Assembly (NCBI GenBank): GCA_023252195.1
Contig: JAHEXI010000022.1
Coordinates: 1-56,887, forward strand
Direction of reading: 5' to 3'
Length of the DNA stretch: 56,887 bases
From: Pseudonocardiales bacterium
GTDB lineage: Bacteria; Actinomycetota; Actinomycetes; Mycobacteriales; Pseudonocardiaceae
Made by a program: the position numbers and the translations under genes. Below the pieces are notes generated by a model that was not told the origin of the DNA, searched no databases, and saw only the letters and a program-made list of their open reading frames with translations. Shown piece by piece: positions 1 to 56,887 of this stretch; positions within the stretch are counted from its first letter, which is position 1, and each line of letters starts with the position of its first letter.

Positions 1-283
1 TCCCGCGGAAACCGGAAGCCGGCGAACGCCGATGGTGGCGGGAGGACCGGACGAACACGGCGGATGCAGCGCATGAGCCTGAGCATGCCGAACGACGTCC
101 TACCTCTGTGCAACAGTCCCGGCCAGGTTGGTGGCGGGATCATCGCGAGGCATCGACCCAGTAAAGCAGCGGCCAGCGGTCGCATCCGGGATCGACACGG
201 CCAGACCGGTTCGCAGGGCCCACCGGGGTGCCGGCCCTCGACCGGTGCGGCTGCTCCCGCAGCGCCGGCGAACCAGCCGGAGG
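1..283. other. no gene recognised
   Basis: Open frames are short, mutually overlapping, and rich in Arg, Pro and Ala, as expected of shadow frames in high-GC DNA. I see no ribosome binding site, RNA gene or clear repeat. It may be continuing debris of the remnant that follows. Confidence 0.4.
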
Positions 284-505
284 TCAGTCCCATGCTGCGC
301 TGTCGGCGATGGTGTTCCAGAACATTAGCTCATAAGAATGAACCCAGCCGGCCGTAGGCCAAGGCCTCGTCGGTCTGCCGGCCCGCGTCGGGCCCGGCCT
401 GCAGCGCGGCCATGGCCTGCTCTTCAACCTCCGGCACCGGGGGGCGAAGAGATCGAAGAACCCGCACCCCTGGTCGTCGAAGCCATAGTGCTCCGCGCAT
501 CGCAC
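284..505 (-). pseudogene. C-terminal remnant of an iron-containing redox enzyme-like (haem-oxygenase-fold) protein
   Basis: Reading the minus strand and allowing two frame changes gives one continuous protein-like stretch: HYGFDDQG, GFFDLFAP, then PVPEVEEQAMAALQAG in a second frame, then VHSYELMFWNTIADSA back in the first. The YG(F/Y)DD...FFDLFA pattern and YELMFW ending resemble the C-terminus of TenA/haem-oxygenase-like iron-containing redox enzymes. The first shift is at a run of C residues on the coding strand. The N-terminal part, including most metal ligands, is absent and there is no start signal. It is non-functional as read. The family call is from motif memory only. Confidence 0.42.
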
Positions 506-552
506 CCGCGATGATGGCGCAGCGGTCGCCCCACGCGGCGAAGGGTGGTTGT

Positions 553-1170
553 TTATCCGACCTGTTTGATTGGAATTGATTGGCCGGGGGGTCTAGTCGC
601 TCTGCCGCCTTGCGGTTGAAAGCTTAATGTTCCGGATGCACCGGGTACTGCGTAGGACAGGTTTAGATTGCCGAGTTGGACAGTCACGTCCTGGGCAGTG
701 GGCAGTTGTGTTGGTCTGCCTTGGGCGGCAACACGAATAGCTTTGGCTGCGGTGGCGAGTGCGTCGTGATGTTCGATGGTGTAGCCGTCTATGTCTTCTT
801 CTTTAAATCCCAAGGTCTGGTAGGCCTTGAGAAAGTCTGGGTAACCGGAGGCGGCGGGATCTGCCGAGGTTGCGACGACTACCTTGACGTTGATACCTTG
901 AATTACTTGCTGTACGGACTCGAGTACGCTATGAAACGCGCTCGTGGCGACCAGGACGGTCAGTGCTTGATTTTTGCATGTCCGGGCTGCCAGCGCCTCG
1001 GCAAATGCTTTTAGATCGACCGATCGCCCGGCATAGAACACCATATTTAGAGGATTTCTGGGGTCGTTGGCGGCGTTGCACAGGTTTGTCACGATCGGGA
1101 CGAAGACATCGGGTTGTGCGGGACCTCGTTGGGTAGCTCCCCGGAATTCTTGGTCGGGGAACTTGACAGA
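553..1170 (-). pseudogene. C-terminal remnant of a periplasmic-binding-protein-like protein
   Basis: The minus strand is open from an in-frame TGA near 1175 to the TAA at 553-555 and encodes about 200 residues. It contains VFVPIVTNLCNAANDPRN, FYAGRSVDLKAFAEAL, LTVLVATSAFHSV and a SYAVPGASGTLSF strand. The order FYAGR...F...L...C...V resembles the second half of type 1 periplasmic-binding folds found at the end of long actinobacterial proteins. The N-terminal lobe is missing and there is no plausible start, so this is a fragment. A GTG at 1092 could be called as a start but splits the conserved part. Base composition is visibly more AT-rich here than in flanking DNA, which fits foreign origin. 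Confidence 0.55.
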
Positions 1171-1719
1171 TCATCGCTGTGGTAGTCCTGCGCGAGGGTC
1201 TGTGTGCAGTAGTCGGGACCTTGCCTCCCCCAAAATGTCTCGCTCTCGCTCGCATTCGTCGGTGCTGGGAGGTCTTGGGTGGCGGCCCAGGTGTTCTCGG
1301 CGGTTCTTCATGCTCAGGTCGGCCGACGTGGCGTTCGTGGATCCCGGCCGCGACCGCGGACCGACCGATCGTCTGGGGCTCGCCCTCAAGCTCCGTACGT
1401 TGCCCTGTTGGGGTTCGTGCCGGACGAGGTCCGCTCGGTCCCGTCGACGGCGGTGACGCGGTGTGATGTGGGTGTCCCAGTTGACGGTGCCTCTGCTGAC
1501 GCCCGAGCCGGCACTCCGCGGACGTAACTGATACCCAGCCTGATCCCAGCATGACCCGATCGGGTGATATGGAGGTCTCACATCCCTGCACGGGTATCTG
1601 AGGAGATACCCGCCGCCTCACATCAGCGTCCTGTGTCATCCCCACGAGATCAGCATGAGGCCGCCGATCTACGTCATTCTTGGGCTCGATTCGGGCTGTT
1701 GCTATTGCAAGGAGGAATT
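1171..1719. other. gene-free stretch ahead of the peroxidase
   Basis: No credible coding sequence. Frames on both strands are Arg/Pro/Ser-rich and overlap one another. The only functional signal I see is the ribosome binding site AAGGAGG at 1709-1715 serving the peroxidase. A promoter for the peroxidase-lactonase genes probably lies here but I cannot identify its boxes. Confidence 0.4.
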
Positions 1720-3195
1720 ATGTCAATGCGTCATGGGTCCACAACTCGTGGGTTGGATGTACCGCGCGGTATGGATCCCCCCACGGGGCGCTTCGGTCGG
1801 ATGTTTCCTACGCTGGAGGCTCGCCCTCCGACGGGCCTCCCGATGGCTGAGAGGTTCGGCCTGCCTCAAGGGCTGATGGATGGCGGGTTCACTAGTCATG
1901 GTCAGGACAGTCCAACGATGGATGCGGGTTTCACCTTCTTCGGGCAGTTCATCGACCACAACCTGACCTTCGACGCGACCTCGATGCTGGGCCGGCAGAT
2001 GGACCCAGAGGCAATCCGTAACTTCCGGGTGCCGATGCTGGACCTGGACCACTTGTACGGCTCCGGGCCGTTCGCGAACCCACACCTGTATGACACGACC
2101 TCCGACAACACCAAGCTGACCCTGTCCGCCGACGGTGTGGACTTCGCGCGTACTCCGGCGGGCGTGGCGTTGATCGGGGACCCGCGCAATGACGAGAACC
2201 TGCTTCTCAACCAGCTACATCTGGCGTTCATCAAGTTCCACAACCAGGTCGTCGAGGCGCTAAAGACCCAAAAGATCACGGACGTGTTCGGTGAACATCT
2301 CCCACCAGCGCCGAACTCCGTCCCGCCGGAGCTACCGCCGAACGCCTCCATCGAGCAGCTGCTCAACGTCCGGACCTACTTCGACACGCTGTTCGCCAAG
2401 GCCCAGCAGATCGTGCGCTGGCATTATCAGTGGATCATCGTGCACGAGTACCTGCCCATCGTCGCCGGTCAGGACACCGTGGACCGGATCAATGAGAATG
2501 GGCTGCAGTTCTACCTGCCCGACGGTAGCCCGTTCATTCCGGTCGAGTTCGCCGTCGCCGCGTTCCGCTTCATGCACCCCACGATCCGCTCCGAATACAT
2601 CATCAAGGACGACAAGACGCTTCCGCTGTTCCCGCTCGACTTCGAGGATCCCCTCCCGCCCGCCGATCAGCGCGCTGACTTGCGGGGCGGCCCTGTGGCG
2701 CCAGAGTTCGCGGTGGACTTCACCAAGTTCTTCGCGATCAACGGTAGCCACCCGCAGCGGGCGAGGCGGATCGAAGCCAGGATCAACCGGCGCCTGCTGG
2801 ACCTGCCCCCGATCACGGACGTGCCGGCGGAGATCGCCCGGCAGTTGCGCTCACTCGCCGTGCGCAACCTGCTCCGCAGCGAGACCCAGGAACTGCCCTC
2901 CGGCCAGGACATCGCCCGCAAGATCGGTGAGATACCCCTCACCGACGCCGAACTGGGCACCACCGGCCCGATCTACCTCTGGTTCTACGTCCTCAGAGAG
3001 GCTGACCTGAAGCACAACGGCGGCCGGCTGGGACCCGTCGGCGCCCTGATTGTCGCCGAGGTCCTGCTCGGCGTCCTCGACGCCGACCCGATGTCCTACC
3101 GGTCCACCTTCCCGCGCTGGACACCGACTCTCGCCGATAGCGAAGGCCGCTTCGGCATCGCCGACCTGCTGTCTTTCGCCGGAGTCGTCAAATAA
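1720..3195 (+). CDS. animal-type haem peroxidase family protein
   Basis: About 491 residues. The ATG at 1720 is preceded by a strong AAGGAGG five bases upstream; an in-frame start 156 bases earlier would add an unconserved leader. Family landmarks are in order: GQFIDHNL near residues 74-81 (distal haem region with the essential His), VPMLDLDHLYGSGP, the GDPRNDENLLLNQLHLAFIKFHN block around residues 150-175, an RWHYQWIIVHEYLP helix, and FRFMHPTIR near residue 285 supplying the proximal His. No signal peptide or membrane segment is visible, so it is probably cytosolic. It would oxidise an unknown substrate with hydrogen peroxide. It lies 47 bp upstream of two lactonase-type propellers on the same strand, suggesting a shared oxidative pathway. 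Confidence 0.85.
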   Translation: MSMRHGSTTRGLDVPRGMDPPTGRFGRMFPTLEARPPTGLPMAERFGLPQGLMDGGFTSHGQDSPTMDAGFTFFGQFIDHNLTFDATSMLGRQMDPEAIRNFRVPMLDLDHLYGSGPFANPHLYDTTSDNTKLTLSADGVDFARTPAGVALIGDPRNDENLLLNQLHLAFIKFHNQVVEALKTQKITDVFGEHLPPAPNSVPPELPPNASIEQLLNVRTYFDTLFAKAQQIVRWHYQWIIVHEYLPIVAGQDTVDRINENGLQFYLPDGSPFIPVEFAVAAFRFMHPTIRSEYIIKDDKTLPLFPLDFEDPLPPADQRADLRGGPVAPEFAVDFTKFFAINGSHPQRARRIEARINRRLLDLPPITDVPAEIARQLRSLAVRNLLRSETQELPSGQDIARKIGEIPLTDAELGTTGPIYLWFYVLREADLKHNGGRLGPVGALIVAEVLLGVLDADPMSYRSTFPRWTPTLADSEGRFGIADLLSFAGVVK

Positions 3196-3242
3196 CCGCG
3201 AACTGGCGCGTCAACTCGACTTTGTCAATCAAGGAGCCAACG

Positions 3243-4364
3243 ATGACTACAGCAGGGCCCGAAACCGCCGGGGTTGTCTACGTCATGAGCAATCAGGACA
3301 CGGGTAACTCCGTCACGGTTTTCAACCGGGCGGCCGATGGCGGTCTCACCCGGGTGAAAACATTCCCCACCGGAGGCGTGGGCGCCGGAAACAGCATCAA
3401 CTCTCAAATCGATCCGTTGACGTCGCAGGGGTCACTCGCGTTAAGTGGCGATCGGCGCTTCCTGTTCGCGGTCGATGCCGGCAGCAACGAGATTTCCGTC
3501 CTGGCCGTCATGGATGAGACCCTGGAAGTGGTCGACCGGATGGGGTCCCAGGGCATCCGCCCGATCAGCGTCACCGTCCACGACAACCTGCTCTACGTGC
3601 TCAACCACGACGACTCGACCATCGCCGGGTTCAGCGTGGCCAATAACGGGAAACTGACCGCCCTGGCGGCTACCGCGACGCCGCTCGAAGGCACCAACAC
3701 GGATCCCGCCCAGGTGAGCTTCACCCCATCCGGGACCCAGCTGGTGGTCACCGAGAAAGCGACCAGCGTGATCGATGTCTTCGCTGTCGATGGCAGCGGA
3801 CACGTCGGCCCACCGATGAAGAACAACTCGAATGGCCAGGTGCCCTTCGGCTTCACCTTCGCCGGTCAGGATCTGCTGATTGTCTCCGAGGCCTCTAACG
3901 CCGCGTCCTCCTACCGGATCGAGAAGGACGGCTCGCTCACGGTGGTCAGTGGGTCGGTGCCCACGGAGGAAGACGCGGCGTGCTGGGCGGTGGTCAACAG
4001 CACCGCCGATCCGCGCTTCGCCTACGTGTCGAACGCGGTGAGCGGCTCGATCACGGGCTACCGCATCGACCCCACCGGCACACTGAGCCGGTTGAATCGA
4101 GACGGCCACACCGGCGTCACCCGGGACTCCCACGCCGCCCTGGACAGTGCGGTCAGCAGCGACGGCAGTTTCCTGTACGTGCTCACCGGGGGTTTTAATG
4201 TCCAAAGCGACCAGGCCGTTCCGTGCAACAAAATGATCATCAGCGCGTTCCGGATCGAAGCCGACGGCAGCCTTGACGCGTTGCCCGGTTTCGGTACTGC
4301 GGACAACGATCCCGGTCCCGCCCAGGGACTGGCGCCCGGCAGCACGGGGATCGTCGCGTTCTAA
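3243..4364 (+). CDS. lactonase-type seven-bladed beta-propeller protein (copy 1)
   Basis: 373 residues from ATG 3243, with AAGGAG seven bases upstream; an earlier in-frame start at 3222 lacks a site. Blade-like repeats run throughout, e.g. RFLFAVDAGSNEISVLAV, LLYVLNHDDSTIAGFSV, QLVVTEKATSVIDVFAV, RFAYVSNAVSGSITGYRI and FLYVLTGGF. This is the pattern of the lactonase (6-phosphogluconolactonase-like, PF10282) family. Substrate is unknown; members hydrolyse or bind sugar lactones or act as scaffolds. No signal peptide is obvious. It follows the peroxidase by 47 bp and is probably co-transcribed with it. A near-identical paralogue follows, so this is a tandem duplication. Confidence 0.8.
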   Translation: MTTAGPETAGVVYVMSNQDTGNSVTVFNRAADGGLTRVKTFPTGGVGAGNSINSQIDPLTSQGSLALSGDRRFLFAVDAGSNEISVLAVMDETLEVVDRMGSQGIRPISVTVHDNLLYVLNHDDSTIAGFSVANNGKLTALAATATPLEGTNTDPAQVSFTPSGTQLVVTEKATSVIDVFAVDGSGHVGPPMKNNSNGQVPFGFTFAGQDLLIVSEASNAASSYRIEKDGSLTVVSGSVPTEEDAACWAVVNSTADPRFAYVSNAVSGSITGYRIDPTGTLSRLNRDGHTGVTRDSHAALDSAVSSDGSFLYVLTGGFNVQSDQAVPCNKMIISAFRIEADGSLDALPGFGTADNDPGPAQGLAPGSTGIVAF

Positions 4365-4374
4365 TTCATTCCCA

Positions 4375-4414
4375 GCTGGTTCTTGGGCTCCTCGCGAGGA
4401 GCCCAAGAACCAGC
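4375..4414. terminator. perfect 40-bp palindrome between the two propeller genes
   Basis: The 20-base arm GCTGGTTCTTGGGCTCCTCG is followed directly by its exact reverse complement, with no loop in the DNA sequence. It begins 10 bases after the TAA of the first propeller gene. There is no T-run after it, as is common for actinobacterial terminators. It probably terminates or protects the 3' end of the peroxidase-lactonase message and uncouples the second copy. Confidence 0.7.
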
Positions 4415-4493
4415 GTCTCTCTTCGTTTCGCCGGGGTCGTCGAGATAAACCGGGAAATCCGGTCGACCCGGCTCGATCCATAAGGAGCTGACA

Positions 4494-5627
4494 ATGACTA
4501 CCGCAGGGCCTGGAAGTACCGGGTTCGTCTACGTTATGAGCGATCAGGACACGGGTAACTCCGTGACGGTTTTCAACCGAGCGACCGATGGTGGCCTCAC
4601 CAAGGGAGGAACGTTCCCGACCGGCGGTCTGGGTGCCGGAAACAGTATCGACTCGCAGAACGATTCATTGACTTCGCAGGGGGCGCTGGAGCTGAGTGAC
4701 GATCGGCGTTTCCTGTTCGCGGTCGACCCTGGCAGCGACGAGGTCTCCGTCTTCGCCATTAATGGAGATAAGCTGGAACTGGCCGATCGGGTCTCTTCCC
4801 GGGGTATCCGGCCGATCAGTGTCACCTCCCACGGTAACCTGCTCTACGTGGTCAACCACGACGGCCATCCGAATGTCGCCGGGTTCACCGTGGGCGACGA
4901 CGGGAAGCTGACTGCCCTTGCGGGCGAACCGACGCCGCTGGAAAGCGACAACGCGGATCCCGCCCAGGTGGGCTTCACCTCGGATGGGACCCAGCTGGTG
5001 GTGACCGAAAAAGGGACCGACGTGATCGACGTCTTCTCTATCGACGCCAACGGGCACGCCGGGTTTCCGAGGAAGAACAGTTCGAGCGGCCGGATACCCT
5101 TCGGCTTCACTTTCGCCACCGTCGTCGGCCGAGATCTGCTGATCGTCTCCGAGCTCTCCAACGCCGCGTCCTCCTACCGGATCGAGAAGGACGGTTCGCT
5201 CACGGTGGTCAGCGGATCGGTGTCCACGGAGGAGCAAGGAGCGTGCTGGGTGGTGACCAACAGCGTCGCCGATCCGCGCTTCGCCTACGTGTCGAACGCG
5301 GTGAGCGGCTCGGTCTCCGGCTACCGCATCGACCCCACCGGCACACTGAGCCTGTTGAATCGGGACGGTCATACCGGGATCACCCGTGATTCCCACGCCG
5401 CTCTAGACAGTGCCGTCAGCAGCGACGGCCGGTTCTTGTACATCATCACCGCAGGCTTCAACGAGCTGAGCGATCAAGCCGTGCCCAGCAACAAGATGAC
5501 GATCAGCGTGTTCCGGATCGAGGCCGACGGCAACCTTGACACGCTCCCCGGTTTCGGCACCTCCGACAGCGATCCCGGTGCTCCTCAGGGACTCGCGCCC
5601 GGCAGCCAGGGGATCGTCGCTATCTGA
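4494..5627 (+). CDS. lactonase-type seven-bladed beta-propeller protein (copy 2)
   Basis: 377 residues from ATG 4494 with AAGGAG upstream. It is a clear paralogue of the preceding propeller: same N-terminus MTTAGP, same GNSVTVFNRA, AYVSNAVSGS and DSHAALDSAVSSDG segments. It differs mainly in surface loops and carries a short insertion (ATVVGRDLLIVSE) in the middle. Duplication is recent enough for long stretches of near-identical DNA. It is separated from copy 1 by the palindrome, so it may have its own promoter in 4415-4480. The next gene is a LuxR-type regulator 83 bp downstream on the same strand. Confidence 0.8.
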   Translation: MTTAGPGSTGFVYVMSDQDTGNSVTVFNRATDGGLTKGGTFPTGGLGAGNSIDSQNDSLTSQGALELSDDRRFLFAVDPGSDEVSVFAINGDKLELADRVSSRGIRPISVTSHGNLLYVVNHDGHPNVAGFTVGDDGKLTALAGEPTPLESDNADPAQVGFTSDGTQLVVTEKGTDVIDVFSIDANGHAGFPRKNSSSGRIPFGFTFATVVGRDLLIVSELSNAASSYRIEKDGSLTVVSGSVSTEEQGACWVVTNSVADPRFAYVSNAVSGSVSGYRIDPTGTLSLLNRDGHTGITRDSHAALDSAVSSDGRFLYIITAGFNELSDQAVPSNKMTISVFRIEADGNLDTLPGFGTSDSDPGAPQGLAPGSQGIVAI

Positions 5628-5710
5628 TTCATTCTCACGTGCGTGCTGGTGAGTCGAGGATCGACTGGCCGTATAAGTGCACACGAAATGGATTACCGAG
5701 GGGCGTGGTC

Positions 5711-8494
5711 ATGGCAATGATCGGAGGATCCGAGCGTGCGCCCACCGGGATGGCTGAGCGCGGTGATGTGCTGGGTGCGTTGGAGCGGCTCCTCAATGAC
5801 GCCGGCGAGGGGCGGGGAGGGGCGCTGTTCGTGGTCGGGCCCGCGGGGTTGGGTAAAACCACCCTGCTTGAGCACGCGATCACCCTGGCGAAACCACGGT
5901 TTGTGGTTGGTGTTGGGCGTGGGGACCAGGTGGAGGCGGTATTGCCATTCGGCCTGATCGGACAGGCTCTCGATCAAGTACTTAAGGGGAAGCTTCTCGA
6001 TGGCAGCGTGGCGCTGGACGCTGACGGTGGTGAGGCCGCCGACATCTCCCCGCAGGCCCGCGTCTACGGCATTCTCCGGGGTGTGCGGGAGGCGGCGGTG
6101 CGTCCGTTGCTGCTGGCGCTCGATGATCTGCATTGGTCGGATCCGGACTCGCTGACGGTGATCCATCTGATCTGCCGTCGCTTGGCCTGCCTGCCGGTGG
6201 CGTTGATTGCTACCACGCGCCCGTGGCCGGCGGAGGCGGTGACCTCGGCGCAGGATCTGGCCGCCCAGGGGTTGGCCGTGATCGAGCCGCTGGCTCCGCT
6301 GAGCACCGATGCTGCTCGGGAGTTGCTGTGTTCCCGGGTGAGTGGGCAGGTTTCGGCTGAGGTAGTCGACCAGGCCATCGAGCTGTGTGGTGGCAATCCG
6401 TTGCTGGTGGAACAGGGCGCTCTGGAGCTGAGTCGAAGTGGAAGCTTCGCCCAGGGGCAGGTCTGGTTCTCTCGGTTCGTCGGGGTGGGCGCGGCTGGGC
6501 GTCGTTATCTGCAGGCGGCGAGCGTGCTCGGTACGCGATTTCGGGCCGCTGTCGCGACGGAGGTGGCCGGGTTGTCCGCGACCGAGGCCGCCACCGAGAT
6601 CGATGGTCTGTTCCGCGGCGGCCTGTTGCACGAGGCCGAGGGCGGGTGGGCGCGGTTCACCCACGCGCTGATCCGCCAAGGCGTCTACGAGGACATCGCA
6701 CCGCCAGTGCGCAGCGAGCTGCATGCCGCCTGCTTCCGTGCCTTGATCTCCTTCCGGGCGTATCCGGCGGAGGCCGCCGAGCATGCCCTGGCCGCTCACC
6801 TGGCCGGTGACCCCAAGGCGGTGGCCACCGTGGCCCGGGCGGGGCGTGAGGCACTGCGGGTCGGCGCGGTCCGCGCCGCCAGAAGCTACCTGGAAGCAGG
6901 GATACGGCTCGCGGATCAGCCCGCGCCGCCAGAACTGCTCTTCGACCTGGGTGCGGCGTTGATCGCCGACGGTGCCAGCGAGGACGCGATCGCCGTCTAC
7001 GAACAATTGGTGGGCTTTCCTGAGCTGTCCACGGCGGACCGTATCACCGTCTTGCGCCAGCTCGGACAGGCCCTGTTCATCACCGGCCGGATCGAGCGCG
7101 CCGCGGCCTGCTGTGAATCCGCGGCGGGTCTGGCCGAGCAGGACCATCCCGCCCTCGCCGTCGGAGCTCTGCTCGACCAGGCACTGCACTACCGAACACA
7201 CTCCGGTCCCCAAGCCGCGTTACGGTGGGCGAACCGAGCCGCCGAGCTGGCCACGGCCCGGGGGGTCATGCAGGCCTCTGCGCAGGCGGCCTGGGGTGAG
7301 CTCGCCTATCGCTGCGGCGATCCCGAAGGCCTGGAGGCGGCAGCGGCCGCTATCACCCGCGTAGACCTCATCCCCACCTCGCCGCCCACCGACCAGCACA
7401 GATACCAGCATCCCGCGCTGAGCTACGCGATCCTGGCGGTACAGGCGGAGCGGTTCACCGACGCCGAACGACTCCTCACCGAGATCCTGAGCTCAACCGA
7501 ACGCCGATGCGAACCACTGACTTTGCTCCTGGCAGCGATGGCGTGGATCGACGGCCTGTGCCGGCTGGGCCGGCTCAATGAGGCGCTTGCTGTCGCCGAT
7601 CGCCTGACCGAGCTCGCCGAGTTGTTCCCCTACACTTCCCGGTTGGCCATCAGCTACCGAGCGTGGGTCCTCCTTGAGCAAGGAGAGCTTGAACAAGCAG
7701 CTCGCTGCTGCGCGCAGCTGCCGACCACGACCCAGCACGACCGTTACAGCCTGCATCGCGCCGATGGGTTGGAGTTTCACCTGCGAGCAGTCCTCGCCTA
7801 CCGCCAAGGAGACGCCGAGACCGCGTGCTCGCTGTTCGCCCAACTTGAACAGTGGGCTGACCGCACCGGTGAGGCCGACCCGTCGTATCTGCCGTGGGCA
7901 GGCGACGCGATCGCCGCTCACCTGGCCTGTGGCCGAGACACCGACGCACGGCATGTCATCGACTGGGTCACCCAACGCGCCGTGGCGCTTCCCACCCGGT
8001 GGCCGAAAATCGTCGTCGCCACTGGACAGGCCGCCCTCGCTGAGTACGCCGGGGACCGAGCACTCGCGGAGACCTATTTCACCCACGCGCTCGATCTCCA
8101 CGCCGAGCTGCCCATGCCGCTGGCCCGGAGCCAGACATTGACCGACTACGGCGCCTTCCTGACCCGCGGCGCCGAGCTCACCCGGGCGCGGGAACTGCTC
8201 GCCGAAGCGCTGCGTATCGCCGAGGAATGCGGAGCCGGTTGGCATGCCCACCGAGCGCGGGTCGAGTGGCGGCGGGCCGGCGGGCGCACCCGCACCCGCA
8301 AACCCGACGAGCTCAGCCCACAGGAAGCTAGCGTCGCCCAGCTCGCCCAGGCCGGCCGAACCAACCGAGAGATCGCCCAGCAACTCCACCTGTCCATCAA
8401 GACGGTGGAGTCTCACCTCGGGCACATCTATCAAAAACTCGGCATCCGCAGCCGTTGGCAGCTCACAAGCCCCAACACCGGCACCGATGGCTGA
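5711..8494 (+). CDS. large ATP-binding LuxR-family (LAL-type) transcriptional regulator
   Basis: 927 residues from ATG 5711, with GAGGGG seven bases upstream (GTG 5705 is too close to that site). The N-terminal AAA/STAND ATPase has Walker A GPAGLGKTT at residues 43-51 and Walker B LLLALDDLHWSD near 135-145. A long alpha-helical, TPR-like middle follows (ALxxG and AAxxAE repeats from about 330 to 840). The C-terminal LuxR helix-turn-helix is at about 866-918: LSPQEASVAQLAQAGRTNRE, IAQQLHLSIKTVESHLGHIY. Length and architecture fit the MalT/LAL class, which bind an inducer and ATP before activating nearby operons. Being directly downstream of the peroxidase and propeller genes, it is a candidate pathway-specific activator for them. 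Confidence 0.85.
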   Translation: MAMIGGSERAPTGMAERGDVLGALERLLNDAGEGRGGALFVVGPAGLGKTTLLEHAITLAKPRFVVGVGRGDQVEAVLPFGLIGQALDQVLKGKLLDGSVALDADGGEAADISPQARVYGILRGVREAAVRPLLLALDDLHWSDPDSLTVIHLICRRLACLPVALIATTRPWPAEAVTSAQDLAAQGLAVIEPLAPLSTDAARELLCSRVSGQVSAEVVDQAIELCGGNPLLVEQGALELSRSGSFAQGQVWFSRFVGVGAAGRRYLQAASVLGTRFRAAVATEVAGLSATEAATEIDGLFRGGLLHEAEGGWARFTHALIRQGVYEDIAPPVRSELHAACFRALISFRAYPAEAAEHALAAHLAGDPKAVATVARAGREALRVGAVRAARSYLEAGIRLADQPAPPELLFDLGAALIADGASEDAIAVYEQLVGFPELSTADRITVLRQLGQALFITGRIERAAACCESAAGLAEQDHPALAVGALLDQALHYRTHSGPQAALRWANRAAELATARGVMQASAQAAWGELAYRCGDPEGLEAAAAAITRVDLIPTSPPTDQHRYQHPALSYAILAVQAERFTDAERLLTEILSSTERRCEPLTLLLAAMAWIDGLCRLGRLNEALAVADRLTELAELFPYTSRLAISYRAWVLLEQGELEQAARCCAQLPTTTQHDRYSLHRADGLEFHLRAVLAYRQGDAETACSLFAQLEQWADRTGEADPSYLPWAGDAIAAHLACGRDTDARHVIDWVTQRAVALPTRWPKIVVATGQAALAEYAGDRALAETYFTHALDLHAELPMPLARSQTLTDYGAFLTRGAELTRARELLAEALRIAEECGAGWHAHRARVEWRRAGGRTRTRKPDELSPQEASVAQLAQAGRTNREIAQQLHLSIKTVESHLGHIYQKLGIRSRWQLTSPNTGTDG

Positions 8495-8529
8495 CCTGGA
8501 GGGACGGATGAGGTCCGCCCCTCCAGGAA

Positions 8530-9108
8530 CTACTGGTCCTTCGGGGGACAACGCCCGCCGTCGGTGAGAGTTCCACCGCGCACGGTGGTAGCGATCACCA
8601 TGGCCACCGCCAGCAGGATCACGTCTTTGAGGACGTACTGGCCCTCCAGGGTGGGCATGTGGTGTGGTCCAGCGAACACCCGGCCAGCCAGCAGCACGGC
8701 TGGGGACAAGATACCGACCAGGTGACCCGCCAGCAGGCCGAGGGCCACCCTCAGCCACCGCCCACTGATCAATAACAGTCCGATGGCGCATTCCAGCGTC
8801 GCGATCAACGCTAGCGCGACGCCGTTGGGCACCACGGCGGGCACCAGCCCGAAGCTCAGCAGGTGCGTGGTCGCCAGGGCCAGGTCCTGGGCCGGGCTGA
8901 TTCCGGGGAAGAACTTCAGGATACCGAACTGGACATACACCGCCCCCATACCGATGCGCAACGCGATAATGCTGTATCGCATCAGCCAGCGGTGAACGGC
9001 GGCTTCCCCGGCATCTACCATGGCCAACGTCCTGGGCGCGACCCCGTCTTCTCGACGGATAACTTCAGCGTGGGTGTCTTCGTCGCCGGGATAGGTCTTG
9101 GTCGGCAT
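8530..9108 (-). CDS. DoxX/DUF417-like integral membrane protein
   Basis: 192 residues from ATG 9108, with AAGGAGG six bases upstream; a TTG six bases earlier is a poorer start. After a charged N-terminus (about 40 residues) there are four hydrophobic segments: SIIALRIGMGAVYVQFGILK, VVPNGVALALIATLECAIGL, LRVALGLLAGHLVGILSPAV and VILLAVAMVIATTV. The RIGMGAVYVQFGILKFFPG start of the first segment is typical of DoxX/YkgB-like proteins, small membrane proteins linked to oxidative stress or quinone-dependent steps. It converges on the LuxR regulator with 35 bp between stops. Function is not established. Confidence 0.7.
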   Translation of the reverse strand: MPTKTYPGDEDTHAEVIRREDGVAPRTLAMVDAGEAAVHRWLMRYSIIALRIGMGAVYVQFGILKFFPGISPAQDLALATTHLLSFGLVPAVVPNGVALALIATLECAIGLLLISGRWLRVALGLLAGHLVGILSPAVLLAGRVFAGPHHMPTLEGQYVLKDVILLAVAMVIATTVRGGTLTDGGRCPPKDQ

Positions 9109-9475
9109 GCTCAACCTCCTTGCGAATGAGAATTACAGATGAATCCGAGATGGTGAATGACACCGGGTGTCGTAGGTGGTCGTCCACGGGATATCAGTGT
9201 GGACTGGACGCCGGACGGTGTCGTCAGGACAACCCTGAAAATTAGTGGCCGCAACGGGGGCATTGACACCGGTTTTATCAGGGTGTCCCGGAGATTAGGA
9301 ATTACGATACGACAAGGGTGCCATTCAGGTTATACTATGATGTCAAGTCGATTACGACTATGTGAAGTCACGGGTTGCTGGCGAGGCTATTCGGATAACG
9401 TGGTCGCATGCAGGATGCCGGCGGGGCCAGCCCGTCGTAGGGCGGATGCCCGCGGCCATGCGCGTGGGGGGTGAC
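9109..9475. other. gene-free stretch
   Basis: Promoter side of the DoxX-like gene and the missing 5' part of the PhoU remnant. AT content is raised around 9120-9360. I see no RNA gene and cannot place promoter boxes with confidence. Confidence 0.35.
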
Positions 9476-9898
9476 CTCAAGCGGATGTGCAACCTGACCC
9501 AGCACATCGCCAACATTGCGCGACTGAAGCATCCGGTTGTCCCGATCCCGGCTGGTGTCCGGCCGTTGTCCGCGTGGATGGGCGTTCTCGCCGCCAGCCT
9601 GGCCCAGGACGCCGCGGCAGCGCTGGAGAGCCGAGACGCGATGTCCGGTGATCGGCTGGCGCACGCGGACGACGGGGTGGACGCGCTGCGCCGCCGGATC
9701 TTCCGGGTCCTGTTTTCTGCGGACTGGTCGCACGGGGTGGAACCGGCGGTGGACACCGCGTTGATCGGCCGTTACTACGAGCGCTTCGCTGACCACGCAG
9801 TGGCGCTTCTTCTGGAGGGGATCACTCGCGTGGAGATGAGCGATGTTTGGGTGCTGCAGCGGCTTCCGTCGCAGGTGTTCCGGCTTCTCGTTCCATGA
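9476..9898 (+). pseudogene. PhoU C-terminal domain remnant
   Basis: The frame from about 9476 reads DLKRMCNLTQHIANIARLKHP, then DDGVDALRRRIFRVLFSADW, HGVEPAVDTALIGRYYERFADHAV. These are hallmarks of the second PhoU helical bundle: the DLxRxGD..IA metal-contact region and the RYxERxADHA motif. In intact PhoU the first motif is DLERMGD; here GD is CN, so even the retained metal site is damaged. The whole N-terminal bundle (about 100 residues) is absent, and the end drifts into unrelated sequence. Phosphate-signalling role is presumably lost. A call starting at ATG 9362 would add about 38 unrelated residues. Confidence 0.65.
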
Positions 9899-9952
9899 GT
9901 TCGAGTTGCCGTCGAGTAGCCCTTGGGCGATCCCCACCGCCAATGCCGAGGA

Positions 9953-10660
9953 TCAGGTCGGTAGCTCCCGCAGGGCGATGTTTCGGACCGCTGCGGCCGA
10001 CCAGGACGCAGCATTGCGCGGACGTAAGCCCTCGCTGTCCAGGCTGGCCGCAATCGCCCGGTAGGTCTGCCCGGCGCGACGTAGCTCGACGATCCGTCCA
10101 ACGGTCCGCTGCTCATCCTCTCGGGGCCCAGCGTCGCGCTCGCGGCCCCGGCCGGTCGCGGTGTAGCCGAAGGGGTAGGAGCCGGTGGCCTTGCGACCGG
10201 TTTCAGCCTTGGTCCGGATCCCGTCGCGCATCCTTTTGACCGTGGTCCGGCGGTCCAGCTCGGCGAAGACACCGGCCATCTGCCACATCGCGACGCGCAT
10301 CAGGTCGTCCGGGTCGTCGCGAAGCACCTCGTCAGTGTCGGCAGTGAACACTCGAGTGCCTTCTCGCCAGCACAACGCCAAGATGGCCTCTTGCACCGTC
10401 AGTGCCCGCGCCAACCGGTCGAGTCGCGCCGCGATGATCCCGTCAGCGCGGGATCGCCAGCCGATCTACTCTAGCGCGTCGGACAGGCCAGGCCGGTCGA
10501 CGGCATCGGTCGCACCGGAGATCCCGGCGTCGACGTACTCGGCGATGATCCGGTGACCATGGGCCTTGGCCCACTGGCGGACGGCTTTCCGCTGGACGTC
10601 CAGCCCGAACCCTTCGAGCTGGGTTGTGCTGGAGATCCGCAGGTACGCCACGAGCCGCAT
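9953..10660 (-). pseudogene. serine recombinase interrupted by one in-frame TAG
   Basis: ATG 10660 opens a resolvase/invertase: RLVAYLRISSTTQLEGFGLD (catalytic Ser at residue 9 or 10 of the YxRxS motif), QRKAVRQWAKAHGHRIIAEY, and VDAGISGATDAVDRPGLSDALE. A TAG at 10466-10468 then interrupts it. The same frame continues with GWRSRADGIIAARLDRLARA, DTDEVLRDDPDDLMRVAMWQ, AELDRRTTVKRMRDG and a recombinase-type C-terminal helix-turn-helix (GQTYRAIAASLDSEGLRPRN). Total is about 235 codons, the size of small serine invertases. Only one base change is needed to restore it. It may be dead, or expressed by readthrough; nothing nearby shows which. Confidence 0.8.
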
Positions 10661-10709
10661 GCGAACAGCCTAAAAGGCCCTGACCTGCGACGTAAAATAT
10701 CCGGAGGAA

Positions 10710-11099
10710 TTATTTACAAGAACAGTTACCAAACGGCCGGGCTCGTCGACGCGGTAGCGGCCGCGCGCACCACCCGCAAACCCGGGTTTGCTGCCACCGG
10801 GCCAGGGCTTTGGGGCTGAACTTGTTCGGGTAGACCGCCTCCAGAGTTCTCAGGAGAGCGTCGCCTCCGGTAAACCAGCTGAGATCCGCTACTTCGTCGA
10901 AGCCGATTCGGATCATCTGTTCAGCTAGGCAGTCCGCCCAGAGTCGACCATTCTCACCCGACGCGATCTTGGTGACGGTGAGATCGCGAGCTCGTGGATC
11001 GAGGTAGGTTTCTAGGAACTAGAGAACCTGTTCCTGTCTCCAGCTACGGAACTCCGGCTCCGCCGCGATGAGCGTTTGAGCTGCCGGTTCAGGACTCAC
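10710..11099 (-). pseudogene. unknown gene interrupted by one in-frame TAG
   Basis: From GTG 11099 the frame reads VSPEPAAQTLIAAEPEFRSW, RQEQVL, then TAG (11019-11021), then FLETYLDPRARDLTVTKIAS, ENGRLWADCLAEQMIRIGFD, EVADLSWFTGGDALLRTLEA and so on to 10710. Both sides have normal amino-acid composition and third-position GC, so this looks like one gene of about 129 codons with a nonsense codon. I do not recognise the family. It sits 49 bp upstream of a recombinase broken in the same way. A shorter start at ATG 10916 would give 68 residues. Its Cys-rich tail (CGWCARP...CSCK) may be frame drift. Confidence 0.5.
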
Positions 11100-11322
11100 G
11101 AGGTCGCCCCGGGCGCCGGCGTACCCCTGAAGATCCGGATGAACCGCCGCATGTGGTCGGCCGAGTAAACCTGCAAGAAGTGATCCGGCGCGTAGATCGC
11201 CAAAGTCTTCGTGACCAGTGCCGGTCCCCAGCGCAGCAGCGGGAAGCGCTCGAAATTATCGACGTCACCCGCCTCGGCGTGGGTCGACGAAGCAAGACCG
11301 CGCTCGCGCCTACGCTGCTGAT

Positions 11323-11880
11323 GTGGCAGGGCAACGGGGCGGCTGGCAGACGTTTGGTGAGAAGACGATCTATGACAATCGGTGGGTGCGCCTGGGACTG
11401 GTGGATGTTGAGGCGCCCAACGGGGAGCGGTGGGACTACCACGTCGTGCATTTGGGCCGGATCGCGGTGGCGCTCATTGTGGACAGTCAGGATCGAGCGC
11501 TGATGCTGTGGCGGTACCGGTTCGTCACGGAGCAGTGGGGGTACGAGCTGCTCGGAGGCCTGGTTGACGCGGGTGAGGATGCGGCGGGAACGGCGGCGCG
11601 AGAGGCGGAAGAGGAGAGCGGGTGGCGTCCGCTGGGGGAATCAGAGCGTCTGGTGAGTTTCGAGCCGCTGCCAGGGCAGGTCACTGCGCCGGTCGACGTG
11701 TTCTTGTGGCGGGGCGCTGACCGGATCGGGGAGCCGACCGACACGGAGGAAGCCGGGCGGGTGGAGTGGGTGCCGTTGTCGCGTGTGCCGGAGTTGGTGG
11801 CGCGGCAGGAGTTGCTGGGATCGGGGACGTTGGTTGCGTTGCTGTATTACCTGGCGTCAGGCGGCGGTGCCGCCCGGTAG
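11323..11880 (+). CDS. NUDIX hydrolase
   Basis: About 185 residues from GTG 11323, giving MAGQRGGWQTFGEKTIYDNR. Homologues of this subfamily start shortly before the T(F/H)GE(K/R)T(I/L)YDN motif, so the longer frame from 11218 is unlikely. There is no Shine-Dalgarno, so it may be leaderless. The Nudix box GGLVDAGEDAAGTAAREAEE plus ESGW lies at about residues 78-101 with the REx2EE metal-binding glutamates intact. It resembles ADP-ribose/sugar-nucleotide pyrophosphatase-type NUDIX enzymes. The last 24 bases overlap the convergent regulator gene. This subfamily is often found beside the XRE/helical-repeat regulator seen here. Confidence 0.85.
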   Translation: MAGQRGGWQTFGEKTIYDNRWVRLGLVDVEAPNGERWDYHVVHLGRIAVALIVDSQDRALMLWRYRFVTEQWGYELLGGLVDAGEDAAGTAAREAEEESGWRPLGESERLVSFEPLPGQVTAPVDVFLWRGADRIGEPTDTEEAGRVEWVPLSRVPELVARQELLGSGTLVALLYYLASGGGAAR

Positions 11881-12981
11881 CACGAGCCGGTTGAGCCGCC
11901 GTTGTTGCCGGTCGGATTTGATTTGCGCCGCAAGGCGACGTGCCTGCCGGGAATAGTCGAGGGCAGCGTCGCGGTCGCCGGCGGCTGCGTGGGCGTAGGC
12001 GAGGTCGACGAGTAGGCCGGTGCGGGCGCGGACGAAGTCGGCCGGGAGACATGCGAGGGCGGCGGTGAGTTGGTCGATGGCGTCGGGCGCCCCGACGCGG
12101 GCGAGGGCATTGCCACGCCAACGGTCGAGATGGGAGTCGCCGAGGAACAGGAAAGGCAGCGCGGGATCGACGGCGTCGCTTGGCAGTAGACCGTTCGCGA
12201 TGTCAAAGGCTAGCCGCGCATCGTCAGCCTGGCCGGCAGCGGCGAGGGTTTCGCCGTGCGCGGCGGCCAACCAGGCCCCGAGAAGGGGCGTGGCGGTGCC
12301 GTTAGCGATGCTGCGGGCATGGACAAGCTGTTCGACGGCGGCGGTGGTTTCGTCGAGGTCGATGAGCACGAAGGCTTGCTCGGCTGTGGCGTGCGCGAGG
12401 AGCGCGGGCGATGCGGCTTCGCGTGCGGCGGCTTTTGCGCGTTCGTAATGGGTCCACGCTTGCCCGAGCGCGGCCCGGTCGAGTGCTTGCCATCCGGCAA
12501 GCGTGGATGCCTCCACCAGCACCGCAGCCAGCGCGAGCCGCTGCGGTCCGGCGCGGTAGCTGAGTAGTTGGTGCACCTGGTCGATTTGGGTGCGGAGCTG
12601 ATCGAGTTGGGTGAGGGCGCCGAAGCGCCGGTCGACGTGGCGCGCGTGGTCGACCTGCTGGCGGAAGACGTCGACGATCTCGGGGTCGACGGTGCGGGCC
12701 ATGGCGAGCCGGGATCGTAGCTCGGCTGCTTCGGGGTCTTCTTCCGGTTCGTCGGGGAAGCCGAGTTCAGCGTTGGTCCGGCCGTAGATGTCGCGGAAGA
12801 GCCGCCGGTAGATCTCGCTGGGTTGCTCTTTCCCGTTCTCCCATCGCGACAGCTTGGTCTTCAAGCTCGCCCGGTTCGCGATCGGCAGGTTCAGCGCGGC
12901 GGCGCGCCGGGTAACGAGGTCGATCACCTGGGCTGCGGTGTAGCCCAGGTGTCGGCGCACGGTTTGCAGCGACGTCAACAT
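11857..12981 (-). CDS. XRE-like regulator with C-terminal helical repeats (paralogue A)
   Basis: 374 residues from ATG 12981. Residues 1-75 form a helix-turn-helix-like domain with ASLKTKLSRWENGKEQPSEI. The remainder is all-alpha with TPR-like repeats: LVEASTLAGWQALDRAALGQ, HATAEQAFVLIDLDETTAAV, LGAWLAAAHGETLAAAGQAD and GLLPSDAVDP. It shares these blocks with the regulator at 17762-18907. Such proteins are common beside actinobacterial integrative elements, but the ligand is unknown. The 3' end overlaps the NUDIX gene by 24 bp. Upstream, direct repeats GGTTAATGG at 13022-13040 are a candidate operator. Confidence 0.75.
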   Translation of the reverse strand: MLTSLQTVRRHLGYTAAQVIDLVTRRAAALNLPIANRASLKTKLSRWENGKEQPSEIYRRLFRDIYGRTNAELGFPDEPEEDPEAAELRSRLAMARTVDPEIVDVFRQQVDHARHVDRRFGALTQLDQLRTQIDQVHQLLSYRAGPQRLALAAVLVEASTLAGWQALDRAALGQAWTHYERAKAAAREAASPALLAHATAEQAFVLIDLDETTAAVEQLVHARSIANGTATPLLGAWLAAAHGETLAAAGQADDARLAFDIANGLLPSDAVDPALPFLFLGDSHLDRWRGNALARVGAPDAIDQLTAALACLPADFVRARTGLLVDLAYAHAAAGDRDAALDYSRQARRLAAQIKSDRQQRRLNRLVLPGGTAA

Positions 12982-13021
12982 GGCCCGCTCCGCCGCCGAA
13001 TAAACCGGTCCTGAGCTGCGC

Positions 13022-13054
13022 GGTTAATGGTGGTTAATGGTCTGACTGTTAACC
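13022..13054. promoter_or_regulatory. candidate operator: two direct GGTTAATGG repeats plus inverted GTTAACC
   Basis: GGTTAATGG occurs at 13022-13030 and 13032-13040, followed by the inverted relative GTTAACC at 13048-13054. The cluster lies 41 bp upstream of the start of the minus-strand helical-repeat regulator, inside the only gene-free gap (12982-13143) between it and the next regulator gene. Autoregulation is an inference from position. Confidence 0.5.
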
Positions 13055-13143
13055 GGCGCCAATTACGAAGCGACACCTGTTGGGCGTTTTGTAGTGCCAT
13101 GCAAGAAATCACCGACACCACAAGGGACCGGTTGCCGGCTGGC

Positions 13144-13575
13144 CTACCCATCGCGGGGCGCCAAGTCATCAAGGCGCCGCTCGATGGCGGCGAGGCGACG
13201 GTCGATCGAGGTCAGCCGGGCCGTGACGGGATCAACCGGCGACGTCGCCGACTGGCCGCGATCGGGCGGAATTCCACCGCGCAGCACGGCGTCGAGGTGA
13301 TCGGGATGCCAACCCAGCGCGATCGAGAGCGCTTCCAGCGTCCGGGCATTACGACGGCGCTGAGCGGTGTTGCGATGCAACTCGCGCACGATGGCCACCG
13401 ATACCTGAGCCCGCTCAGCCAACTCGCGTTGCCGCCAATTGAGCTCGGCAAGCCTCGCATCGATCGCCCTGGCAACCGCCGCCCAGTCCTGTGCCACCCA
13501 TTCCTCCGCGCTCCGCCCTGAGCGCCGAAGAGTATCGCCGGCCGCAGTTTCGGCATTCCGCACGCCATCAAGCAC
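13144..13575 (-). CDS. small XRE-family repressor-like protein of the mobile module
   Basis: About 143 residues from GTG 13575, with no clear ribosome binding site, so the exact start is uncertain. The central helix-turn-helix is AIDARLAELNWRQRELAERA, QVSVAIVRELHRNTAQRRRN, followed by TLEALSIALGWHPDHLDAVL. The C-terminus is charged (DPVTARLTSIDRRLAAIERRLDDL) and probably a coiled coil for dimerisation. It is transcribed divergently from the xis-like/whiB/ftsK operon with only 52 bp between the starts. That is the classic position for a repressor of the transfer operon. Confidence 0.72.
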   Translation of the reverse strand: MLDGVRNAETAAGDTLRRSGRSAEEWVAQDWAAVARAIDARLAELNWRQRELAERAQVSVAIVRELHRNTAQRRRNARTLEALSIALGWHPDHLDAVLRGGIPPDRGQSATSPVDPVTARLTSIDRRLAAIERRLDDLAPRDG

Positions 13576-13627
13576 TGAAATCAGTTCAATAAACCGATGA
13601 CATCATGCTTTCAATGGGAGTTCAGTT

Positions 13628-13909
13628 ATGGACAGCAACAACAAGGGCACCGAGAGTCCGGCGTTCTACACCGTCCCGGAGGCCGCCCGGGTCCTGCGGG
13701 TGACCCCAGCGACGATCTACCGCGCCATCCGCGACGACGCCTTCCCGGCTGTGCGGATCCGCACCCGCTACGTGATCCCGGCGGCGGCCGTGGAGCGGCT
13801 CGCGGCCGAGGCCGCCGAGTCCGGTGGGTGCGTGGATGTGGCGCAGATGGCCGCGCAGCGGCGCACTGCACGCGAGATGGCCCGCGTGAGTGGAGGTGCG
13901 TCGTGGTGA
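13628..13909 (+). CDS. excisionase/MerR-type helix-turn-helix protein
   Basis: 93 residues from ATG 13628, with GGGAG seven bases upstream. The fold signature is FYTVPEAARVLRVTPATIYR, AIRDDAFPAVRIRTRYVIPA, matching the winged-helix excisionase/MerR class (TVxEAAxxLxVS...IPAxRxGxRxxIP). In actinomycete integrative elements such proteins act as Xis or as activators of element genes. The C-terminal 30 residues are an Arg/Ala-rich tail. Its TGA at 13907-13909 overlaps the GTG start of the WhiB gene, so the two are translationally coupled. No integrase lies next to it, so an excision partner, if any, would be remote. Confidence 0.78.
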   Translation: MDSNNKGTESPAFYTVPEAARVLRVTPATIYRAIRDDAFPAVRIRTRYVIPAAAVERLAAEAAESGGCVDVAQMAAQRRTAREMARVSGGASW

Positions 13910-14277
13910 ACCCCGACGACGATGCCCTGGACTACGAGGCCATGGCCGCCGCGCTCGACCGCTGGTGCCAGGTCCCCGACGACGTGCTGACCACTGTCGT
14001 GGTGCGCCGTGGATTGTGCCTGTGGGGGCTCTGGCCGGCGGTAGAGCCCGACTGGGACGACTGCGCACCCAGCGACCGGGAATTGGCCGCCCGGTTGTGC
14101 GCCGGGTGCCCAGTCATCGACCAGTGCCGGGAGCTGGATCTCCGCACGGCCGGTCCGAGCACCACCGGCGTGTGGGGCGCACTGGCCGAAGACGACCGGC
14201 GCGCGCTGCACCCGATCTGGCAGCACCGCCGCCAGCAGCACAACACGACAGATCAGGAAGGAGGACCGCTGCCATGA
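13903..14277 (+). CDS. WhiB-family iron-sulfur regulator
   Basis: 124 residues from GTG 13903, with GGAGG seven bases upstream at 13892-13896. Features are a cysteine in RRGLCLWGLWP, DDCAPSD, then LCAGCPVIDQC, the CxxCx5C part of the WhiB [4Fe-4S] site, and the turn motif GVWGALAEDDRRAL. The basic C-terminus RALHPIWQHRRQQH is the expected DNA-contact region. WhiB proteins work as redox-sensing partners of sigma factors. Here it is the second gene of an overlapping four-gene transfer operon, with 4-bp overlaps or coupling on each side, so it probably controls transfer of the element rather than host development. Confidence 0.85.
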   Translation: MVNPDDDALDYEAMAAALDRWCQVPDDVLTTVVVRRGLCLWGLWPAVEPDWDDCAPSDRELAARLCAGCPVIDQCRELDLRTAGPSTTGVWGALAEDDRRALHPIWQHRRQQHNTTDQEGGPLP

Positions 14278-14603
14278 CCATCAACCTGAGCCCGACCGAA
14301 ATAATCGCCGCGATCGGAGTGCTGCTGGCGCTGGTCATGGTGTGGCGCTCGGGCACCAGGCGAGCACGCCGGGCGGCCGACGCCGCCCACGCGGCCTCCC
14401 GGCTCGCCTCCCTAGCCGGGCAGGTATTCATCACCGCTGGGGTGATCGTCGGCGTCCAGTGGGTGGCGATGACCTACGCCGCCAACACCACGCTGTTCTG
14501 GGTCGCGCTCGCCCTGCCGGCGCTGATCACCGCCTACGTGGTCACCCGCGCCCTGGCGGTGACCTCACTGGATGTCACCTATCGGCGGGGGGACCGGCGA
14601 TGA
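14274..14603 (+). CDS. small membrane protein of the transfer operon
   Basis: 109 residues from ATG 14274 (ATGA overlap with the WhiB stop; AGGAGG upstream). Three hydrophobic stretches are visible: EIIAAIGVLLALVMVW near the N-terminus, GQVFITAGVIVGVQWVAMTY, and LFWVALALPALITAYVVTRA. An Arg-rich segment (RSGTRRARRAADAAHAASRL) sits between the first two. Position and topology resemble small membrane (Spd-like) proteins of Streptomyces-type conjugation, which accompany FtsK-like translocases. Specific function unknown. The stop overlaps the FtsK start. Confidence 0.65.
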   Translation: MTINLSPTEIIAAIGVLLALVMVWRSGTRRARRAADAAHAASRLASLAGQVFITAGVIVGVQWVAMTYAANTTLFWVALALPALITAYVVTRALAVTSLDVTYRRGDRR

Positions 14604-16876
14604 CCACGTTTCACGAGGCACCGGAAGCGGCCGCGGCCCAGCCTTCGGCGGTGATCCCGGCGGACCCGGTGATCGACGCCGAGCTCATCGATGATGACGA
14701 CCGACCCCACACCCGACAAGAGCACCACCGGCGGCCGTCGTGGTGGCAGCGCTCGCCACGCGTACCGGCCGCATTCAAAAGCCCCACCAACGCAGCACAG
14801 ACAGCCAAGGACGCGGCCGTGGCCACGGTGAGCTCGCCGCGGCGATTCCTGCGCGCGGCCAGTCGAGGGACGGTGCTGGCCGTGCGGGCGTGGCGGCGGT
14901 GGGTGACCGTGCGCGACTACAGAGACGCCGCCGAACAATCGGAGAAGCTAGCGGATAAGTACGTCGAGATTCGGGAGCTGACCCTGTTGCGGTGGCGGGT
15001 GACCGGCGGCGTGACCGGGATCGGCGTGGCCGGTGTAGCGGTAGGCGACATGGTCTACGGCTCGCCAGCGCTGTGGATCACGGCCGTGATCGGCGCGGCC
15101 GTATTGGCGATCACCGGTCGACGTAAGGACGGCAGTCCCGGCCGCAAGCCGGTACTCGCCGGACCCCGCTCGCTGACCTGGACGATGGACCCGCAAATCC
15201 TGGTTGACGCCTTCCGGGACGCCAAACTGATCGGCAAGGACGAGACTCTCCGCCTGGTCGAACGGGCCAGCCGGGTAGGTGCCGGGTGGGCGATCACCGT
15301 CGACCTCCCAGCCACCCGCAAGGCCACCGACGTGGTCAAAAACCGCGAGGCGCTCGCCTCTGCGCTCGCCGTGGACGAGGTGCAACTGCTCGTCGAACGA
15401 GTCCGCGGCAACGGCGGGCACGCCGGGCGGGTCGCGATGTGGGTTGCCGACGCCGACCCCTACGCCACCCCAGCACTACGCACGCCCCTGCTTGACGTGG
15501 CGTGCTGGGACGCCTGGCGGGCAATACCGTTCGGCCGCGATGCGCGGGACCGCCGCATCACCCTCCCGCTGGTGTGGACCTCGCTGCTCGTCGGGGCGAT
15601 CCCCCGCCAAGGCAAGACCTTCGCCGCCCGACTCGCTGCTGCCGGGCTGATCCTCGACCCGCACACCCGGCTCTACGTGGCCGATTTCAAAGCCGGTAAG
15701 GACTGGGACGCCGCCGCGCATGTGGCGCACCGGTTCATGTCCGGCGACGAACCCGCCCACGTCCTGGCCCTGGCCGCCTGGCTCGTGGAACTCGTCACCG
15801 AAGTCCAAGGCCGATACCGAAGAATGCGCGACCTCGACAACGACACCTGCCCCGAATCGAAAGTCACTCCCGCGATGTCCCGCGACCCATCCCTGAACAT
15901 GCCAATCACGGGCATCTTCATCGACGAAGTCCAAGTCCCCCTTGAAGAACGCACACCCATCAAGGTGCAAGGCAAGATGATCCCCGCCGGGCAGTACATC
16001 GGCGAGCTGCTGACCTGGCTGGCCAAGAAAGGACCGGCCGCCGGAATCGTCCTCGTATTGGCGACTCAACGGCCGGATTCGAAAACGATCCCGTCGCAGT
16101 TGCGGGCCGTGCTCGGCTCCCGCTTCGCTCTGCGAGTGATGGACTGGCGGGACAGCAACATCATCCTCGGCGAGCAGATGAATACCCGCGGGTGGGACAG
16201 CAGCCGACTGTTGCCCTCGCATAAGGGCGTTGGCATCCTTCGCCCCGACGGCGAGACCGCGGCCGGTGCCGATGTGCTGGCCATGATGGTCCGCACCGAT
16301 TACATGCCCAACGACGACTGGACCACGCTCTGCGAGCGCGGCCGGGGGCTGCGCGCGGCGGCCGGCACGCTCACCGGCCATGCGATCGGCGCCGCGTCCG
16401 TCCCCGTGCTCGACACGGCCATCGTGGCTCACGTCATCGGCCCCAGTCAGATCCTCGACGAGAGGCCGCCAGCCCGTGATGTGCCGGAGGATTTGCCGGA
16501 GCCGCTGGCGTCGGTGGTCGAGTACCTGGGCGCCGATCTCGACGACGGTGGCCGTGAGTTCGTGCCCACCGCCGAACTCGTCGATGCCCTCGGCGTCGAG
16601 CCCACTGCGTTCGGACGGCAGATGGGCGAACTCGGCTGCCGACCTCGCCCGGGGCGCCGAATCACCGCCGTGGACGGCACCAGCCGGCGGGCCCGCGGCT
16701 ACCTCATCGCCGATATCCGGGCCGCGATCGAGGCCCATCGACACGACCCGGAACCCGACGACGGCCAGTCTGAATCCGTCACGCCAAGCTGGCAACCCGT
16801 CACATCAGGTGGTAACCCGTCGCAGCGCGTGTCACGGGTTACCATGCCATCTGAGCTGCCGAAACCTCTGGTGTGA
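14600..16876 (+). CDS. FtsK/SpoIIIE-type DNA translocase (TraB/TraSA-like)
   Basis: 758 residues from ATG 14600, overlapping the previous stop by 4 bp. Two membrane segments lie near residues 138-180 (GVTGIGVAGVAVGDMVYG, ALWITAVIGAAVLAI). The motor has Walker A GAIPRQGKTFAARL near residues 331-344, Walker B GIFIDEVQ near 437-444 and an LATQRPDSKTIPSQLRAVLG sensor block. The C-terminus has a winged-helix-like segment (TAELVDALGVEPTAFGRQMG, RRARGYLIADIRAAIEAH). These are the single-protein double-stranded DNA pumps of actinobacterial mycelial conjugation. A cluster of AACCCGTCAC repeats begins inside its 3' end and continues downstream, as expected for the DNA site recognised by such a pump. 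Confidence 0.88.
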   Translation: MTTFHEAPEAAAAQPSAVIPADPVIDAELIDDDDRPHTRQEHHRRPSWWQRSPRVPAAFKSPTNAAQTAKDAAVATVSSPRRFLRAASRGTVLAVRAWRRWVTVRDYRDAAEQSEKLADKYVEIRELTLLRWRVTGGVTGIGVAGVAVGDMVYGSPALWITAVIGAAVLAITGRRKDGSPGRKPVLAGPRSLTWTMDPQILVDAFRDAKLIGKDETLRLVERASRVGAGWAITVDLPATRKATDVVKNREALASALAVDEVQLLVERVRGNGGHAGRVAMWVADADPYATPALRTPLLDVACWDAWRAIPFGRDARDRRITLPLVWTSLLVGAIPRQGKTFAARLAAAGLILDPHTRLYVADFKAGKDWDAAAHVAHRFMSGDEPAHVLALAAWLVELVTEVQGRYRRMRDLDNDTCPESKVTPAMSRDPSLNMPITGIFIDEVQVPLEERTPIKVQGKMIPAGQYIGELLTWLAKKGPAAGIVLVLATQRPDSKTIPSQLRAVLGSRFALRVMDWRDSNIILGEQMNTRGWDSSRLLPSHKGVGILRPDGETAAGADVLAMMVRTDYMPNDDWTTLCERGRGLRAAAGTLTGHAIGAASVPVLDTAIVAHVIGPSQILDERPPARDVPEDLPEPLASVVEYLGADLDDGGREFVPTAELVDALGVEPTAFGRQMGELGCRPRPGRRITAVDGTSRRARGYLIADIRAAIEAHRHDPEPDDGQSESVTPSWQPVTSGGNPSQRVSRVTMPSELPKPLV

Positions 16877-16972
16877 CGGGTTGGCTGACCTGTGTCCCAA
16901 CCCGTCACACCCGTCACCAGAAGCCCCTGATGAGCCCACTTTTCGGGATGCGGGTTCAGCCGTTACGGGTTC
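16773..16972. repeat. AACCCGTCAC repeat cluster at the ftsK 3' end (candidate clt transfer locus)
   Basis: Copies of AACCCGTCAC or close variants: 16773-16782 (AATCCGTCAC), 16794-16803, 16814-16823 (AACCCGTCGC), 16831-16840 inverted (GTCACGGGTT), 16873-16882 inverted (GTGACGGGTT), 16899-16908, 16910-16918 (CCCGTCACC) and a degenerate inverted copy near 16962-16971. Four lie in the translocase coding sequence and the rest just beyond its stop. In Streptomyces plasmids the clt locus is made of short repeats bound by TraB and often lies at the 3' end of traB. The equivalence is inferred; a replication origin is the main alternative. Confidence 0.6.
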
Positions 16973-16976
16973 GGTC

Positions 16977-17227
16977 ACGAAACCGCCGCCAGGCGTTCGG
17001 ACGACCGTGCCGTCCGTCGCGCCGTTGATTAGCCCGCCGTTGTACGGGCAGCCCCACGCAGCGCCCGCAGCGGCGCCCCGGTGGCGCGCTGAGAGCGGCC
17101 GGAATGAGAATCGCGCCGCACGCTGCCACCATCCGTCCGGTGGTGCGCGCCGAGTACATCTCCTCCAGCGTGACCGCGTGATCGAGACGATCCGACACCG
17201 ACGTAACCCAGATCGGCAGGGCTTGTT
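16977..17227. other. gene-free stretch downstream of the repeat cluster
   Basis: No convincing coding frame. The position is where pSAM2-type elements would carry rep or further transfer genes; nothing recognisable remains. Confidence 0.35.
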
Positions 17228-17530
17228 TCACGGTTTCGGCTCCCAGGTCAGTACCTCATGGAGCACATCGAGCGCACTGCCATCGGTCCGGCGCTCCACC
17301 AAGCCACCCCCGGGAACGATCAGTGACGATGTGCGTTTACGCCAGGCGAAGCAGTCGCGACTGAATCCCTCGATGTGGATGAGGTCCACACAGCCGTCGG
17401 CCACCCGGCTTCCCATCAGCGGTCCGTCTTCGCCCGGTGCGATCCGGTGGAACTGAAAACCCTGCAGCTTGAGCTGGTCGAGCAGGCGCTGTGCGATCAC
17501 CACATCCGAGGGCTCGGTGTGCTCGTCCAC
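17228..17530 (-). CDS. hypothetical protein
   Basis: 100 residues from GTG 17530, with GAAGGG six to seven bases upstream. The sequence has balanced composition: QRLLDQLKLQGFQFHRIAPG, VDLIHIEGFSRDCFAWRKRT, SSLIVPGGGLVERRTDGSAL, DVLHEVLTW. This unlike a shadow frame. No membrane segment, no known motif. I cannot name a family. It lies between the mobile module and the second helical-repeat regulator, convergent with neither, and may be an accessory gene of the element. Confidence 0.6.
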   Translation of the reverse strand: MDEHTEPSDVVIAQRLLDQLKLQGFQFHRIAPGEDGPLMGSRVADGCVDLIHIEGFSRDCFAWRKRTSSLIVPGGGLVERRTDGSALDVLHEVLTWEPKP

Positions 17531-17761
17531 GTCTGCCCTTCGCGTCCGCGATCACTGGAATCACGGCCGGGAGCCCGGGGCTCATCGGGGTCCGCCGGCT
17601 CCCGGCCGTGACGGGGAGCCCCGGCGGCGTCTTAGGCGGGCGCGGCACCAGGGCACCCTGCTCGTTCACATTCGCGACGAGCTGAAATAATCTTTGCTCT
17701 GGCGCGGTATCAGCGGAAGGACACCAGCCCGCCATCAGGACGCCACGGACCCGCCGAGGAG

Positions 17762-18907
17762 TTGAGAGGGTTGGCCAACCGGCCGCCGCGGACGCTGCTC
17801 GAACAGCGCATCCGCCAGCGATGCATGACCTACGAGGAGTTCGTACAACACGCCGAAGCCTTCGCCCGCGACAATCACGAACCCGGCACGCTGAGCCTGC
17901 GGCACCTCCAGCGACTCGTCAGCGGCCAAACTCACAGCTCGCTTCGACCAGCCACAGCGCGACTGCTCGAACGACTCTTAGGTGAACCCATTGTGGCCCT
18001 CCTCGCACCGCCGAAGGCCGTTGCGGACGAGGGCGAGAATCCCGCCGACGAATTACGTCGGCTACTCGACGCCGCCCGACGCGTTGACCGCTGGACCATC
18101 ACACTTCTGCACCAACAACTCGACGCGATCCGCCGACTCGACCGGCAACTCGGTGCCGTCGTCGTCCGAGACGAACTCAACACCAAGATCCGTCAAGTCC
18201 AACGGCTCGCCGCGCACAGCCTCGCTCCCGGCAGCAGGGAACCGCTCGCCGGGCTGCTCTCCGAGATGCACACCCTCGCCGGCTGGCAAGCACTCGACCT
18301 CGGCGACGTACCCAACTCCTGGCAACACTACGAACACGCCCGATCGGCCGCCGCACAATCCGAGTCCATCTCGCACGAATCGCACGCCGCTGCCGAACAA
18401 GCGTTCGTGCTCATCGACGCTGGAGCTACCGGTGACGCGGTCGACCTACTCGACGGCGCCCGACGCCGCGCCGACGCGACCACGCCCCGCATCCTGCGAG
18501 CATGGCTAACCGCCGCGCAGGGCGAAGCCCTCGCGGCCCACGGCGACCGGACAGCCAGCCTGCGCGCGTTCGACAGGGCGGCCGAACTGCTGCCGAGCGA
18601 CACCGCTGATGAACGACCCTACGTGGCACTTGACGCCGTGCACCTCGCGCGCTGGCGCGGCCACACGCTCGCCCACTTCGGCGACCCTGATGCCACCGCT
18701 GTCCTCACCGACGCACTCGCCCAACTCGACCCGTCGTTCGTCCGCGCCGAAACCGCACTCCGCGTTGACCTCGCGACCGCCCTTGCCGCCAACGGCCACC
18801 GAGACGAGGCACGCACCCACGCCGACCATGCAGCCCGGCTCGCGACGCAAGTCGGCTCAGCACGCCAGCGTCGGCGCATCACAACTCTCTTGGCCGCCGT
18901 CTGCTAA
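17762..18907 (+). CDS. regulator with C-terminal helical repeats (paralogue B)
   Basis: 381 residues from TTG 17762; TTG 17771 is better spaced from GAGGAG at 17755-17760 and would remove three residues. The N-terminus RTLLEQRIRQRCMTYEEFVQ, LSLRHLQRLVSGQ is a degenerate helix-turn-helix. The C-terminal repeats match paralogue A (11857-12981): LAGWQALDLGDVPNSWQHYE, AAEQAFVLIDAGATGDAVDL, RAWLTAAQGEALAAHGDRTA, LLPSD. The two paralogues flank the xis/whiB/ftsK module in opposite orientation. The target is unknown; control of element genes by a small signal is a reasonable inference. Confidence 0.7.
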   Translation: MRGLANRPPRTLLEQRIRQRCMTYEEFVQHAEAFARDNHEPGTLSLRHLQRLVSGQTHSSLRPATARLLERLLGEPIVALLAPPKAVADEGENPADELRRLLDAARRVDRWTITLLHQQLDAIRRLDRQLGAVVVRDELNTKIRQVQRLAAHSLAPGSREPLAGLLSEMHTLAGWQALDLGDVPNSWQHYEHARSAAAQSESISHESHAAAEQAFVLIDAGATGDAVDLLDGARRRADATTPRILRAWLTAAQGEALAAHGDRTASLRAFDRAAELLPSDTADERPYVALDAVHLARWRGHTLAHFGDPDATAVLTDALAQLDPSFVRAETALRVDLATALAANGHRDEARTHADHAARLATQVGSARQRRRITTLLAAVC

Positions 18908-19289
18908 CCCGGCGGAGCACACCGATGCGATCATCAACTTGCGACGGCTGGTCCAAACGACGCCGAGGCCGGCGAGTGCCGGGGCGCGCGAACTCTCCGG
19001 GTCGGAGTCACTGAACCGTTCCGCACGGCCCGCTGACAGCTGTACGGATAGCGGGGGTAATTGAGAATCTCTCGCCTACCACCTATCTGAGAATGTGCTG
19101 GTCAGAGCTGTCCCAGGTCGTGCACGGGGTCTGGGTGGCCCCGTCCGGTGATCAGGTGTCCGGTTGGGGTTCGGCTACTGGGACTCGCCGTGACCGGTGA
19201 GGAGACGATCGACATCGAGGTGGTTGAGGGCCTGGGCCGGTGTGTGTCCGGTTCGATCAGGTGGACGGGCAGCGGTGGCCCACGTTCGG
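18908..19289. other. gene-free stretch
   Basis: No credible coding frame or RNA. It spans the boundary between the mobile module and the ABC-transporter stub and may contain an old recombination junction. Confidence 0.35.
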
Positions 19290-19481
19290 CCATCCTCATC
19301 GCGCACCGCCTGCCAGACCGCGAAATCGGCCGATCGAATTGTGGTGCTGGACCGGGGCCAGATCGCCGAAGTCGGGTCTCACGAGCAGCTACTCACGTCC
19401 GGCGGAAAGTACGCGTCGATGTGGCAGGCGTTCGAACTCGCCGACAGCTCCGGCCCGCACTGCGCGGGCACGGTCATCTAA
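19290..19481 (+). pseudogene. C-terminal stub of an ABC transporter ATPase
   Basis: After a frame change near 19305, the plus strand reads ILIAHRL, then QTAKSADRIVVLDRGQIAEV, GSHEQLLTSGGKYASMWQAF. This is the H-loop and D-loop-distal C-terminus of a multidrug/lipid-type ABC exporter (AHRL...ADRIxVLxxGxIxExGxHxxL). Walker A, signature motif and membrane domain are all absent. The stop TAA shares its last A with the ATG of the following methyltransferase, so the original genes were translationally coupled. The rest of the transporter was probably lost when the adjacent element was acquired. Confidence 0.75.
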
Positions 19482-20320
19482 TGTCGATGAACGTGCCCGC
19501 CGAATCCCGGCCAGCGACTGAGTATCTGTTCGGGGCTGGCGATGAAGAAATCGCCAGGTTGCTCGAACGGGCCGGGCGCCGGCGGCTTGCCTCCGAGGTG
19601 TTGCTTGATCAGCTCGCGGTGGCGCCGGGGTGGAATGTGCTCGACGTCGGGTGTGGCCCGCTGGGCATTCTGGATCTGCTCGCCGAGCGCGTGGGCGACG
19701 CCGGATCCGTGGTCGGGGTAGACCGTGAACCGGCCATGCTGGCCGCCGCCCGCCGGGTGCTCGCCGAACGGGCCTTGAACCGGGTGCGTCTGGTCCAGGC
19801 CAGCGCCGCTGCGATGCCGCTGCCCGCCGACTCCTTCGACCTGGTTCATGAGCGGTTGGCGCTGGTCAGCCTGGCCGAGGCACCGGACGCGACAGCCGAG
19901 ATGGTCCGGGTGACCCGCCCCGGTGGGTGGGTCGCACTGCAGGAGTACGACCACGTCTCGCTGCTCTGCCAGCCGCCACAACCGGCCTGGGATCTACTCA
20001 TGAACGCCTGGCACCGGGTGCGCGCCGAAGCCGGGATGGACATCACGGTCGGCCGCCACCTGCCGGGCCTGCTGCGGGCGGCAGGGCTGGGAGACATCAC
20101 CGTGGAGGTACACAGTTCGGTCCGCCGGTCCGGGGCGGACGGGCACGTGCTGCCCCTGTACATGGCAGCCACGCACAGGGACCGGATGACCACGGTAGGC
20201 GGGTTGACCGCAGCCGAGTTGGACGGGGCAGTCGCCGATCTCACCGCGCACCTCGATGATCCCAACACCATCGTGGTCAACCCGCTGCTGTTCCAAGCGT
20301 GGGCCCGCAAACAGTCCTGA
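19481..20320 (+). CDS. class I SAM-dependent methyltransferase
   Basis: 279 residues from ATG 19481, overlapping the transporter stub's stop. Motif I VLDVGCGPLGILDLLAERVG near residues 50-69 binds SAM; the acidic motif II VVGVDREPAMLAAARR follows; motif III-like PADSFDLVHERLALVSLAEA and MVRVTRPGGWVALQEYD complete a UbiE/Methyltransf_11-type Rossmann fold. The substrate is unknown. With a coupled exporter upstream it was probably a natural-product tailoring or self-protection gene, but the partner is now gone. No promoter is visible, so it may be poorly expressed. Confidence 0.85.
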   Translation: MSMNVPAESRPATEYLFGAGDEEIARLLERAGRRRLASEVLLDQLAVAPGWNVLDVGCGPLGILDLLAERVGDAGSVVGVDREPAMLAAARRVLAERALNRVRLVQASAAAMPLPADSFDLVHERLALVSLAEAPDATAEMVRVTRPGGWVALQEYDHVSLLCQPPQPAWDLLMNAWHRVRAEAGMDITVGRHLPGLLRAAGLGDITVEVHSSVRRSGADGHVLPLYMAATHRDRMTTVGGLTAAELDGAVADLTAHLDDPNTIVVNPLLFQAWARKQS

Positions 20321-20416
20321 ACGCACCGTAGCTCCTCGCATGCGTGCGTTCGGCCGAGTCGGGCGATTACCGTTGATCGCACTGTCACGTGTTCGTCCTA
20401 GGCAAGGAGCGAAGCG

Positions 20417-21055
20417 GTGGACGTCTATCGGGGTGTGGAGGTCCGCGCCACCTTGGAGGAGGTCTGTGATCCCAGACGGATGGCATTGCTGGTCTACGAC
20501 ATGCAGGTCAGGGTGCTGAGCCAAATCGCCGGCGCGGATGCGGTGACGGCGCAGGTGTGTGCCGTACTGGACGCGGCGCGCAGCGTCGGGATGCGGACGT
20601 TCTTCACCCGGCACATGACCCTGCCGGTGGAGGTGACCGGGGCCGGCGGGCTGCGCACCGCGATGACCTGGCAACGCACCAAGGACGTGAACACCGTCGT
20701 TTCGACGTTCCCGCGGGACTCACCGCAGTTCCAGCTCGTCCCGGAGGTCGCCCCGCTGGCCAGCGAAGCGGTGCTGGACAAGATCGCCATGTCGGCATTC
20801 GTCGGTACCCCGCTGGACCTCGCCCTGCGCGATGCCGGCATCGAGGCGTTCGCCGTCGTCGGGGTGGCCCTGGAGGTGGGCATCGAACCCACCGTTCGGC
20901 ACGCCCTGGACCTCGGTTACCTGCCAGTGGTCATCGTCGACGCCTGCGGCTACGGCAACCAGGAGGCGGCCCGGCGGGCGCTGGACCAGCTCGCCTTCTG
21001 CGGCGGCTCCGTGCAGACCGACACCGCCACCGTCTGCACCCTCCTCAAGCGGTAA
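20417..21055 (+). CDS. isochorismatase-fold cysteine-hydrolase-like protein lacking the usual catalytic Cys
   Basis: 212 residues from GTG 20417, with AAGGAG at 20404-20409. The fold markers are MALLVYDMQVRV (catalytic Asp), AVLDKIAMSAFVGTPLDLAL (Lys) and AVVGVALEVGIEPTVRHALD. In cysteine hydrolases the last motif carries Cys (GVxTxxCVxxT); here that position is Gly (EVGIEPT). The sequence is otherwise intact and well conserved looking. Isochorismatases themselves also lack the Cys, so a hydrolase of a vinyl ether or a non-thiol chemistry is possible. It is separated from the methyltransferase by 96 bp and has its own ribosome site. Confidence 0.78.
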   Translation: MDVYRGVEVRATLEEVCDPRRMALLVYDMQVRVLSQIAGADAVTAQVCAVLDAARSVGMRTFFTRHMTLPVEVTGAGGLRTAMTWQRTKDVNTVVSTFPRDSPQFQLVPEVAPLASEAVLDKIAMSAFVGTPLDLALRDAGIEAFAVVGVALEVGIEPTVRHALDLGYLPVVIVDACGYGNQEAARRALDQLAFCGGSVQTDTATVCTLLKR

Positions 21056-21071
21056 GGCACTGCAGCGGGTC

Positions 21072-21392
21072 TCAGGTCGTGTTGCTGGGTAGCAGGAATA
21101 GTTCGTCGGGGTAGCACCAGGCCCAGTCCTCGCCCGGCTCGAAGGAACGGATCAGTGGGTGCGTGCTGGCCTGCCAATGTCCGGTGGCGTGCCGTCGAGG
21201 TGAGTTGTCACAGCACCCCACGTGACCGCACTCGAGGCACTCCCGCAGGTGCACCCACCGGGTGCCCTCGCGCAGGCAGTCCTCGCAGCCTTGGGTGGTC
21301 GAGGGCGTGACGTCGGCGATCCGGTCCAGGTGGCCGCAGGTCGCGTTGGTGGGATTGCTGTCGGCGCCGCCGGCAACGAGGTAGCTGGTCAT
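21072..21392 (-). CDS. UBP-type zinc finger protein
   Basis: 106 residues from ATG 21392, with GGGAGG just upstream; an in-frame start at 21455 is less likely. The zinc-binding pattern is complete: CGHLDRI, GCEDCLREGTRWVHLRECLE, CGHVGCCDNSPRRHATGHWQ, ASTHPLIRSFEPGEDWAWCY. This is the ZnF-UBP domain known from eukaryotic deubiquitinases and found as a stand-alone protein in actinobacteria. The role there is unknown. It follows the broken ltrA gene on the same strand and may have been co-transcribed with it. Confidence 0.85.
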   Translation of the reverse strand: MTSYLVAGGADSNPTNATCGHLDRIADVTPSTTQGCEDCLREGTRWVHLRECLECGHVGCCDNSPRRHATGHWQASTHPLIRSFEPGEDWAWCYPDELFLLPSNTT

Positions 21393-21482
21393 ATTGCCTC
21401 CCAGGGTAGGGCGCTCCCCATTGTCCAGTAGCTTCCTGGCTTCGGCCGGATCCACTTCGCCCGTCAGATGGCCCGGACGAGG

Positions 21483-22122
21483 TCAGGCGGAGCGGGAGAG
21501 CAGCGGCACCGACCGGCCGGTGCTGATGATCCAGTGCTCCCAGACATTCACAGTGATCAGGATGGCGACGGTGACGGTGAGGACGGCGAGGCCGGGCACA
21601 AGGTGGGCCAGGACGGCGACGGCGCTCAACAGGAGGCCGGCGGTGACCCGGGTGACGCTGGGGGCGCCGAACATCCGCCAGCGGTTGTAGCTGAAGGTGA
21701 AGGTGAACAACGCGGTGCCGGCAGGCAGCAGGAGCGCGGCCATGCCGTGTGCGGTGCCGGTGGGGTCGGTAGGCCCCGGCGAACACCACCGGCGCGCCGC
21801 GGGGCGTCCCGAGCGCGTGTGGTGCGGCCACCGCCATGACCAGGGTGAAGGCGCCGCAGGTGAACAGCAGCAGCCGCTGGGCGTGGGTCTCCTCGACCGC
21901 GTTGACCAGCAGGGTGACCGCCACCCAGACCCACCACAACGGGCCCAGCACCAGCAGGGTCTGGCCCAGTGCGGCCAAGGACGGGTGCTGGGCGAGCAGG
22001 TGAGCGGTCTGGGTGACGGCGAAGACCAGCACCAGGTCGAAGAAGAGTTCCGCCCAGGTCGACCGGGCGTGCGCCTCAGTGAGCTGCGACGCCTCGCCGG
22101 CTTCGGTGGGCGGGTTGGTCAT
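21483..22122 (-). pseudogene. broken LtrA-like (low temperature requirement) membrane protein
   Basis: ATG 22122 starts with TEAHARSTWAELFFDLVLVF, AVTQTAHLLAQHPSLAALGQ and GPLWWVWVAVTLLVNAVE, the conserved LtrA N-terminus (ELFFDLVFVxA). The frame is lost around 21770. A second frame supplies GMAALLLPAGTALFTFTFSY, NRWRMFG and a hydrophobic tail ending at 21483, resembling the LtrA C-terminus. Together they give about 210 residues against about 370 for the family, so a large internal piece is missing as well as the frame. The start overlaps the upstream iron-sulfur/globin gene's stop by 4 bp. Confidence 0.7.
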
Positions 22123-24006
22123 GGCGGTGTTCCACCGTCGGTCCAGCGGGCGAAGACCTCGACCTGCTCCGCTGGCCAGACGCCGTCGCACGGCATCGAC
22201 CCGGCCCGGACCTGCGCCAAGATCGCCCTGGCGTGGGCGACGACGTCGTCATAGGACCACAGATCGAAGGCGAAGCGCATCGAGTTGGCGAAGCTGACCT
22301 CCTCGTCCGGTCCGGGCAGTGCGACCGGTTGGGCGTCGTCGGAGGCGGGTGCCAGGGCCGAGATCCGGAACCCGGGGTGGCGTTGCAGACCCACCACCAG
22401 TGCGGCATCGGCATCGCCGCTGGTGGGTGCGCGGTGCTCTGCGAGTTCTCCACGGCCAACCGGGAACCCCACTGCAGGTAGCCGGTGAACGCGGCCTGGA
22501 ACTCCGCGTCGTTGGGCAGCCCGGCGTCGGCGGCGGACTGCGCCAGCAGCGTCACCCAGCGGGCTCGCTGGGCTTCGGTCAGGCTCTTGCCGACGTGCTG
22601 GGAGATCATCCGGGAGTACCCGCCGTAGGTCTGGCTGTAGTTGGCCGGCCCGCCGAAGACCTCGCCAAGCCAGGCCGCGACCCGCTCTGGATGGTCCGGG
22701 GACATGGTCGCGAACAGCGGTGCGAGCAGCGGATCTTCCGGCACGTACTTCCCGTAGAAGATCTCGGTCATCCGCAGCAGCGCGGGCAACCCGCCGGCCC
22801 ACTCGAACAACGTCGGCTCCTCGGCCGGCGCCGGATCGGCGAAGTTGATGTAGTAGTGCATCCCGGAGCAGAACGGTTTGTTCTGCGAGTGCCCGCACCG
22901 GCACAGGGCATAGTGCTCCGCCGAAGCACCTGCGGCCGGGGTTCGGGGTTGCCTTCGCCGTCGGTCAACACCGGCCCGCCGGTGATCCGGTAGGGGCCGT
23001 CGCGGGACACCTCGATCGCCGGCGCTCGGCCGGTCTGGTCGACCTGCTCGCGGGCCTCCCGACCGTCGATGGCGTAGCTCAGCGCCCCGGACGGGCAGGC
23101 CCGTACCGCGCGGGTGATGTCGTCCAGCCGGCCACCCGATGGGGTCACGAACGGTTCGCTGCCGGCGTGGAAGACGGTGGACAGCCGGTCGGTGCAGAAC
23201 CCGGAGTGCTGGCAGATGCCGCGGTTGTCAAAGATCGTGGCCTGCACACCGTCGTAGCCGTCCCGCCGGTCCGGTGCCCGCTGGGGGTCCTTGGTGCCGG
23301 TGAACCCGTTGGTGGCATGCGTGCCGTCGCACCACGGTTTGCTGCCCGAGCCACTGCAGCGGCACAGCGCCATCGTCGGCGCCACCGGGAGCGCCTCGCC
23401 GAGGTGGTTGGTCACCGCCGCGGCGTTGGTGACCAGGTACGGGCCGTCAGTGGCGACCTGAATACCGGCGGGCAGGCCGGCCTGGAGCTCCTGCAACTCG
23501 GCGAGCCGGGCCGCTTTGTCTTCGGCTCCGACCAGCTGGATAGCCAGATCCTGTAGTGCCGCGGTGGCCTCGACCAGCTCGGATGGCGTGTCGGGGTGGG
23601 CGCGCAACCGGGTGGCTGCAACCGCCAGCTGCCACAGCAGCTCGGGCACCGACCCCGATGGGGCCTCAGCTACATCTACCGACCCGGTCACGCCGCCAGC
23701 CGGCATCCAGGCGGCCACGGCGGCCAGCGGGCGCAGCACGCTATGCACTAGTGGCTGCGCCACCCGTGAGTGGCGATACGAGCTATCACTCGTATCGCCA
23801 CTCACGGGCGCGCAGCGCACAACCTCGTGTACGGCGATGAACAAACCGGCGACCGGGCCCGAAACCCCGGCCACGGCGGTAGCCAGCTGCCCGGCACGAG
23901 CCACTAGCGCCACCAACCCTGCGGGTGGCTCCGCTGCTGCGGGGGTTGGCGCAGCGGGCGTGGCACCGCCCCAGTCGCCGAAATGTGCGGCGAGTGCGTC
24001 GGCCAT
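22119..24006 (-). pseudogene. CDGSH / 4Fe-4S / CDGSH / truncated-globin fusion gene with two frameshifts
   Basis: Domains in order on the minus strand: an N-terminal helical region; CDGSH motif CRCSGSGSKPWCDGTH near 23340; divergent ferredoxin motif CQHSGFCTDRLSTVF...VRACPSGALSYAIDG near 23070-23220; a second CDGSH motif CRCGHSQNKPFCSGMH near 22870; a truncated haemoglobin (LFEWAGGLPALLRMTEIFYG, VPEDPLLAPLFATMSPDHPE, GGYSRMISQHVGK); and a tail FAFDLWSYDDVVAHARAILA. One base is missing in a C-run near 22940 and another near 22400; restoring both gives one protein. I took ATG 24006 as start, but the frame stays open upstream into a foreign zinc-finger segment. The tail also lacks about 14 residues present in relatives. 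Redox or NO handling is inferred. Confidence 0.72.
23763..23808. repeat. 20-bp perfect inverted repeat inside the iron-sulfur/globin gene
   Basis: The arms are CCCGTGAGTGGCGATACGAG at 23763-23782 and its exact reverse complement at 23789-23808, with a 6-base loop CTATCA. It encodes the low-complexity linker PVSGDTSDSSYRHSR on the minus strand without breaking the frame. It looks like an in-frame insertion of a hairpin element into a tolerant linker. Confidence 0.8.
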
Positions 24007-24035
24007 CTCCACCAGCGCGGCACCGCGGTCGCAGG

Positions 24036-24228
24036 CTCCGAAGGTCCTGACCGCTTCGTGGAAGCAGATCCCGCAGATACGCCCGTCGGGCCAGTGGGCC
24101 CGCAGCTTGCCGGCGGATCTCCGGCACCGGTCGCAGGTGTGCTCGCCGGTCGTGCGGGGGCGCCCGCGTGGTCGCCGCGACGCGATGGGCTTAGTGGTCA
24201 GCGCCGGAAGTCCCTCGGGGGTTGACAC
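24036..24228 (-). pseudogene. zinc-finger N-terminus of an integrase-associated protein, truncated and fused
   Basis: The segment PRGRPRTTGEHTCDRCRRSA, GKLRAHWPDGRICGICFHEA, VRTFGACD has two CxxC knuckles and the WPDGRICxxCxxxAxRTxGxC pattern that I recall from the start of long actinobacterial proteins linked to site-specific recombination. Homology stops after FGACD, where the reading frame runs straight into the iron-sulfur/globin protein. A GTG at 24228 could start it, without a ribosome site. The rest of the parent gene is gone. Confidence 0.45.
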
Positions 24229-24251
24229 AAAGGTTGGGTATGTGGGCTGGT

Positions 24252-24578
24252 TCAGTGGCCGGAGTGTGTCAGGTGTAGATCGCAGGCGCAGTCGAGTGCG
24301 TCTTGGGGGCTGCCGGCGAAGGTGCCCGTGGGCAGGATCGAGTCGTTGTAGCCGTTGCTGCTGGCCAGGTAGATCGCGAATCCCCAGCGGACGGCTGATC
24401 CGCCGTAGCGCAGGCGCATCAGCGGCAGGGTCTCGCCGTCTGTTAGCTCGCCGTCGATGTAGGCGAAGGTGCCGCGGTAGCGCACCGTCACGCTGCACAG
24501 CTGGGGCCAGTGGTCGCGGGCGTGGGCGCTCAGGCGCTGGGCCAAGGAGGTCTTGGTGGACTCGGGGATCGCCGGCAC
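24252..24578 (-). CDS. hypothetical protein, integrase-neighbour type
   Basis: 108 residues from ATG 24578. It contains LAQRLSAHARDHWPQLCSVT, VRYRGTFAYIDGELTDGETL, PLMRLRYGGSAVRWGFAIYL, FAGSPQDALDCACDLHLTHS. I recall this type of small protein beside site-specific recombinase genes in actinobacteria, but I cannot assign a function. It ends only 24 bp before the truncated zinc-finger segment, which belongs to the same gene neighbourhood, so both may be the surviving edge of one lost element. Confidence 0.6.
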   Translation of the reverse strand: MPAIPESTKTSLAQRLSAHARDHWPQLCSVTVRYRGTFAYIDGELTDGETLPLMRLRYGGSAVRWGFAIYLASSNGYNDSILPTGTFAGSPQDALDCACDLHLTHSGH

Positions 24579-24673
24579 GAGGTCTATCGTGCCGCCTCGG
24601 CGTGTCCCGCGGGTCAGAGAGCGGGTGATCGGACATCCTCCCGGATCATTCTTTGTGATCTTCGTGGAGGACG

Positions 24674-25215
24674 GTGCCGGTGCCGGCTTGGCGTGCTTGC
24701 CAGATCATCTTGACGGCGTCGGAGCGCCACCGGCTCAAGAAGCTGGTTCGGACCCATACCGCCGCCCAGCGCGACGTACCCGCGCGAGCATCGTGCTGCT
24801 GGCGGCTAGGTCGCTGTCGAACAACCAGATCGCGTCCCGGTTGGGGATCAGTGTGGACACCGTGCGCACCTGGCGTGGCCGTTACCCCGCCGAGGGTCGC
24901 GGCGGGTTGGCCGACCGGCCCCGGTCGGGCCGCCCGCCGACGTTCACCCCGGTGCAGGTCGCCGAGTTCAAGTCCCTGGCCTGCCAGTTGCCCGCCGAGC
25001 ACGAGGTGCCACTGTTGGTGTGGAGTTGCCCGGAGCTGGCCCGCGAGGCCGTCACCGCCGGCATCGTCGAGGCGATCTCGTCCTCCACGGTGCGCCGCTG
25101 GCTCGCCGAGGACGCGATCAAACCCTGGCAGCACCAATCCTGGATCTTCATCCGAGACCCCGACTTCCGGCCTAAACCGAAGTTTCTTGATCATGGCCAT
25201 GTGATACCGCGCTGA
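24674..25215 (+). pseudogene. IS630-family transposase remnant
   Basis: The first frame gives IILTASERHRLKKLVRTHTA, AQRDVPARA; after a one-base shift near 24790 a second frame gives SIVLLAARSLSNNQIASRLG, ISVDTVRTWRGRYPAEGRGG, LADRPRSGRPPTFTP and SSSTVRRWLAEDAIKPWQHQ. This is the two-helix-turn-helix N-terminal domain of IS630-type (Tc1/mariner-like) transposases. The DDE catalytic domain is missing after RDPDF near 25175, and the end was not preserved. It lies against the hypothetical and zinc-finger fragments. Confidence 0.75.
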
Positions 25216-25539
25216 CCAGGGCAGACTCAGAAATTGACCCGGTCCTTCTGTCTACTGCCGTGACCTGCGGAAACTGCCGCCATGGTAAGTACTGATCTAT
25301 GCCACTGGAAGGTGGGACACGCCGAACTTTGTCCACAGGAATCGACGCGGCGGCAGTCCGCGTCGGCTACGCTGATCTACGAATTCGCAGGTCAAGCCCT
25401 TGTAGACAGAAGCTTCGGAGCTTGGCGCAGCATCATGCCTGGTCACAGCAGCGTACCACCGCCAAGATCAAGAAACTTCGGATTAATCAGCAGTCCGGAA
25501 AAAACAAGGCGGCCCACCGCAGCCCCGGGGCGTGTGCCC
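25216..25539. other. gene-free stretch
   Basis: Two overlapping frames exist but have no ribosome site, no recognisable motif and high Arg/Ser content. I regard it as decayed mobile-element DNA. Confidence 0.35.
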
Positions 25540-25890
25540 TCATGAGCGTGCGCTGGGGTTGCTGGGGGGCTGGTGATTGGTGGTGTGCTGGAGCTGGGCG
25601 ATGTGCCGCTGCGCTGCGGTGAGTTGGTGTTCGAGGCTGACGATGCGGGTAGCGGCGGCTAGCGGCATGTTCTCATCGAGCAGTTCCCGCACCCGGATGG
25701 CCAGGGCGAGATCGGTGCGGCTGTAGCGGCGTTGCCCGCCGGCGGAGCGACCGGGTGTTAAGAGCCCGGCGGCGTCGAGGCTGCGCAGGAAGGCTGGTTG
25801 CACGCCGAGCAGGTCCACGGCTAGGCCCATGGTGTAGGCGGGGTAGTCCTGGTCATCGAGTTTGTCCTGCATGCCCTGCGGTGGTGTCAC
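25540..25890 (-). CDS. MerR-family regulator (HspR-like)
   Basis: 116 residues from GTG 25890; ATG 25872 is an alternative and neither start has a strong ribosome site. MerR helix-turn-helix and wing: YTMGLAVDLLGVQPAFLRSL, DAAGLLTPGRSAGGQRRYSR, TDLALAIRVRELLDENMPLA. A coiled-coil dimerisation helix LEHQLTAAQRHIAQLQH follows. The pattern Y.MxxAxxLLGVxPxxLRxxDxxGLxxPxRxxGGxRRYS fits the HspR/MerR group that controls heat-shock genes. An hsp20 gene lies on the opposite strand about 600 bp away, so it is a candidate repressor of it. Confidence 0.78.
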   Translation of the reverse strand: MTPPQGMQDKLDDQDYPAYTMGLAVDLLGVQPAFLRSLDAAGLLTPGRSAGGQRRYSRTDLALAIRVRELLDENMPLAAATRIVSLEHQLTAAQRHIAQLQHTTNHQPPSNPSARS

Positions 25891-26485
25891 CTGTTCCCCG
25901 GAGTCGCGAACGGGGCCCTGGCCGCCGTCGGGTTCGCGGCGGCCAGGGCCCAGCGTTGTTGTGACCCCGTCCCGGTGCTCGACCAGGACGGAGAGCGCTC
26001 TCCGTGGGCGACGCTAACCCCCTCAGGGTGGGGCTATCGCCGCGTGGTCCGGATCACTCCCGGGCCGGGTGGTCGCGGTGCCAGAGCGCAACGCACCAGC
26101 GCCACCAATGTCACAGTCCGCGGCCATCACCTCCTTACGAAGGAAACAACATCGTGCTGTAGCGCGGGAAACCCTATAACAGCTCCGCACGAGTTGTCTA
26201 CCCCCTCGTGGGCAGTACTGGGCCCCGACCACCGTGGACAAGCCGTGGTCAGGCCCGACGCGGCGCCGGAACACTGGAGGCACCAGGGCACCGGCTACCC
26301 GACACCAACCTTTCGTGACCAGCGCATTCACCCGATCTCCGGTGGCTTCCTGCGTCCAGTGGTATCAAGGACTATCGATCGTCGAGAACATCTTCACATC
26401 GTTGACCGTTGGCGGTATATTGCTGCACCGCTACCGCAGTGTGTACCGATCGCGTCGTGACGACGCTGGGGAAGGAGAGACCACG
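25891..26485. other. divergent intergenic region, merR-like gene to hsp20
   Basis: 595 bp with no credible gene. It must carry the promoters of the merR-like gene and hsp20. I do not find a full HAIR-type operator (CTTGAGT-N7-ACTCAAG). The hsp20 ribosome site GAAGGAGAG is at 26471-26479. Confidence 0.45.
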
Positions 26486-26917
26486 ATGCTGATGCGTACC
26501 GACCCGTTCCGGGAGCTCGACCGGCTGACCCAACAGCTGTTCGGCGCCAACGGCACCACCACCCGCCCGGCTGTCATGCCCATGGACGCCTACCGAGCCG
26601 CCGACCAGTTCGTCGTGCACTTCGACCTGCCCGGAGTCGACCCCTCCGCAATCGACCTAGACGTCGAACACAACGTGCTCACCGTCAAAGCCGAACGCAT
26701 CCCCACCTACCGCGACGACGCCGAGCTGCAGGTCGCCGAGCGGCCCCGCGGAGTGTTTTCCCGCCAGCTGTTCCTCGGCGACACCCTCGACCCCGACCGC
26801 GTCGAAGCCAGCTACGACACCGGGGTACTGACCCTGCGCATCCCCATCGCCGAAAAAGCCAAACCCCGCAAAATCGAAATCACCGGCGGCAACGCACCCA
26901 AGCAGATCAACGTCTGA
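26486..26917 (+). CDS. Hsp20 / alpha-crystallin family small heat-shock protein
   Basis: 143 residues from ATG 26486, with AAGGAG eight bases upstream; the longer open frame to 26234 is not conserved. N-terminus [20 protein letters not shown] is typical of Hsp18-like proteins. The alpha-crystallin domain runs from about residue 33: [40 protein letters not shown], the [14 protein letters not shown] strand and [11 protein letters not shown] before the IxI-like tail. It is an ATP-independent holdase that binds unfolding proteins. Its likely regulator is the MerR-type gene upstream on the other strand. Confidence 0.9.
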
Positions 26918-27160
26918 CCCGCACCCACTACCAACCCCCGAGCGCCGGTCAGTCCCACCACATCGGGGAGCCGGGGGTGTGCCACGCAACCTCGCGAGGC
27001 CACCCCCGGCTGACAGTCACACCCGCCCCACCAGTGCGGGATCGGCAGTCACCCACTTGGCAGATCCTCTGACGAGAACCGACCGGCACCGCACACGCGC
27101 GGGGAACCGACATGACCCACGCCAGCTGCCCACGCCCGCGGACGGCAACGGAGACCCACC

Positions 27161-27577
27161 ATGTCGACCTCCATCGATGCCCACCAGTGGTCCACGCTGC
27201 TGCGCATCAGCAGTGAACTGGACATCATCGGCGACGTCACCGCCACCGTCACCCACCCCTCCGACCTACTGGCCTGGGCGCACGCGCTACCCGACCCAAC
27301 CATCTGCGCCTGGCGCGCCGAGGACTCCGGCAACCGGTATGTCCACGTCACCGCCGCCTGCCACCGCAACCCCATCCACGGCCGGGTCACCGCCGTACTC
27401 CCCGGCGACGACCACCGCCTGTTCTGGGCCGTGCTGCTCCCCGAAGATCTGGCCGCCGGCGAAGAACAACTCCTGCCGCTCAGCGCGCTGGTCACCGCCT
27501 GGTCGGCCACCGCGCCAGCACCCAGCGTCGAGAACACCCCGCACCCCGGTGCCCCGCCCGAGACGGACAGCCCGTGA
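27161..27577 (+). CDS. hypothetical protein
   Basis: 138 residues from ATG 27161. Motifs visible are LDIIGDVTATVTHPSDLLAW, PTICAWRAEDSGNRYVHVTA, VLPGDDHRLFWAVLLPEDLA. The C-terminus is Pro/Ala-rich and probably disordered. No membrane segment. The composition is that of a real protein but I do not recognise the family. It sits between hsp20 and a broken peptidase, near an integrase remnant, and may be element cargo. Confidence 0.55.
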   Translation: MSTSIDAHQWSTLLRISSELDIIGDVTATVTHPSDLLAWAHALPDPTICAWRAEDSGNRYVHVTAACHRNPIHGRVTAVLPGDDHRLFWAVLLPEDLAAGEEQLLPLSALVTAWSATAPAPSVENTPHPGAPPETDSP

Positions 27578-27625
27578 CGCCAGGTGACGACCGCGACCTG
27601 TACGCCCATCGGTACCGGTGGGGTG

Positions 27626-27946
27626 CACCGAGATCCTCGCTGGGATGACGACGAACAGCGACATGTCATCGCGACCCTGGTCACCCACTACTGGGCCCAT
27701 GATGGGTTCCTGACGCCACCGATCCTCGATCAGATGGACCACCTGCAGGGCATTCGGGCGACCTTGATCCACGGCCGTCGTGACGTCAGCGGTCCGGCGG
27801 TTGTCGCGTGGCGGTTGCACCGCGCCTGGGCGAACAGCGAACTGATCATCGACGAGAACGAAGGCCATGGTGGCGAGTCCATGGTGCAGTCCTGGTGTTT
27901 GGCCAACAGCCGCCACGCCGACAGGCTCGACACAGCGCGAGCTTGA
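27626..27946 (+). pseudogene. proline iminopeptidase-type alpha/beta hydrolase, C-terminal fragment
   Basis: The plus frame reads RDPRWDDDEQRHVIATLVTH, YWAHDGFLTPPILDQMDHLQ, GIRATLIHGRRDVSGPAVVA, WRLHRAWANSELIIDENEGH, GGESMVQSWCLANSRHADRL. This is the last third of a prolyl aminopeptidase: IHGRxDxSGP carries the catalytic Asp and EGHGG the catalytic His. The nucleophile (GGSWG) and N-terminal lid are missing. The frame could start at ATG 27584 but that adds unrelated residues. Confidence 0.72.
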
Positions 27947-28092
27947 TTCTGCCGAGAGATTCAGATCGCTGGCCAACGCTAGGCGAGCTCGACGAGGTGT
28001 AACGGTTGAGGATCCTCTTCTGAGACGGCGCGAGCAGGGTTCTGAGACGGGTCTTAGATCCCCTCAGGGTCGACCTCGCCACACGCTAGCTC

Positions 28093-29359
28093 TCAGGCTC
28101 GGAACTGTGGTGGCCTTGGCAGTCGCGCGGCCAGTAGCCCGGCGGCCGTCTTGTCGGCGGCGGCCAGCCACGCCGCATAGACCCGAAGCGTCGTCGCTCC
28201 GCCACCGCCGTGACCGAGCCGCCCGGCAACGGTGCGGACGTCGACGCCAGCCGCGATCAGCTCGGTGGCGCTGTAGTGGCGCAGCGCATGTAGGTGCGTG
28301 TCGATGCCGAGATCAGCGGTCATCCTCGTGTACCGATGAGTAACGGCGTCGGGATCACAGTGCCGGCGGTGGTCAGGTGCGTAGGAGAACACGAAGGCGG
28401 CGGCGTCGAGCGTGGTGCCGAGTTCGGTGCAGTGGCGCTGCGCGCTCTGCTTGTGGACGGTCAGGATCGCGATGGTGTCCGGGTCGAGGCTGACGATGCG
28501 CATCTGGTGTGTCTTGGTGTCTTTGATGATCGCCTTGCCGTTCTGGCGGACCAGGTTGCGCCGGATGGTCAGCAACCCGGCGGACAGGTCGAGGTGTTCC
28601 CACGCCAGGCCGAGCAGCTCGCCGCGTCGCGCGCCGGTGATGAAGGCTAGCCAGACGAAGGTGCCCCAGTCGGCGTCCTGCTCCCACGCCGCACTCACGA
28701 TCTTGGCCGCCTCCCCGGCCGATGGCGGATCGGGCTGCGGGTGCTGCTGACGCGGACGCTTGACCGCTTCCAAGGGATTGACCGCGATCCAGCCCCACCG
28801 CATCGCCGCATTGAGCGCACCGCTGAGCACCGCTGAGCACCGCGTGGCACTCCCGGACCGAGGATACCGAGAGCGGCCGACACTGATGCGGCGCGCACCG
28901 CTTGTCGCACTTGTGCTCCCGGTGCGTGCGGTGCTCGATGAACGTCCGCCCCTTGCACCGTCGACGGCAGACCCGCAGTTCCGCGTAAAGCTGCTCGAAC
29001 GGGCGCGCCCCAAGCTGCGCCAGCCGACTCAGCGAGGTATCGCCAACCGCCGGCTTGATGAAGTTCTCGATCGCCACGCGATAGCTCGTCCGAGTGGTCT
29101 CCTCGACCTGGTGGCCGGCCAGCCACTGATCGAGCAGGTAGCCCAACGTCACGCTGGTCCGCGCGGACGTCGCCTCCGTGACCTGCCGCCGGAACTTGTC
29201 CCGGAGCTTGATCGCCGAGTCTTCGTCCTCGGCTGAACCGGTCAACATCACCTGCTTGCCGGTCACCGGATCTTGACCACCGAAGAGCCGAATCTGGTAC
29301 CTGCCGCCGCGCGGCCGGATGCCGGTCAGGTCCTTCGGTGCCTGCTTCCTGCGTGCCAT
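28093..29359 (-). pseudogene. tyrosine recombinase (integrase) broken by a 10-bp tandem duplication, beside tRNA-Phe
   Basis: ATG 29359 opens an integrase: arm domain GGRYQIRLFGGQDPVTGKQV, SAM-like domain TLGYLLDQWLAGHQVEETTR, and a Cys-rich insertion (CRRRCKGRT...CDKRCAPHQC). Near 28825 the sequence GGTGCTCAGC is present twice in tandem, which shifts the frame. The next frame carries the catalytic domain: FITGARRGELLGLAWEHLDL (Arg I), HLHALRHYSATELIAAGVDV (HxxR), RLGHGGGGATTLRVYAAW (His, Tyr). Removing one 10-mer restores a single protein of about 418 residues. The start codon is about 90 bp from the 3' end of tRNA-Phe, the usual attachment target of such elements. Confidence 0.85.
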
Positions 29360-29452
29360 GAGGGGCAGTGTAAGCAGCGGAATTGGACAGTCAGTTGGAC
29401 AAAGATCGATCGAAGATCATTAAAAATGACCATCTACACTGGTCAGAGGTGG

Positions 29453-29526
29453 TGGCCAGGGGCGGGGTCGAACCGCCGACCTTCCGATTTTCAGTCGGAC
29501 GCTCGTACCAACTGAGCTACCTGGCC
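29453..29526 (-). tRNA. tRNA-Phe (GAA)
   Basis: The minus strand folds as a full 74-nt cloverleaf: acceptor GGCCAGG/CCTGGCC, D-arm GCTC/GAGC, anticodon stem TCCGA/TCGGA with loop CTGAAAA (anticodon GAA) and T-arm GGCGG/CCGCC with TTCGACC. Discriminator A, and CCA appears to be encoded (29450-29452). Its 3' end faces the broken integrase. Confidence 0.97.
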
Positions 29527-29560
29527 GTGCAGGCCGGACACGGCCCACAGTGTATCCCGG

Positions 29561-29634
29561 CGACCCAGACGGGACTTGAACCCGCGACCTTCGCCTTGAC
29601 AGGGCGACGCGCTAACCAACTGCGCCACTGGGCC
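29561..29634 (-). tRNA. tRNA-Asp (GTC)
   Basis: 74-nt cloverleaf on the minus strand: acceptor GGCCCAG/CTGGGTC, anticodon loop CTGTCAA (GTC) with stem TCGCC/GGCGA, T-arm GCGGG/CCCGT, discriminator G. It lies between tRNA-Glu and tRNA-Phe, a conserved actinobacterial Glu-Asp-Phe trio probably transcribed together. Confidence 0.97.
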
Positions 29635-29644
29635 TGACTGTTCG

Positions 29645-29717
29645 TGCCCCCAACGGGATTCGAACCCGCGCTGCCGCCTTGAAAGGGCGGAGTCCTAGGC
29701 CGCTAGACGATGGGGAC
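29645..29717 (-). tRNA. tRNA-Glu (TTC)
   Basis: 73-nt cloverleaf on the minus strand: acceptor GTCCCCA/TGGGGGC, anticodon loop CTTTCAA (TTC) with stem CCGCC/GGCGG, T-arm GCGGG/CCCGT, discriminator A. First of the three-tRNA cluster. Confidence 0.97.
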
Positions 29718-29841
29718 TTGGTCGTCCAGACCTGCCCGCAGCGGTTTCCCGTCGTGAGCAAAGCAAGCATAGGACATCCCCGTAACCAACCGCACAACGG
29801 GTGGGCAGGCCGCGCCTACCTGGACCGCCCACCCGTTGCGG

Positions 29842-30075
29842 TCATCGGCGCACCGGCGGGATGCCGTCCTCGCCGTCGATCAGTCCCAACATGTCCAGCA
29901 GCATCCGGCAGTCCTCGGCGCCGGTAGCCGACCTCGCGACCGACAGCCGAGCCCGATCCACCTGCTCGGCGGTGACTCGATGCGGGTCCTGCCCACGCTG
30001 CATGGGCACAGTTGCCCTGCTCAGTTCCGCTCCGGTCTCCAGACCGAGGTCGTAGGTGCTCGACAGACGACTCAT
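29842..30075 (-). CDS. hypothetical protein
   Basis: 77 residues from ATG 30075, with a strong AGGAGGGG five bases upstream. Sequence SRLSSTYDLGLETGAELSRA, TVPMQRGQDPHRVTAEQVDR, ARLSVARSATGAEDCRMLLD, MLGLIDGEDG. It is soluble, acidic at the C-terminus and helical-looking. I do not recognise the family. It lies just upstream of the tRNA cluster on the same strand. The ribosome site and composition support a real gene. Confidence 0.65.
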   Translation of the reverse strand: MSRLSSTYDLGLETGAELSRATVPMQRGQDPHRVTAEQVDRARLSVARSATGAEDCRMLLDMLGLIDGEDGIPPVRR

Positions 30076-30358
30076 TCGCCCCTCCTGAACTTCGCTTGAC
30101 GTATCCAGGTCCTCACCGCTCGCCGCAACCTATCTACCGTTCATCGACAGCGCAGCCTCCCTCTGGGTGATAGCAGGGGGTTAACCTTCGCCAGCCGGTG
30201 TCGAACTCCGGCCGCTCGGCGCGCGGCCAACGGTCCCTAGCCCGCCCCGTCGCCGCCCACCCGAGCCAAGGCGTCCCCACCTCCGCCGCTCGACAACGCC
30301 CCATCACCCCGGCTAGCGCAGCTCGCCCACGCCCGAGCCATCTCCCGGCGCTCTGTGT
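30076..30358. other. gene-free stretch
   Basis: No credible coding frame. Presumed promoter of the 77-residue gene on the minus strand; boxes not identified. Confidence 0.3.
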
Positions 30359-30419
30359 CGTGAACTCGACAGCACGGACGTCTCAGTCGGGGCGAAACGT
30401 CCGTGCTGTCGAGTTCACG
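30359..30419. repeat. 23-bp perfect inverted repeat (hairpin)
   Basis: Arms 30359-30381 and 30397-30419 are exact reverse complements; each contains GAACTCGACAGCACGG. The loop is the 15 bases CTCAGTCGGGGCGAA. It lies in a gene-free gap with no T-run. Possible bidirectional terminator or extragenic palindrome; compare 34021-34096, whose arm shares the GAACT..ACAGCA core. Confidence 0.8.
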
Positions 30420-30580
30420 GCAATGGGTGCGCGGTGGACATTTCGGGCGGCAGCTCAGGCTCATCAGGCGCGGAGCCGAGCATGGGGACGTAGCGGCCTG
30501 CCCGACCGCCGGAAACCAAGGCGTCGACTTACTGAGGGGGCTGCAGCGTGGGTGTGTGGTGCGGGCGGATCAGCGCGATG

Positions 30581-30916
30581 TCAGCTCAACTGCGGGGGCA
30601 CTGTGAGTTCGGAGCGCGCGGCGAGTAGCGCACTGACGGTGGCGCAGGCCTGGCCGCCGCGCATCAGATCGATCGCTGAGCGAAGATCGGCGATCGCGCC
30701 CGCGGGAATGTCGTCCCAGTACTCCACTGCAGCCGCGATCCGGTTCGTGATCTCTATGAGCTCCGCCACCGGGGCATCGCCCATCAGGGCGGCGACCAGA
30801 GCCTCGACGTCATTGAGGAGACTCTGCTGGGCTGTTGTATGGGATGCGCTCACGCGCGCTGACGGTACTCGGCCGTCGGGCCGCATCGGCAAGAGATAAG
30901 TATGACTGTCACTCAC
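30581..30916 (-). CDS. hypothetical helical protein
   Basis: 111 residues from GTG 30916; ATG 30886 (MRPDGRV) is an alternative. Neither has a ribosome site. Core: LLNDVEALVAALMGDAPVAE, LIEITNRIAAAVEYWDDIPA, GAIADLRSAIDLMRGGQACA, TVSALLAARSEL, all helical with heptad-like hydrophobics. No known motif. It is divergent from the penicillin-binding protein gene, with 76 bp between starts. Confidence 0.55.
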   Translation of the reverse strand: MSDSHTYLLPMRPDGRVPSARVSASHTTAQQSLLNDVEALVAALMGDAPVAELIEITNRIAAAVEYWDDIPAGAIADLRSAIDLMRGGQACATVSALLAARSELTVPPQLS

Positions 30917-30992
30917 TCGTGCAGAGCACCACCCGCCCGGGCATCGGCCACGTCTGCGTTGGGTAGCCAGCGCCGCCGCGTACGCTCACCGC

Positions 30993-33482
30993 GTGGTGAA
31001 CGGCAACGCGCTGATCCGGGTTCTCGGCCTGTGCTTGATCGCGGGCCTACTGGTGGCCGGCCTCCTGTTTCCCGCCGTGGGCAGTATCGGTCTGGCGTCC
31101 AACCAGGCCAGTGACACGGTCACCAGTGTCTCGTCCAACCTGGTCCAAAGCCAGGTGCCGGTGGTCACCACGATCACCGACAAGGATGGGGTACCGATCG
31201 CCTACCTGTTCGATCAGAACCGGTTCAATACGCCGCCCCAAGCCATCGCCGACACGATGAAGGCGGCGATCATCGCCATCGAGGACCGGCGGTTCTTCGA
31301 ACACAACGGGGTGGACTGGCGGGGCACCGCCCGCGCCCTGATGACCAACCTGTCCTCCAGCGGCAGCGCGCTCGAGGGCCAAGGCGCCTCGACGTTGACG
31401 ATGCAGTACATCAAGAACTACATGCTGTATGCGGTCGCCCAGAACGATGCCGAGCGCGCCGCGGCCGTGGAGAGCACCCCGGCCCGCAAGCTGCGCGAGA
31501 TCCGGGTGGCCCTGCAGCTGGAGAAGCACCTGTCCAAGCAGGAAATCCTGGCGCGGTATCTCAACATCGTCTTCTTCGGCCACAACGCCTACGGCGTCGC
31601 CTCGGCCGCGCGGACCTACTTCAACACCACGCCGGACCGGCTCACCATCTCGCAGGCCGCACTGCTCGCCGGCATGGTGCGCTCGACCACCACCTACGAC
31701 CCGGTAGAGCACCCCGAGCACGCATTAGAACGGCGCAACGTCGTCATCGACGAGATGACCAACGTCGGGTCGATCACTCCCAGACAGGCCGACGCGGCCA
31801 AGGCTGAGCCGTTGGGAATCCAGCGCCCGCTGACCGGGTTGACCAACGGATGCGTCGGCGCCGGTCCCGCGGATGGCTTCTACTGCCAGTACACCCTGGA
31901 CTACCTCGCGACCGTGGGCTTCCCCGAGGACAAGCTGCGCCGTGGCGGGTACCTGATCCGCACCAACCTCGACCGCCGGGCCAGTGACATAGCCAAGCGC
32001 GCGGCAACCTCCGAGGTGCCAACCCAGACCCCGGGAATCGCCGACGCGATGGCCATCGTGGAGCCCGGTAGCGACAAGCACCCGGTCCGGGCGCTGGTGG
32101 CCAACCGCGACTACGGAATCGATGCCGACGCCGGCCAGACGTCCTACGCGCTGCCGTCGCTCGTGCAGGGGTTCGGCGCCGGGTCGATCTACAAGATCTT
32201 CACCGCCGCGACCTTGCTTGAGCGGGGTATGGGAATCATGAACCCGGTACCGGTGACGGATTCGTACACCTCGCGGGTGTTCCGCGACAACGGCGGCGCC
32301 TACACCGTCACCAACGCAGGCAAATACCGCAACGGTTCGGTCACCCTGCAGACCGCGCTGGCGATCTCTCCGAACACCACCTTCGTCGCCCTGGAGGACC
32401 GGATCGGATCGATCGACCCGGTGGTGAACATGGCCTACCGGCTGGGCATGCGCCAGAGCCTCAATTTCAAGGACTCCTCTGGCCGCACGATCGCCGACGC
32501 CGTCAAGAAGGAGCGTCGGGGCTCCTACACCCTGGGACCCGAGCCGACCAGTCCGCTGGACCTCGCCAACGTCGGCGCGACCTTGATGAGCGGCGGGAAA
32601 TGGTGCCCGCCGACCCCGATCGATGCGGTGCTCGACCGCAACGGTCACCCGGTGCCGGTGCCTGAGGCACCCTGTGAGCAAGTCGTTCCGGCGGGACTGG
32701 CGAACTCCCTGGTAGTCGGATTGAGCAAGGATGACCAGCCCAGCGGCACCTCCTTCGCCGCCGCGCAGGCTGCGCACTGGACGCGCCCGATCCTCGGCAA
32801 GACCGGCACCACGCAGAACAACCGCTCGGCCGGCTTCCTCGGGGCGACGCCGCAGTACTCCGGTGCTGTGCTGGTGTGGCCGGACGGATCGCGGCCGAGC
32901 GGGATCTGCGACTCAGACCCACCCCGACTGTGCAGCAACGGCGATATCTTCGGCGGCAAGGTGCCCGCCCGCACCTGGTTCAACGCGATGGTTCCGCTGC
33001 ACGAAGGCCTCCCGGTGATGCCACTGCCGCCCACCGACCCGCGCTACGTCAGCGGCGCCGGACCGAACGTTCCCAACGTGGTGGGGCAGGGCGAGAACGT
33101 CGCCCAGCTAACCCTGGAGCGGGCCGGTTTCCGGGTGAAGCGGGTGGTGTCGTCGTCGGATCAGCCAGCGGGCACGGTCGCGTCCGAGGCGCCCACCACC
33201 GCCCAGCCCGGCGACGTGATCACACTTTCGGTCAGCGATGGGACAGGTCGGCCGAAACCCGCCCCGAGATCACCTCCCGCGGCAGCCCCTTATCAGCCGC
33301 CACAACGGGCTGGTCAAGATCAGGTGGGTCAGCCGGGTCAGGCCACGGATGGGCAGCAGGGCCCCGATGGACAAGCTGGGCCGGCAACGGACCCGAACGC
33401 GGACCCGAACGCCAACGCGGACCCGAACGCGGACCCGACCACAAGGCCGAACCGTCATCGGGGTCGGCGGCATGGCGGCTAA
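30993..33482 (+). CDS. class A penicillin-binding protein with PASTA domain
   Basis: 829 residues from GTG 30993, probably leaderless (no ribosome site). One N-terminal membrane anchor, LIRVLGLCLIAGLLVAGLLF. The transglycosylase domain has EDRRFFEHNGVDWRG at residues 97-111 (catalytic Glu) and QGASTLTMQYIKNYM. The transpeptidase has SIYK (Ser near 398), SPN near 459 and KTGTT near 602. One PASTA domain follows (VPNVVGQGENVAQLTLERAG, near 690-755), then a disordered Pro/Gln tail with DPNAD repeats. It polymerises and cross-links peptidoglycan at the outer face of the membrane. With the YqeY and phosphoesterase genes this is a PonA-type conserved neighbourhood. Confidence 0.92.
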   Translation: MVNGNALIRVLGLCLIAGLLVAGLLFPAVGSIGLASNQASDTVTSVSSNLVQSQVPVVTTITDKDGVPIAYLFDQNRFNTPPQAIADTMKAAIIAIEDRRFFEHNGVDWRGTARALMTNLSSSGSALEGQGASTLTMQYIKNYMLYAVAQNDAERAAAVESTPARKLREIRVALQLEKHLSKQEILARYLNIVFFGHNAYGVASAARTYFNTTPDRLTISQAALLAGMVRSTTTYDPVEHPEHALERRNVVIDEMTNVGSITPRQADAAKAEPLGIQRPLTGLTNGCVGAGPADGFYCQYTLDYLATVGFPEDKLRRGGYLIRTNLDRRASDIAKRAATSEVPTQTPGIADAMAIVEPGSDKHPVRALVANRDYGIDADAGQTSYALPSLVQGFGAGSIYKIFTAATLLERGMGIMNPVPVTDSYTSRVFRDNGGAYTVTNAGKYRNGSVTLQTALAISPNTTFVALEDRIGSIDPVVNMAYRLGMRQSLNFKDSSGRTIADAVKKERRGSYTLGPEPTSPLDLANVGATLMSGGKWCPPTPIDAVLDRNGHPVPVPEAPCEQVVPAGLANSLVVGLSKDDQPSGTSFAAAQAAHWTRPILGKTGTTQNNRSAGFLGATPQYSGAVLVWPDGSRPSGICDSDPPRLCSNGDIFGGKVPARTWFNAMVPLHEGLPVMPLPPTDPRYVSGAGPNVPNVVGQGENVAQLTLERAGFRVKRVVSSSDQPAGTVASEAPTTAQPGDVITLSVSDGTGRPKPAPRSPPAAAPYQPPQRAGQDQVGQPGQATDGQQGPDGQAGPATDPNADPNANADPNADPTTRPNRHRGRRHGG

Positions 33483-33492
33483 ACCGGTGTAA

Positions 33493-33963
33493 CTAACCCT
33501 TCAGGGCCGCGAGCACCGTAGCGGCCAACCGCGAGCCCTCGGCGCGACCGGCCGCCTTGGCCTTCGCCGCCTTCATCACCAGGCCCAGCTGACCGAAGGT
33601 GGGGCGCTTGCCGAGCTGTCCGGCGACGTCGTTGATGGTGTCGGCAACCAGGGCGCTGAGCTCGTCGTCACCGAGTTGCTGGGGTAGGTAATGGGCGAGC
33701 ACCTCACTCTCGGCACGCTCACGGTTCGCCAACTCATCGCGTCCGGCCGCGGCGAAGACCTCAGCGGACTCCCGACGCTTCTTGGCTTCGCGGACCAGCA
33801 CCGCGAGCACCTCGTCGTCGGACAGCTCCCGGGCTTGCGAGCCGGAAACCTCCTCGGTGGTGATCGCCGTCAGCGCCATCCGCAGGGTCGCCACCGTGAT
33901 GCTGTTCCGGGCCTTCATCGCCACGGACAGGTCCGCCCGTAGCCGATCCTTCAGCTCTGCCAT
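33493..33963 (-). CDS. GatB/YqeY domain-containing protein
   Basis: 156 residues from ATG 33963 (no good ribosome site; possibly leaderless). It starts MAELKDRLRADLSVAMKARN, contains TVATLRMALTAITTEEVSGS, LAVLVREAKKRRESAEVFAA, ESEVLAHYLPQQLGDDELSA and ends TFGQLGLVMKAAKAKAAGRA, all characteristic of YqeY. The family resembles the tRNA-binding tail of GatB; the stand-alone function is unclear. It converges with the penicillin-binding protein gene with a 10-bp gap. Confidence 0.92.
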   Translation of the reverse strand: MAELKDRLRADLSVAMKARNSITVATLRMALTAITTEEVSGSQARELSDDEVLAVLVREAKKRRESAEVFAAAGRDELANRERAESEVLAHYLPQQLGDDELSALVADTINDVAGQLGKRPTFGQLGLVMKAAKAKAAGRAEGSRLAATVLAALKG

Positions 33964-34020
33964 GCGGTTGGACCTTACCTGCGCAGGCTGCGCTCTAGAT
34001 CCCCAGCTCTTGCGACGACC

Positions 34021-34096
34021 CTCCTGCTCCCGAACTACACAGCAGAGTCCTTGGGGATCGCGCTGACAGCTCTGCTGTGTAGTTCGAGAGCAGGAG
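34021..34096. repeat. 27-bp inverted repeat with one mismatch (hairpin)
   Basis: Arm 1 is 34021-34047 (CTCCTGCTCCCGAACTACAC and the following AGCAGAG); arm 2 is 34070-34096. They pair at 26 of 27 positions around a 22-base loop. It lies between the divergent yqeY and phosphoesterase genes, so it cannot be a simple terminator for either. The core GAACTACACAGCA resembles GAACTCGACAGCA of the hairpin at 30359-30419. Confidence 0.75.
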
Positions 34097-34156
34097 AGCA
34101 CCCGGTTGCGTCCGGGGCCGGCCTGCGGGGTGGGGCAGGGGCCGTAGGATCGGTGC

Positions 34157-35092
34157 ATGAACCGCTTGGGAAGCGCCGTCGTCGGCACCGCCGCGCTCGC
34201 TGTCGCAGGGACGGCGTACTCCGCCGGAATCGAGGTCCGCCGCTGGACGCTGCGCCAATCCACCCTGCCGGTACTGCCGGACGGGGCTGCGCAACTGCGG
34301 ATTCTGCACATCTCCGACCTGCACATGACCCCGAACCAGCGCTCCAAACAGCGCTGGCTGGCCAGCCTGGTCGACCTACAACCCGATCTCGTGGTGAACA
34401 CCGGCGACAACCTGGCACACCCGCAGGCGGTGCCGGCTGTGCTGCGGGCGCTGCAGCCGTTGCTGACGCTGCCCGGGGTGTACGTGTTCGGGAACAACGA
34501 CTACTACGGGCCCAAACCGAAGAATCCCGCGCACTACCTGATGCGCACCGGCAAAAAGATCCGCGGCGCGCCACTGCCCTGGACGGATCTGCGAGCGGCG
34601 TTTTCCGAACACGGTTGGCTCGATCTGTCGAACACCCGCCGCGAGCTCACCGTGGCGGGCCGTCGGGTCGCGCTGGCCGGGGTGGATGATCCACATTTGC
34701 GGCGGGATCGCTACCAGCGGATCACCGGATCAGCCGATCCCTCCGCAGACCTGCGGTTGGGTCTGACGCACTCCCCGGAGCCCCGGGTGCTCGACGCCTT
34801 CGCCGCCGACGGCTACGACCTGGTGCTGGCCGGTCACACCCACGGCGGTCAGCTCCGGCTGCCCGGCTACGGCGCGATCGTGACCAACTGCGGGCTGGAC
34901 CGCTCCCGCGCCCGCGGTGCATCTCGGTGGGGCGCACATACCTGGCTGCACGTCTCGGCCGGCCTCGGCACCTCCCCGTATGCACCAGTGCGCTTCGCCT
35001 GCCCGCCGGAGGCGAGCCTGCTCACGCTGGTTCCGCGCAACACCGGCACCGCGGTGCTGGCCTCCGCATGGGACGCCGCCGGCGTCGGCTAG
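34157..35092 (+). CDS. calcineurin-like metallophosphoesterase, membrane-anchored
   Basis: 311 residues from ATG 34157. N-terminal hydrophobic segment [20 protein letters not shown] is a likely anchor. Metal-binding motifs in order: [10 protein letters not shown] (near residue 50), [19 protein letters not shown], and [12 protein letters not shown], plus LGLTHSPE. All five blocks of the family are intact. It is the YkuE-like branch, whose substrate is uncertain (UDP-diacylglucosamine-like or phospholipid pyrophosphates are known for relatives). Conserved neighbour of ponA and yqeY. tRNA-Pro begins 17 bp after its stop. Confidence 0.9.
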
Positions 35093-35109
35093 ACTCACGG
35101 TCGTCCATC

Positions 35110-35183
<74 letters not shown>

Positions 35184-35200
35184 CACCACCAAACCGCAGG

Positions 35201-36458
35201 TCAGGAGCCCTCATCGCTGGGCTCCTGTTCTGTTTTCGGCGTCGGTTCAGGGGCCGGAGTCAGCAGAAAGTCAGCAAATACTGACCTGACTCGTTGGTCC
35301 CGGTCCTGCGATGGGTGGGTGTAGCGGTCAAGGGTCGTCGAGGTTTGCTCGTGTCCCATGACCGCGGACACGTCGTTGATCGGCACTCCGGCTGAAACCA
35401 ACCAGGTCGCGTACGAATGGCGAAGATCATGAAAACGGAGCCCGCCGTGGGCGTACCTGACAATGTGCTCGATCGCCTCCCGCCTGGTGGCGAACTCTTT
35501 CGAGCATTCAGCCTGTGCCGTCTTGCCAGTGCGCCATGAAGGTATGTTCGCCGACCTCGACGAGCTTGCCCAGCAGGCCGGCGCGAACCAGCGACGGCCG
35601 CCAGACCTTGGCGCGAAAGGTGGTGCGGCGGACCGCGGCGCCGCTGCGTGAGGTGAACACCAGGCCGCTGGCACCGGGCGGGTAGCGGCGCTGGTGTTCG
35701 GTCAGCAGCTCGACAACGAACGCCGGGATGGGCACGATCCGGCGGCCAGCCCTGGACTTCGGGTAGGGCTTGTCGGTGACGTTCCCGGAGACCTCGACCG
35801 CGACTCGGACCACACGAAGGGTTCGCGTCGCCAGGTCAACAGCATCCCACCGCAAGCCCGCACACTCGCCCCACCGCAGGCCAGTCCCACCGGCCAGCCC
35901 GACGAGTGCCCGGTACCGATCCGGTACGGCCGGGAGCAGCTGAGTGACCAGCTCGTGCTGGGTGATGACCTGATCGTCAGTGTCTTTACGACGCCGACGA
36001 GTGAGCCGCACGCCTTCGCACGGGTTGTGTCCGATGAGCCGGTCCCGGACCGCGGTTCGCAGGACGGCCGACGCCAGCCGGTGGCACTCAGCGACAGTGG
36101 CCGGAGACAGTCGCGCGCCGAGCTCGGTCACCCATTGCTGGACCGCCAGGTGATCGATCTTGGTGAGCGGTGTCGTGCCCCATCGCGCTATCACGTGGTT
36201 GCGCATGATCGACGCATCACGCGCCACCGTGGTGATCTCGTCGTTCCTCGCGTTGAGCCACCGGGCCGCATAGACTCCGAACCGCATGCGCCCGGCATGT
36301 GGATCAACATAGAGGCCACGGCTGACCGCGGTCTCGACCTCCGCGAGATATGCCTTCGCCTCGCGTTTCGTGGAAAAGGTTCTCGCCCGCTGCCGGCCGG
36401 CGGCATCACGCCAATTCGCGCGGTAGCCACCGGCCTGTGTTGGCACGATGTGACCCAT
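35201..36458 (-). pseudogene. tyrosine recombinase (integrase) of the tRNA-Pro element, one frameshift
   Basis: ATG 36458 starts IVPTQAGGYRANWRDAAGRQ, then HLAVQQWVTELGARLSPATV and the catalytic Arg block GGTGLRWGECAGLRWDAVDL. The frame ends at a stop near 35507 after FMAHWQDGTG. The alternative frame continues KTAQAECSKEFATRREAIEH, GLRFHDLRHSYATWLVSAGV (HxxR), VMGHEQTSTTLDRYTH (His, Tyr). One base near 35520 joins them into about 418 residues. All catalytic residues are present across the two parts. The ATG overlaps the excisionase stop as ATGA, the normal xis-int arrangement of pSAM2-like elements. Confidence 0.85.
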
Positions 36459-36715
36459 CAGTGCCGCACTCCGTTCTGTACTTCATCGAGGCTGTCGAGC
36501 CAGGCGTGGAAACGGGCGCGCGGGACGACCCACCGACCGCCGAGCCGCAGCGCGGGAATGGTGCCGTCGCGGACCAACGCGTACGCAGTGCCGCGCGACA
36601 GAGAAAGGAGCTGTGCGACCTCGACCACGGTGTAAACGGCCCGCTCGGCAGGCTGTTTATCCGGCGTCAAGTCGTGATCTTGTGCCCTGGTAACCAGAGC
36701 GACCAAGTTGCCCAT
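36458..36715 (-). CDS. xis: excisionase (Xis-type helix-turn-helix protein)
   Basis: 85 residues from ATG 36715. YTVVEVAQLLSLSRGTAYAL, VRDGTIPALRLGGRWVVPRA is the excisionase/MerR winged-helix signature (TVxEVAxLLxxSRxTAYxLxxxGxIPxxRxGxRWxVP). It assists the integrase in excising the element. It overlaps int by 4 bp and follows repSA by about 30 bp, so rep-xis-int form one operon. Confidence 0.88.
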   Translation of the reverse strand: MGNLVALVTRAQDHDLTPDKQPAERAVYTVVEVAQLLSLSRGTAYALVRDGTIPALRLGGRWVVPRARFHAWLDSLDEVQNGVRH

Positions 36716-36745
36716 GGGGCGGAGGTTCCCTTCTGCGGAGGGGAT

Positions 36746-38176
36746 TCAGGCTGCGTCTCGGGCGGCTTGTCGTTGTTCGCGTGCTCGGGCGGCTGCGGAA
36801 AGCGCGAGTGCGGTGTCTCCGGTGGTGAGGTAGCCGAGCCCAGTGAATTCCCAGTGCGCGATGACGAGGGTGGTGTCCTCGTCGAGCAGCTCACGGGCGT
36901 GTTCGGCGGCCTGTTGTTGGCGGTAAGCGCGGCGCTCACCGCGGATGGCACCGAGGGTGGTGGAGTAGCGCCGACTCTTGGAGGCGAAGTGCCCACGAAA
37001 GCCGATCATGTGGATCCATCGGCGTATGCCGAGGTAGACCGGGTGTTCGCCGAGTTGCCAGGCGGTGTGCACCAGCCGGTTCACGTGGTCGGTGACACCG
37101 AGCAGGGGCAGCGCTTCGAGGGTGATGCGACGCTCGCCAAGGCCGAAGTGTTCAGCGCTTTTGGTCGCGTATTTGGCGATGTAGCGGGCTGCGTGTTCGG
37201 GGGTCAGCTCGCCGGTCGGTCCGCCGTTGACGGTCTGGGTGTCAAGCTGCTCACCGAAGCGCAGCACCAAGTCGGATCCGTCGGGCATCTCGACGGTGAG
37301 CCGGACGTGCGCGGCGGCCTGGCGGATGGCGTCGGCGAGTGCAGTGGCGTCGATGCTGATCTGTGGTGGCTGGTAATCGTCGCCCGGACCGTCGAGCCGG
37401 ATGAGGGAATGGAAGTGGACCACGCCGCGACGCTGGAATTCTGCGACCTTGACAAACGACACCCGGCAGCACCGGCCGAACTCAACCGCGGTCAGCCCGG
37501 TCTGGTGGGCCAGGATGCGGCGGACGGCGATGGTGAACCGGCGCCACAGTTCTGGTGCGTGCCAGTTGAAGGCGATGTGGGCGGGGTAGTCGTAGCAGTC
37601 CGGGCAGATCGGCTGCCCCAGCCGTGGGTCATCCCCGCTATGAGTCGCGGTGCACCGGGTTGTCCGCCCGTGAGGGCATAGCCGGGGTGTGCTGCGGATC
37701 GGCCGGCATTGACCAAGTCCGGTTCGAGTGGTGTGTACCGGCCCGAACCCGGGTGCGGTCAGGGTGGCAAACACCAGCGGGTGCAACCGGATGGACTCGG
37801 GGACACCCTTGCGACCGCCAGCGGCGCCAGCATACAGCAGTTGCCACATATCGCCGGCGTACTCATACGAGCAGGACGGGCATACCGCCGCCCGCCGGTT
37901 CCCGCATCGGATCAGCAGCACGCGATCCGGCTCACCGTCGGTCGAGTAGCTGACCCGCCGACCACTGGCCGATCGATGTTCAACACGGCCGCGAAGCCGT
38001 ACCGGGCGGGAACAGTGCCCAGACCGCGTGACTTGCTCAGCCCACCGGTCGAAGTCCGACCGACCGGCTCGGGTAATGATCTCGTCCACCGTACGCGGCG
38101 GGAGGGTGGCGATCCGGGTCATCGTCGGACCCGGTGCGCATTGAGAACTGGGGAAGTGGCCATTCCGTGCCTCCAT
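36746..38176 (-). CDS. repSA: RepSA-like rolling-circle replication initiator
   Basis: 476 residues from ATG 38176, with weak start evidence; ATG 38122 (MTRIATLPP) is an alternative. The zinc-finger-like region RLCPHGRTTRCTATH...ICPDCYDY precedes the relaxase core: HUH motif VVHFHSLIRLDGPGDDYQPP near residue 250, then the catalytic Tyr segment EHAARYIAKYATKSAEHFGL near 335 (YxxK). C-terminal GIRRWIHMIGFRGHFASKSR, RYSTTLGAIRGERRAYR is typical of pSAM2 RepSA. It nicks the element's origin to start replication after excision. It lies 3 bp downstream of ftsK on the same strand. Confidence 0.9.
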   Translation of the reverse strand: MEARNGHFPSSQCAPGPTMTRIATLPPRTVDEIITRAGRSDFDRWAEQVTRSGHCSRPVRLRGRVEHRSASGRRVSYSTDGEPDRVLLIRCGNRRAAVCPSCSYEYAGDMWQLLYAGAAGGRKGVPESIRLHPLVFATLTAPGFGPVHTTRTGLGQCRPIRSTPRLCPHGRTTRCTATHSGDDPRLGQPICPDCYDYPAHIAFNWHAPELWRRFTIAVRRILAHQTGLTAVEFGRCCRVSFVKVAEFQRRGVVHFHSLIRLDGPGDDYQPPQISIDATALADAIRQAAAHVRLTVEMPDGSDLVLRFGEQLDTQTVNGGPTGELTPEHAARYIAKYATKSAEHFGLGERRITLEALPLLGVTDHVNRLVHTAWQLGEHPVYLGIRRWIHMIGFRGHFASKSRRYSTTLGAIRGERRAYRQQQAAEHARELLDEDTTLVIAHWEFTGLGYLTTGDTALALSAAARAREQRQAARDAA

Positions 38177-38179
38177 TGG

Positions 38180-39736
38180 TCAGTGGGTGCGCTGGAGGAC
38201 GGGCAGCGCGGGGGTGTTGTCGCGTCCGGGATTTGTGATGAAGGCTTCGAGCTGCTTGATTGCCTCATCGGGGACCCAGCCGGCGCGGATTCGCAGGGGT
38301 TCGCGAATGCCCTCGCCGAAGACGTAGCCGGTGCCGGCTTCGGCTTCGGTGATCCGGTTGGCCCAGGCACCGCGTTCGTAGGCCTGGTCTCCGAGCACCA
38401 TCCCCACGTGGGATTTCGCCGAGACCCGCAGGCAAATTCGGCGGGGGAACAGGTCCCGCACCGGAACGGTGTCCTTGGTGGGTTCCTGGACATAGCCGCG
38501 CACGGTGAATCCCAGTGCCCGGCCCTGAGTGGTCAGCAAGGCGATACGTTCGGTGATCGATTCGCGGGTTCGGCGGTCGGTATAGCGGGTCAGCGCCCCG
38601 ATCTCGTCAAATTCCAACAGCTCCAAGGGGTGCTCGACGCTGATGGGCACGGTCCGGACCCGGCCAGCGAACTCGGCTTTCCGGGCCTGCATCGAGTCGA
38701 TCAGGTCATCGAGCACCGCTAGCGCGTCGGTGCCGGTGACGGCGTAGCGGTGGAAGACTCCTCGCCCGTAGGCCAGCTCCATCCCCTTGGGGTCGATCCC
38801 TGAAACCCGCACCAGCCCGTCGCGGATCGCGGGGGCGATGGAGACCAGTGGGCACCATGTCACCGAGTTCTTGCCCGCCCCGGTCCCGCCCGCGGTCAGG
38901 CTGTGACTGGCCGGACCGGCCAGGGGCAGGTACCAATCCTGGCCGTACTCGGTGCGCCCGGCCCACACCCGCCGCAAATCCACCGATCCACCCGCAGCAC
39001 CGGTAGCGGGGTCGGGGCAGGCCACTGGGTCGGCGAGCATGTTGCGACGCTGGAAGTCGATCGAGACCACGTTCGGCGTGAGTTCGCGGACCTGGCAGCG
39101 CGCCACCCCGCGAGCCGAGGCCAACGCCCGGGCAGCCTGGTCGAAATCCTCTGGTTTCTGTCCAGGTATCAGCCGCACCCGGACCTCATCCCACGAAGCA
39201 CCCGAGCGAACCCCCAGCACCCGCGGTGCTAGCGCTTCCGGCCGGCGCCGCCCGCGTCGGAAGCTACGGCCCAGGGGAGATAGCGCCACCACGACGGGCA
39301 TCGCATCTTGGCGGATGCCCAAGCCGCAGGCATGCAACCATTCGGGCAACTTCGGTGAGTACACCGTCCAGCGCAGCCACCACGACCGCAGATGCCGGCC
39401 CGCCCACGCGTCAAACGACCTCAGATCAAGCAGCCGCCATCCGGTGAGCACTCCCGCCACCGCAACGGCAGTGATCGCTAACGAGGGCCAGCCCGACCAG
39501 TGCCACCAGGCCAGCACTCCGATAAGGGTGAGGCTGGTTCGCCAGTGCGTGAGCGTCTGCCGCAGTGCCCAGCCCAGCGCCTTGATCACCAGCCATAGGG
39601 CGACAAGCACCGCGGCCGCTGCGGCGAGAGCCTCCGCGAACTTGATCAGGGCCCGGCCGATCTTGGCCAGCACCCACACGACGATGCCCAGCGTGGCGCC
39701 ACCCGCGATCAGTGCGGCGATCATCTGCACATCCAT
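38180..39736 (-). CDS. FtsK/SpoIIIE-type translocase of the second element (TraSA-like)
   Basis: 518 residues from ATG 39736, overlapping the upstream 35-residue gene (TGATG). Hydrophobic segments lie at about 5-25, 35-57 and 70-97. The P-loop is GGTGAGKNSV at residues 283-292: the residue after Lys is Asn, where Thr/Ser is canonical and Gly is common in TraSA-like proteins. Walker B-like LELLEFDEIGALTRYTDRRT and ALGFTVRGYVQEPTKDTVPV follow. It is shorter than, and not closely similar to, the translocase at 14600-16876, so the two came with different elements. Confidence 0.88.
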   Translation of the reverse strand: MDVQMIAALIAGGATLGIVVWVLAKIGRALIKFAEALAAAAAVLVALWLVIKALGWALRQTLTHWRTSLTLIGVLAWWHWSGWPSLAITAVAVAGVLTGWRLLDLRSFDAWAGRHLRSWWLRWTVYSPKLPEWLHACGLGIRQDAMPVVVALSPLGRSFRRGRRRPEALAPRVLGVRSGASWDEVRVRLIPGQKPEDFDQAARALASARGVARCQVRELTPNVVSIDFQRRNMLADPVACPDPATGAAGGSVDLRRVWAGRTEYGQDWYLPLAGPASHSLTAGGTGAGKNSVTWCPLVSIAPAIRDGLVRVSGIDPKGMELAYGRGVFHRYAVTGTDALAVLDDLIDSMQARKAEFAGRVRTVPISVEHPLELLEFDEIGALTRYTDRRTRESITERIALLTTQGRALGFTVRGYVQEPTKDTVPVRDLFPRRICLRVSAKSHVGMVLGDQAYERGAWANRITEAEAGTGYVFGEGIREPLRIRAGWVPDEAIKQLEAFITNPGRDNTPALPVLQRTH

Positions 39737-39843
39737 CAGTGCTCACCCCCGGAGCACCGGTAACCACCCGCGTCGGAAGCACACACGCTGGTTGGCCGCC
39801 GGTGCTGGCGCTTCAGGGCGTGCTTGACCCGTCGTAAGCTCAT
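39736..39843 (-). CDS. 35-residue basic protein upstream of ftsK
   Basis: ATG 39843 with GAGGAG eight bases upstream; TGA overlaps the ftsK start by one base. It encodes MSLRRVKHALKRQHRRPTSV plus CASDAGGYRCSGGEH. Very basic first half and two cysteines at the end. The good ribosome site and TGATG coupling support translation, perhaps mainly to couple ftsK expression. Family unknown. Confidence 0.55.
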   Translation of the reverse strand: MSLRRVKHALKRQHRRPTSVCASDAGGYRCSGGEH

Positions 39844-39931
39844 GAGAGCTCCTCTTGTCCTCAAAGAATTGATGGGTGGAGCGGGCGCCCGGCCGGCCTT
39901 GGTTTCCAGGCCCGACCGGCCGGGCGCCGCA

Positions 39932-40129
39932 CTAAGAGGCGATGGCCGTTACCCACACCGTCCACGCGGCAGAGGCCTCATCGCGGGCGACCTCGTACGC
40001 CCCGTAGGCCTCCTCCCAGCGCAGGTAAGCGGCCCGCTCGGCCTGGGCAGCCTCGTCACGAAGCTGCTCGGCCCGCTCGTGCATCTCTTTGAGTAGTTCC
40101 ACATCGAGACTCACCAGTGGCGCGCTCAT
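39932..40129 (-). CDS. small coiled-coil protein of the element
   Basis: 65 residues from ATG 40129 (ATGA overlap with the upstream gene's stop). SLDVELLKEMHERAEQLRDE, AAQAERAAYLRWEEAYGAYE, VARDEASAAWTVWVTAIAS is one long amphipathic helix with heptad Leu/Ala. It is co-translated with the SCO3933-like gene. Function unknown; similar small helical proteins are frequent in pSAM2-like elements. Confidence 0.7.
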   Translation of the reverse strand: MSAPLVSLDVELLKEMHERAEQLRDEAAQAERAAYLRWEEAYGAYEVARDEASAAWTVWVTAIAS

Positions 40130-40473
40130 GACGCACCTGCCGAACTGGCGGCCCTGGCCGCACTAGCCGGCGTGGTCGGCACCGGGACGATCGCCTCAGC
40201 CCGAAACGCCACCCCGCCGCGACCGTCGATGCTCCACGGCGTCGCGACCAGCTTGACCACCGTGACCAACTGCCGCTTAACAACGTTCGGCTCACCGGCC
40301 GTGGTGACCTTGATGACCTCCGCACCCGACTGATCCATCGCCACCAGCTCAGTGACGTGCAATGGCGCACCGGTTTCCCGGTCCGTCTTTTGTCGACCGT
40401 CGTTGTCGTTCTTGTGCTGCGGAGCACGAGAAACAACGAACTCCACACCGTCGGTCTTGAGTTCCAACTGCAT
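40126..40473 (-). CDS. SCO3933-family element regulatory protein (Pra-like activator)
   Basis: 115 residues from ATG 40473, with AAGGAGG upstream. Features are QLELKTDGVEFVVSRAPQHK, DRETGAPLHVTELVAMDQSG, AEVIKVTTAGEPNVVKRQLV, TVVKLVATPWSIDGRGGVAF, RAEAI. The KTxGVxFxVxRxPxPK...DRxTGxPLxxVxxxAxDxxG pattern is what I recall for the SCO3933/pSAM2 activator family, which promotes replication, integration and excision. It is first in the leftward operon leading to ftsK, repSA, xis and int. The AACTAGTCCGG repeats lie 85 bp upstream. Confidence 0.75.
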   Translation of the reverse strand: MQLELKTDGVEFVVSRAPQHKNDNDGRQKTDRETGAPLHVTELVAMDQSGAEVIKVTTAGEPNVVKRQLVTVVKLVATPWSIDGRGGVAFRAEAIVPVPTTPASAARAASSAGAS

Positions 40474-40557
40474 CTAGCTGTTCCTCCTTGATAGGCGGGG
40501 CCCGTTTGGCCCTCGCACCTATAGAACGGCAAGATGCCTGTTTTCTGGGGGTCCGCG

Positions 40558-40591
40558 AACTAGTCCGGAACTAGTCCGGTTGCTAGTCCCG
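40558..40591. promoter_or_regulatory. tandem AACTAGTCCGG repeats between the divergent operons
   Basis: AACTAGTCCGG occurs at 40558-40568 and again immediately at 40569-40579, followed by the variant TTGCTAGTCCCG at 40580-40591. The spacing is one repeat per helical turn (11 bp). It sits between the SCO3933-like operon and the XRE regulator, the expected control region of the element. Related copies lie at 43462-43495. Confidence 0.65.
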
Positions 40592-40659
40592 TTTCGCGGA
40601 GGTGTCGGTGCGACCGGTTATGTTGAGCAGACAGGTAGCGTCGAAGGGAGCCCAGCCGG

Positions 40660-42054
40660 ATGGATGAACCGAGACGGTCGGGACTGCGAGAAGCGCGCCG
40701 CGATCGCGGCTGGACACAGGAAGAGGCTGCCGATCAGCTCGCTCGCCTGGCGTGGGTACGTCGCGGTGAGCGGGTCGGGGTGAACGCCGACATGATCGCG
40801 AAGTGGGAGCGCGGGGACAAGAGCCCCAGCTCCCGCTATCGCGAGCTGCTGTGCCTGCTGTACGGGGCGACGCCCGAGTACCTCGGCATTGCCCGGGTGA
40901 CCAAGAGCAGGGCCAGCGCTGTCCCAGTGCCAGCCTCGCCCGCGGTGACCGAGCGCAGTTTGGTGGATGCCCTGGGGGGAGCCGCCGCGATCCTTGATCA
41001 GCTCGGCGCCGCGGGAGGCATCTTGGCGCCGCGGATGTTCGACGCGTGGAAGGACGATGTCATGCAACGCCGAGCCATGCTCAAGCTGATGGGCATCATG
41101 CCCGCAGTCACCGTGCTGCCCTCAGCCACCGAGTCCGCCCGGCGATCCCGCTCCGGCAAGCCCACCCCGGACAACGTCCGGGACATGGACTACCTGGCCG
41201 ATCGGTACCAGACGCTGTATCACTCCACGGCCCCGGCCGCGCTGATGACGCCCGTGGTGGCGCATTTGTCCACGCTCGGGGACCTGCTGCGCCAAGACCC
41301 CGGTCCGGCTGAACGACGACGGCTGTTAGCCAACCGCGCTCGGGTCGGCACCCTGGCCGGACGGTTGTCGTTTTTCGACCTGCAAGACTCGATGGCCGCC
41401 CGGGCCTACTACAGCCTCGCCCTGGAAGCAGCGCGAGAAGCCGACGATCACTTACAGGCCACCGCCGCGCTCGCGCACGTCGCGTTCATCCCCGCCGCGG
41501 AACACGGTTTCAGCGCCGCACTGGACTACCTGCACGGCGCCAGCGAGCATCTCAGATCTCAACCCTGTGGCCCGATCGCGTCCTGGCTGGCGGCGGTGGA
41601 GTCCGAGATGCACACCAACGCCGGCAACTCCACCACCGCGCTGCGTGCCATCGACCGGGCCCGGGACGCGCTGACCGCTCCCGGCCTGATTCCTGACCTG
41701 CCGTGGTTCGACTACTACGACGCCACCCGTCTGCACGGCTTCGCCGGATACGCCACGCTGCGCGCCAACCGGTACGACGACGCGCGCACCGAGCTGAGCA
41801 CCGCGCTAGGCAAGCTCTCCCGCTCCGCGGTCAAACAGCGTGCGGTGTTCCTGGCCGACCTCGCGACCGTCGAGCTACACCAGGGCGATCTCGACCACGC
41901 CTGCACGATCGCTGCCGATGCCGCCCACCAGCTTCACCAGGCCGGCTACGCCACCGGCGCCGGACGGCTCCGCGATCTCCGAGCTGCCCTCGAACCGTGG
42001 AACACCACCACCCCAGTCCGCGCCCTAGACGACCAACTCGCCGCCCTCAACTGA
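40660..42054 (+). CDS. XRE regulator with helical-repeat C-terminus (element control)
   Basis: 464 residues from ATG 40660, with AAGGGAG ten bases upstream. N-terminal XRE domain: SGLREARRDRGWTQEEAADQ, LARLAWVRRGERVGVNADMI, AKWERGDKSPSSRYRELLCL, LYGATPEYLG. C-terminal TPR-like repeats run from about residue 200: MAARAYYSLALEAAREADDH, AVESEMHTNAGNSTTALRAI and VFLADLATVELHQGDLDHAC. It is divergent from the replication/transfer operon and 27 bp upstream of a HAD hydrolase gene, a pair common near pSAM2-like elements. It probably binds the CTAGTCCG repeats, but this is inferred from position only. Confidence 0.8.
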   Translation: MDEPRRSGLREARRDRGWTQEEAADQLARLAWVRRGERVGVNADMIAKWERGDKSPSSRYRELLCLLYGATPEYLGIARVTKSRASAVPVPASPAVTERSLVDALGGAAAILDQLGAAGGILAPRMFDAWKDDVMQRRAMLKLMGIMPAVTVLPSATESARRSRSGKPTPDNVRDMDYLADRYQTLYHSTAPAALMTPVVAHLSTLGDLLRQDPGPAERRRLLANRARVGTLAGRLSFFDLQDSMAARAYYSLALEAAREADDHLQATAALAHVAFIPAAEHGFSAALDYLHGASEHLRSQPCGPIASWLAAVESEMHTNAGNSTTALRAIDRARDALTAPGLIPDLPWFDYYDATRLHGFAGYATLRANRYDDARTELSTALGKLSRSAVKQRAVFLADLATVELHQGDLDHACTIAADAAHQLHQAGYATGAGRLRDLRAALEPWNTTTPVRALDDQLAALN

Positions 42055-42081
42055 TTCCCTCGTAGAAAGGACATGCAGCCC

Positions 42082-42729
42082 ATGTCACCGATCCGCGCCG
42101 TCTGGTTCGACGTCGGAGAGGTCCTGATCAACGAAACCCGTGAGTACGGCACCTGGGCCGACTGGCTGGACATCCCCCCACACACCTTCTCCGCGGTGTT
42201 CGGTGCCGTCATCGCCCGAGGGGAGGACTACCGCGAGGTGTTCCGGTACTTCCGTCCCGACTTCGACCTCGACGCCGCCCGCCAAGCCCGGTTGGACGAA
42301 GGCCTGGGTGAGTACCTCAACGGCAACGACCTCTACCCCGACGTGCGCCCCTGCCTCCACGCGCTCAAAGACGCCGGCTACTTCGTGGGCATCGCCGGCA
42401 ACCAGACCACCCGCGCCGGGCATTTCCTGCGCGAACTCAACCTTCCCTGTGATGTTCTCGCCACGTCCGATGATTGGGGTGTTACCAAGCCTGACGTGGC
42501 CTTTTTCAGCAAACTCATCGCGGTCAGCGGCCACCAGCCCCACGAGATCGCCTACGTCGGCGATCGCCTCGACAACGACCTTCGCCCCGCCGCTGAGGCC
42601 GGTCTGTGCACGGTCTTTGTCCGGCGCGGACCCTGGGGCTACATCATCTACGAGCGCGGCAGTGCAAACCTCGAACTGGGCTCGCTCAGCGAACTACTCG
42701 TTGCGCTCCAGACCCTGCCCGCTGACTGA
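42082..42729 (+). CDS. HAD-family hydrolase
   Basis: 215 residues from ATG 42082; ATG 42073 (MQPMSP) is three codons longer but too close to the ribosome site GAAAGGA. Motif I IRAVWFDVGEVLINE (nucleophile Asp), motif II IAGNQTTRAGHFL, motif III Lys in VTKPDVAFFSKLI, motif IV YVGDRLDNDLRPAAEAG. These match subfamily IA phosphatases. Typical substrates are small phosphate esters; this one is unknown. It is the second gene of the operon with the XRE regulator, suggesting the enzyme makes or destroys the regulator's signal. Confidence 0.85.
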   Translation: MSPIRAVWFDVGEVLINETREYGTWADWLDIPPHTFSAVFGAVIARGEDYREVFRYFRPDFDLDAARQARLDEGLGEYLNGNDLYPDVRPCLHALKDAGYFVGIAGNQTTRAGHFLRELNLPCDVLATSDDWGVTKPDVAFFSKLIAVSGHQPHEIAYVGDRLDNDLRPAAEAGLCTVFVRRGPWGYIIYERGSANLELGSLSELLVALQTLPAD

Positions 42730-42814
42730 CACGGACGCCTTTCAGCATGGGACCGGTCGGTCGCCGGGAGCGTCGGGGGTACTCAACCGGCGGCCGACCG
42801 GAGATCCGGGAACA

Positions 42815-43024
42815 TCAGTCGGAAAGCATGCCGATGCGTGAGGTGCTCCCAGCGGTGAAGCTCTCCAGGAACATCAGCCGGCAGGGCTCGCATGCTGTGC
42901 CGGGCGGTGGCTGGTCGTGGATGACCTCAGTCGACAACACCTGTCCGCAGCGCGCCGTGAGTTCGTCTGTCGAATGCACACCGGCTGGTGTGAGGACGTG
43001 CACGCACGAATCACAGGTGGACAT
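42815..43024 (-). CDS. putative small zinc-ribbon-like protein
   Basis: 69 residues from ATG 43024, or longer from 43048. Two CxxC pairs, TCDSCVHVLTPAGVHSTDEL and GTACEPCRLMFLESF, flank ARCGQVLSTEVIHDQPPPG. Paired CxxC knuckles about 40 residues apart suggest zinc binding. No ribosome site is seen. I do not recognise the family. It converges with the HAD gene. Confidence 0.42.
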   Translation of the reverse strand: MSTCDSCVHVLTPAGVHSTDELTARCGQVLSTEVIHDQPPPGTACEPCRLMFLESFTAGSTSRIGMLSD

Positions 43025-43160
43025 CGCAAATCGAGTCGAGCAGCTCATCGGGGTCTGCCCAGGTGTGCGCTGTCCCCAGTTTGCACCGGCGGGTTTCTCC
43101 CGCTGGCTCCGTGCGGCTCGCCACGGTGTACTTGCTCGCTGGTAACGTGCTGGTGCTCGG

Positions 43161-43418
43161 TCACCCGAGCCACTCGCCGAGGATGCCCAGCAGCGCCCTC
43201 GCGGCCTGCTCATCCAGCCGCAGCACGCAGCAGTTCGCCACGTGCGGGTTCAGCACGATGATCCCGTCCTCCCTGGTCACCAGCAGATTGGTGAAGCCGG
43301 TCGCGCCGTGCGCCTGACAGGTGGTCATCACCACCCGGCGATGGCTACCGCGCCCCGTGCACGGGGACATCGCGGGAACCTCGGTCGTGCCATCAGCTAT
43401 TGGGTGCACGAATGACAT
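43161..43418 (-). CDS. hypothetical protein
   Basis: 85 residues from ATG 43418, probably leaderless. RRVVMTTCQAHGATGFTNLL, VTREDGIIVLNPHVANCCVL, RLDEQAARALLGILGEWLG. The beta-strand-rich core with IVLNPHV and the helix at the end look like a real compact domain. Composition is normal. CTAGTCCG repeats lie 44-77 bp upstream of its start, so it may belong to the same control circuit as the XRE-HAD pair. Family not identified. Confidence 0.6.
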   Translation of the reverse strand: MSFVHPIADGTTEVPAMSPCTGRGSHRRVVMTTCQAHGATGFTNLLVTREDGIIVLNPHVANCCVLRLDEQAARALLGILGEWLG

Positions 43419-43461
43419 GAACTAATCAAAACGATCCGAGAGATAACCCGGAAGGTCCCCC

Positions 43462-43495
43462 AACTAGTCCGCCGCCACCGACCACCGCTAGTCCG
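43462..43495. promoter_or_regulatory. second CTAGTCCG repeat site
   Basis: AACTAGTCCG at 43462-43471 and CTAGTCCG at 43488-43495. These share the core of the tandem repeats at 40558-40591. The site lies upstream of the minus-strand gene at 43161-43418 and marks the right end of the XRE-HAD segment. Confidence 0.55.
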
Positions 43496-43585
43496 CGTCA
43501 TCTGATTTCCTGTCAACGCGATGCCTCCGGCGGCCAGGACGCTGCCCTGGACCCGGCGACCACTTCGGGAGGATGGGGAACGTTC

Positions 43586-43718
43586 GGGTGGGGGTCTCCC
43601 TCGCGGCGCACCGATGGCTACCCGATGCCGCAAGGCCAAGCCGCTACGCGGTCGGCTTATGCCGAGCGTTGCCCCATCGGGTAGGGCAATGCCTGCGCCG
43701 CAAGGGAGACCCTCACCC
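43586..43718. repeat. three-level nested inverted repeat, about 133 bp
   Basis: Outer arms 43586-43610 and 43694-43718 pair at 23 of 25 positions (GGGTCTCCCTCGCGGCGCA with TGCGCCGCAAGGGAGACCC). Inside, CTACCCGATG at 43618-43627 pairs with CATCGGGTAG at 43675-43684, and AAGCCG pairs with CGGCTT further in. The region 43419-44269 has no gene. It could fold into one long branched hairpin: structured RNA, or a palindromic element. Confidence 0.6.
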
Positions 43719-44067
43719 TGGAGGTGGGCTGACCAGCCAAACAAGCTCCACGTGACCGCGGTACGTGAGCAAGTGATAGCAGTTGGTGAGGACTTTCCTT
43801 TCTCGTGTCAAGAGCGCCGCCTCCGGCGGCGTGGACCCGCCTGCGACGTGACTCTGTTGGTCGGGTGACTGGGACCACGACACTGCGCGCGGCCCTGGCG
43901 GGCCGTGCTCGGTCGCGGTCCCGGTCACCCGGCTAACAGCGGTTTGGGGATGCGTCGCCGCAGTGTCGCGAGAAGCACCAGTCACGCACGTGCGGTACTT
44001 CGCATACACAGCCAACGCCGGTCGCCATCGAGGGTCTTCGTCCCGTCACCAGTCCTCGGGACTGTCC
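43719..44067. other. gene-free stretch between two hairpin regions
   Basis: No credible coding frame on either strand. A short GC hairpin, CGCCGCC-TCC-GGCGGCG, lies near 43820-43837. It lies between the integrated element and the stress-gene region, so an element end (attR) may be hidden here, but I find no copy of the tRNA-Pro 3' end. Confidence 0.4.
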
Positions 44068-44146
44068 TACGCCGTCCCGACGGCGTCAAGGGCGCCATGG
44101 CGCCGCTCCGCGATTGCTCCGCGATGGCGCAAGCGCCATCCTTGAC
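44068..44146. repeat. compound GC hairpin
   Basis: A small hairpin CGCCGTC-CC-GACGGCG is followed by GTCAAGG (44085-44091) that pairs with CCTTGAC (44140-44146) around an inner ATGGCGC/GCGCCAT stem and the perfect palindrome GGCGCCATGGCGCC. No gene covers it. It resembles the kind of extragenic palindrome seen at 43586-43718 but is not the same sequence. Confidence 0.5.
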
Positions 44147-44269
44147 TCCGGCGAGCCGGCGCAGAGTCGGGCCGGGTATGAGGGAACGGGGCAGAACAGG
44201 TCGAGCCCACAGACACGCCGTGCGCCTGGTACATGATCCAGCAGAGGCAGCAACGCCGCGAAGCGACGG

Positions 44270-44746
44270 TCATGGTGCGGTGGTCGGTTCTTTCGGGTTG
44301 TGGTGCAGTGCCGCGCGCAGCTGCACCGTGGTGCCGTCAGCGGTGGAGTGAAGGTCAACTTCGGTGGTGAGACAGCGCATCAAGGCCAGACCACGACCAC
44401 GGTAGCCGGGTTCGCTGGGGATACGCCAGCAGCCGTGGTCGGTGATGGTGATCAGCAATTGATCGTGATCGAGGCGGGCCAGCAGGTACATCACCGGATG
44501 GGGGTGACCGGGGTGGTAGGCGTGATCAACGACGTTGGCCAGCGCTTCATAGACGGCCAGGGTGAGGTCGTCAACCAGATCGGTAGGAGCACCGAGTCTC
44601 CGCAGCCACTGCTGGAAACGCACCCGCAGCTCACGCGCATTGTCAGGGTTGGCCTCGGCGGCCAACTCCAGCGGCTCCCTGATCGTCATGGTGGTTCGCC
44701 CGACCTCCGCCGAGGACAGGACCGAGGCCGCACAGGTGGCAAGCAT
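44270..44746 (-). CDS. RsbW-like anti-sigma ATPase (histidine-kinase-type fold)
   Basis: 158 residues from ATG 44746, with GGAGGAGG upstream. N-box DLTLAVYEALANVVDHAYHP, G1 box ITITDHGCWRIPSEPGYR, G2 box GRGLALMRCLTTEVDLHSTA and a final TTVQLRA strand define the HATPase_c_2 fold of SpoIIAB/RsbW. Such proteins bind a sigma factor or phosphorylate a STAS partner. A GTGT-N15-GGGTAT promoter-like pair lies 48 bp upstream. Three STAS genes and a MEDS-ATPase lie nearby, so a partner-switching role is likely; the cognate sigma factor gene is not in the window. Confidence 0.85.
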   Translation of the reverse strand: MLATCAASVLSSAEVGRTTMTIREPLELAAEANPDNARELRVRFQQWLRRLGAPTDLVDDLTLAVYEALANVVDHAYHPGHPHPVMYLLARLDHDQLLITITDHGCWRIPSEPGYRGRGLALMRCLTTEVDLHSTADGTTVQLRAALHHNPKEPTTAP

Positions 44747-44793
44747 GACCGCCCCTCCTCCATCGTCTGTCGTTGACGCGCATCCGTTAGGGC

Positions 44794-44818
44794 ATACCCG
44801 GTCGGACCCATCTCACAC
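44794..44818 (-). promoter_or_regulatory. SigB/SigF-type promoter-like boxes upstream of the RsbW-like gene
   Basis: On the minus strand, GTGT (44815-44818), 15 bases, then GGGTAT (44794-44799). It is one mismatch from GTTT-N15-17-GGGTAT. The downstream box is 47 bp from the ATG. Confidence 0.5.
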
Positions 44819-45027
44819 CTGATCTGGTTGATCACCATCGGTGGGGACTTGAGCCGCTAACCTTCTGAGTAGCGGTTATGTAGCTGGCGGCTTTCCACAG
44901 CACATGCTGGATTAAGAGCGCTGCTGGCACTTACGTCAGTGGTGCCTGCCGCGCTTGCCGCGTAGATGGGAGGCGCGCCAGGGCGCGTCGGTGACTCCTA
45001 GTCGTGGGCATTCTGGGACAGTGGATT

Positions 45028-45468
45028 ATGGCTAACCGGCCGCACCGTAGTTGTCCGCCGCTGCGGGCGGTGGTGACGCGGGTGAGCGCGTTGATCGGTG
45101 CCAGCTCGTTGGCGGAGAAGTCGTTGACGGTGACAGCCCTGTCCTCCAGCGCGGAGGGGGTGCTGGTTCTGCGGGTGGTCGGTGAAGTCGACCTGGCCAC
45201 CGTCGAGCAGCTACGGGGCCACCTGCACCAGCATCTGGCCGGCGCCCACCGGGGAGTGGTTCTGGACTGCACCGCGGTGTCCTTCTTGGCTGCCTGTGGG
45301 ATCGGTCTGCTCGTCGAGATCGCCGACCAAGCCCGCGCTGACGGCAGGCCGCTGCGGTTGGTGGCGCACAGCCGACTGGTGCTACGCGCCCTGGAGGTAA
45401 CCGGGACAAACGAGCTGGTGCCCTGCCCTGCCACGGTGGTCGAGGCGGTAGCGCAGTGCTCGACCTAA
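45028..45468 (+). CDS. STAS-domain anti-sigma factor antagonist with altered phospho-site
   Basis: 146 residues from ATG 45028; GTG 45004 is an alternative and neither has a strong ribosome site. The STAS fold is VLVLRVVGEVDLATVEQLRG, HLHQHLAGAHRGVVLDCTAV, SFLAACGIGLLVEIADQARA. In most members the helix start is F(M/L)(D/S)SSGL, whose Ser is phosphorylated by the RsbW partner. Here it is FLAACGIG, with Ala-Cys in place of the Ser pair. It therefore should not be phosphorylated in the usual way and may be locked on, or use Cys for redox control. Confidence 0.8.
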   Translation: MANRPHRSCPPLRAVVTRVSALIGASSLAEKSLTVTALSSSAEGVLVLRVVGEVDLATVEQLRGHLHQHLAGAHRGVVLDCTAVSFLAACGIGLLVEIADQARADGRPLRLVAHSRLVLRALEVTGTNELVPCPATVVEAVAQCST

Positions 45469-45571
45469 CCACAGCGGGGCCGTCTGCCGCTGAACCCTTT
45501 CCTTGCGCACCGCATCGATGTCAGGCTGGGTAGCGCGGTCCCGGTGATGGCTGAACCCAAGGAGCCGTTCG

Positions 45572-46036
45572 ATGTTGTCGCTGCCGCCCGAGCTGGCTGA
45601 TCCCGTCGCGCACCTCCGAACGAAACTGCTAGAGATCAACGGCTCCGAGCAGACCTGCATGACCAACGCCGTGGCCAGCGCATCACAAACCAAAAGTCTC
45701 CCGGAAGTCCAGGCGATCATGGCCAGGTGTCGGCAAAGCGCAGCTGCCGCCACCACCACAGCGATCGACACCTTCCGCAACGAGTGTTCCGAACTCGCCA
45801 CGCGAGCCACCTCGATGGCAAAGGCGGCATTGCTTGCTGCTCCCGCGACAAGCGTCTCGGATTTCTGGGTTACGTCGGAGAGCGTCGCAGCGGCCTTAGC
45901 GGCTGAGGCAGCCGCCCAGCTCCCGGCCCAGGGACCCGACAAGACCATCCGAGCGATCAAGAGTATCTACAGCGATCGGGCATGGTCGATCAACCGCTAC
46001 TTTGACCAACTCACCACCGAGCAACTCACCACCTGA
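45572..46036 (+). CDS. hypothetical helical protein
   Basis: 154 residues from ATG 45572, with AAGGAG seven bases upstream. Mainly alpha-helical and Ala-rich: LPEVQAIMARCRQSAAAATT, TAIDTFRNECSELATRATSM, SVAAALAAEAAAQLPAQGPD, TIRAIKSIYSDRAWSINRYF. Three conserved-looking cysteines (TCM, ARC, NEC). No membrane segment. Family not recognised. It follows the STAS gene by about 100 bp on the same strand. Confidence 0.65.
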   Translation: MLSLPPELADPVAHLRTKLLEINGSEQTCMTNAVASASQTKSLPEVQAIMARCRQSAAAATTTAIDTFRNECSELATRATSMAKAALLAAPATSVSDFWVTSESVAAALAAEAAAQLPAQGPDKTIRAIKSIYSDRAWSINRYFDQLTTEQLTT

Positions 46037-46318
46037 CCAGCCACGAGGAGCAGGTCGATAGACGCGCCGACGTGCAGTGCAAGGATCCCGCGCGCCGTCC
46101 ACGTGCTGTTAATACCGGTCAGCCAGGTGCCGTGAACCCGCTGTTGGCGCGAGTGGTGTGTCAGACTGGTGGGTACTGAGGACGTTTTCGCGTCGTGGGA
46201 CCTTGCTGCGCGCCGTTATTGTCGGACGAGCTATCACGCCGGGCGGCGTGCGGAAGTCGCGGGACGTGAGACGGGTGCGCCCGGAGTCCCGGATGCACCC
46301 GTCTCGGGAAGGGCACGT
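46037..46318. other. gene-free stretch
   Basis: 282 bp between convergent genes. No coding frame or clear hairpin is seen. Confidence 0.3.
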
Positions 46319-46489
46319 CTACTCGAAGGTGTCCTTGATTTTTTCGCCGGTCTGCTTGAGGTTGCCCTTGGCTTGATCCGTTTTGCCCTCACCCTCAAGC
46401 CCGGGGTCGTCGGTCGCCTGACCGGTGGCCTCTTTGCCCTTGCCCTTGAGCTCCTCGGCCTTGTTACTGGCCTTATCCGCTAGACCCAT
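46319..46489 (-). CDS. CsbD-family stress protein (copy 1)
   Basis: 56 residues from ATG 46489: GLADKASNKAEELKGKGKEA, TGQATDDPGLEGEGKTDQAK, GNLKQTGEKIKDTFE. This is the CsbD pattern (DKxxNKxEELKGKxKExxGxxT). Small, hydrophilic, probably disordered; expressed under SigB-type control in other bacteria. Molecular role unknown. It shares 70% or more of its residues with the copy at 47959-48129. Confidence 0.9.
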   Translation of the reverse strand: MGLADKASNKAEELKGKGKEATGQATDDPGLEGEGKTDQAKGNLKQTGEKIKDTFE

Positions 46490-46735
46490 TGTGTTGTTCT
46501 CCTTCCGGCACCCCCGGGGTGGTGGGTGCGCGCGGGGATCGACCCTAGCCCGACCCGGCTGGAGCGCCCGTTTTGTTCGACGGCCCTTCCGACCATCAAA
46601 GCCTTGACCTGCGTCCTCCCAGCCGCGTTACCTCAGCTACCGCAGCCCGGCCTAAACAAAACGTGCCTCGCCGGGCGGTCAGATCTCCGGGATGGCCGGC
46701 TATAAGGCGGCCCGCGGCTGGGGCGGGTGGGCAGG
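46490..46735. other. gene-free stretch upstream of csbD copy 1
   Basis: Holds the csbD promoter region. I do not find a good GTTT/GGGTA pair here. No gene or RNA recognised. Confidence 0.3.
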
Positions 46736-46877
46736 GTGTGGCATTCCCGTCAACCTCGCCCAGGGCTACCACACGACGACCCGGGGACAGAGCTAACCGA
46801 GGCCCTCACCGGCCCCATCGAGAACTGTCCCCGGATCGCTGCGCGGTCGGGCTCGCCAGATCGACGGGATGCCACAC
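46736..46877. repeat. nested inverted-repeat element, copy A
   Basis: Outer arms: GTGTGGCATTCCCGTCAACC at 46736-46755 with ATCGACGGGATGCCACAC at 46860-46877. Inner arms: CCACACGACGACCCGGGGAC at 46769-46788 with GTCCCCGGATCGCTGCGCGG at 46827-46846; about 18 of 22 bases pair over the full inner arms. The copy is followed by GCGTGCAAGATC at 46887-46898. The same layout recurs at 52610-52753 and partly at 53686-53730. Confidence 0.7.
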
Positions 46878-47074
46878 GAGCCCCAGCGTGCAAGATCCGT
46901 GATCACGGTTCGTGCCCCTCGAAGTGCCGCCGCCCACCTAAAGCAACCCAACCGAAACCTCACGGGACAGGGAGGGACGGGACGGGAGCGGGAGTGGACG
47001 TCGGGTCCGGCTGATCTGAGCTCGTTCCCTGAGCCGAACTGCCGTCCGGACCTGCCGGCTGCGCCATAACAAGA
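46878..47074. other. gene-free stretch after repeat copy A
   Basis: No credible coding frame. The segment begins with the conserved flank GCGTGCAAGATC shared with the other copies of the element. Confidence 0.3.
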
Positions 47075-47179
47075 CTAGCGGCCATTACCCCCAAGCCTGC
47101 CACGCCCGATGTATGTCGTTAGCACAAGAAGGAACAAGGTCGCCGCCTTGATCAGCTTACGCATCGTGCTGTGATCCAT
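47075..47179 (-). CDS. 34-residue putative membrane peptide
   Basis: ATG 47179 with AAGGAG six bases upstream, stop TAG at 47075-47077. It encodes MDHSTMRKLIKAATLFLLVL then TTYIGRGRLGGNGR: a charged start, one hydrophobic helix and a basic tail. This is the layout of single-pass small proteins, though type I toxin peptides look similar. Family unknown. The strong ribosome site is the main support. Confidence 0.5.
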   Translation of the reverse strand: MDHSTMRKLIKAATLFLLVLTTYIGRGRLGGNGR

Positions 47180-47332
47180 GGTTACTCCTTGCTCGTCATG
47201 TGACCTCTTGGTCCCGTGCTTTGCGCGGATCGGGACACGCACTGCGGCCGATTGCTCCGGTGGTCCCGTGTGATCACCGCGTATGGGGTGGAATCCGTAC
47301 CACTACGATTGTGGCGCGGCCAGGGACCGGCG
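47180..47332. other. short gene-free stretch
   Basis: Promoter side of the small peptide and 3' end of the STAS gene. Nothing else is recognised. Confidence 0.3.
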
Positions 47333-47704
47333 CTACGGGGCACGGTTGTCAGTGAACGTGAAATGTTCCCGCAGTCCGGTGGTTTCCAGTGCCCAGTTGG
47401 CGGTCTGGGAGTGACACACCAACCGCAGGTCGCGGTCCTCTCGGGTAGCGAATTCGTTCGCCTCTAACAAGGCGCGCAACCCGGCAGATGACAGGAATCG
47501 CACGCCATCAAGGTTCACCACCACCACCTGGGCAGCGACCAGCTGCGCGGTCAGAAAGGTGGCAAGTTCAGGCGCGCTCAGCGCGTCGATCTCGCCCACC
47601 ACGGTGACCACCCGAGCATCGTGACCGTGCTCGGCCACCTGCAGATCCAGGATGTCGGATGACAACGGTCCTGCCCTGCTCAATGTGCCCGGTAATAGCG
47701 CCAT
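47333..47704 (-). CDS. STAS-domain anti-sigma factor antagonist
   Basis: 123 residues from ATG 47704, with GGGAG about nine bases upstream. STAS core: ARVVTVVGEIDALSAPELAT, FLTAQLVAAQVVVVNLDGVR, FLSSAGLRALLEANEFATRE. The phosphorylatable Ser in FLSSAGL is intact, unlike the STAS protein at 45028. A very good GTTT-N15-GGGTAA promoter lies upstream at 47807-47831. It probably releases a sigma factor from an RsbW-like ATPase when dephosphorylated. Confidence 0.9.
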   Translation of the reverse strand: MALLPGTLSRAGPLSSDILDLQVAEHGHDARVVTVVGEIDALSAPELATFLTAQLVAAQVVVVNLDGVRFLSSAGLRALLEANEFATREDRDLRLVCHSQTANWALETTGLREHFTFTDNRAP

Positions 47705-47806
47705 CTCCAGCTCCCTTCTACAACTCGGTGGCACCCGTAGGACGCCAGATCTACCTCGGACGGTCCGGCATCCGCTCCGGAAGCCAAGACCGTGGGTCGC
47801 ACTCAG

Positions 47807-47831
47807 TTACCCGGCTCAGCTAGGAGTAAAC
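47807..47831 (-). promoter_or_regulatory. SigB/SigF-type promoter upstream of the STAS gene
   Basis: On the minus strand, GTTT (47828-47831), 15 bases, then GGGTAA (47807-47812). This matches the GTTT-N15-17-GGGTAT class closely. The downstream box lies about 100 bp from the ATG, so a 5' leader of about 95 bases is expected. Confidence 0.7.
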
Positions 47832-47958
47832 CTCCGGCTCTCCAACGACCGCAACGGAGACGAGCAGGGCGAGCCCCTCGCGGGCCCGGAGGTTCCTCAG
47901 GCGAGAACGTCCAGCACACGCGCGTTCCCGGGGTAGCGCCCAGGGTCGTGGTAGGGGT

Positions 47959-48129
47959 CTACTTGAAGGCGTCTTTGATTTTTTCGCCGGTCTGCTTGAG
48001 CTTGGCCTTGGCCTGATCCGCCTTGCCCTCAGCTTTGAGTTGGTTGTCACCGGTCGCGCGACCTGTGGCCTCTTTGCTCTTGCCCTTGAGCTCTTCGACC
48101 TTGTTCTTGGCCTTGTCCGCAAGACTCAT
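47959..48129 (-). CDS. CsbD-family stress protein (copy 2)
   Basis: 56 residues from ATG 48129, with GGGAG eight bases upstream. SLADKAKNKVEELKGKSKEA, TGRATGDNQLKAEGKADQAK, AKLKQTGEKIKDAFK. Same length and layout as copy 1. Its DNA end (the region encoding KQTGEKIKD) is also nearly identical to copy 1, suggesting duplication or gene conversion. Role unknown; stress-induced in relatives. Confidence 0.92.
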   Translation of the reverse strand: MSLADKAKNKVEELKGKSKEATGRATGDNQLKAEGKADQAKAKLKQTGEKIKDAFK

Positions 48130-48461
48130 GTCGTTCTCCCTGTCCTGAATCCGCCAGGCGGTGGTGTCCTCTCGGTCCAAGATAGTCGGGCCGAGACGGT
48201 GGTGCCCGTCGTCGTTGCGCCGAGTTCGACGGTGAGGGAGGTCAGGAGCGGTCGAGACAGTCCACGTCGCCATGCAGGCCTCGCCCAGCATTGTCCGGGG
48301 CACCCTCACGGACCATCTCATCGATCAGCTGCGAGATCCGTTTCCAGCGTTGCACGAAGTCCTTGCGCGCATTGACCAAATTTGTACCAGCCTGACGCTG
48401 CCCACCCGACGCACCCCGGCGCCCCGGGGGAGATGGGGTGGTGGCACTACTGTGACCCGTC
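48130..48461. other. intergenic region between csbD and the PAP2 gene
   Basis: About 330 bp with no certain gene. One minus-strand stretch near 48242-48370 (NARKDFVQRWKRISQLIDEM, VREGAPDNAGRGLHGDVDCL) looks protein-like but has no start or ribosome site, so I do not call it. Confidence 0.35.
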
Positions 48462-49088
48462 ATGCGTGAATCGCTAGGCAGCGCGGTAGCGCACATCAAT
48501 CGGTGGGAAGCCGATGCGGTGGCGCGGAGCACGGTGCTGCCCCCTGATGCACCTGCGTCCGCGGTGACAGTGTTGACCGAAGCCGCGCGCGGTGGCTTGT
48601 TGTGGGTCGGCATCGCTGCCGCGCTGACCGCTCGCCCAGACCGCGCTCGGTGTGCTGCCAGGGACGGTGTCGTGGCGGTAGCGGTGGCCAGCGCCAGCTC
48701 GCATCTGATCGGGCGCTGGTTACCGAGACGGCGTCCGGCAGCTGATCACCTACCCGCGTATCAGGCTTTGGTGCATCGGCCGACGTCGTCGGCGTTTCCC
48801 TCGGCTCATGCGGCCACGGCGGCGGCGTTCACCACCGCCATAGCGGGCGAAAGCCCCCTCACCGGGTTGGTGGTGGCACCAGTAGCGGTCGCAGTGGCCT
48901 ATTCCCGACTGCGTACCAGGGCACACTGGCCCAGCGACGTGGTCGCTGGCACGCTGTGGGGAATCGCTGTGGGGGTGGCCACCCGACGCCTGCTACGACT
49001 ACTGGCTGACGCCGACAGCATCCACATTGCCCGGTTTGTCGCGGGATTAGTACTGCAACGACACGTCGGCGTATCGGTGCAGTACTAA
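48462..49088 (+). CDS. PAP2-family membrane phosphatase
   Basis: 208 residues from ATG 48462. The three catalytic motifs are present: C1 RWLPRRRPAADHLPA, C2 SSAFPSAHAATAAA (PSxH) and C3 VAVAYSRLRTRAHWPSDVVA (SRxxxxxHxxxD). Hydrophobic helices surround them: GVVAVAVASASSHLIGRW, LTGLVVAPVAVAVAYS, VVAGTLWGIAVGVATRRLLR. It would dephosphorylate lipid phosphates such as phosphatidate or undecaprenyl diphosphate at the outer membrane face. The specific lipid is unknown. Confidence 0.88.
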   Translation: MRESLGSAVAHINRWEADAVARSTVLPPDAPASAVTVLTEAARGGLLWVGIAAALTARPDRARCAARDGVVAVAVASASSHLIGRWLPRRRPAADHLPAYQALVHRPTSSAFPSAHAATAAAFTTAIAGESPLTGLVVAPVAVAVAYSRLRTRAHWPSDVVAGTLWGIAVGVATRRLLRLLADADSIHIARFVAGLVLQRHVGVSVQY

Positions 49089-49190
49089 GGCCGGAGTGGC
49101 GAGGTGTCGCTGGGGAGGACTCGGACGAGGATCGCCGGTCTTGACCAGCGGGTCTCGCCAGGGCGGGAATCGGGTGTGTGTCCGCCGGGT

Positions 49191-49346
49191 CTAGATGCGG
49201 CTGCGGCCGACCCCGGCGAGCTGCAGCGCGAGGCACAGCAGCCCGGCCGTGATGAAGACGAGCCCATCCAGCGAGCCGAACCCGAGGCTGGCCAGTTCGA
49301 ACACCAGCGCGATGAGAAACAAGACGGCGGCGACGATGGCGAGCAT
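49191..49346 (-). CDS. 51-residue membrane protein
   Basis: ATG 49346 with AAGGAG eight bases upstream. It encodes LAIVAAVLFLIALVFELASL, then GFGSLDGLVFITAGLLCLAL, QLAGVGRSRI: two transmembrane helices with a short loop. A typical small actinobacterial membrane protein of unknown function. Same strand as the DUF4235/DUF3618 genes upstream; the gap of 107 bp allows co-transcription. Confidence 0.75.
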   Translation of the reverse strand: MLAIVAAVLFLIALVFELASLGFGSLDGLVFITAGLLCLALQLAGVGRSRI

Positions 49347-49453
49347 GGTGGTCTCCTTAGTCGATCCGGCGGCGTTGCACGACAGGCCACTCCGTGCGGC
49401 TACGGCTGATTCGGCCACACGTCAAGCAGTTCCTGCTGGCCAAACGGCACAGA

Positions 49454-49723
49454 TCACTTACCGGGCCATATCCCGGTGACCTTGCGGAACCCGGCCGCTC
49501 CACCTCGGTCGAGCGTGGCTTTGACCACTCCGAAGACCGCACCCTGTACCCCCGCGGCGGCGAGGACCTCCCGCCAGCCGCGGTGCTGATCGGTGGCCTC
49601 CGGCGCGTCGTCCTGACCGGTGACCAGCGTCCAGACACGGGTAAAAATGGCACCCGCAGCGATCCCTCCAGCGACACTGATCAACAGACCCAGCGGCTTG
49701 TACAGCGTCTTCAGCACGGCCAT
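49454..49723 (-). CDS. DUF4235 membrane protein
   Basis: 89 residues from ATG 49723 (TGATG coupling to the upstream stop; GGAAGAGG upstream). First helix LGLLISVAGGIAAGAIFTRV, then WTLVTGQDDAPEATDQHRGW, REVLAAAGVQGAVFGVVKAT, LDRGGAAGFRKVTGIWPG. This PLGLxxSxxGGxxAGxxFxxxW...GWxExLxAAxLQGAxFGxVKAxxDR pattern is DUF4235. Function unknown. It is regularly found with DUF3618 and holin-X genes. Confidence 0.9.
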   Translation of the reverse strand: MAVLKTLYKPLGLLISVAGGIAAGAIFTRVWTLVTGQDDAPEATDQHRGWREVLAAAGVQGAVFGVVKATLDRGGAAGFRKVTGIWPGK

Positions 49724-50139
49724 CACCTCTTCCTACCGAGCAGGCGTCGCAGCACCAAACGCAGCACCAGCAGCACCCCCACCGCGACCGCCACCACGGG
49801 CAGCGGCCGTTGCCGAACCGGGGCCATCAGCGGCTCGATGCGCGCTGCCACCGGCGGCGGGAGCTTGTCCAGTGCCTGGTCAATCAGATGCTCGGCGTGC
49901 TGCGCCACCTCGACTGCCTTGGCTTGGAGTGCTCCGGTGCCCTCAAGGACCCGCTCGGTGACCTCTTCGGCCTTGGCTTGCGCCTGCTGTTTGACTTCTT
50001 CTGTCTTGACTTGCACGGTTTCCTTAACACGAGCTGGCACGTCGACCTTGTGGGCTAACGCTTCGACGGTCTCGCCGAGCTGCTCGCGGGTTCGTTCGAT
50101 GTCCTGGCGTATCTCTTCCTCGCGTGCCGAGGTGGTCAT
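49723..50139 (-). CDS. DUF3618 protein
   Basis: 138 residues from ATG 50139. N-terminal SAREEEIRQDIERTREQLGE, TVEALAHKVDVPARVKETVQ is the DUF3618 signature (IxxDIExTRxxLGxTVExLxxKxDV). A long Glu/Lys/Ala coiled coil follows, then PLPVVAVAVGVLLVLRLVLR as a C-terminal membrane helix. Probably a membrane-tethered coiled-coil stress protein. One-base overlap with DUF4235 downstream. Confidence 0.92.
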   Translation of the reverse strand: MTTSAREEEIRQDIERTREQLGETVEALAHKVDVPARVKETVQVKTEEVKQQAQAKAEEVTERVLEGTGALQAKAVEVAQHAEHLIDQALDKLPPPVAARIEPLMAPVRQRPLPVVAVAVGVLLVLRLVLRRLLGRKR

Positions 50140-50169
50140 CGGTGCATCCCTTCCCTAATGGTGTTGATG

Positions 50170-50548
50170 TCAGTTTTGACGCTCGCCGTCGCCGCCTCGG
50201 GCACCAGCGGGACCCACACGTTGGACCTGCTTCTTCCCGACCAGGGCGAACACACCCCCCACCCCCAACACGGCCACCCCAATGATCAACGCCGCCAACC
50301 CAGCCACGAACTGGGTAGCCAACCCCAGAATCAGAGCAGCGACCAGCGCCGCAGCGGCCGTAGAAGGCCAGCACACCATCCCCACCGACCAGGCCAACAC
50401 CAACACCGAGACGCTTACCCTTGTGCTGAAGTTCGGTGGCGGCCAGGCGCATCTCATCACGCACCAGCCGGGTGATTTGTTCGGTCGCGTCACTAACCAG
50501 CTCCCCGACCGGACGGTCCTGAGGGCCCCGCACCAAATCCACCAGCAT
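50170..50548 (-). pseudogene. holin-X (DUF1469)-type membrane protein with a frameshift
   Basis: ATG 50548 gives DRPVGELVSDATEQITRLVR, DEMRLAATELQHKGKRLGVG, VGLVGGDGVLAFYG. The frame should then enter the membrane helices, but continues as Arg/Gly-rich noise. A second frame from about 50375 gives AAAALVAALILGLATQFVAG, LAALIIGVAVLGVGGVFALV, GKKQV. Together they form a normal actinobacterial holin-X protein of about 125 residues. One base lost or gained near GGCCGCTGCGG joins them. It would be the first gene of the holin/DUF3618/DUF4235 operon. Confidence 0.78.
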
Positions 50549-50609
50549 CCTCAGACATGATCAGTCCTTCCAGTCGCTCATGCCTCCCTACACCCCGCAC
50601 CTGTGCTAA

Positions 50610-51620
50610 TCAACCGAGCGTGACAGGCGGAGTATCTTTTTCTTTCAGGGCGCGTGTGTCACGGGGCGGCAGGAACGGTTCCTGTTCTGCTGGTTGGCCG
50701 GCTTCGATGCGTTGACCTCTGGCCAACTCGGCGTCGAGTTCCGCGCCCAGCAGGATTGCGATATTGGAGATCCACAACCACACCAGGAAACCGATAACCC
50801 CACCCAACGAACCGTAAATCTTGTTGTACGAACCGAAATTGGCCACGTAGAACGCGAACCCGGCCGAGGCCAAAGCCCAGACCACCACGGCGAGCACCCC
50901 ACCCGGGGTCAGCCAACGGAACCCGGGCTGTTTCACGTTGGGAGACGCCCAGTACAGCAAGGCGAACGCCAGGCTCACCAACACGACGAGCACGGGCCAC
51001 TTCGCGATGCTCCACACCAGCACCCCGGTAGAGCCGATCCCCAGCAGGTGCCCCGCTCGATCAGCGACCGCCCCGCTTGCGACTACCCCCACCGCGGACA
51101 CGGCCAGCAGCACCACCAACCCGAGGGTCAGACCCAGCCGTAGCGGCACCGTCTTCCACACCGGGCGTCCTTCGGGCACCTCATAGATGGCGTTCGAAGC
51201 TCGCATGAACGCCCCGATGTACCCCGAGGCCGACCACAGCGCACCGGCAAGACCGATGATGGCCAACGGACCGGCCAGGCTCTGGGAATGTTGCAGTTCC
51301 CTGATCCCGGTGACCAGGACGTCCCGGCCCTGACCGGGGACCATAGTGTTGATGTTGTCAATCAGTGTCTGGGTCGCCGAGGGACCCAACAGACCCAACA
51401 CCGCCATGAGCACGATCACCGCGGGAAAGATCGATAAGACACTGTAGTAGGTCAGCGCTGCGGCCCAATCGAAAAGACTACCCTCACTGAACTCGCGCAC
51501 CGTGCGCTTGAGCACCGCCCACCATGAACGCTTGGAAAGCTCAGTAGGGCCCTCCGGTCCACCACCCGCGGCACATCCAGAAGCCACGTCGTCACGCTCG
51601 GGTGCGCCCTGTCCCACCAT
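50610..51620 (-). CDS. YihY/BrkB-family inner-membrane protein
   Basis: 336 residues from ATG 51620, with GGGAGGGGGG upstream; the frame is open for 37 more codons without conserved sequence. Key regions are WAVLKRTVREFSEGSLFDWA, AALTYYSVLSIFPAVIVLMA, IIGLAGALWSASGYIGAFMR, ASNAIYEVPEGRPVWKTVPL, and GGVIGFLVWLWISNIAILLG, AELDAELARG. About six membrane helices. The family was once called RNase BN but is not an RNase; function is unknown. It is common in stress-gene regions. Confidence 0.92.
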   Translation of the reverse strand: MVGQGAPERDDVASGCAAGGGPEGPTELSKRSWWAVLKRTVREFSEGSLFDWAAALTYYSVLSIFPAVIVLMAVLGLLGPSATQTLIDNINTMVPGQGRDVLVTGIRELQHSQSLAGPLAIIGLAGALWSASGYIGAFMRASNAIYEVPEGRPVWKTVPLRLGLTLGLVVLLAVSAVGVVASGAVADRAGHLLGIGSTGVLVWSIAKWPVLVVLVSLAFALLYWASPNVKQPGFRWLTPGGVLAVVVWALASAGFAFYVANFGSYNKIYGSLGGVIGFLVWLWISNIAILLGAELDAELARGQRIEAGQPAEQEPFLPPRDTRALKEKDTPPVTLG

Positions 51621-51662
51621 GTCCACCCCCCTCCCTGCCAGCGCCGGCCGATCGTCTCCGAA

Positions 51663-51686
51663 GTACCCGGCAGGACCGGACAACAC
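51663..51686 (-). promoter_or_regulatory. weak SigB/SigF-like boxes upstream of the YihY gene
   Basis: On the minus strand, GTGT (51683-51686), 14 bases, then GGGTAC (51663-51668). Two mismatches and one base short of the GTTT-N15-17-GGGTAT form. Position 42 bp upstream of the ATG is right. Confidence 0.3.
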
Positions 51687-51731
51687 ACCCAACCAGACAC
51701 ACCAGCCTAGATAGACCACGACACGCGACAA

Positions 51732-52484
51732 CGGGCTACAGCGCTCAAACGCGACTCACCGATCGCCACTGCCCCTGGTCCGCTCCGAGGCACTCGCCGA
51801 CGCGACACGGGATACCCGCTTTCGCCCCCACCGTGCGTCAGGCCCCACCTCGCGAGCCCATGCGCGCCATTAGGGCCGGTCAGCCCACAGCAACAGCGCG
51901 AATACCCGGACCCGGCCGAAAGCACGTCGAGGCGTATCACCCGCGCAGGGGTGCGGCCTTCCACGCTGGGACTCACAGATGATCACCGTCACCCCTTGGG
52001 GCGCCACGCGTCGGGCAGCGGAAGACACTGCGATCTCCGGCTCGCCGTCGCACGGGTCGAGACCGGACGACCCTGCCACCAGCACAGACAGCCCGCTGCG
52101 CCGGACGGTCCGACGGAAAATCCGCGTTCGGGACGCAGAGCGCCGTTGCGGTTGGCTCAATGACCGCAGTTCTGACCGCGACGAGCAGCACCGTGCGGCA
52201 CTCGAACACCACTCGGCGAACGCCGCATCCCCACGTCGGGAGGTCCGATCAGGGACCTGCCTGCATCTGTTAATCGCAGGATCTTTCTCCCCGCACCGAG
52301 TTCGCCAAGCCACGACAGCCAAGGAGCACAGCCACTCGGCGCATGCACCGATTCTGCGTTCAAGATCGCAGATCGGGGCCGTCTGTGGGCCGTATCAGCG
52401 GACGAAACAACGCTCAATAACGAGATACAACGCTGACCAACGACAAACGATGTTCGCTGGTCAGCGCTGCTCCCGAGGCCGTGA
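51732..52484. other. gene-free stretch
   Basis: About 750 bp without a convincing gene. One plus frame from 51979 is long but Ser/Arg/His-rich, lacks a ribosome site and has no motif. It is probably decayed DNA. Confidence 0.4.
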
Positions 52485-52596
52485 TCAGGAGGCTTGTTTG
52501 GTCTCCCAGAAGATCTTGTCGATCTCAGCGACCGTGCCCTCGCCGGGCGGGCAGGTCTCGGGGATGGCCAGCCGCCAGGAGAAGTGCCGTGGTGGA
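52485..52596 (-). pseudogene. C-terminal protein remnant of unknown family
   Basis: A minus-strand frame with no start reads PRHFSWRLAIPETCPPGEGT, VAEIDKIFWETKQAS, then TGA at 52485-52487. The residue mix is protein-like and unlike the surrounding frames. It stops being coherent at the edge of repeat copy B, suggesting the repeat inserted into, or replaced, the rest of the gene. I cannot name the family. Confidence 0.3.
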
Positions 52597-52609
52597 TCGG
52601 GTGGGCAGG

Positions 52610-52753
52610 GTGTGGCATCCCCTCGACCTCCCTTTAAGGACTACCACACGCCAGCCCGGGGGCAGAGCGGGATGGCGCACACTCCGGTTCCGTCGAGGGT
52701 TGCCCCCGGGCTGGCGTGTGGTCGGGCGCTGCCAGGTCGAGGGGACGCCACGC
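52610..52753. repeat. nested inverted-repeat element, copy B
   Basis: Outer arms: GTGTGGCATCCCCTCGACCT at 52610-52629 with AGGTCGAGGGGACGCCACGC at 52734-52753. Inner arms: the 22-base arm 52643-52664 (starts ACCACACGCCAGCCCGGG) is a perfect inverse of 52701-52722. It is followed by GCGTGCAAGATC at 52761-52772. Compared with copy A, the outer stem shows a C-G to G-C switch, so pairing is kept although sequence differs. Confidence 0.78.
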
Positions 52754-52772
52754 AACTCCGGCGTGCAAGATC

Positions 52773-53177
52773 GTCGGTGGTCGCGTTGAGCTGGTGATCG
52801 TTTGGACACTTTATGATCATGAAACCCATCCGGATAACCGCAAAAGACCACAGATGACGAGCGTTTGCAGTCGCGAAAGCCGCGGGTGATCGATTGTATC
52901 CGCGAACAATCACGACGACGGTCCGAGGATCCTTCCCGAAGGCCAGTCGACGGCGCTTGAGCATCGTCACTGCCCAGGTGGGACAGGGGAATGGCGCCCG
53001 ATGACGGTCCTTTTCGTCTCGGGTTACGAGCGGTGGGCGTCGGTTAGAGTGCGCCAGCCCAGGCGGCGGACAATGGTACCTGGGTCGCTAACGCCCGCCC
53101 CATCATCGGCAACACCGAGCGTGGAGGAGGTTGGGACTACCGGCAGTCGCGCCAGCGGTCGTCCGACGAACGTCGTT
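52773..53177. other. gene-free stretch
   Basis: No credible coding frame or hairpin. Slightly more AT-rich around 52800-52920. Confidence 0.35.
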
Positions 53178-53384
53178 TCAGGTGCCCTGGCGTCTCCGCT
53201 CCTCGTGCTCGAAAAGTTCAGCCTCGCGTTCGTGCTTCTCAGCCTGTGCGTGTGCCTCAGCCGCTTACTGCTCGTGGTGTCCCTTGTGCTGCTGTGCCTG
53301 GCCCTCTCTCCGGAGGTCATCACTGCCGGTGAGGCTCCCGAGTGCCTCTTTCAACTTCCCCTTGGCCTTGTCGCCGCTACCCAT
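53178..53384 (-). pseudogene. CsbD-like gene with an internal in-frame TAA (copy 3)
   Basis: ATG 53384 gives GSGDKAKGKLKEALGSLTGS, DDLRREGQAQQHKGHHEQ, then TAA (53265-53267), then in the same frame AAEAHAQAEKHEREAELFEH, EERRRQGT and TGA at 53178-53180. Actinobacterial relatives have exactly this kind of long Ala/Glu/Arg helix after the CsbD core, so the TAA looks like a mutation in a gene of about 68 codons. A 39-residue core could still be made. A GTAT-N17-GGGTAT promoter-like pair lies 39 bp upstream. Confidence 0.7.
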
Positions 53385-53422
53385 ATCTAACCAACCTTCC
53401 TTCCTCAGATTGACGAGGAGGA

Positions 53423-53449
53423 ATACCCCCTCTGCGGGCGTCCGAATAC
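53423..53449 (-). promoter_or_regulatory. SigB/SigF-like boxes upstream of csbD copy 3
   Basis: On the minus strand, GTAT (53446-53449), 17 bases, then GGGTAT (53423-53428). The downstream box is exact, the upstream box has one mismatch. It lies 39 bp from the ATG. Confidence 0.5.
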
Positions 53450-53685
53450 CTCTTGTGCTGTGCGCATCCTGGTCGCGCGTGCGGGTCCGCAGGCCGCCCA
53501 CCCCGTAGACGGAATGACGCCTCCGGCAGGCCTGAGCTCCGAGTCGGGCATGCCCGATCTAGTGACCAGCTGTCGTCCAAACGGAGCACTGTCAATCACT
53601 AACTGCACGCCTAACCACGCCCTAGAGTCGGCGCAGTGCGTATGGAGCCCGCGGCGGTCTACTCCTCTCACCCTCCACCGCCGAA
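53450..53685. other. gene-free stretch
   Basis: No credible coding frame. Upstream side of csbD copy 3 leading into repeat copy C. Confidence 0.3.
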
Positions 53686-53753
53686 GTGTCTCCCCGTCGC
53701 ACCGGCGGTCGAACCGACGGGATGCCACACCAACCTCAGCGCGCAAGATCGAC
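53686..53753. repeat. shortened copy C of the nested inverted-repeat element
   Basis: GTGTCTCCCCGTCG at 53686-53699 is an imperfect inverse of CGACGGGATGCCACAC at 53715-53730. The inner hairpin is missing (15-base loop). The same 3' flank follows: GCGCGCAAGATCGAC near 53740-53753, as in copies A and B. Confidence 0.55.
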
Positions 53754-54142
53754 TCTGGGGCCGTCGTCGGGCCGTCGGACGTCGAGAAGCTGTGAGAAGC
53801 CTGGAGAAGTAGCGAGAGCTTTCTCCTGGTCAATCCCGCTGCATCATCCCGTTGACGCTGGTCGCGACGCGCGGGGCGGACGAGCTGGCTGTAAGCCGGA
53901 TCCTGTAGCTTCGCGAGCTCTCGCCCGCCCGGCGGGTCGACGGCGTGCCGCGAACCAGCTGATCCACCACCGTCCCGACACGCGGCGCCGATTGTACGGC
54001 GGGTGGTGCCGACCAAGAGCCGGAGGCCAGCGGAGCAACGAGGTATCGACGGTGGTTGGTGCTGGCTGTGGTGATGCTCGTCGGGTCGATGGGATGCGAA
54101 CTGGTTGCGCCGCCGCCGGGGGTGATGGCGCGGGAGGGATGT
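53754..54142. other. gene-free stretch
   Basis: No convincing gene. A phrase GTAAGCCGGATCCTGT at 53891-53906 resembles the conserved 3' region of RNase P RNA on the minus strand, but the expected neighbouring helices are not there (see rejected items). Confidence 0.35.
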
Positions 54143-54625
54143 TCAGTTGGTCAGGGCGGTGAGGGCGTGGGACAGGGTGGGGTAGGTGTTGAACCGTTCT
54201 AGGAGCTGGGTGATTTGGAGTGGGCGGGCTACGGCCCGGGTGACCAGGCCGGCGAGGTGCAGATGTGTCCCGGTGGTCTTAGCGAGTTCGCGGGCGTGGA
54301 GCAGGCAGTTCAGCCCGTTGGAGGCCATGAAGCGTACCGGTTGCAGATCCAGGATCAGATGCGTCGGGCCAGTAGCGAGTTGGTCACGTAGGCATGCTTC
54401 GAGCAGTGGTGCGGTGGCCATGTCTAGTTCCCCGTCCACTGCTATCACGCACACCCCGACGGCTGGGTGCCCTACGGTCAGTCCGAGTAGCTGCTCCGAC
54501 ATCCACAGCGAGGGATCGTCGGCTGGTCTGTCAACAGCCGAGGCGGCTGTGCCGGATGGGTCACGCGTGAAGTCGTTGGCGGTAGGCGGGTCTGCTCGTT
54601 CACCGGACGCGTCTTTCGTGGTCAT
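54143..54625 (-). CDS. STAS-domain anti-sigma factor antagonist with long N-terminal extension
   Basis: 160 residues from ATG 54625, with GAGGAGG upstream; nine more codons are open before it. The first 60 residues are hydrophilic and probably disordered. STAS core: VCVIAVDGELDMATAPLLEA, CLRDQLATGPTHLILDLQPV, RFMASNGLNCLLHARELAKT. The phospho-site is MASNGL, with the second Ser of the usual SSG pair replaced by Asn but the first Ser kept. It is divergent from the MEDS-ATPase gene, so the two form a likely switching pair. Confidence 0.85.
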   Translation of the reverse strand: MTTKDASGERADPPTANDFTRDPSGTAASAVDRPADDPSLWMSEQLLGLTVGHPAVGVCVIAVDGELDMATAPLLEACLRDQLATGPTHLILDLQPVRFMASNGLNCLLHARELAKTTGTHLHLAGLVTRAVARPLQITQLLERFNTYPTLSHALTALTN

Positions 54626-54797
54626 CACCGTCCTCCTCGTGACCCGCGGCACAGCGATTGGAAGCTAGACCCCCTAAGCGCGGGATGCAGCCGGTCGTGC
54701 TTACGCAGCGTCAACGGCTGACTGGTGGGCCAACGGCGCCACGCTGCACCGTTCATTCGCAAATCTAGATCAGCGGGTTCGCCCGGTCCATCGTGGT

Positions 54798-54823
54798 GTT
54801 TCGGTGCCACGCAAATGGGGTAT
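54798..54823 (+). promoter_or_regulatory. SigB/SigF-type promoter upstream of the MEDS-ATPase gene
   Basis: GTTT (54798-54801), 16 bases, GGGTAT (54818-54823): an exact match to the GTTT-N15-17-GGGTAT class. It lies 61 bp upstream of the ATG. This is the best such match in the window. Confidence 0.75.
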
Positions 54824-54884
54824 CACCGTCAGGGAAATCGCGTCACGCAGTAATCAGTAAGCGGTACGCAACGGGCAGGAGGGG

Positions 54885-55817
54885 ATGGAGGTGTGCACCC
54901 CGCCCAACGCCCCAGGATTGACCCATTACGGGTTGATCCACTCTGCATCGGCAGATCTGACCGCCACTCTCGCGCCCATGGTTACCGAGCGACTCGTCCG
55001 CGGTGATCCGGTGCTCGCTGTGCTGCCTCCCACGACCGCGGCCGAGCTGCGTGCCCGGCTACCGACCGTGACCGGGTTGCACACCACTGACCCCTGCGAG
55101 CTTTACCGCCATCCCGGCCGAGTGCTCAGCCACTACCGGGCCTGGATCGCCGACACAAGCTCCGACGGTCGCTCGGCCATGATCGTGGCCGCCCCCGACC
55201 CGGGTGGTGACGACCCGCATCGCGCGGCGCTGTGGATGCACATCGAGGCCATCACCACCCAGGCCTTAGCAGAGTGCGACCTCACACTGGTCTGCGCCTA
55301 CCCCAACAACTCCGCCACCGCCGACGCGGTCCGCCGGGCCCACCCCAGCCTCGTTGACGGATCGATCACACCCAGCCCAGACCACTTACCAGCCGAACAG
55401 TTCCTGGCCAACCATCCCCTGCCGCCACCGATCGAGTTAGGAAAACCCGACCTCACCCACATCATTGACCATCCTCGCGAGCTGGCCACGCTGCGCCGCA
55501 TCGTGGCCGGTCACGCCATCCTCGCGGGGCTGTCCTCCGCTCGCTGCGACGACTTCGTAATGGCCGTTACCGAGATCGCCACCAACGCCCTTGAGCACGG
55601 CACCCCACCCGCCGCCGTGCTCCTATGGACCATCCCCGCCTCGGTCATTTGCCAGATTACCGACACCGGCCAACACACCCAGCCGCTAGCCGGGCTTTCG
55701 CCCCCGCGAGCGACCCAGCACCGGGGTCGTGGCCTGTGGATGGCCCACCAACTCTGTGACCAGCTCTACCTGTGGCCTCACCCCACCACCATCCGGCTGC
55801 AGATGGACCGAATTTAA
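54885..55817 (+). CDS. MEDS-domain anti-sigma regulatory ATPase (RsbA-like)
   Basis: 310 residues from ATG 54885, with AGGAGGGG just upstream. N-terminal MEDS domain (about 1-165): LTHYGLIHSASADLTATLAP, VTERLVRGDPVLAVLPPTTA, GRVLSHYRAWIADTSSDGRS. C-terminal ATPase: N-box CDDFVMAVTEIATNALEHGT, G1 CQITDTGQHTQPLAG, G2 HRGRGLWMAHQLCDQLYLWP. The MEDS domain is thought to sense a small ligand or signal and the ATPase to bind a sigma factor or STAS protein. The exact SigB-type promoter upstream suggests feedback control by the sigma factor it may regulate. Confidence 0.9.
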   Translation: MEVCTPPNAPGLTHYGLIHSASADLTATLAPMVTERLVRGDPVLAVLPPTTAAELRARLPTVTGLHTTDPCELYRHPGRVLSHYRAWIADTSSDGRSAMIVAAPDPGGDDPHRAALWMHIEAITTQALAECDLTLVCAYPNNSATADAVRRAHPSLVDGSITPSPDHLPAEQFLANHPLPPPIELGKPDLTHIIDHPRELATLRRIVAGHAILAGLSSARCDDFVMAVTEIATNALEHGTPPAAVLLWTIPASVICQITDTGQHTQPLAGLSPPRATQHRGRGLWMAHQLCDQLYLWPHPTTIRLQMDRI

Positions 55818-56261
55818 AACAGAGGTTCAATTACCACCTGCGTCTACCACCTGCGTCGCGCCGTCTACCTTCGAGGGGCACGAACGACGGCCACCGAGTA
55901 CCAACGTTTACAATCGATAGAAGACAAGCCACTCCGGTGGCGCAGAGCCGGGCAGGCCCAGTAAGTCGAAGCAGGTCCTTGCAGTTCGTAGCGGAAGCCC
56001 AGTGCGGTTGTCGGTAGCCTCAACGACGCCCTCAATGCACCAGGACGAGGGAACACGGGGAGTAGGACCGGCCGTTTGTGCTCCGTTCCGTTGCCGGGTT
56101 CCTACCACCACGCGCGAAGGTCTCCGCGAAGCAACCGGGCCCGGGTGGTCTCATCTTTGGTCTCATCCGTCTACGTTCGTATACGTTCATTGGCGTTCGG
56201 ATTAATGCGGTGACGCAGGTCACGGACGTTAACGATATTTGGCGAACTGTTATCCCTACTT
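55818..56261. other. gene-free stretch
   Basis: About 440 bp without a credible gene. It becomes AT-richer toward 56240, ending at the tRNA-Phe fragment, which suggests it is one end of an excised or decayed element. Confidence 0.4.
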
Positions 56262-56305
56262 CTGAAAATCGGAGGGTCGGCGGGTTCGACCCCGTCCCGC
56301 GCGAC
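56262..56305 (+). repeat. 3' half of a tRNA-Phe gene (att-like remnant)
   Basis: From 56262 the plus strand reads CTGAAAATCGGA, GGGTCGGCGGGTTCGACC, CCGTCC. This matches the anticodon loop, 3' anticodon stem, variable loop and T-arm of the intact tRNA-Phe at 29453-29526, with a few changes. The 5' half is absent and the acceptor stem is lost (CCGCGCGAC). Such 3' halves are the usual trace of integration into a tRNA gene. Its orientation is opposite to the intact gene. Confidence 0.72.
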
Positions 56306-56332
56306 GTGCACGGTGGCGTCTGATAGCGGCTG

Positions 56333-56557
56333 CTACGAGGAGGGAGCCTCGCTGTCGTCATTTAGTTGGTTGGATGGGGTGATCAGGGTGAGGTACACGT
56401 GTTCGGTGGTGACCTCCGTCGCGCAGCTCGCAGCAAGCAGGGCGTAGGCAAGTTCCTGTCCGCCGTTCGGTTCCGAGAGCCACCACGCGGCGGCATCGAC
56501 CAGGGCGAGGCGTTGCACCCCGGAAAGGTGCGCCTCACGCTCGCCCAAGACCGCCAC
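56333..56557 (-). CDS. hypothetical protein
   Basis: 74 residues from GTG 56557, no clear ribosome site. EREAHLSGVQRLALVDAAAW, WLSEPNGGQELAYALLAASC, ATEVTTEHVYLTLITPSNQL, NDDSEAPSS. Balanced composition and a helical middle suggest a real coding region, though it may be the end of a longer lost gene. It lies between the tRNA fragment and a transposase. Confidence 0.42.
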   Translation of the reverse strand: MAVLGEREAHLSGVQRLALVDAAAWWLSEPNGGQELAYALLAASCATEVTTEHVYLTLITPSNQLNDDSEAPSS

Positions 56558-56637
56558 GGCGTGTGGGTGCCGGATAGTCGGCCGCTGCGTTGACCTGGGG
56601 TGATGTCAGTCCGGTTCATTCGGCATGATCGGCGTCC

Positions 56638-56887
56638 GTGACGTTGCGATTCGTGTATTTGATCTTCTGTCAGCTCAGCGCCTGGATTGGGCTCCTCGCG
56701 CGGTCGGAGACGTCCAAGACCGCGGAGATTCTGGTGCTGCGCCACCAGGTGAGCGTCCTACGCCGACAGGTCGCCCGTCCTCGCCCGTCCTGGGCAGACC
56801 GCGCTCTGATCAGCGCACTGGCCCGACTGCTCCCCCAGACCGGTCGCCGACATCTGTTCGTCACCCCCGGCACACTCCTGCGCTGGC
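56638..56887 (+). mobile_element. integrase-core transposase, 5' part running off the window
   Basis: From GTG 56638 the frame is open to the window end (83 residues): TLRFVYLIFCQLSAWIGLLA, RSETSKTAEILVLRHQVSVL, RRQVARPRPSWADRALISAL, ARLLPQTGRRHLFVTPGTLL. The EILVLRHQVxVLRRQ...RPxxxxxDRxxLxALxRLLP...PxTLLRW pattern is the N-terminus of the actinobacterial integrase-core (rve, IS3/IS481-like) transposases. The DDE domain would lie beyond 56887. The inverted repeat of the element is not identified. Confidence 0.8.

Follow-up and report, generated by a model that had tools for sequence, protein, structure and literature searches.

Genes of the locus

The window analysed here (the whole stretch of 56,887 bases) contains a gene for a TraB-like translocase of the FtsK/SpoIIIE type, with a cluster of short repeats around its stop codon (Table 1). 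The original prediction had described the protein as an FtsK-type conjugative translocase, and the tblastn comparison with the TraB protein of pSVH1 (30% identity, E 9e-28) confirmed that it is related to TraB. The PF01580 model gave 23.9 bits against a cut-off of 24 (0.1 bit under) and the plasmid_TraB model NF041214 gave 22.9 against a cut-off of 800. The gene probably starts at the ATG at 14600; an 844-aa frame opens at 14342 but exceeds the likely gene in length. Some stretches of the translated protein are visibly hydrophobic.

The gene is flanked by regulators of the NsdA and WhiB families. The left-flank NsdA family was found in 75 of the 81 loci compared below, and the WhiB family in 40 of 81 by gene calls, which missed the window's own copy. 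Since the PF02467 match is confined to the residues given in Table 1, the true start of the WhiB-like gene is probably later than that of the frame. The tyrosine integrase remnant beside tRNA-Phe, whose C-terminal piece matched PF00589 with 63.3 bits, is probably the broken integrase of the traB element itself; with its pieces in two frames it is not the intact integrase of a complete AICE. No RepSA or Prim-Pol match was obtained within the traB element. Prim-Pol was absent from the whole contig, and its sole RepSA (36791-38056) sits with an integrase and an FtsK gene of its own; a DUF3631 search gave no match anywhere, controls included, and is uninformative. The element of the window is therefore probably degraded, its likely integrase being broken and no replication gene having been found in it. 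Elements with traB that lack rep and/or int are classed as defective AICEs in the passages available from PMC9513070. As far as AICEs are described in the parts of PMC3218068 and PMC9513070 that were accessible, they resemble the window's element in the single FtsK-type translocase and the integrase beside a tRNA gene, whereas the window's element differs in the replication gene, which was not found, and in the NsdA-like and WhiB regulators around traB.

Table 1. Features of the traB locus and its surroundings (coordinates of the window).
Feature	Position	Strand	Remarks
NsdA-family TPR-like regulator, left flank	11857..12981	-	NF053720 138.9 bits
WhiB-like gene upstream of traB	13597..14277	+	PF02467 37.5 bits, residues 160-204 of 226-aa frame
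traB-like FtsK/SpoIIIE translocase gene	14600..16876	+	758 aa from ATG 14600 (probable start); PF01580, tblastn
Predicted C-terminal winged-helix domain	16499..16744	+	residues 634-715 of 758
Third (recognition) helix PTAFGRQMGE, predicted	16601..16630	+	residues 668-677 of 758 = 754-763 of 844-aa frame; model helix 55-64
Repeat cluster, candidate clt	16773..16971		place and order kept in part of orthologues
Repeat 1 AATCCGTCAC	16773..16782	+	
Repeat 2 AACCCGTCAC	16794..16803	+	exact
Repeat 3 AACCCGTCGC	16814..16823	+	
Repeat 4 AACCCGTGAC	16831..16840	-	
Conserved box ATCTGAGCTGCCGAAACC	16849..16866	+	between inverted repeats 4 and 5
Repeat 5 AACCCGTCAC	16873..16882	-	exact; overlaps traB stop codon
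Repeat 6 AACCCGTCAC	16899..16908	+	exact
Repeat 7 CACCCGTCAC	16908..16917	+	tandem with repeat 6, 9-nt spacing
Repeat 8 AACCCGTAAC	16962..16971	-	
NsdA-family TPR-like regulator, right flank	17762..18907	+	NF053720 128.3 bits
Tyrosine integrase remnant, two frames, beside tRNA-Phe	28093..29359	-	tblastn pieces 28108-28863, 28787-29320
tRNA-Phe	29450-29526		

The repeat cluster

The cluster consists of eight copies of AACCCGTCAC, three exact and five with one mismatch, five of them forward and three reverse, in agreement with the eight copies or near-copies in two orientations that had been predicted around the translocase stop. As the stop codon of traB occupies 16874-16876, the first four copies fall within the gene, the fifth overlaps the stop codon and the last three lie downstream. 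The inverted repeats 4 and 5 are 42 nt apart.

With at most one mismatch 14 matches were found in the window, 8 of them in the 200 bases of the cluster, where 0.021 would be expected from the other six (Poisson P about 1e-18). With at most two mismatches the total for the window was unexceptional: 79 matches vs 67.4 expected, a number equalled or exceeded in 10 of 100 shuffles. This indicates that the signal is the clustering and not the total. In a stricter test with exact 8-mers the cluster of the window was unremarkable, its 4 copies in 300 bp being equalled at 27201 and at 33151-33351.

Two checks had been named beforehand as capable of refuting a cis-acting transfer locus at this place, the density of the word in the genome and its conservation beside orthologous translocases. 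In the whole genome (4.74 Mb) AACCCGTCAC occurs exactly 13 times, 3 copies being in the cluster of the window, 4 in a second cluster on contig C48 and 6 single, so that 7 belong to two clusters; the reversed control word occurs 6 times. Outside the two clusters the word is thus at the background level.

For the second check 80 of the 85 orthologue loci found were kept, giving 81 loci with the window. Near the traB stop, 41 of the 80 orthologues and the window (42 of 81 loci) had four or more copies of the word or of a relative. Both results support the candidate transfer locus, the word not being equally dense genome-wide and the cluster being kept beside orthologous translocases. When any exact 8-mer was counted, a threshold of at least five repeats in 300 bp was reached by 25 of 81 loci near the stop and by 1 of 81 elsewhere, and a threshold of at least four by 36 and 19, respectively. 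The 42 word-bearing loci fall into five word classes; in 28 of them the copies follow the order forward, at least two inverted, forward, and in 15 of the 80 orthologues the final base of the stop codon is also the first base of a forward copy (at most one mismatch). Place and order are in this way kept in about half of the orthologues. The remaining 39 of 81 loci are without the word, which counts against the reading as clt.

The conserved box

The sequence between the inverted repeats 4 and 5 belongs to a loosely conserved box with a consensus of about TGACCWGCGGAAAC, whose 18 columns hold little information (10.1 bits in total). Because the pSVH1 sequence had served as the seed of the first box matrix, the high score of this matrix on pSVH1 is circular. 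The matrix was therefore rebuilt from the anchored 41-44 nt gaps of 28 loci, with pSVH1 and the window both excluded. On pSVH1 the rebuilt matrix ranked the site CTCTGACCTGCGCAAACA, at +144 and downstream of the repeats, first of 14,174 (21.0 vs 14.0 bits for the next), and on both strands of the whole window the site at 16849-16866 ranked second. The top-ranked site of the box matrix was 0-250 bp after the gene in 4 of 16 TraB plasmids, and the plasmid core CTGA[CT][CG][TA]GC was matched in only 4 of the 42 word-bearing loci.

The spacing counts, as well as the scores for the paralogue, phage and traB-free clusters, were obtained with the first, pSVH1-seeded matrix. In 27 of 39 loci with a box above 14 bits the start of an inverted core copy precedes the box by 15-17 nt, and in 33 such a copy starts 24-26 nt after the box start. 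High scores in this matrix were also given by the word-free loci L088 (21.5) and L089 (15.5). The exact box and repeat as a search pattern was discarded: it gave 56 stretches in viral contigs vs 65 for the reversed-box control, and 5 vs 1 in 150 family genomes, with no match in the window's own genome, so that viruses show no enrichment of the exact box and, for bacteria, the pattern is too strict. If it holds up, the box could lead to clt loci whose word is unknown.

Comparison with TraB plasmids

TraB moves double-stranded DNA using one plasmid protein. To our knowledge, its choice of DNA is understood for few plasmids. The CDS at 6966-7208 of pIJ101 was taken to be korB, in line with a published remark that clt is close to korB.

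The TraB of pSVH1 is reported to bind 8-bp repeats (Vogelmann et al. 2011, as cited in PMC3583192); the passages concerned give '8-bp repeats' without letters, and the letters GACCCGGA used here are those of the original prediction. This word occurs five times after the traB stop of pSVH1, at +16, +38, +70 and +91 on the forward strand and at +107 on the reverse strand, and a single copy is present in the window at 16745-16752, exactly where it had been noted. The plasmid resembles the window in having repeats directly after traB, a box and a related TraB; it differs in the word, in fewer inverted copies and in the position of the box, which follows the repeats instead of lying between an inverted pair.

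According to passages of PMC3583192, the clt of pWTY27 comprises 16 bp inside traA and 159 bp beyond it, is bound by TraA, and contains short direct and inverted repeats with the words TGACACC and CCCGCCC and a Tra footprint. Compared by this description, it is like the cluster of the window in spanning the 3' end of a tra gene and about 160 bp beyond it, and the words differ. In the same passages pIJ101, pJV1 and pWTY27 have clt words that differ from each other as well, so that of the proposed new specificity class the difference from the pSVH1 word stands, while the word adds one specificity and no new principle. The box, the family of related words and a module without traB were less to be expected. 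No earlier report of the word or box in a clt was recognised in titles and abstracts of the open-licence literature.

Recognition helix and repeat word

A C-terminal winged-helix DNA-binding domain is predicted for the window TraB. In the PDB, Foldseek found nothing at E 0.001 or better and the sequence-profile search one match at E 0.11; FtsK gamma domains were absent among the PDB matches listed, which excludes nothing. P0001 had no match among 50,697 phage records.

Comparison of the helix with the words showed that columns 755 and 753 agree with the word base before CCGTC in 37 of the 42 loci, and column 757 in 36 (the top three columns), with exceptions such as L102, L077 and L100. This covariation involves 5 changes on the tree and did not reach significance in the independent-pairs test (3 pairs, on well-supported branches), which is unable to do so with only 3-5 changes. 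A simple code of one residue to one base was rejected: Gln beside the word's A fails in L102, and Arg/Ser after the conserved Cys (residue 767) fails in L077, L100, L027 and L094.

The same genome encodes a second TraB, on contig C23, with the recognition helix DRTTLSRQM vs EPTAFGRQM in the window TraB. Its gene has a cluster of its own, nine copies of the relaxed word CGTCACA, with the same 42-nt inverted pair as in the window and a tandem spacing of 8 nt instead of 9 nt; its box score of 11.2 (first matrix) is within what the best 5% of random windows attain. Different words thus occur with different helices. The 42 natural helix-word pairs in five word classes, together with the two paralogues in one genome, make the recognition code directly testable.

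Function of the cluster

The cluster is most probably (about 0.83) the clt of a degraded TraB-type integrative conjugative element, at which TraB would bind the words, the box would work in transfer and the whole locus would be, or would have been, needed for transfer. It very probably marks, like an address label, the DNA that the pump selects for transfer to another cell, related bacteria using several versions of it. The winged helix of TraB may recognise a 9-10 bp word through its third helix, and the ordered forward and inverted copies could load the TraB subunits as a hexamer around the element DNA. The box between the inverted copies might be a second, less word-dependent site, for melting, orientation or a shared partner protein, after which TraB would pump the element as double-stranded DNA into the recipient.

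An unlikely alternative is that the repeats are iterons of a replication origin for the excised element, the end of traB being only their address. It draws on the viral contigs of IMG/VR, in which the tandem word was found in 55 stretches vs 11 for the reversed control, 10 of the 55 phage contigs carrying 8-11 exact copies. These clusters share with the window the 9-bp core ACCCGTCAC in both orientations, but are located in or beside primase-helicase-polymerase genes, with another copy order and no TraB seen. In 9 of 11 contigs scanned (none in L135 and L145) the neighbouring matches were to Prim-Pol, DUF5906 or PolA, so that an origin is likely there, and one such cluster (L122) also has a high-scoring box (23.4, first matrix); the stretch L138 matched no annotated phage. 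Against an origin in the window, the traB element is without a RepSA or Prim-Pol match, and the 15 RepSA matches of the genome, 8 of which cover almost the full model, are all more than about 19 kb away from the nearest exact copy of the word. Moreover, the clusters are found where traB ends, their word changes along with the TraB helix (not significantly by phylogeny), and their layout matches that behind traB of pSVH1.

Far less probable is a recombination site, with the repeats as arm-type sites of a tyrosine integrase or as a hot spot for cargo entry, although the genes between the cluster and the next conserved gene vary. A tyrosine integrase is present in 23 of the 42 word-bearing loci, and a serine recombinase gene lies directly 3' of traB in 27 of the 39 word-free ones; in 30 serine-recombinase loci no other repeated word was found at the traB end except in L055 and L100, and the word-free ones yielded no alternative clt. 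The cluster itself is present in L055 and L100. In the genus, ten other stretches have the cluster, with no traB detectable in them. A recombinase gene is found at six of these ten (weakly at one), four or five being serine-recombinase loci and one a tyrosine-integrase locus. The cluster is thus found with both kinds of recombinase and does not track one type. An attachment site would, moreover, be divided between the ends of an integrated element; the cluster is instead found undivided in the interior, as a rule kilobases away from the integrase.

Operators or a terminator hairpin for transcription at the traB 3' end are the least probable reading: perfect 15-nt inverted arms with a 12-nt loop (16870-16911) could form a hairpin just past the stop codon, but no T run follows, copies outside it keep the word, the box is conserved and the elements have another operator-like word, TGAAATCAGC, at several gene starts. 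The latter recurs in the serine-recombinase loci and was rejected as an alternative clt word on account of these positions.

Clusters without traB

The traB-free stretches, among them the second cluster of the same genome on C48 (4 exact copies, no detectable traB), L182 and L217, carry the same word, mostly in exact copies, and most of them have a box-like sequence (first matrix) and a pair 41-44 nt apart. With the cluster read as clt, it is tempting to speculate that cluster and box form a portable pass for TraB pumps and that these stretches ride the TraB of another element, a possibility to be regarded as tentative. They would then be double-stranded DNA counterparts of the mobilizable elements that borrow the transfer machine of another element. 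Such passes would be TraB-specific, since AACCCGTCAC and CGTCACA accompany two different TraB lineages of a single genome. The passages available from PMC9513070, in which pSAM2 appears without a described clt, raise the question whether an AICE could exploit the TraB of a second AICE, and the traB-free stretches with the same word make this question testable.

Repeat cluster and its conservation

The repeat cluster at the end of the traB-like FtsK/SpoIIIE translocase gene is very probably, on the sequence comparisons below, a candidate TraB-type clt that has a new word, AACCCGTCAC, and a loosely shared box. The original prediction had claimed eight copies or near-copies in both orientations at the gene end, and all eight were recovered, five forward and three reverse. 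Of the 14 matches to the word in the window (at most one mismatch), these eight fall in 200 bases (Poisson P about 1e-18). The exact word occurs 13 times in the 4.74 Mb genome, three copies lying in this cluster, four in a cluster on contig C48 and six singly, and its reversed control occurs six times; with 7 of 13 exact copies in two clusters, the prediction held as to density elsewhere in the genome.

Features of the traB element and of the phage contigs compared
Feature	Position	Strand	Remarks
traB-like gene	ATG 14600 to stop 16876	+	758 aa
Repeat cluster, AACCCGTCAC	16773-16971	5 forward, 3 reverse	traB 3' end; 8 copies, at most one mismatch
Tyrosine integrase, probable for the traB element	28093-29359		Split over two frames; adjoins tRNA-Phe (29450-29526)
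ACCCGTCAC clusters of phage contigs			In or beside Prim-Pol, DUF5906 or PolA genes; L108, L122, L130, L138, L158, L107, L119, L120, L144

The repeats were likewise expected beside orthologous translocases. From 85 relatives 80 loci were retained, their titles mostly naming Amycolatopsis and related genera, the two exceptions being L026 (Dormiibacter) and L030 (Streptosporangiaceae). When the core CCGTC.C was counted from 230 bp before to 270 bp after the traB stop, at least four copies were present in 42 of 81 loci, the window included (word-bearing loci). Within this set CCGTC is preceded by C (32 loci) or G (10) and followed by A (35), C (5) or T (2), a putative natural series of specificities. 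In 28 of the 42, two or more inverted copies are flanked on both sides by forward copies; two inverted core copies are spaced 41-44 nt apart in 28 of all 81 loci, and in 15 of the 80 orthologues a forward copy (up to one mismatch) begins on the stop codon's final base. A test presupposing no word looked for exact 8-mers occurring at least five times in 300 bp: 25 of 81 loci have one close to the stop, versus 1 of 81 elsewhere; for at least four times the figures were 36 and 19.

A serine recombinase gene lies at most 600 bp after traB in 27 of the 39 word-free loci, and in these 27 (among L036-L104) no recognisable repeat cluster was found; L055 and L100 have such a gene, yet carry the word cluster. 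The traB region of L026, on a contig labelled Candidatus Dormiibacter, is 93% identical, and the label is possibly a binning error.

Contig C23 of the same genome encodes a second TraB with 84% identity across residues 195-810; its N-terminal part (59%) matches as a separate piece, and the frame is therefore broken. The third helix reads DRTTLSRQM, compared with EPTAFGRQM in the window TraB. Behind this gene ACCCGTCAC was not found, and CGTCACA occurs nine times with variable preceding bases. The 42-nt inverted pair is common to both clusters, the tandem spacing being 8 nt versus 9 nt in the window, and the box-like CATCTAGCAGGAACAATAG in the C23 gap scored only 11.2 (random 95th percentile 11.5; first matrix). 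The two loci would represent a natural pair within one genome.

Comparison with plasmids and the box

In pSVH1 (L225), GACCCGGA, which we take from the lettering of the original prediction to be the published word, lies at +16, +38, +70 and +91 forward and +107 reverse from the traB stop, with one further copy at +2649 (7.1 kb covered). The two TraB proteins share 30% identity (E 9e-28). PMC4170104 and PMC3583192 give the pSVH1 repeats as 8-bp. Of 16 plasmids with TraB, eight form a kin group of pSVH1 and seven near relatives (about 60-75% identity). The core CTGA[CT][CG][TA]GC is present between -100 and +260 from the gene end in 12 of the 16, including 4 of the 8 outside the kin group, at a density of 2.08 per kb versus 0.15 per kb outside. 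In pIJ101 it is not behind the tra gene; it lies at 6886, about 80 bp from what is presumably korB, and at 8120 and 3007. PMC3583192 places the pIJ101 clt near korB.

Between the inverted copies lies a box, about TGACCWGCGGAAAC, that is loosely conserved and not itself a repeat. The first matrix, seeded with pSVH1 and hence circular for that plasmid, gave a forward-strand box of at least 14 bits in 39 of 45 loci, which are its training loci; an inverted core copy stands 15-17 nt before the box in 27 of these 39, and in 33 one stands 24-26 nt beyond the box start. A second matrix (10.1 bits over 18 columns) was built from the gaps of 28 loci only, pSVH1 and the window being left out. With it the pSVH1 site at +144 was the best of 14,174 positions (21.0 bits, the runner-up 14.0), site 16849 ranked second in the whole window (15.4 bits), and a site 0-250 bp after the gene ranked first in 4 of the 16 TraB plasmids. 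The plasmid and chromosomal boxes are alike and not equal, since the plasmid core is present in only 4 of 42 word-bearing loci. The top window match of the second matrix, CCGTGACCTGCGGAAACT at 25258 (16.0 bits), has no word cluster nearby. By the first matrix, word-free L088 and L089 have high-scoring boxes (21.5, 15.5) downstream of traB (+23 to +24), adjoined by a sequence resembling TGTGACGGCTGTGACACC.

Clusters without traB and in phages

Ten further cluster stretches were collected from six genomes of the genus (L014 on C48, L182, L188, L189, L215, L216, L217, L218, L222, L223), and none of them gave a TraB hit in tblastn with the window and pSVH1 proteins, while the control L219 did. This absence is firmest for L014, L182 and L222, because several other stretches are cut by contig ends (L189, L215, L216, L217, L218; L223 on one side). 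They hold 3 to 13 exact word copies each, two having two clusters. Related serine recombinase genes (74-94% identity) have the cluster at their 3' end in L014, L182, L215 and L217. In L218 it is located where a frame with weak recombinase similarity (23.4 bits; cut-off 25.3) ends, and in L223 where a tyrosine integrase ends; a scan of some frames found no recombinase near L188, L189, L216 and L222. Eight of the 10 stretches have two same-strand copies spaced 41-44 nt, and in six such a pair encloses the best box match. Scored by the first matrix, 220 random windows had a 99th percentile of 14.1 and a maximum of 18.3; of 12 sub-clusters 8 lay above that percentile, the others being the second copy of L014, L183, L184 and L215. 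Genome G002 (98% complete) has a cluster, its closest TraB being only 29-32% identical, which suggests that traB-free clusters are riders awaiting a helper, or remnants.

That the cluster is the replication origin of the traB element is less likely. The tandem word was found in 55 IMG/VR phage stretches versus 11 for the reversed control, with 8-11 exact copies in 10 of the 55 contigs; 9 of 11 phage contigs scanned have a Prim-Pol, DUF5906 or PolA match in a neighbouring or overlapping frame, and L122 has a strong box. Such neighbours favour a putative origin role for the phage clusters; however, no Prim-Pol was found on the window's contig, the only RepSA in the window adjoins its own integrase and FtsK near tRNA-Pro, and the RepSA loci of the genome have no word cluster nearby. 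That the repeats are integrase arm sites is unlikely, since the cluster accompanies recombinases of both the serine and the tyrosine type and is found undivided within elements.

The traB element and its neighbours

Around traB, the relatives repeatedly carry NsdA-like flanking genes, present in 75 of 81 loci, as well as NUDIX and WhiB genes and a tyrosine integrase. The integrase being in two frames, the element has probably lost its self-mobility. At 56262-56294 part of the tRNA-Phe region recurs as an inverted near-copy of 33 nt (94%), possibly an attachment-site trace. Positions 35110-39736 hold in order tRNA-Pro, a tyrosine integrase, a RepSA gene and an FtsK gene, by gene content a putative second AICE in the window, of pSAM2 type. 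Eight nearly full-length RepSA genes (contigs C47, C11, C19, C12, C26, C15, C38 and C43) suggest that the genome may hold many integrated elements. In many elements (window about 13576; L026-L105), TGAAATCAGC (up to one mismatch) precedes the WhiB operon, NsdA and serine recombinase genes and resembles a putative shared operator.
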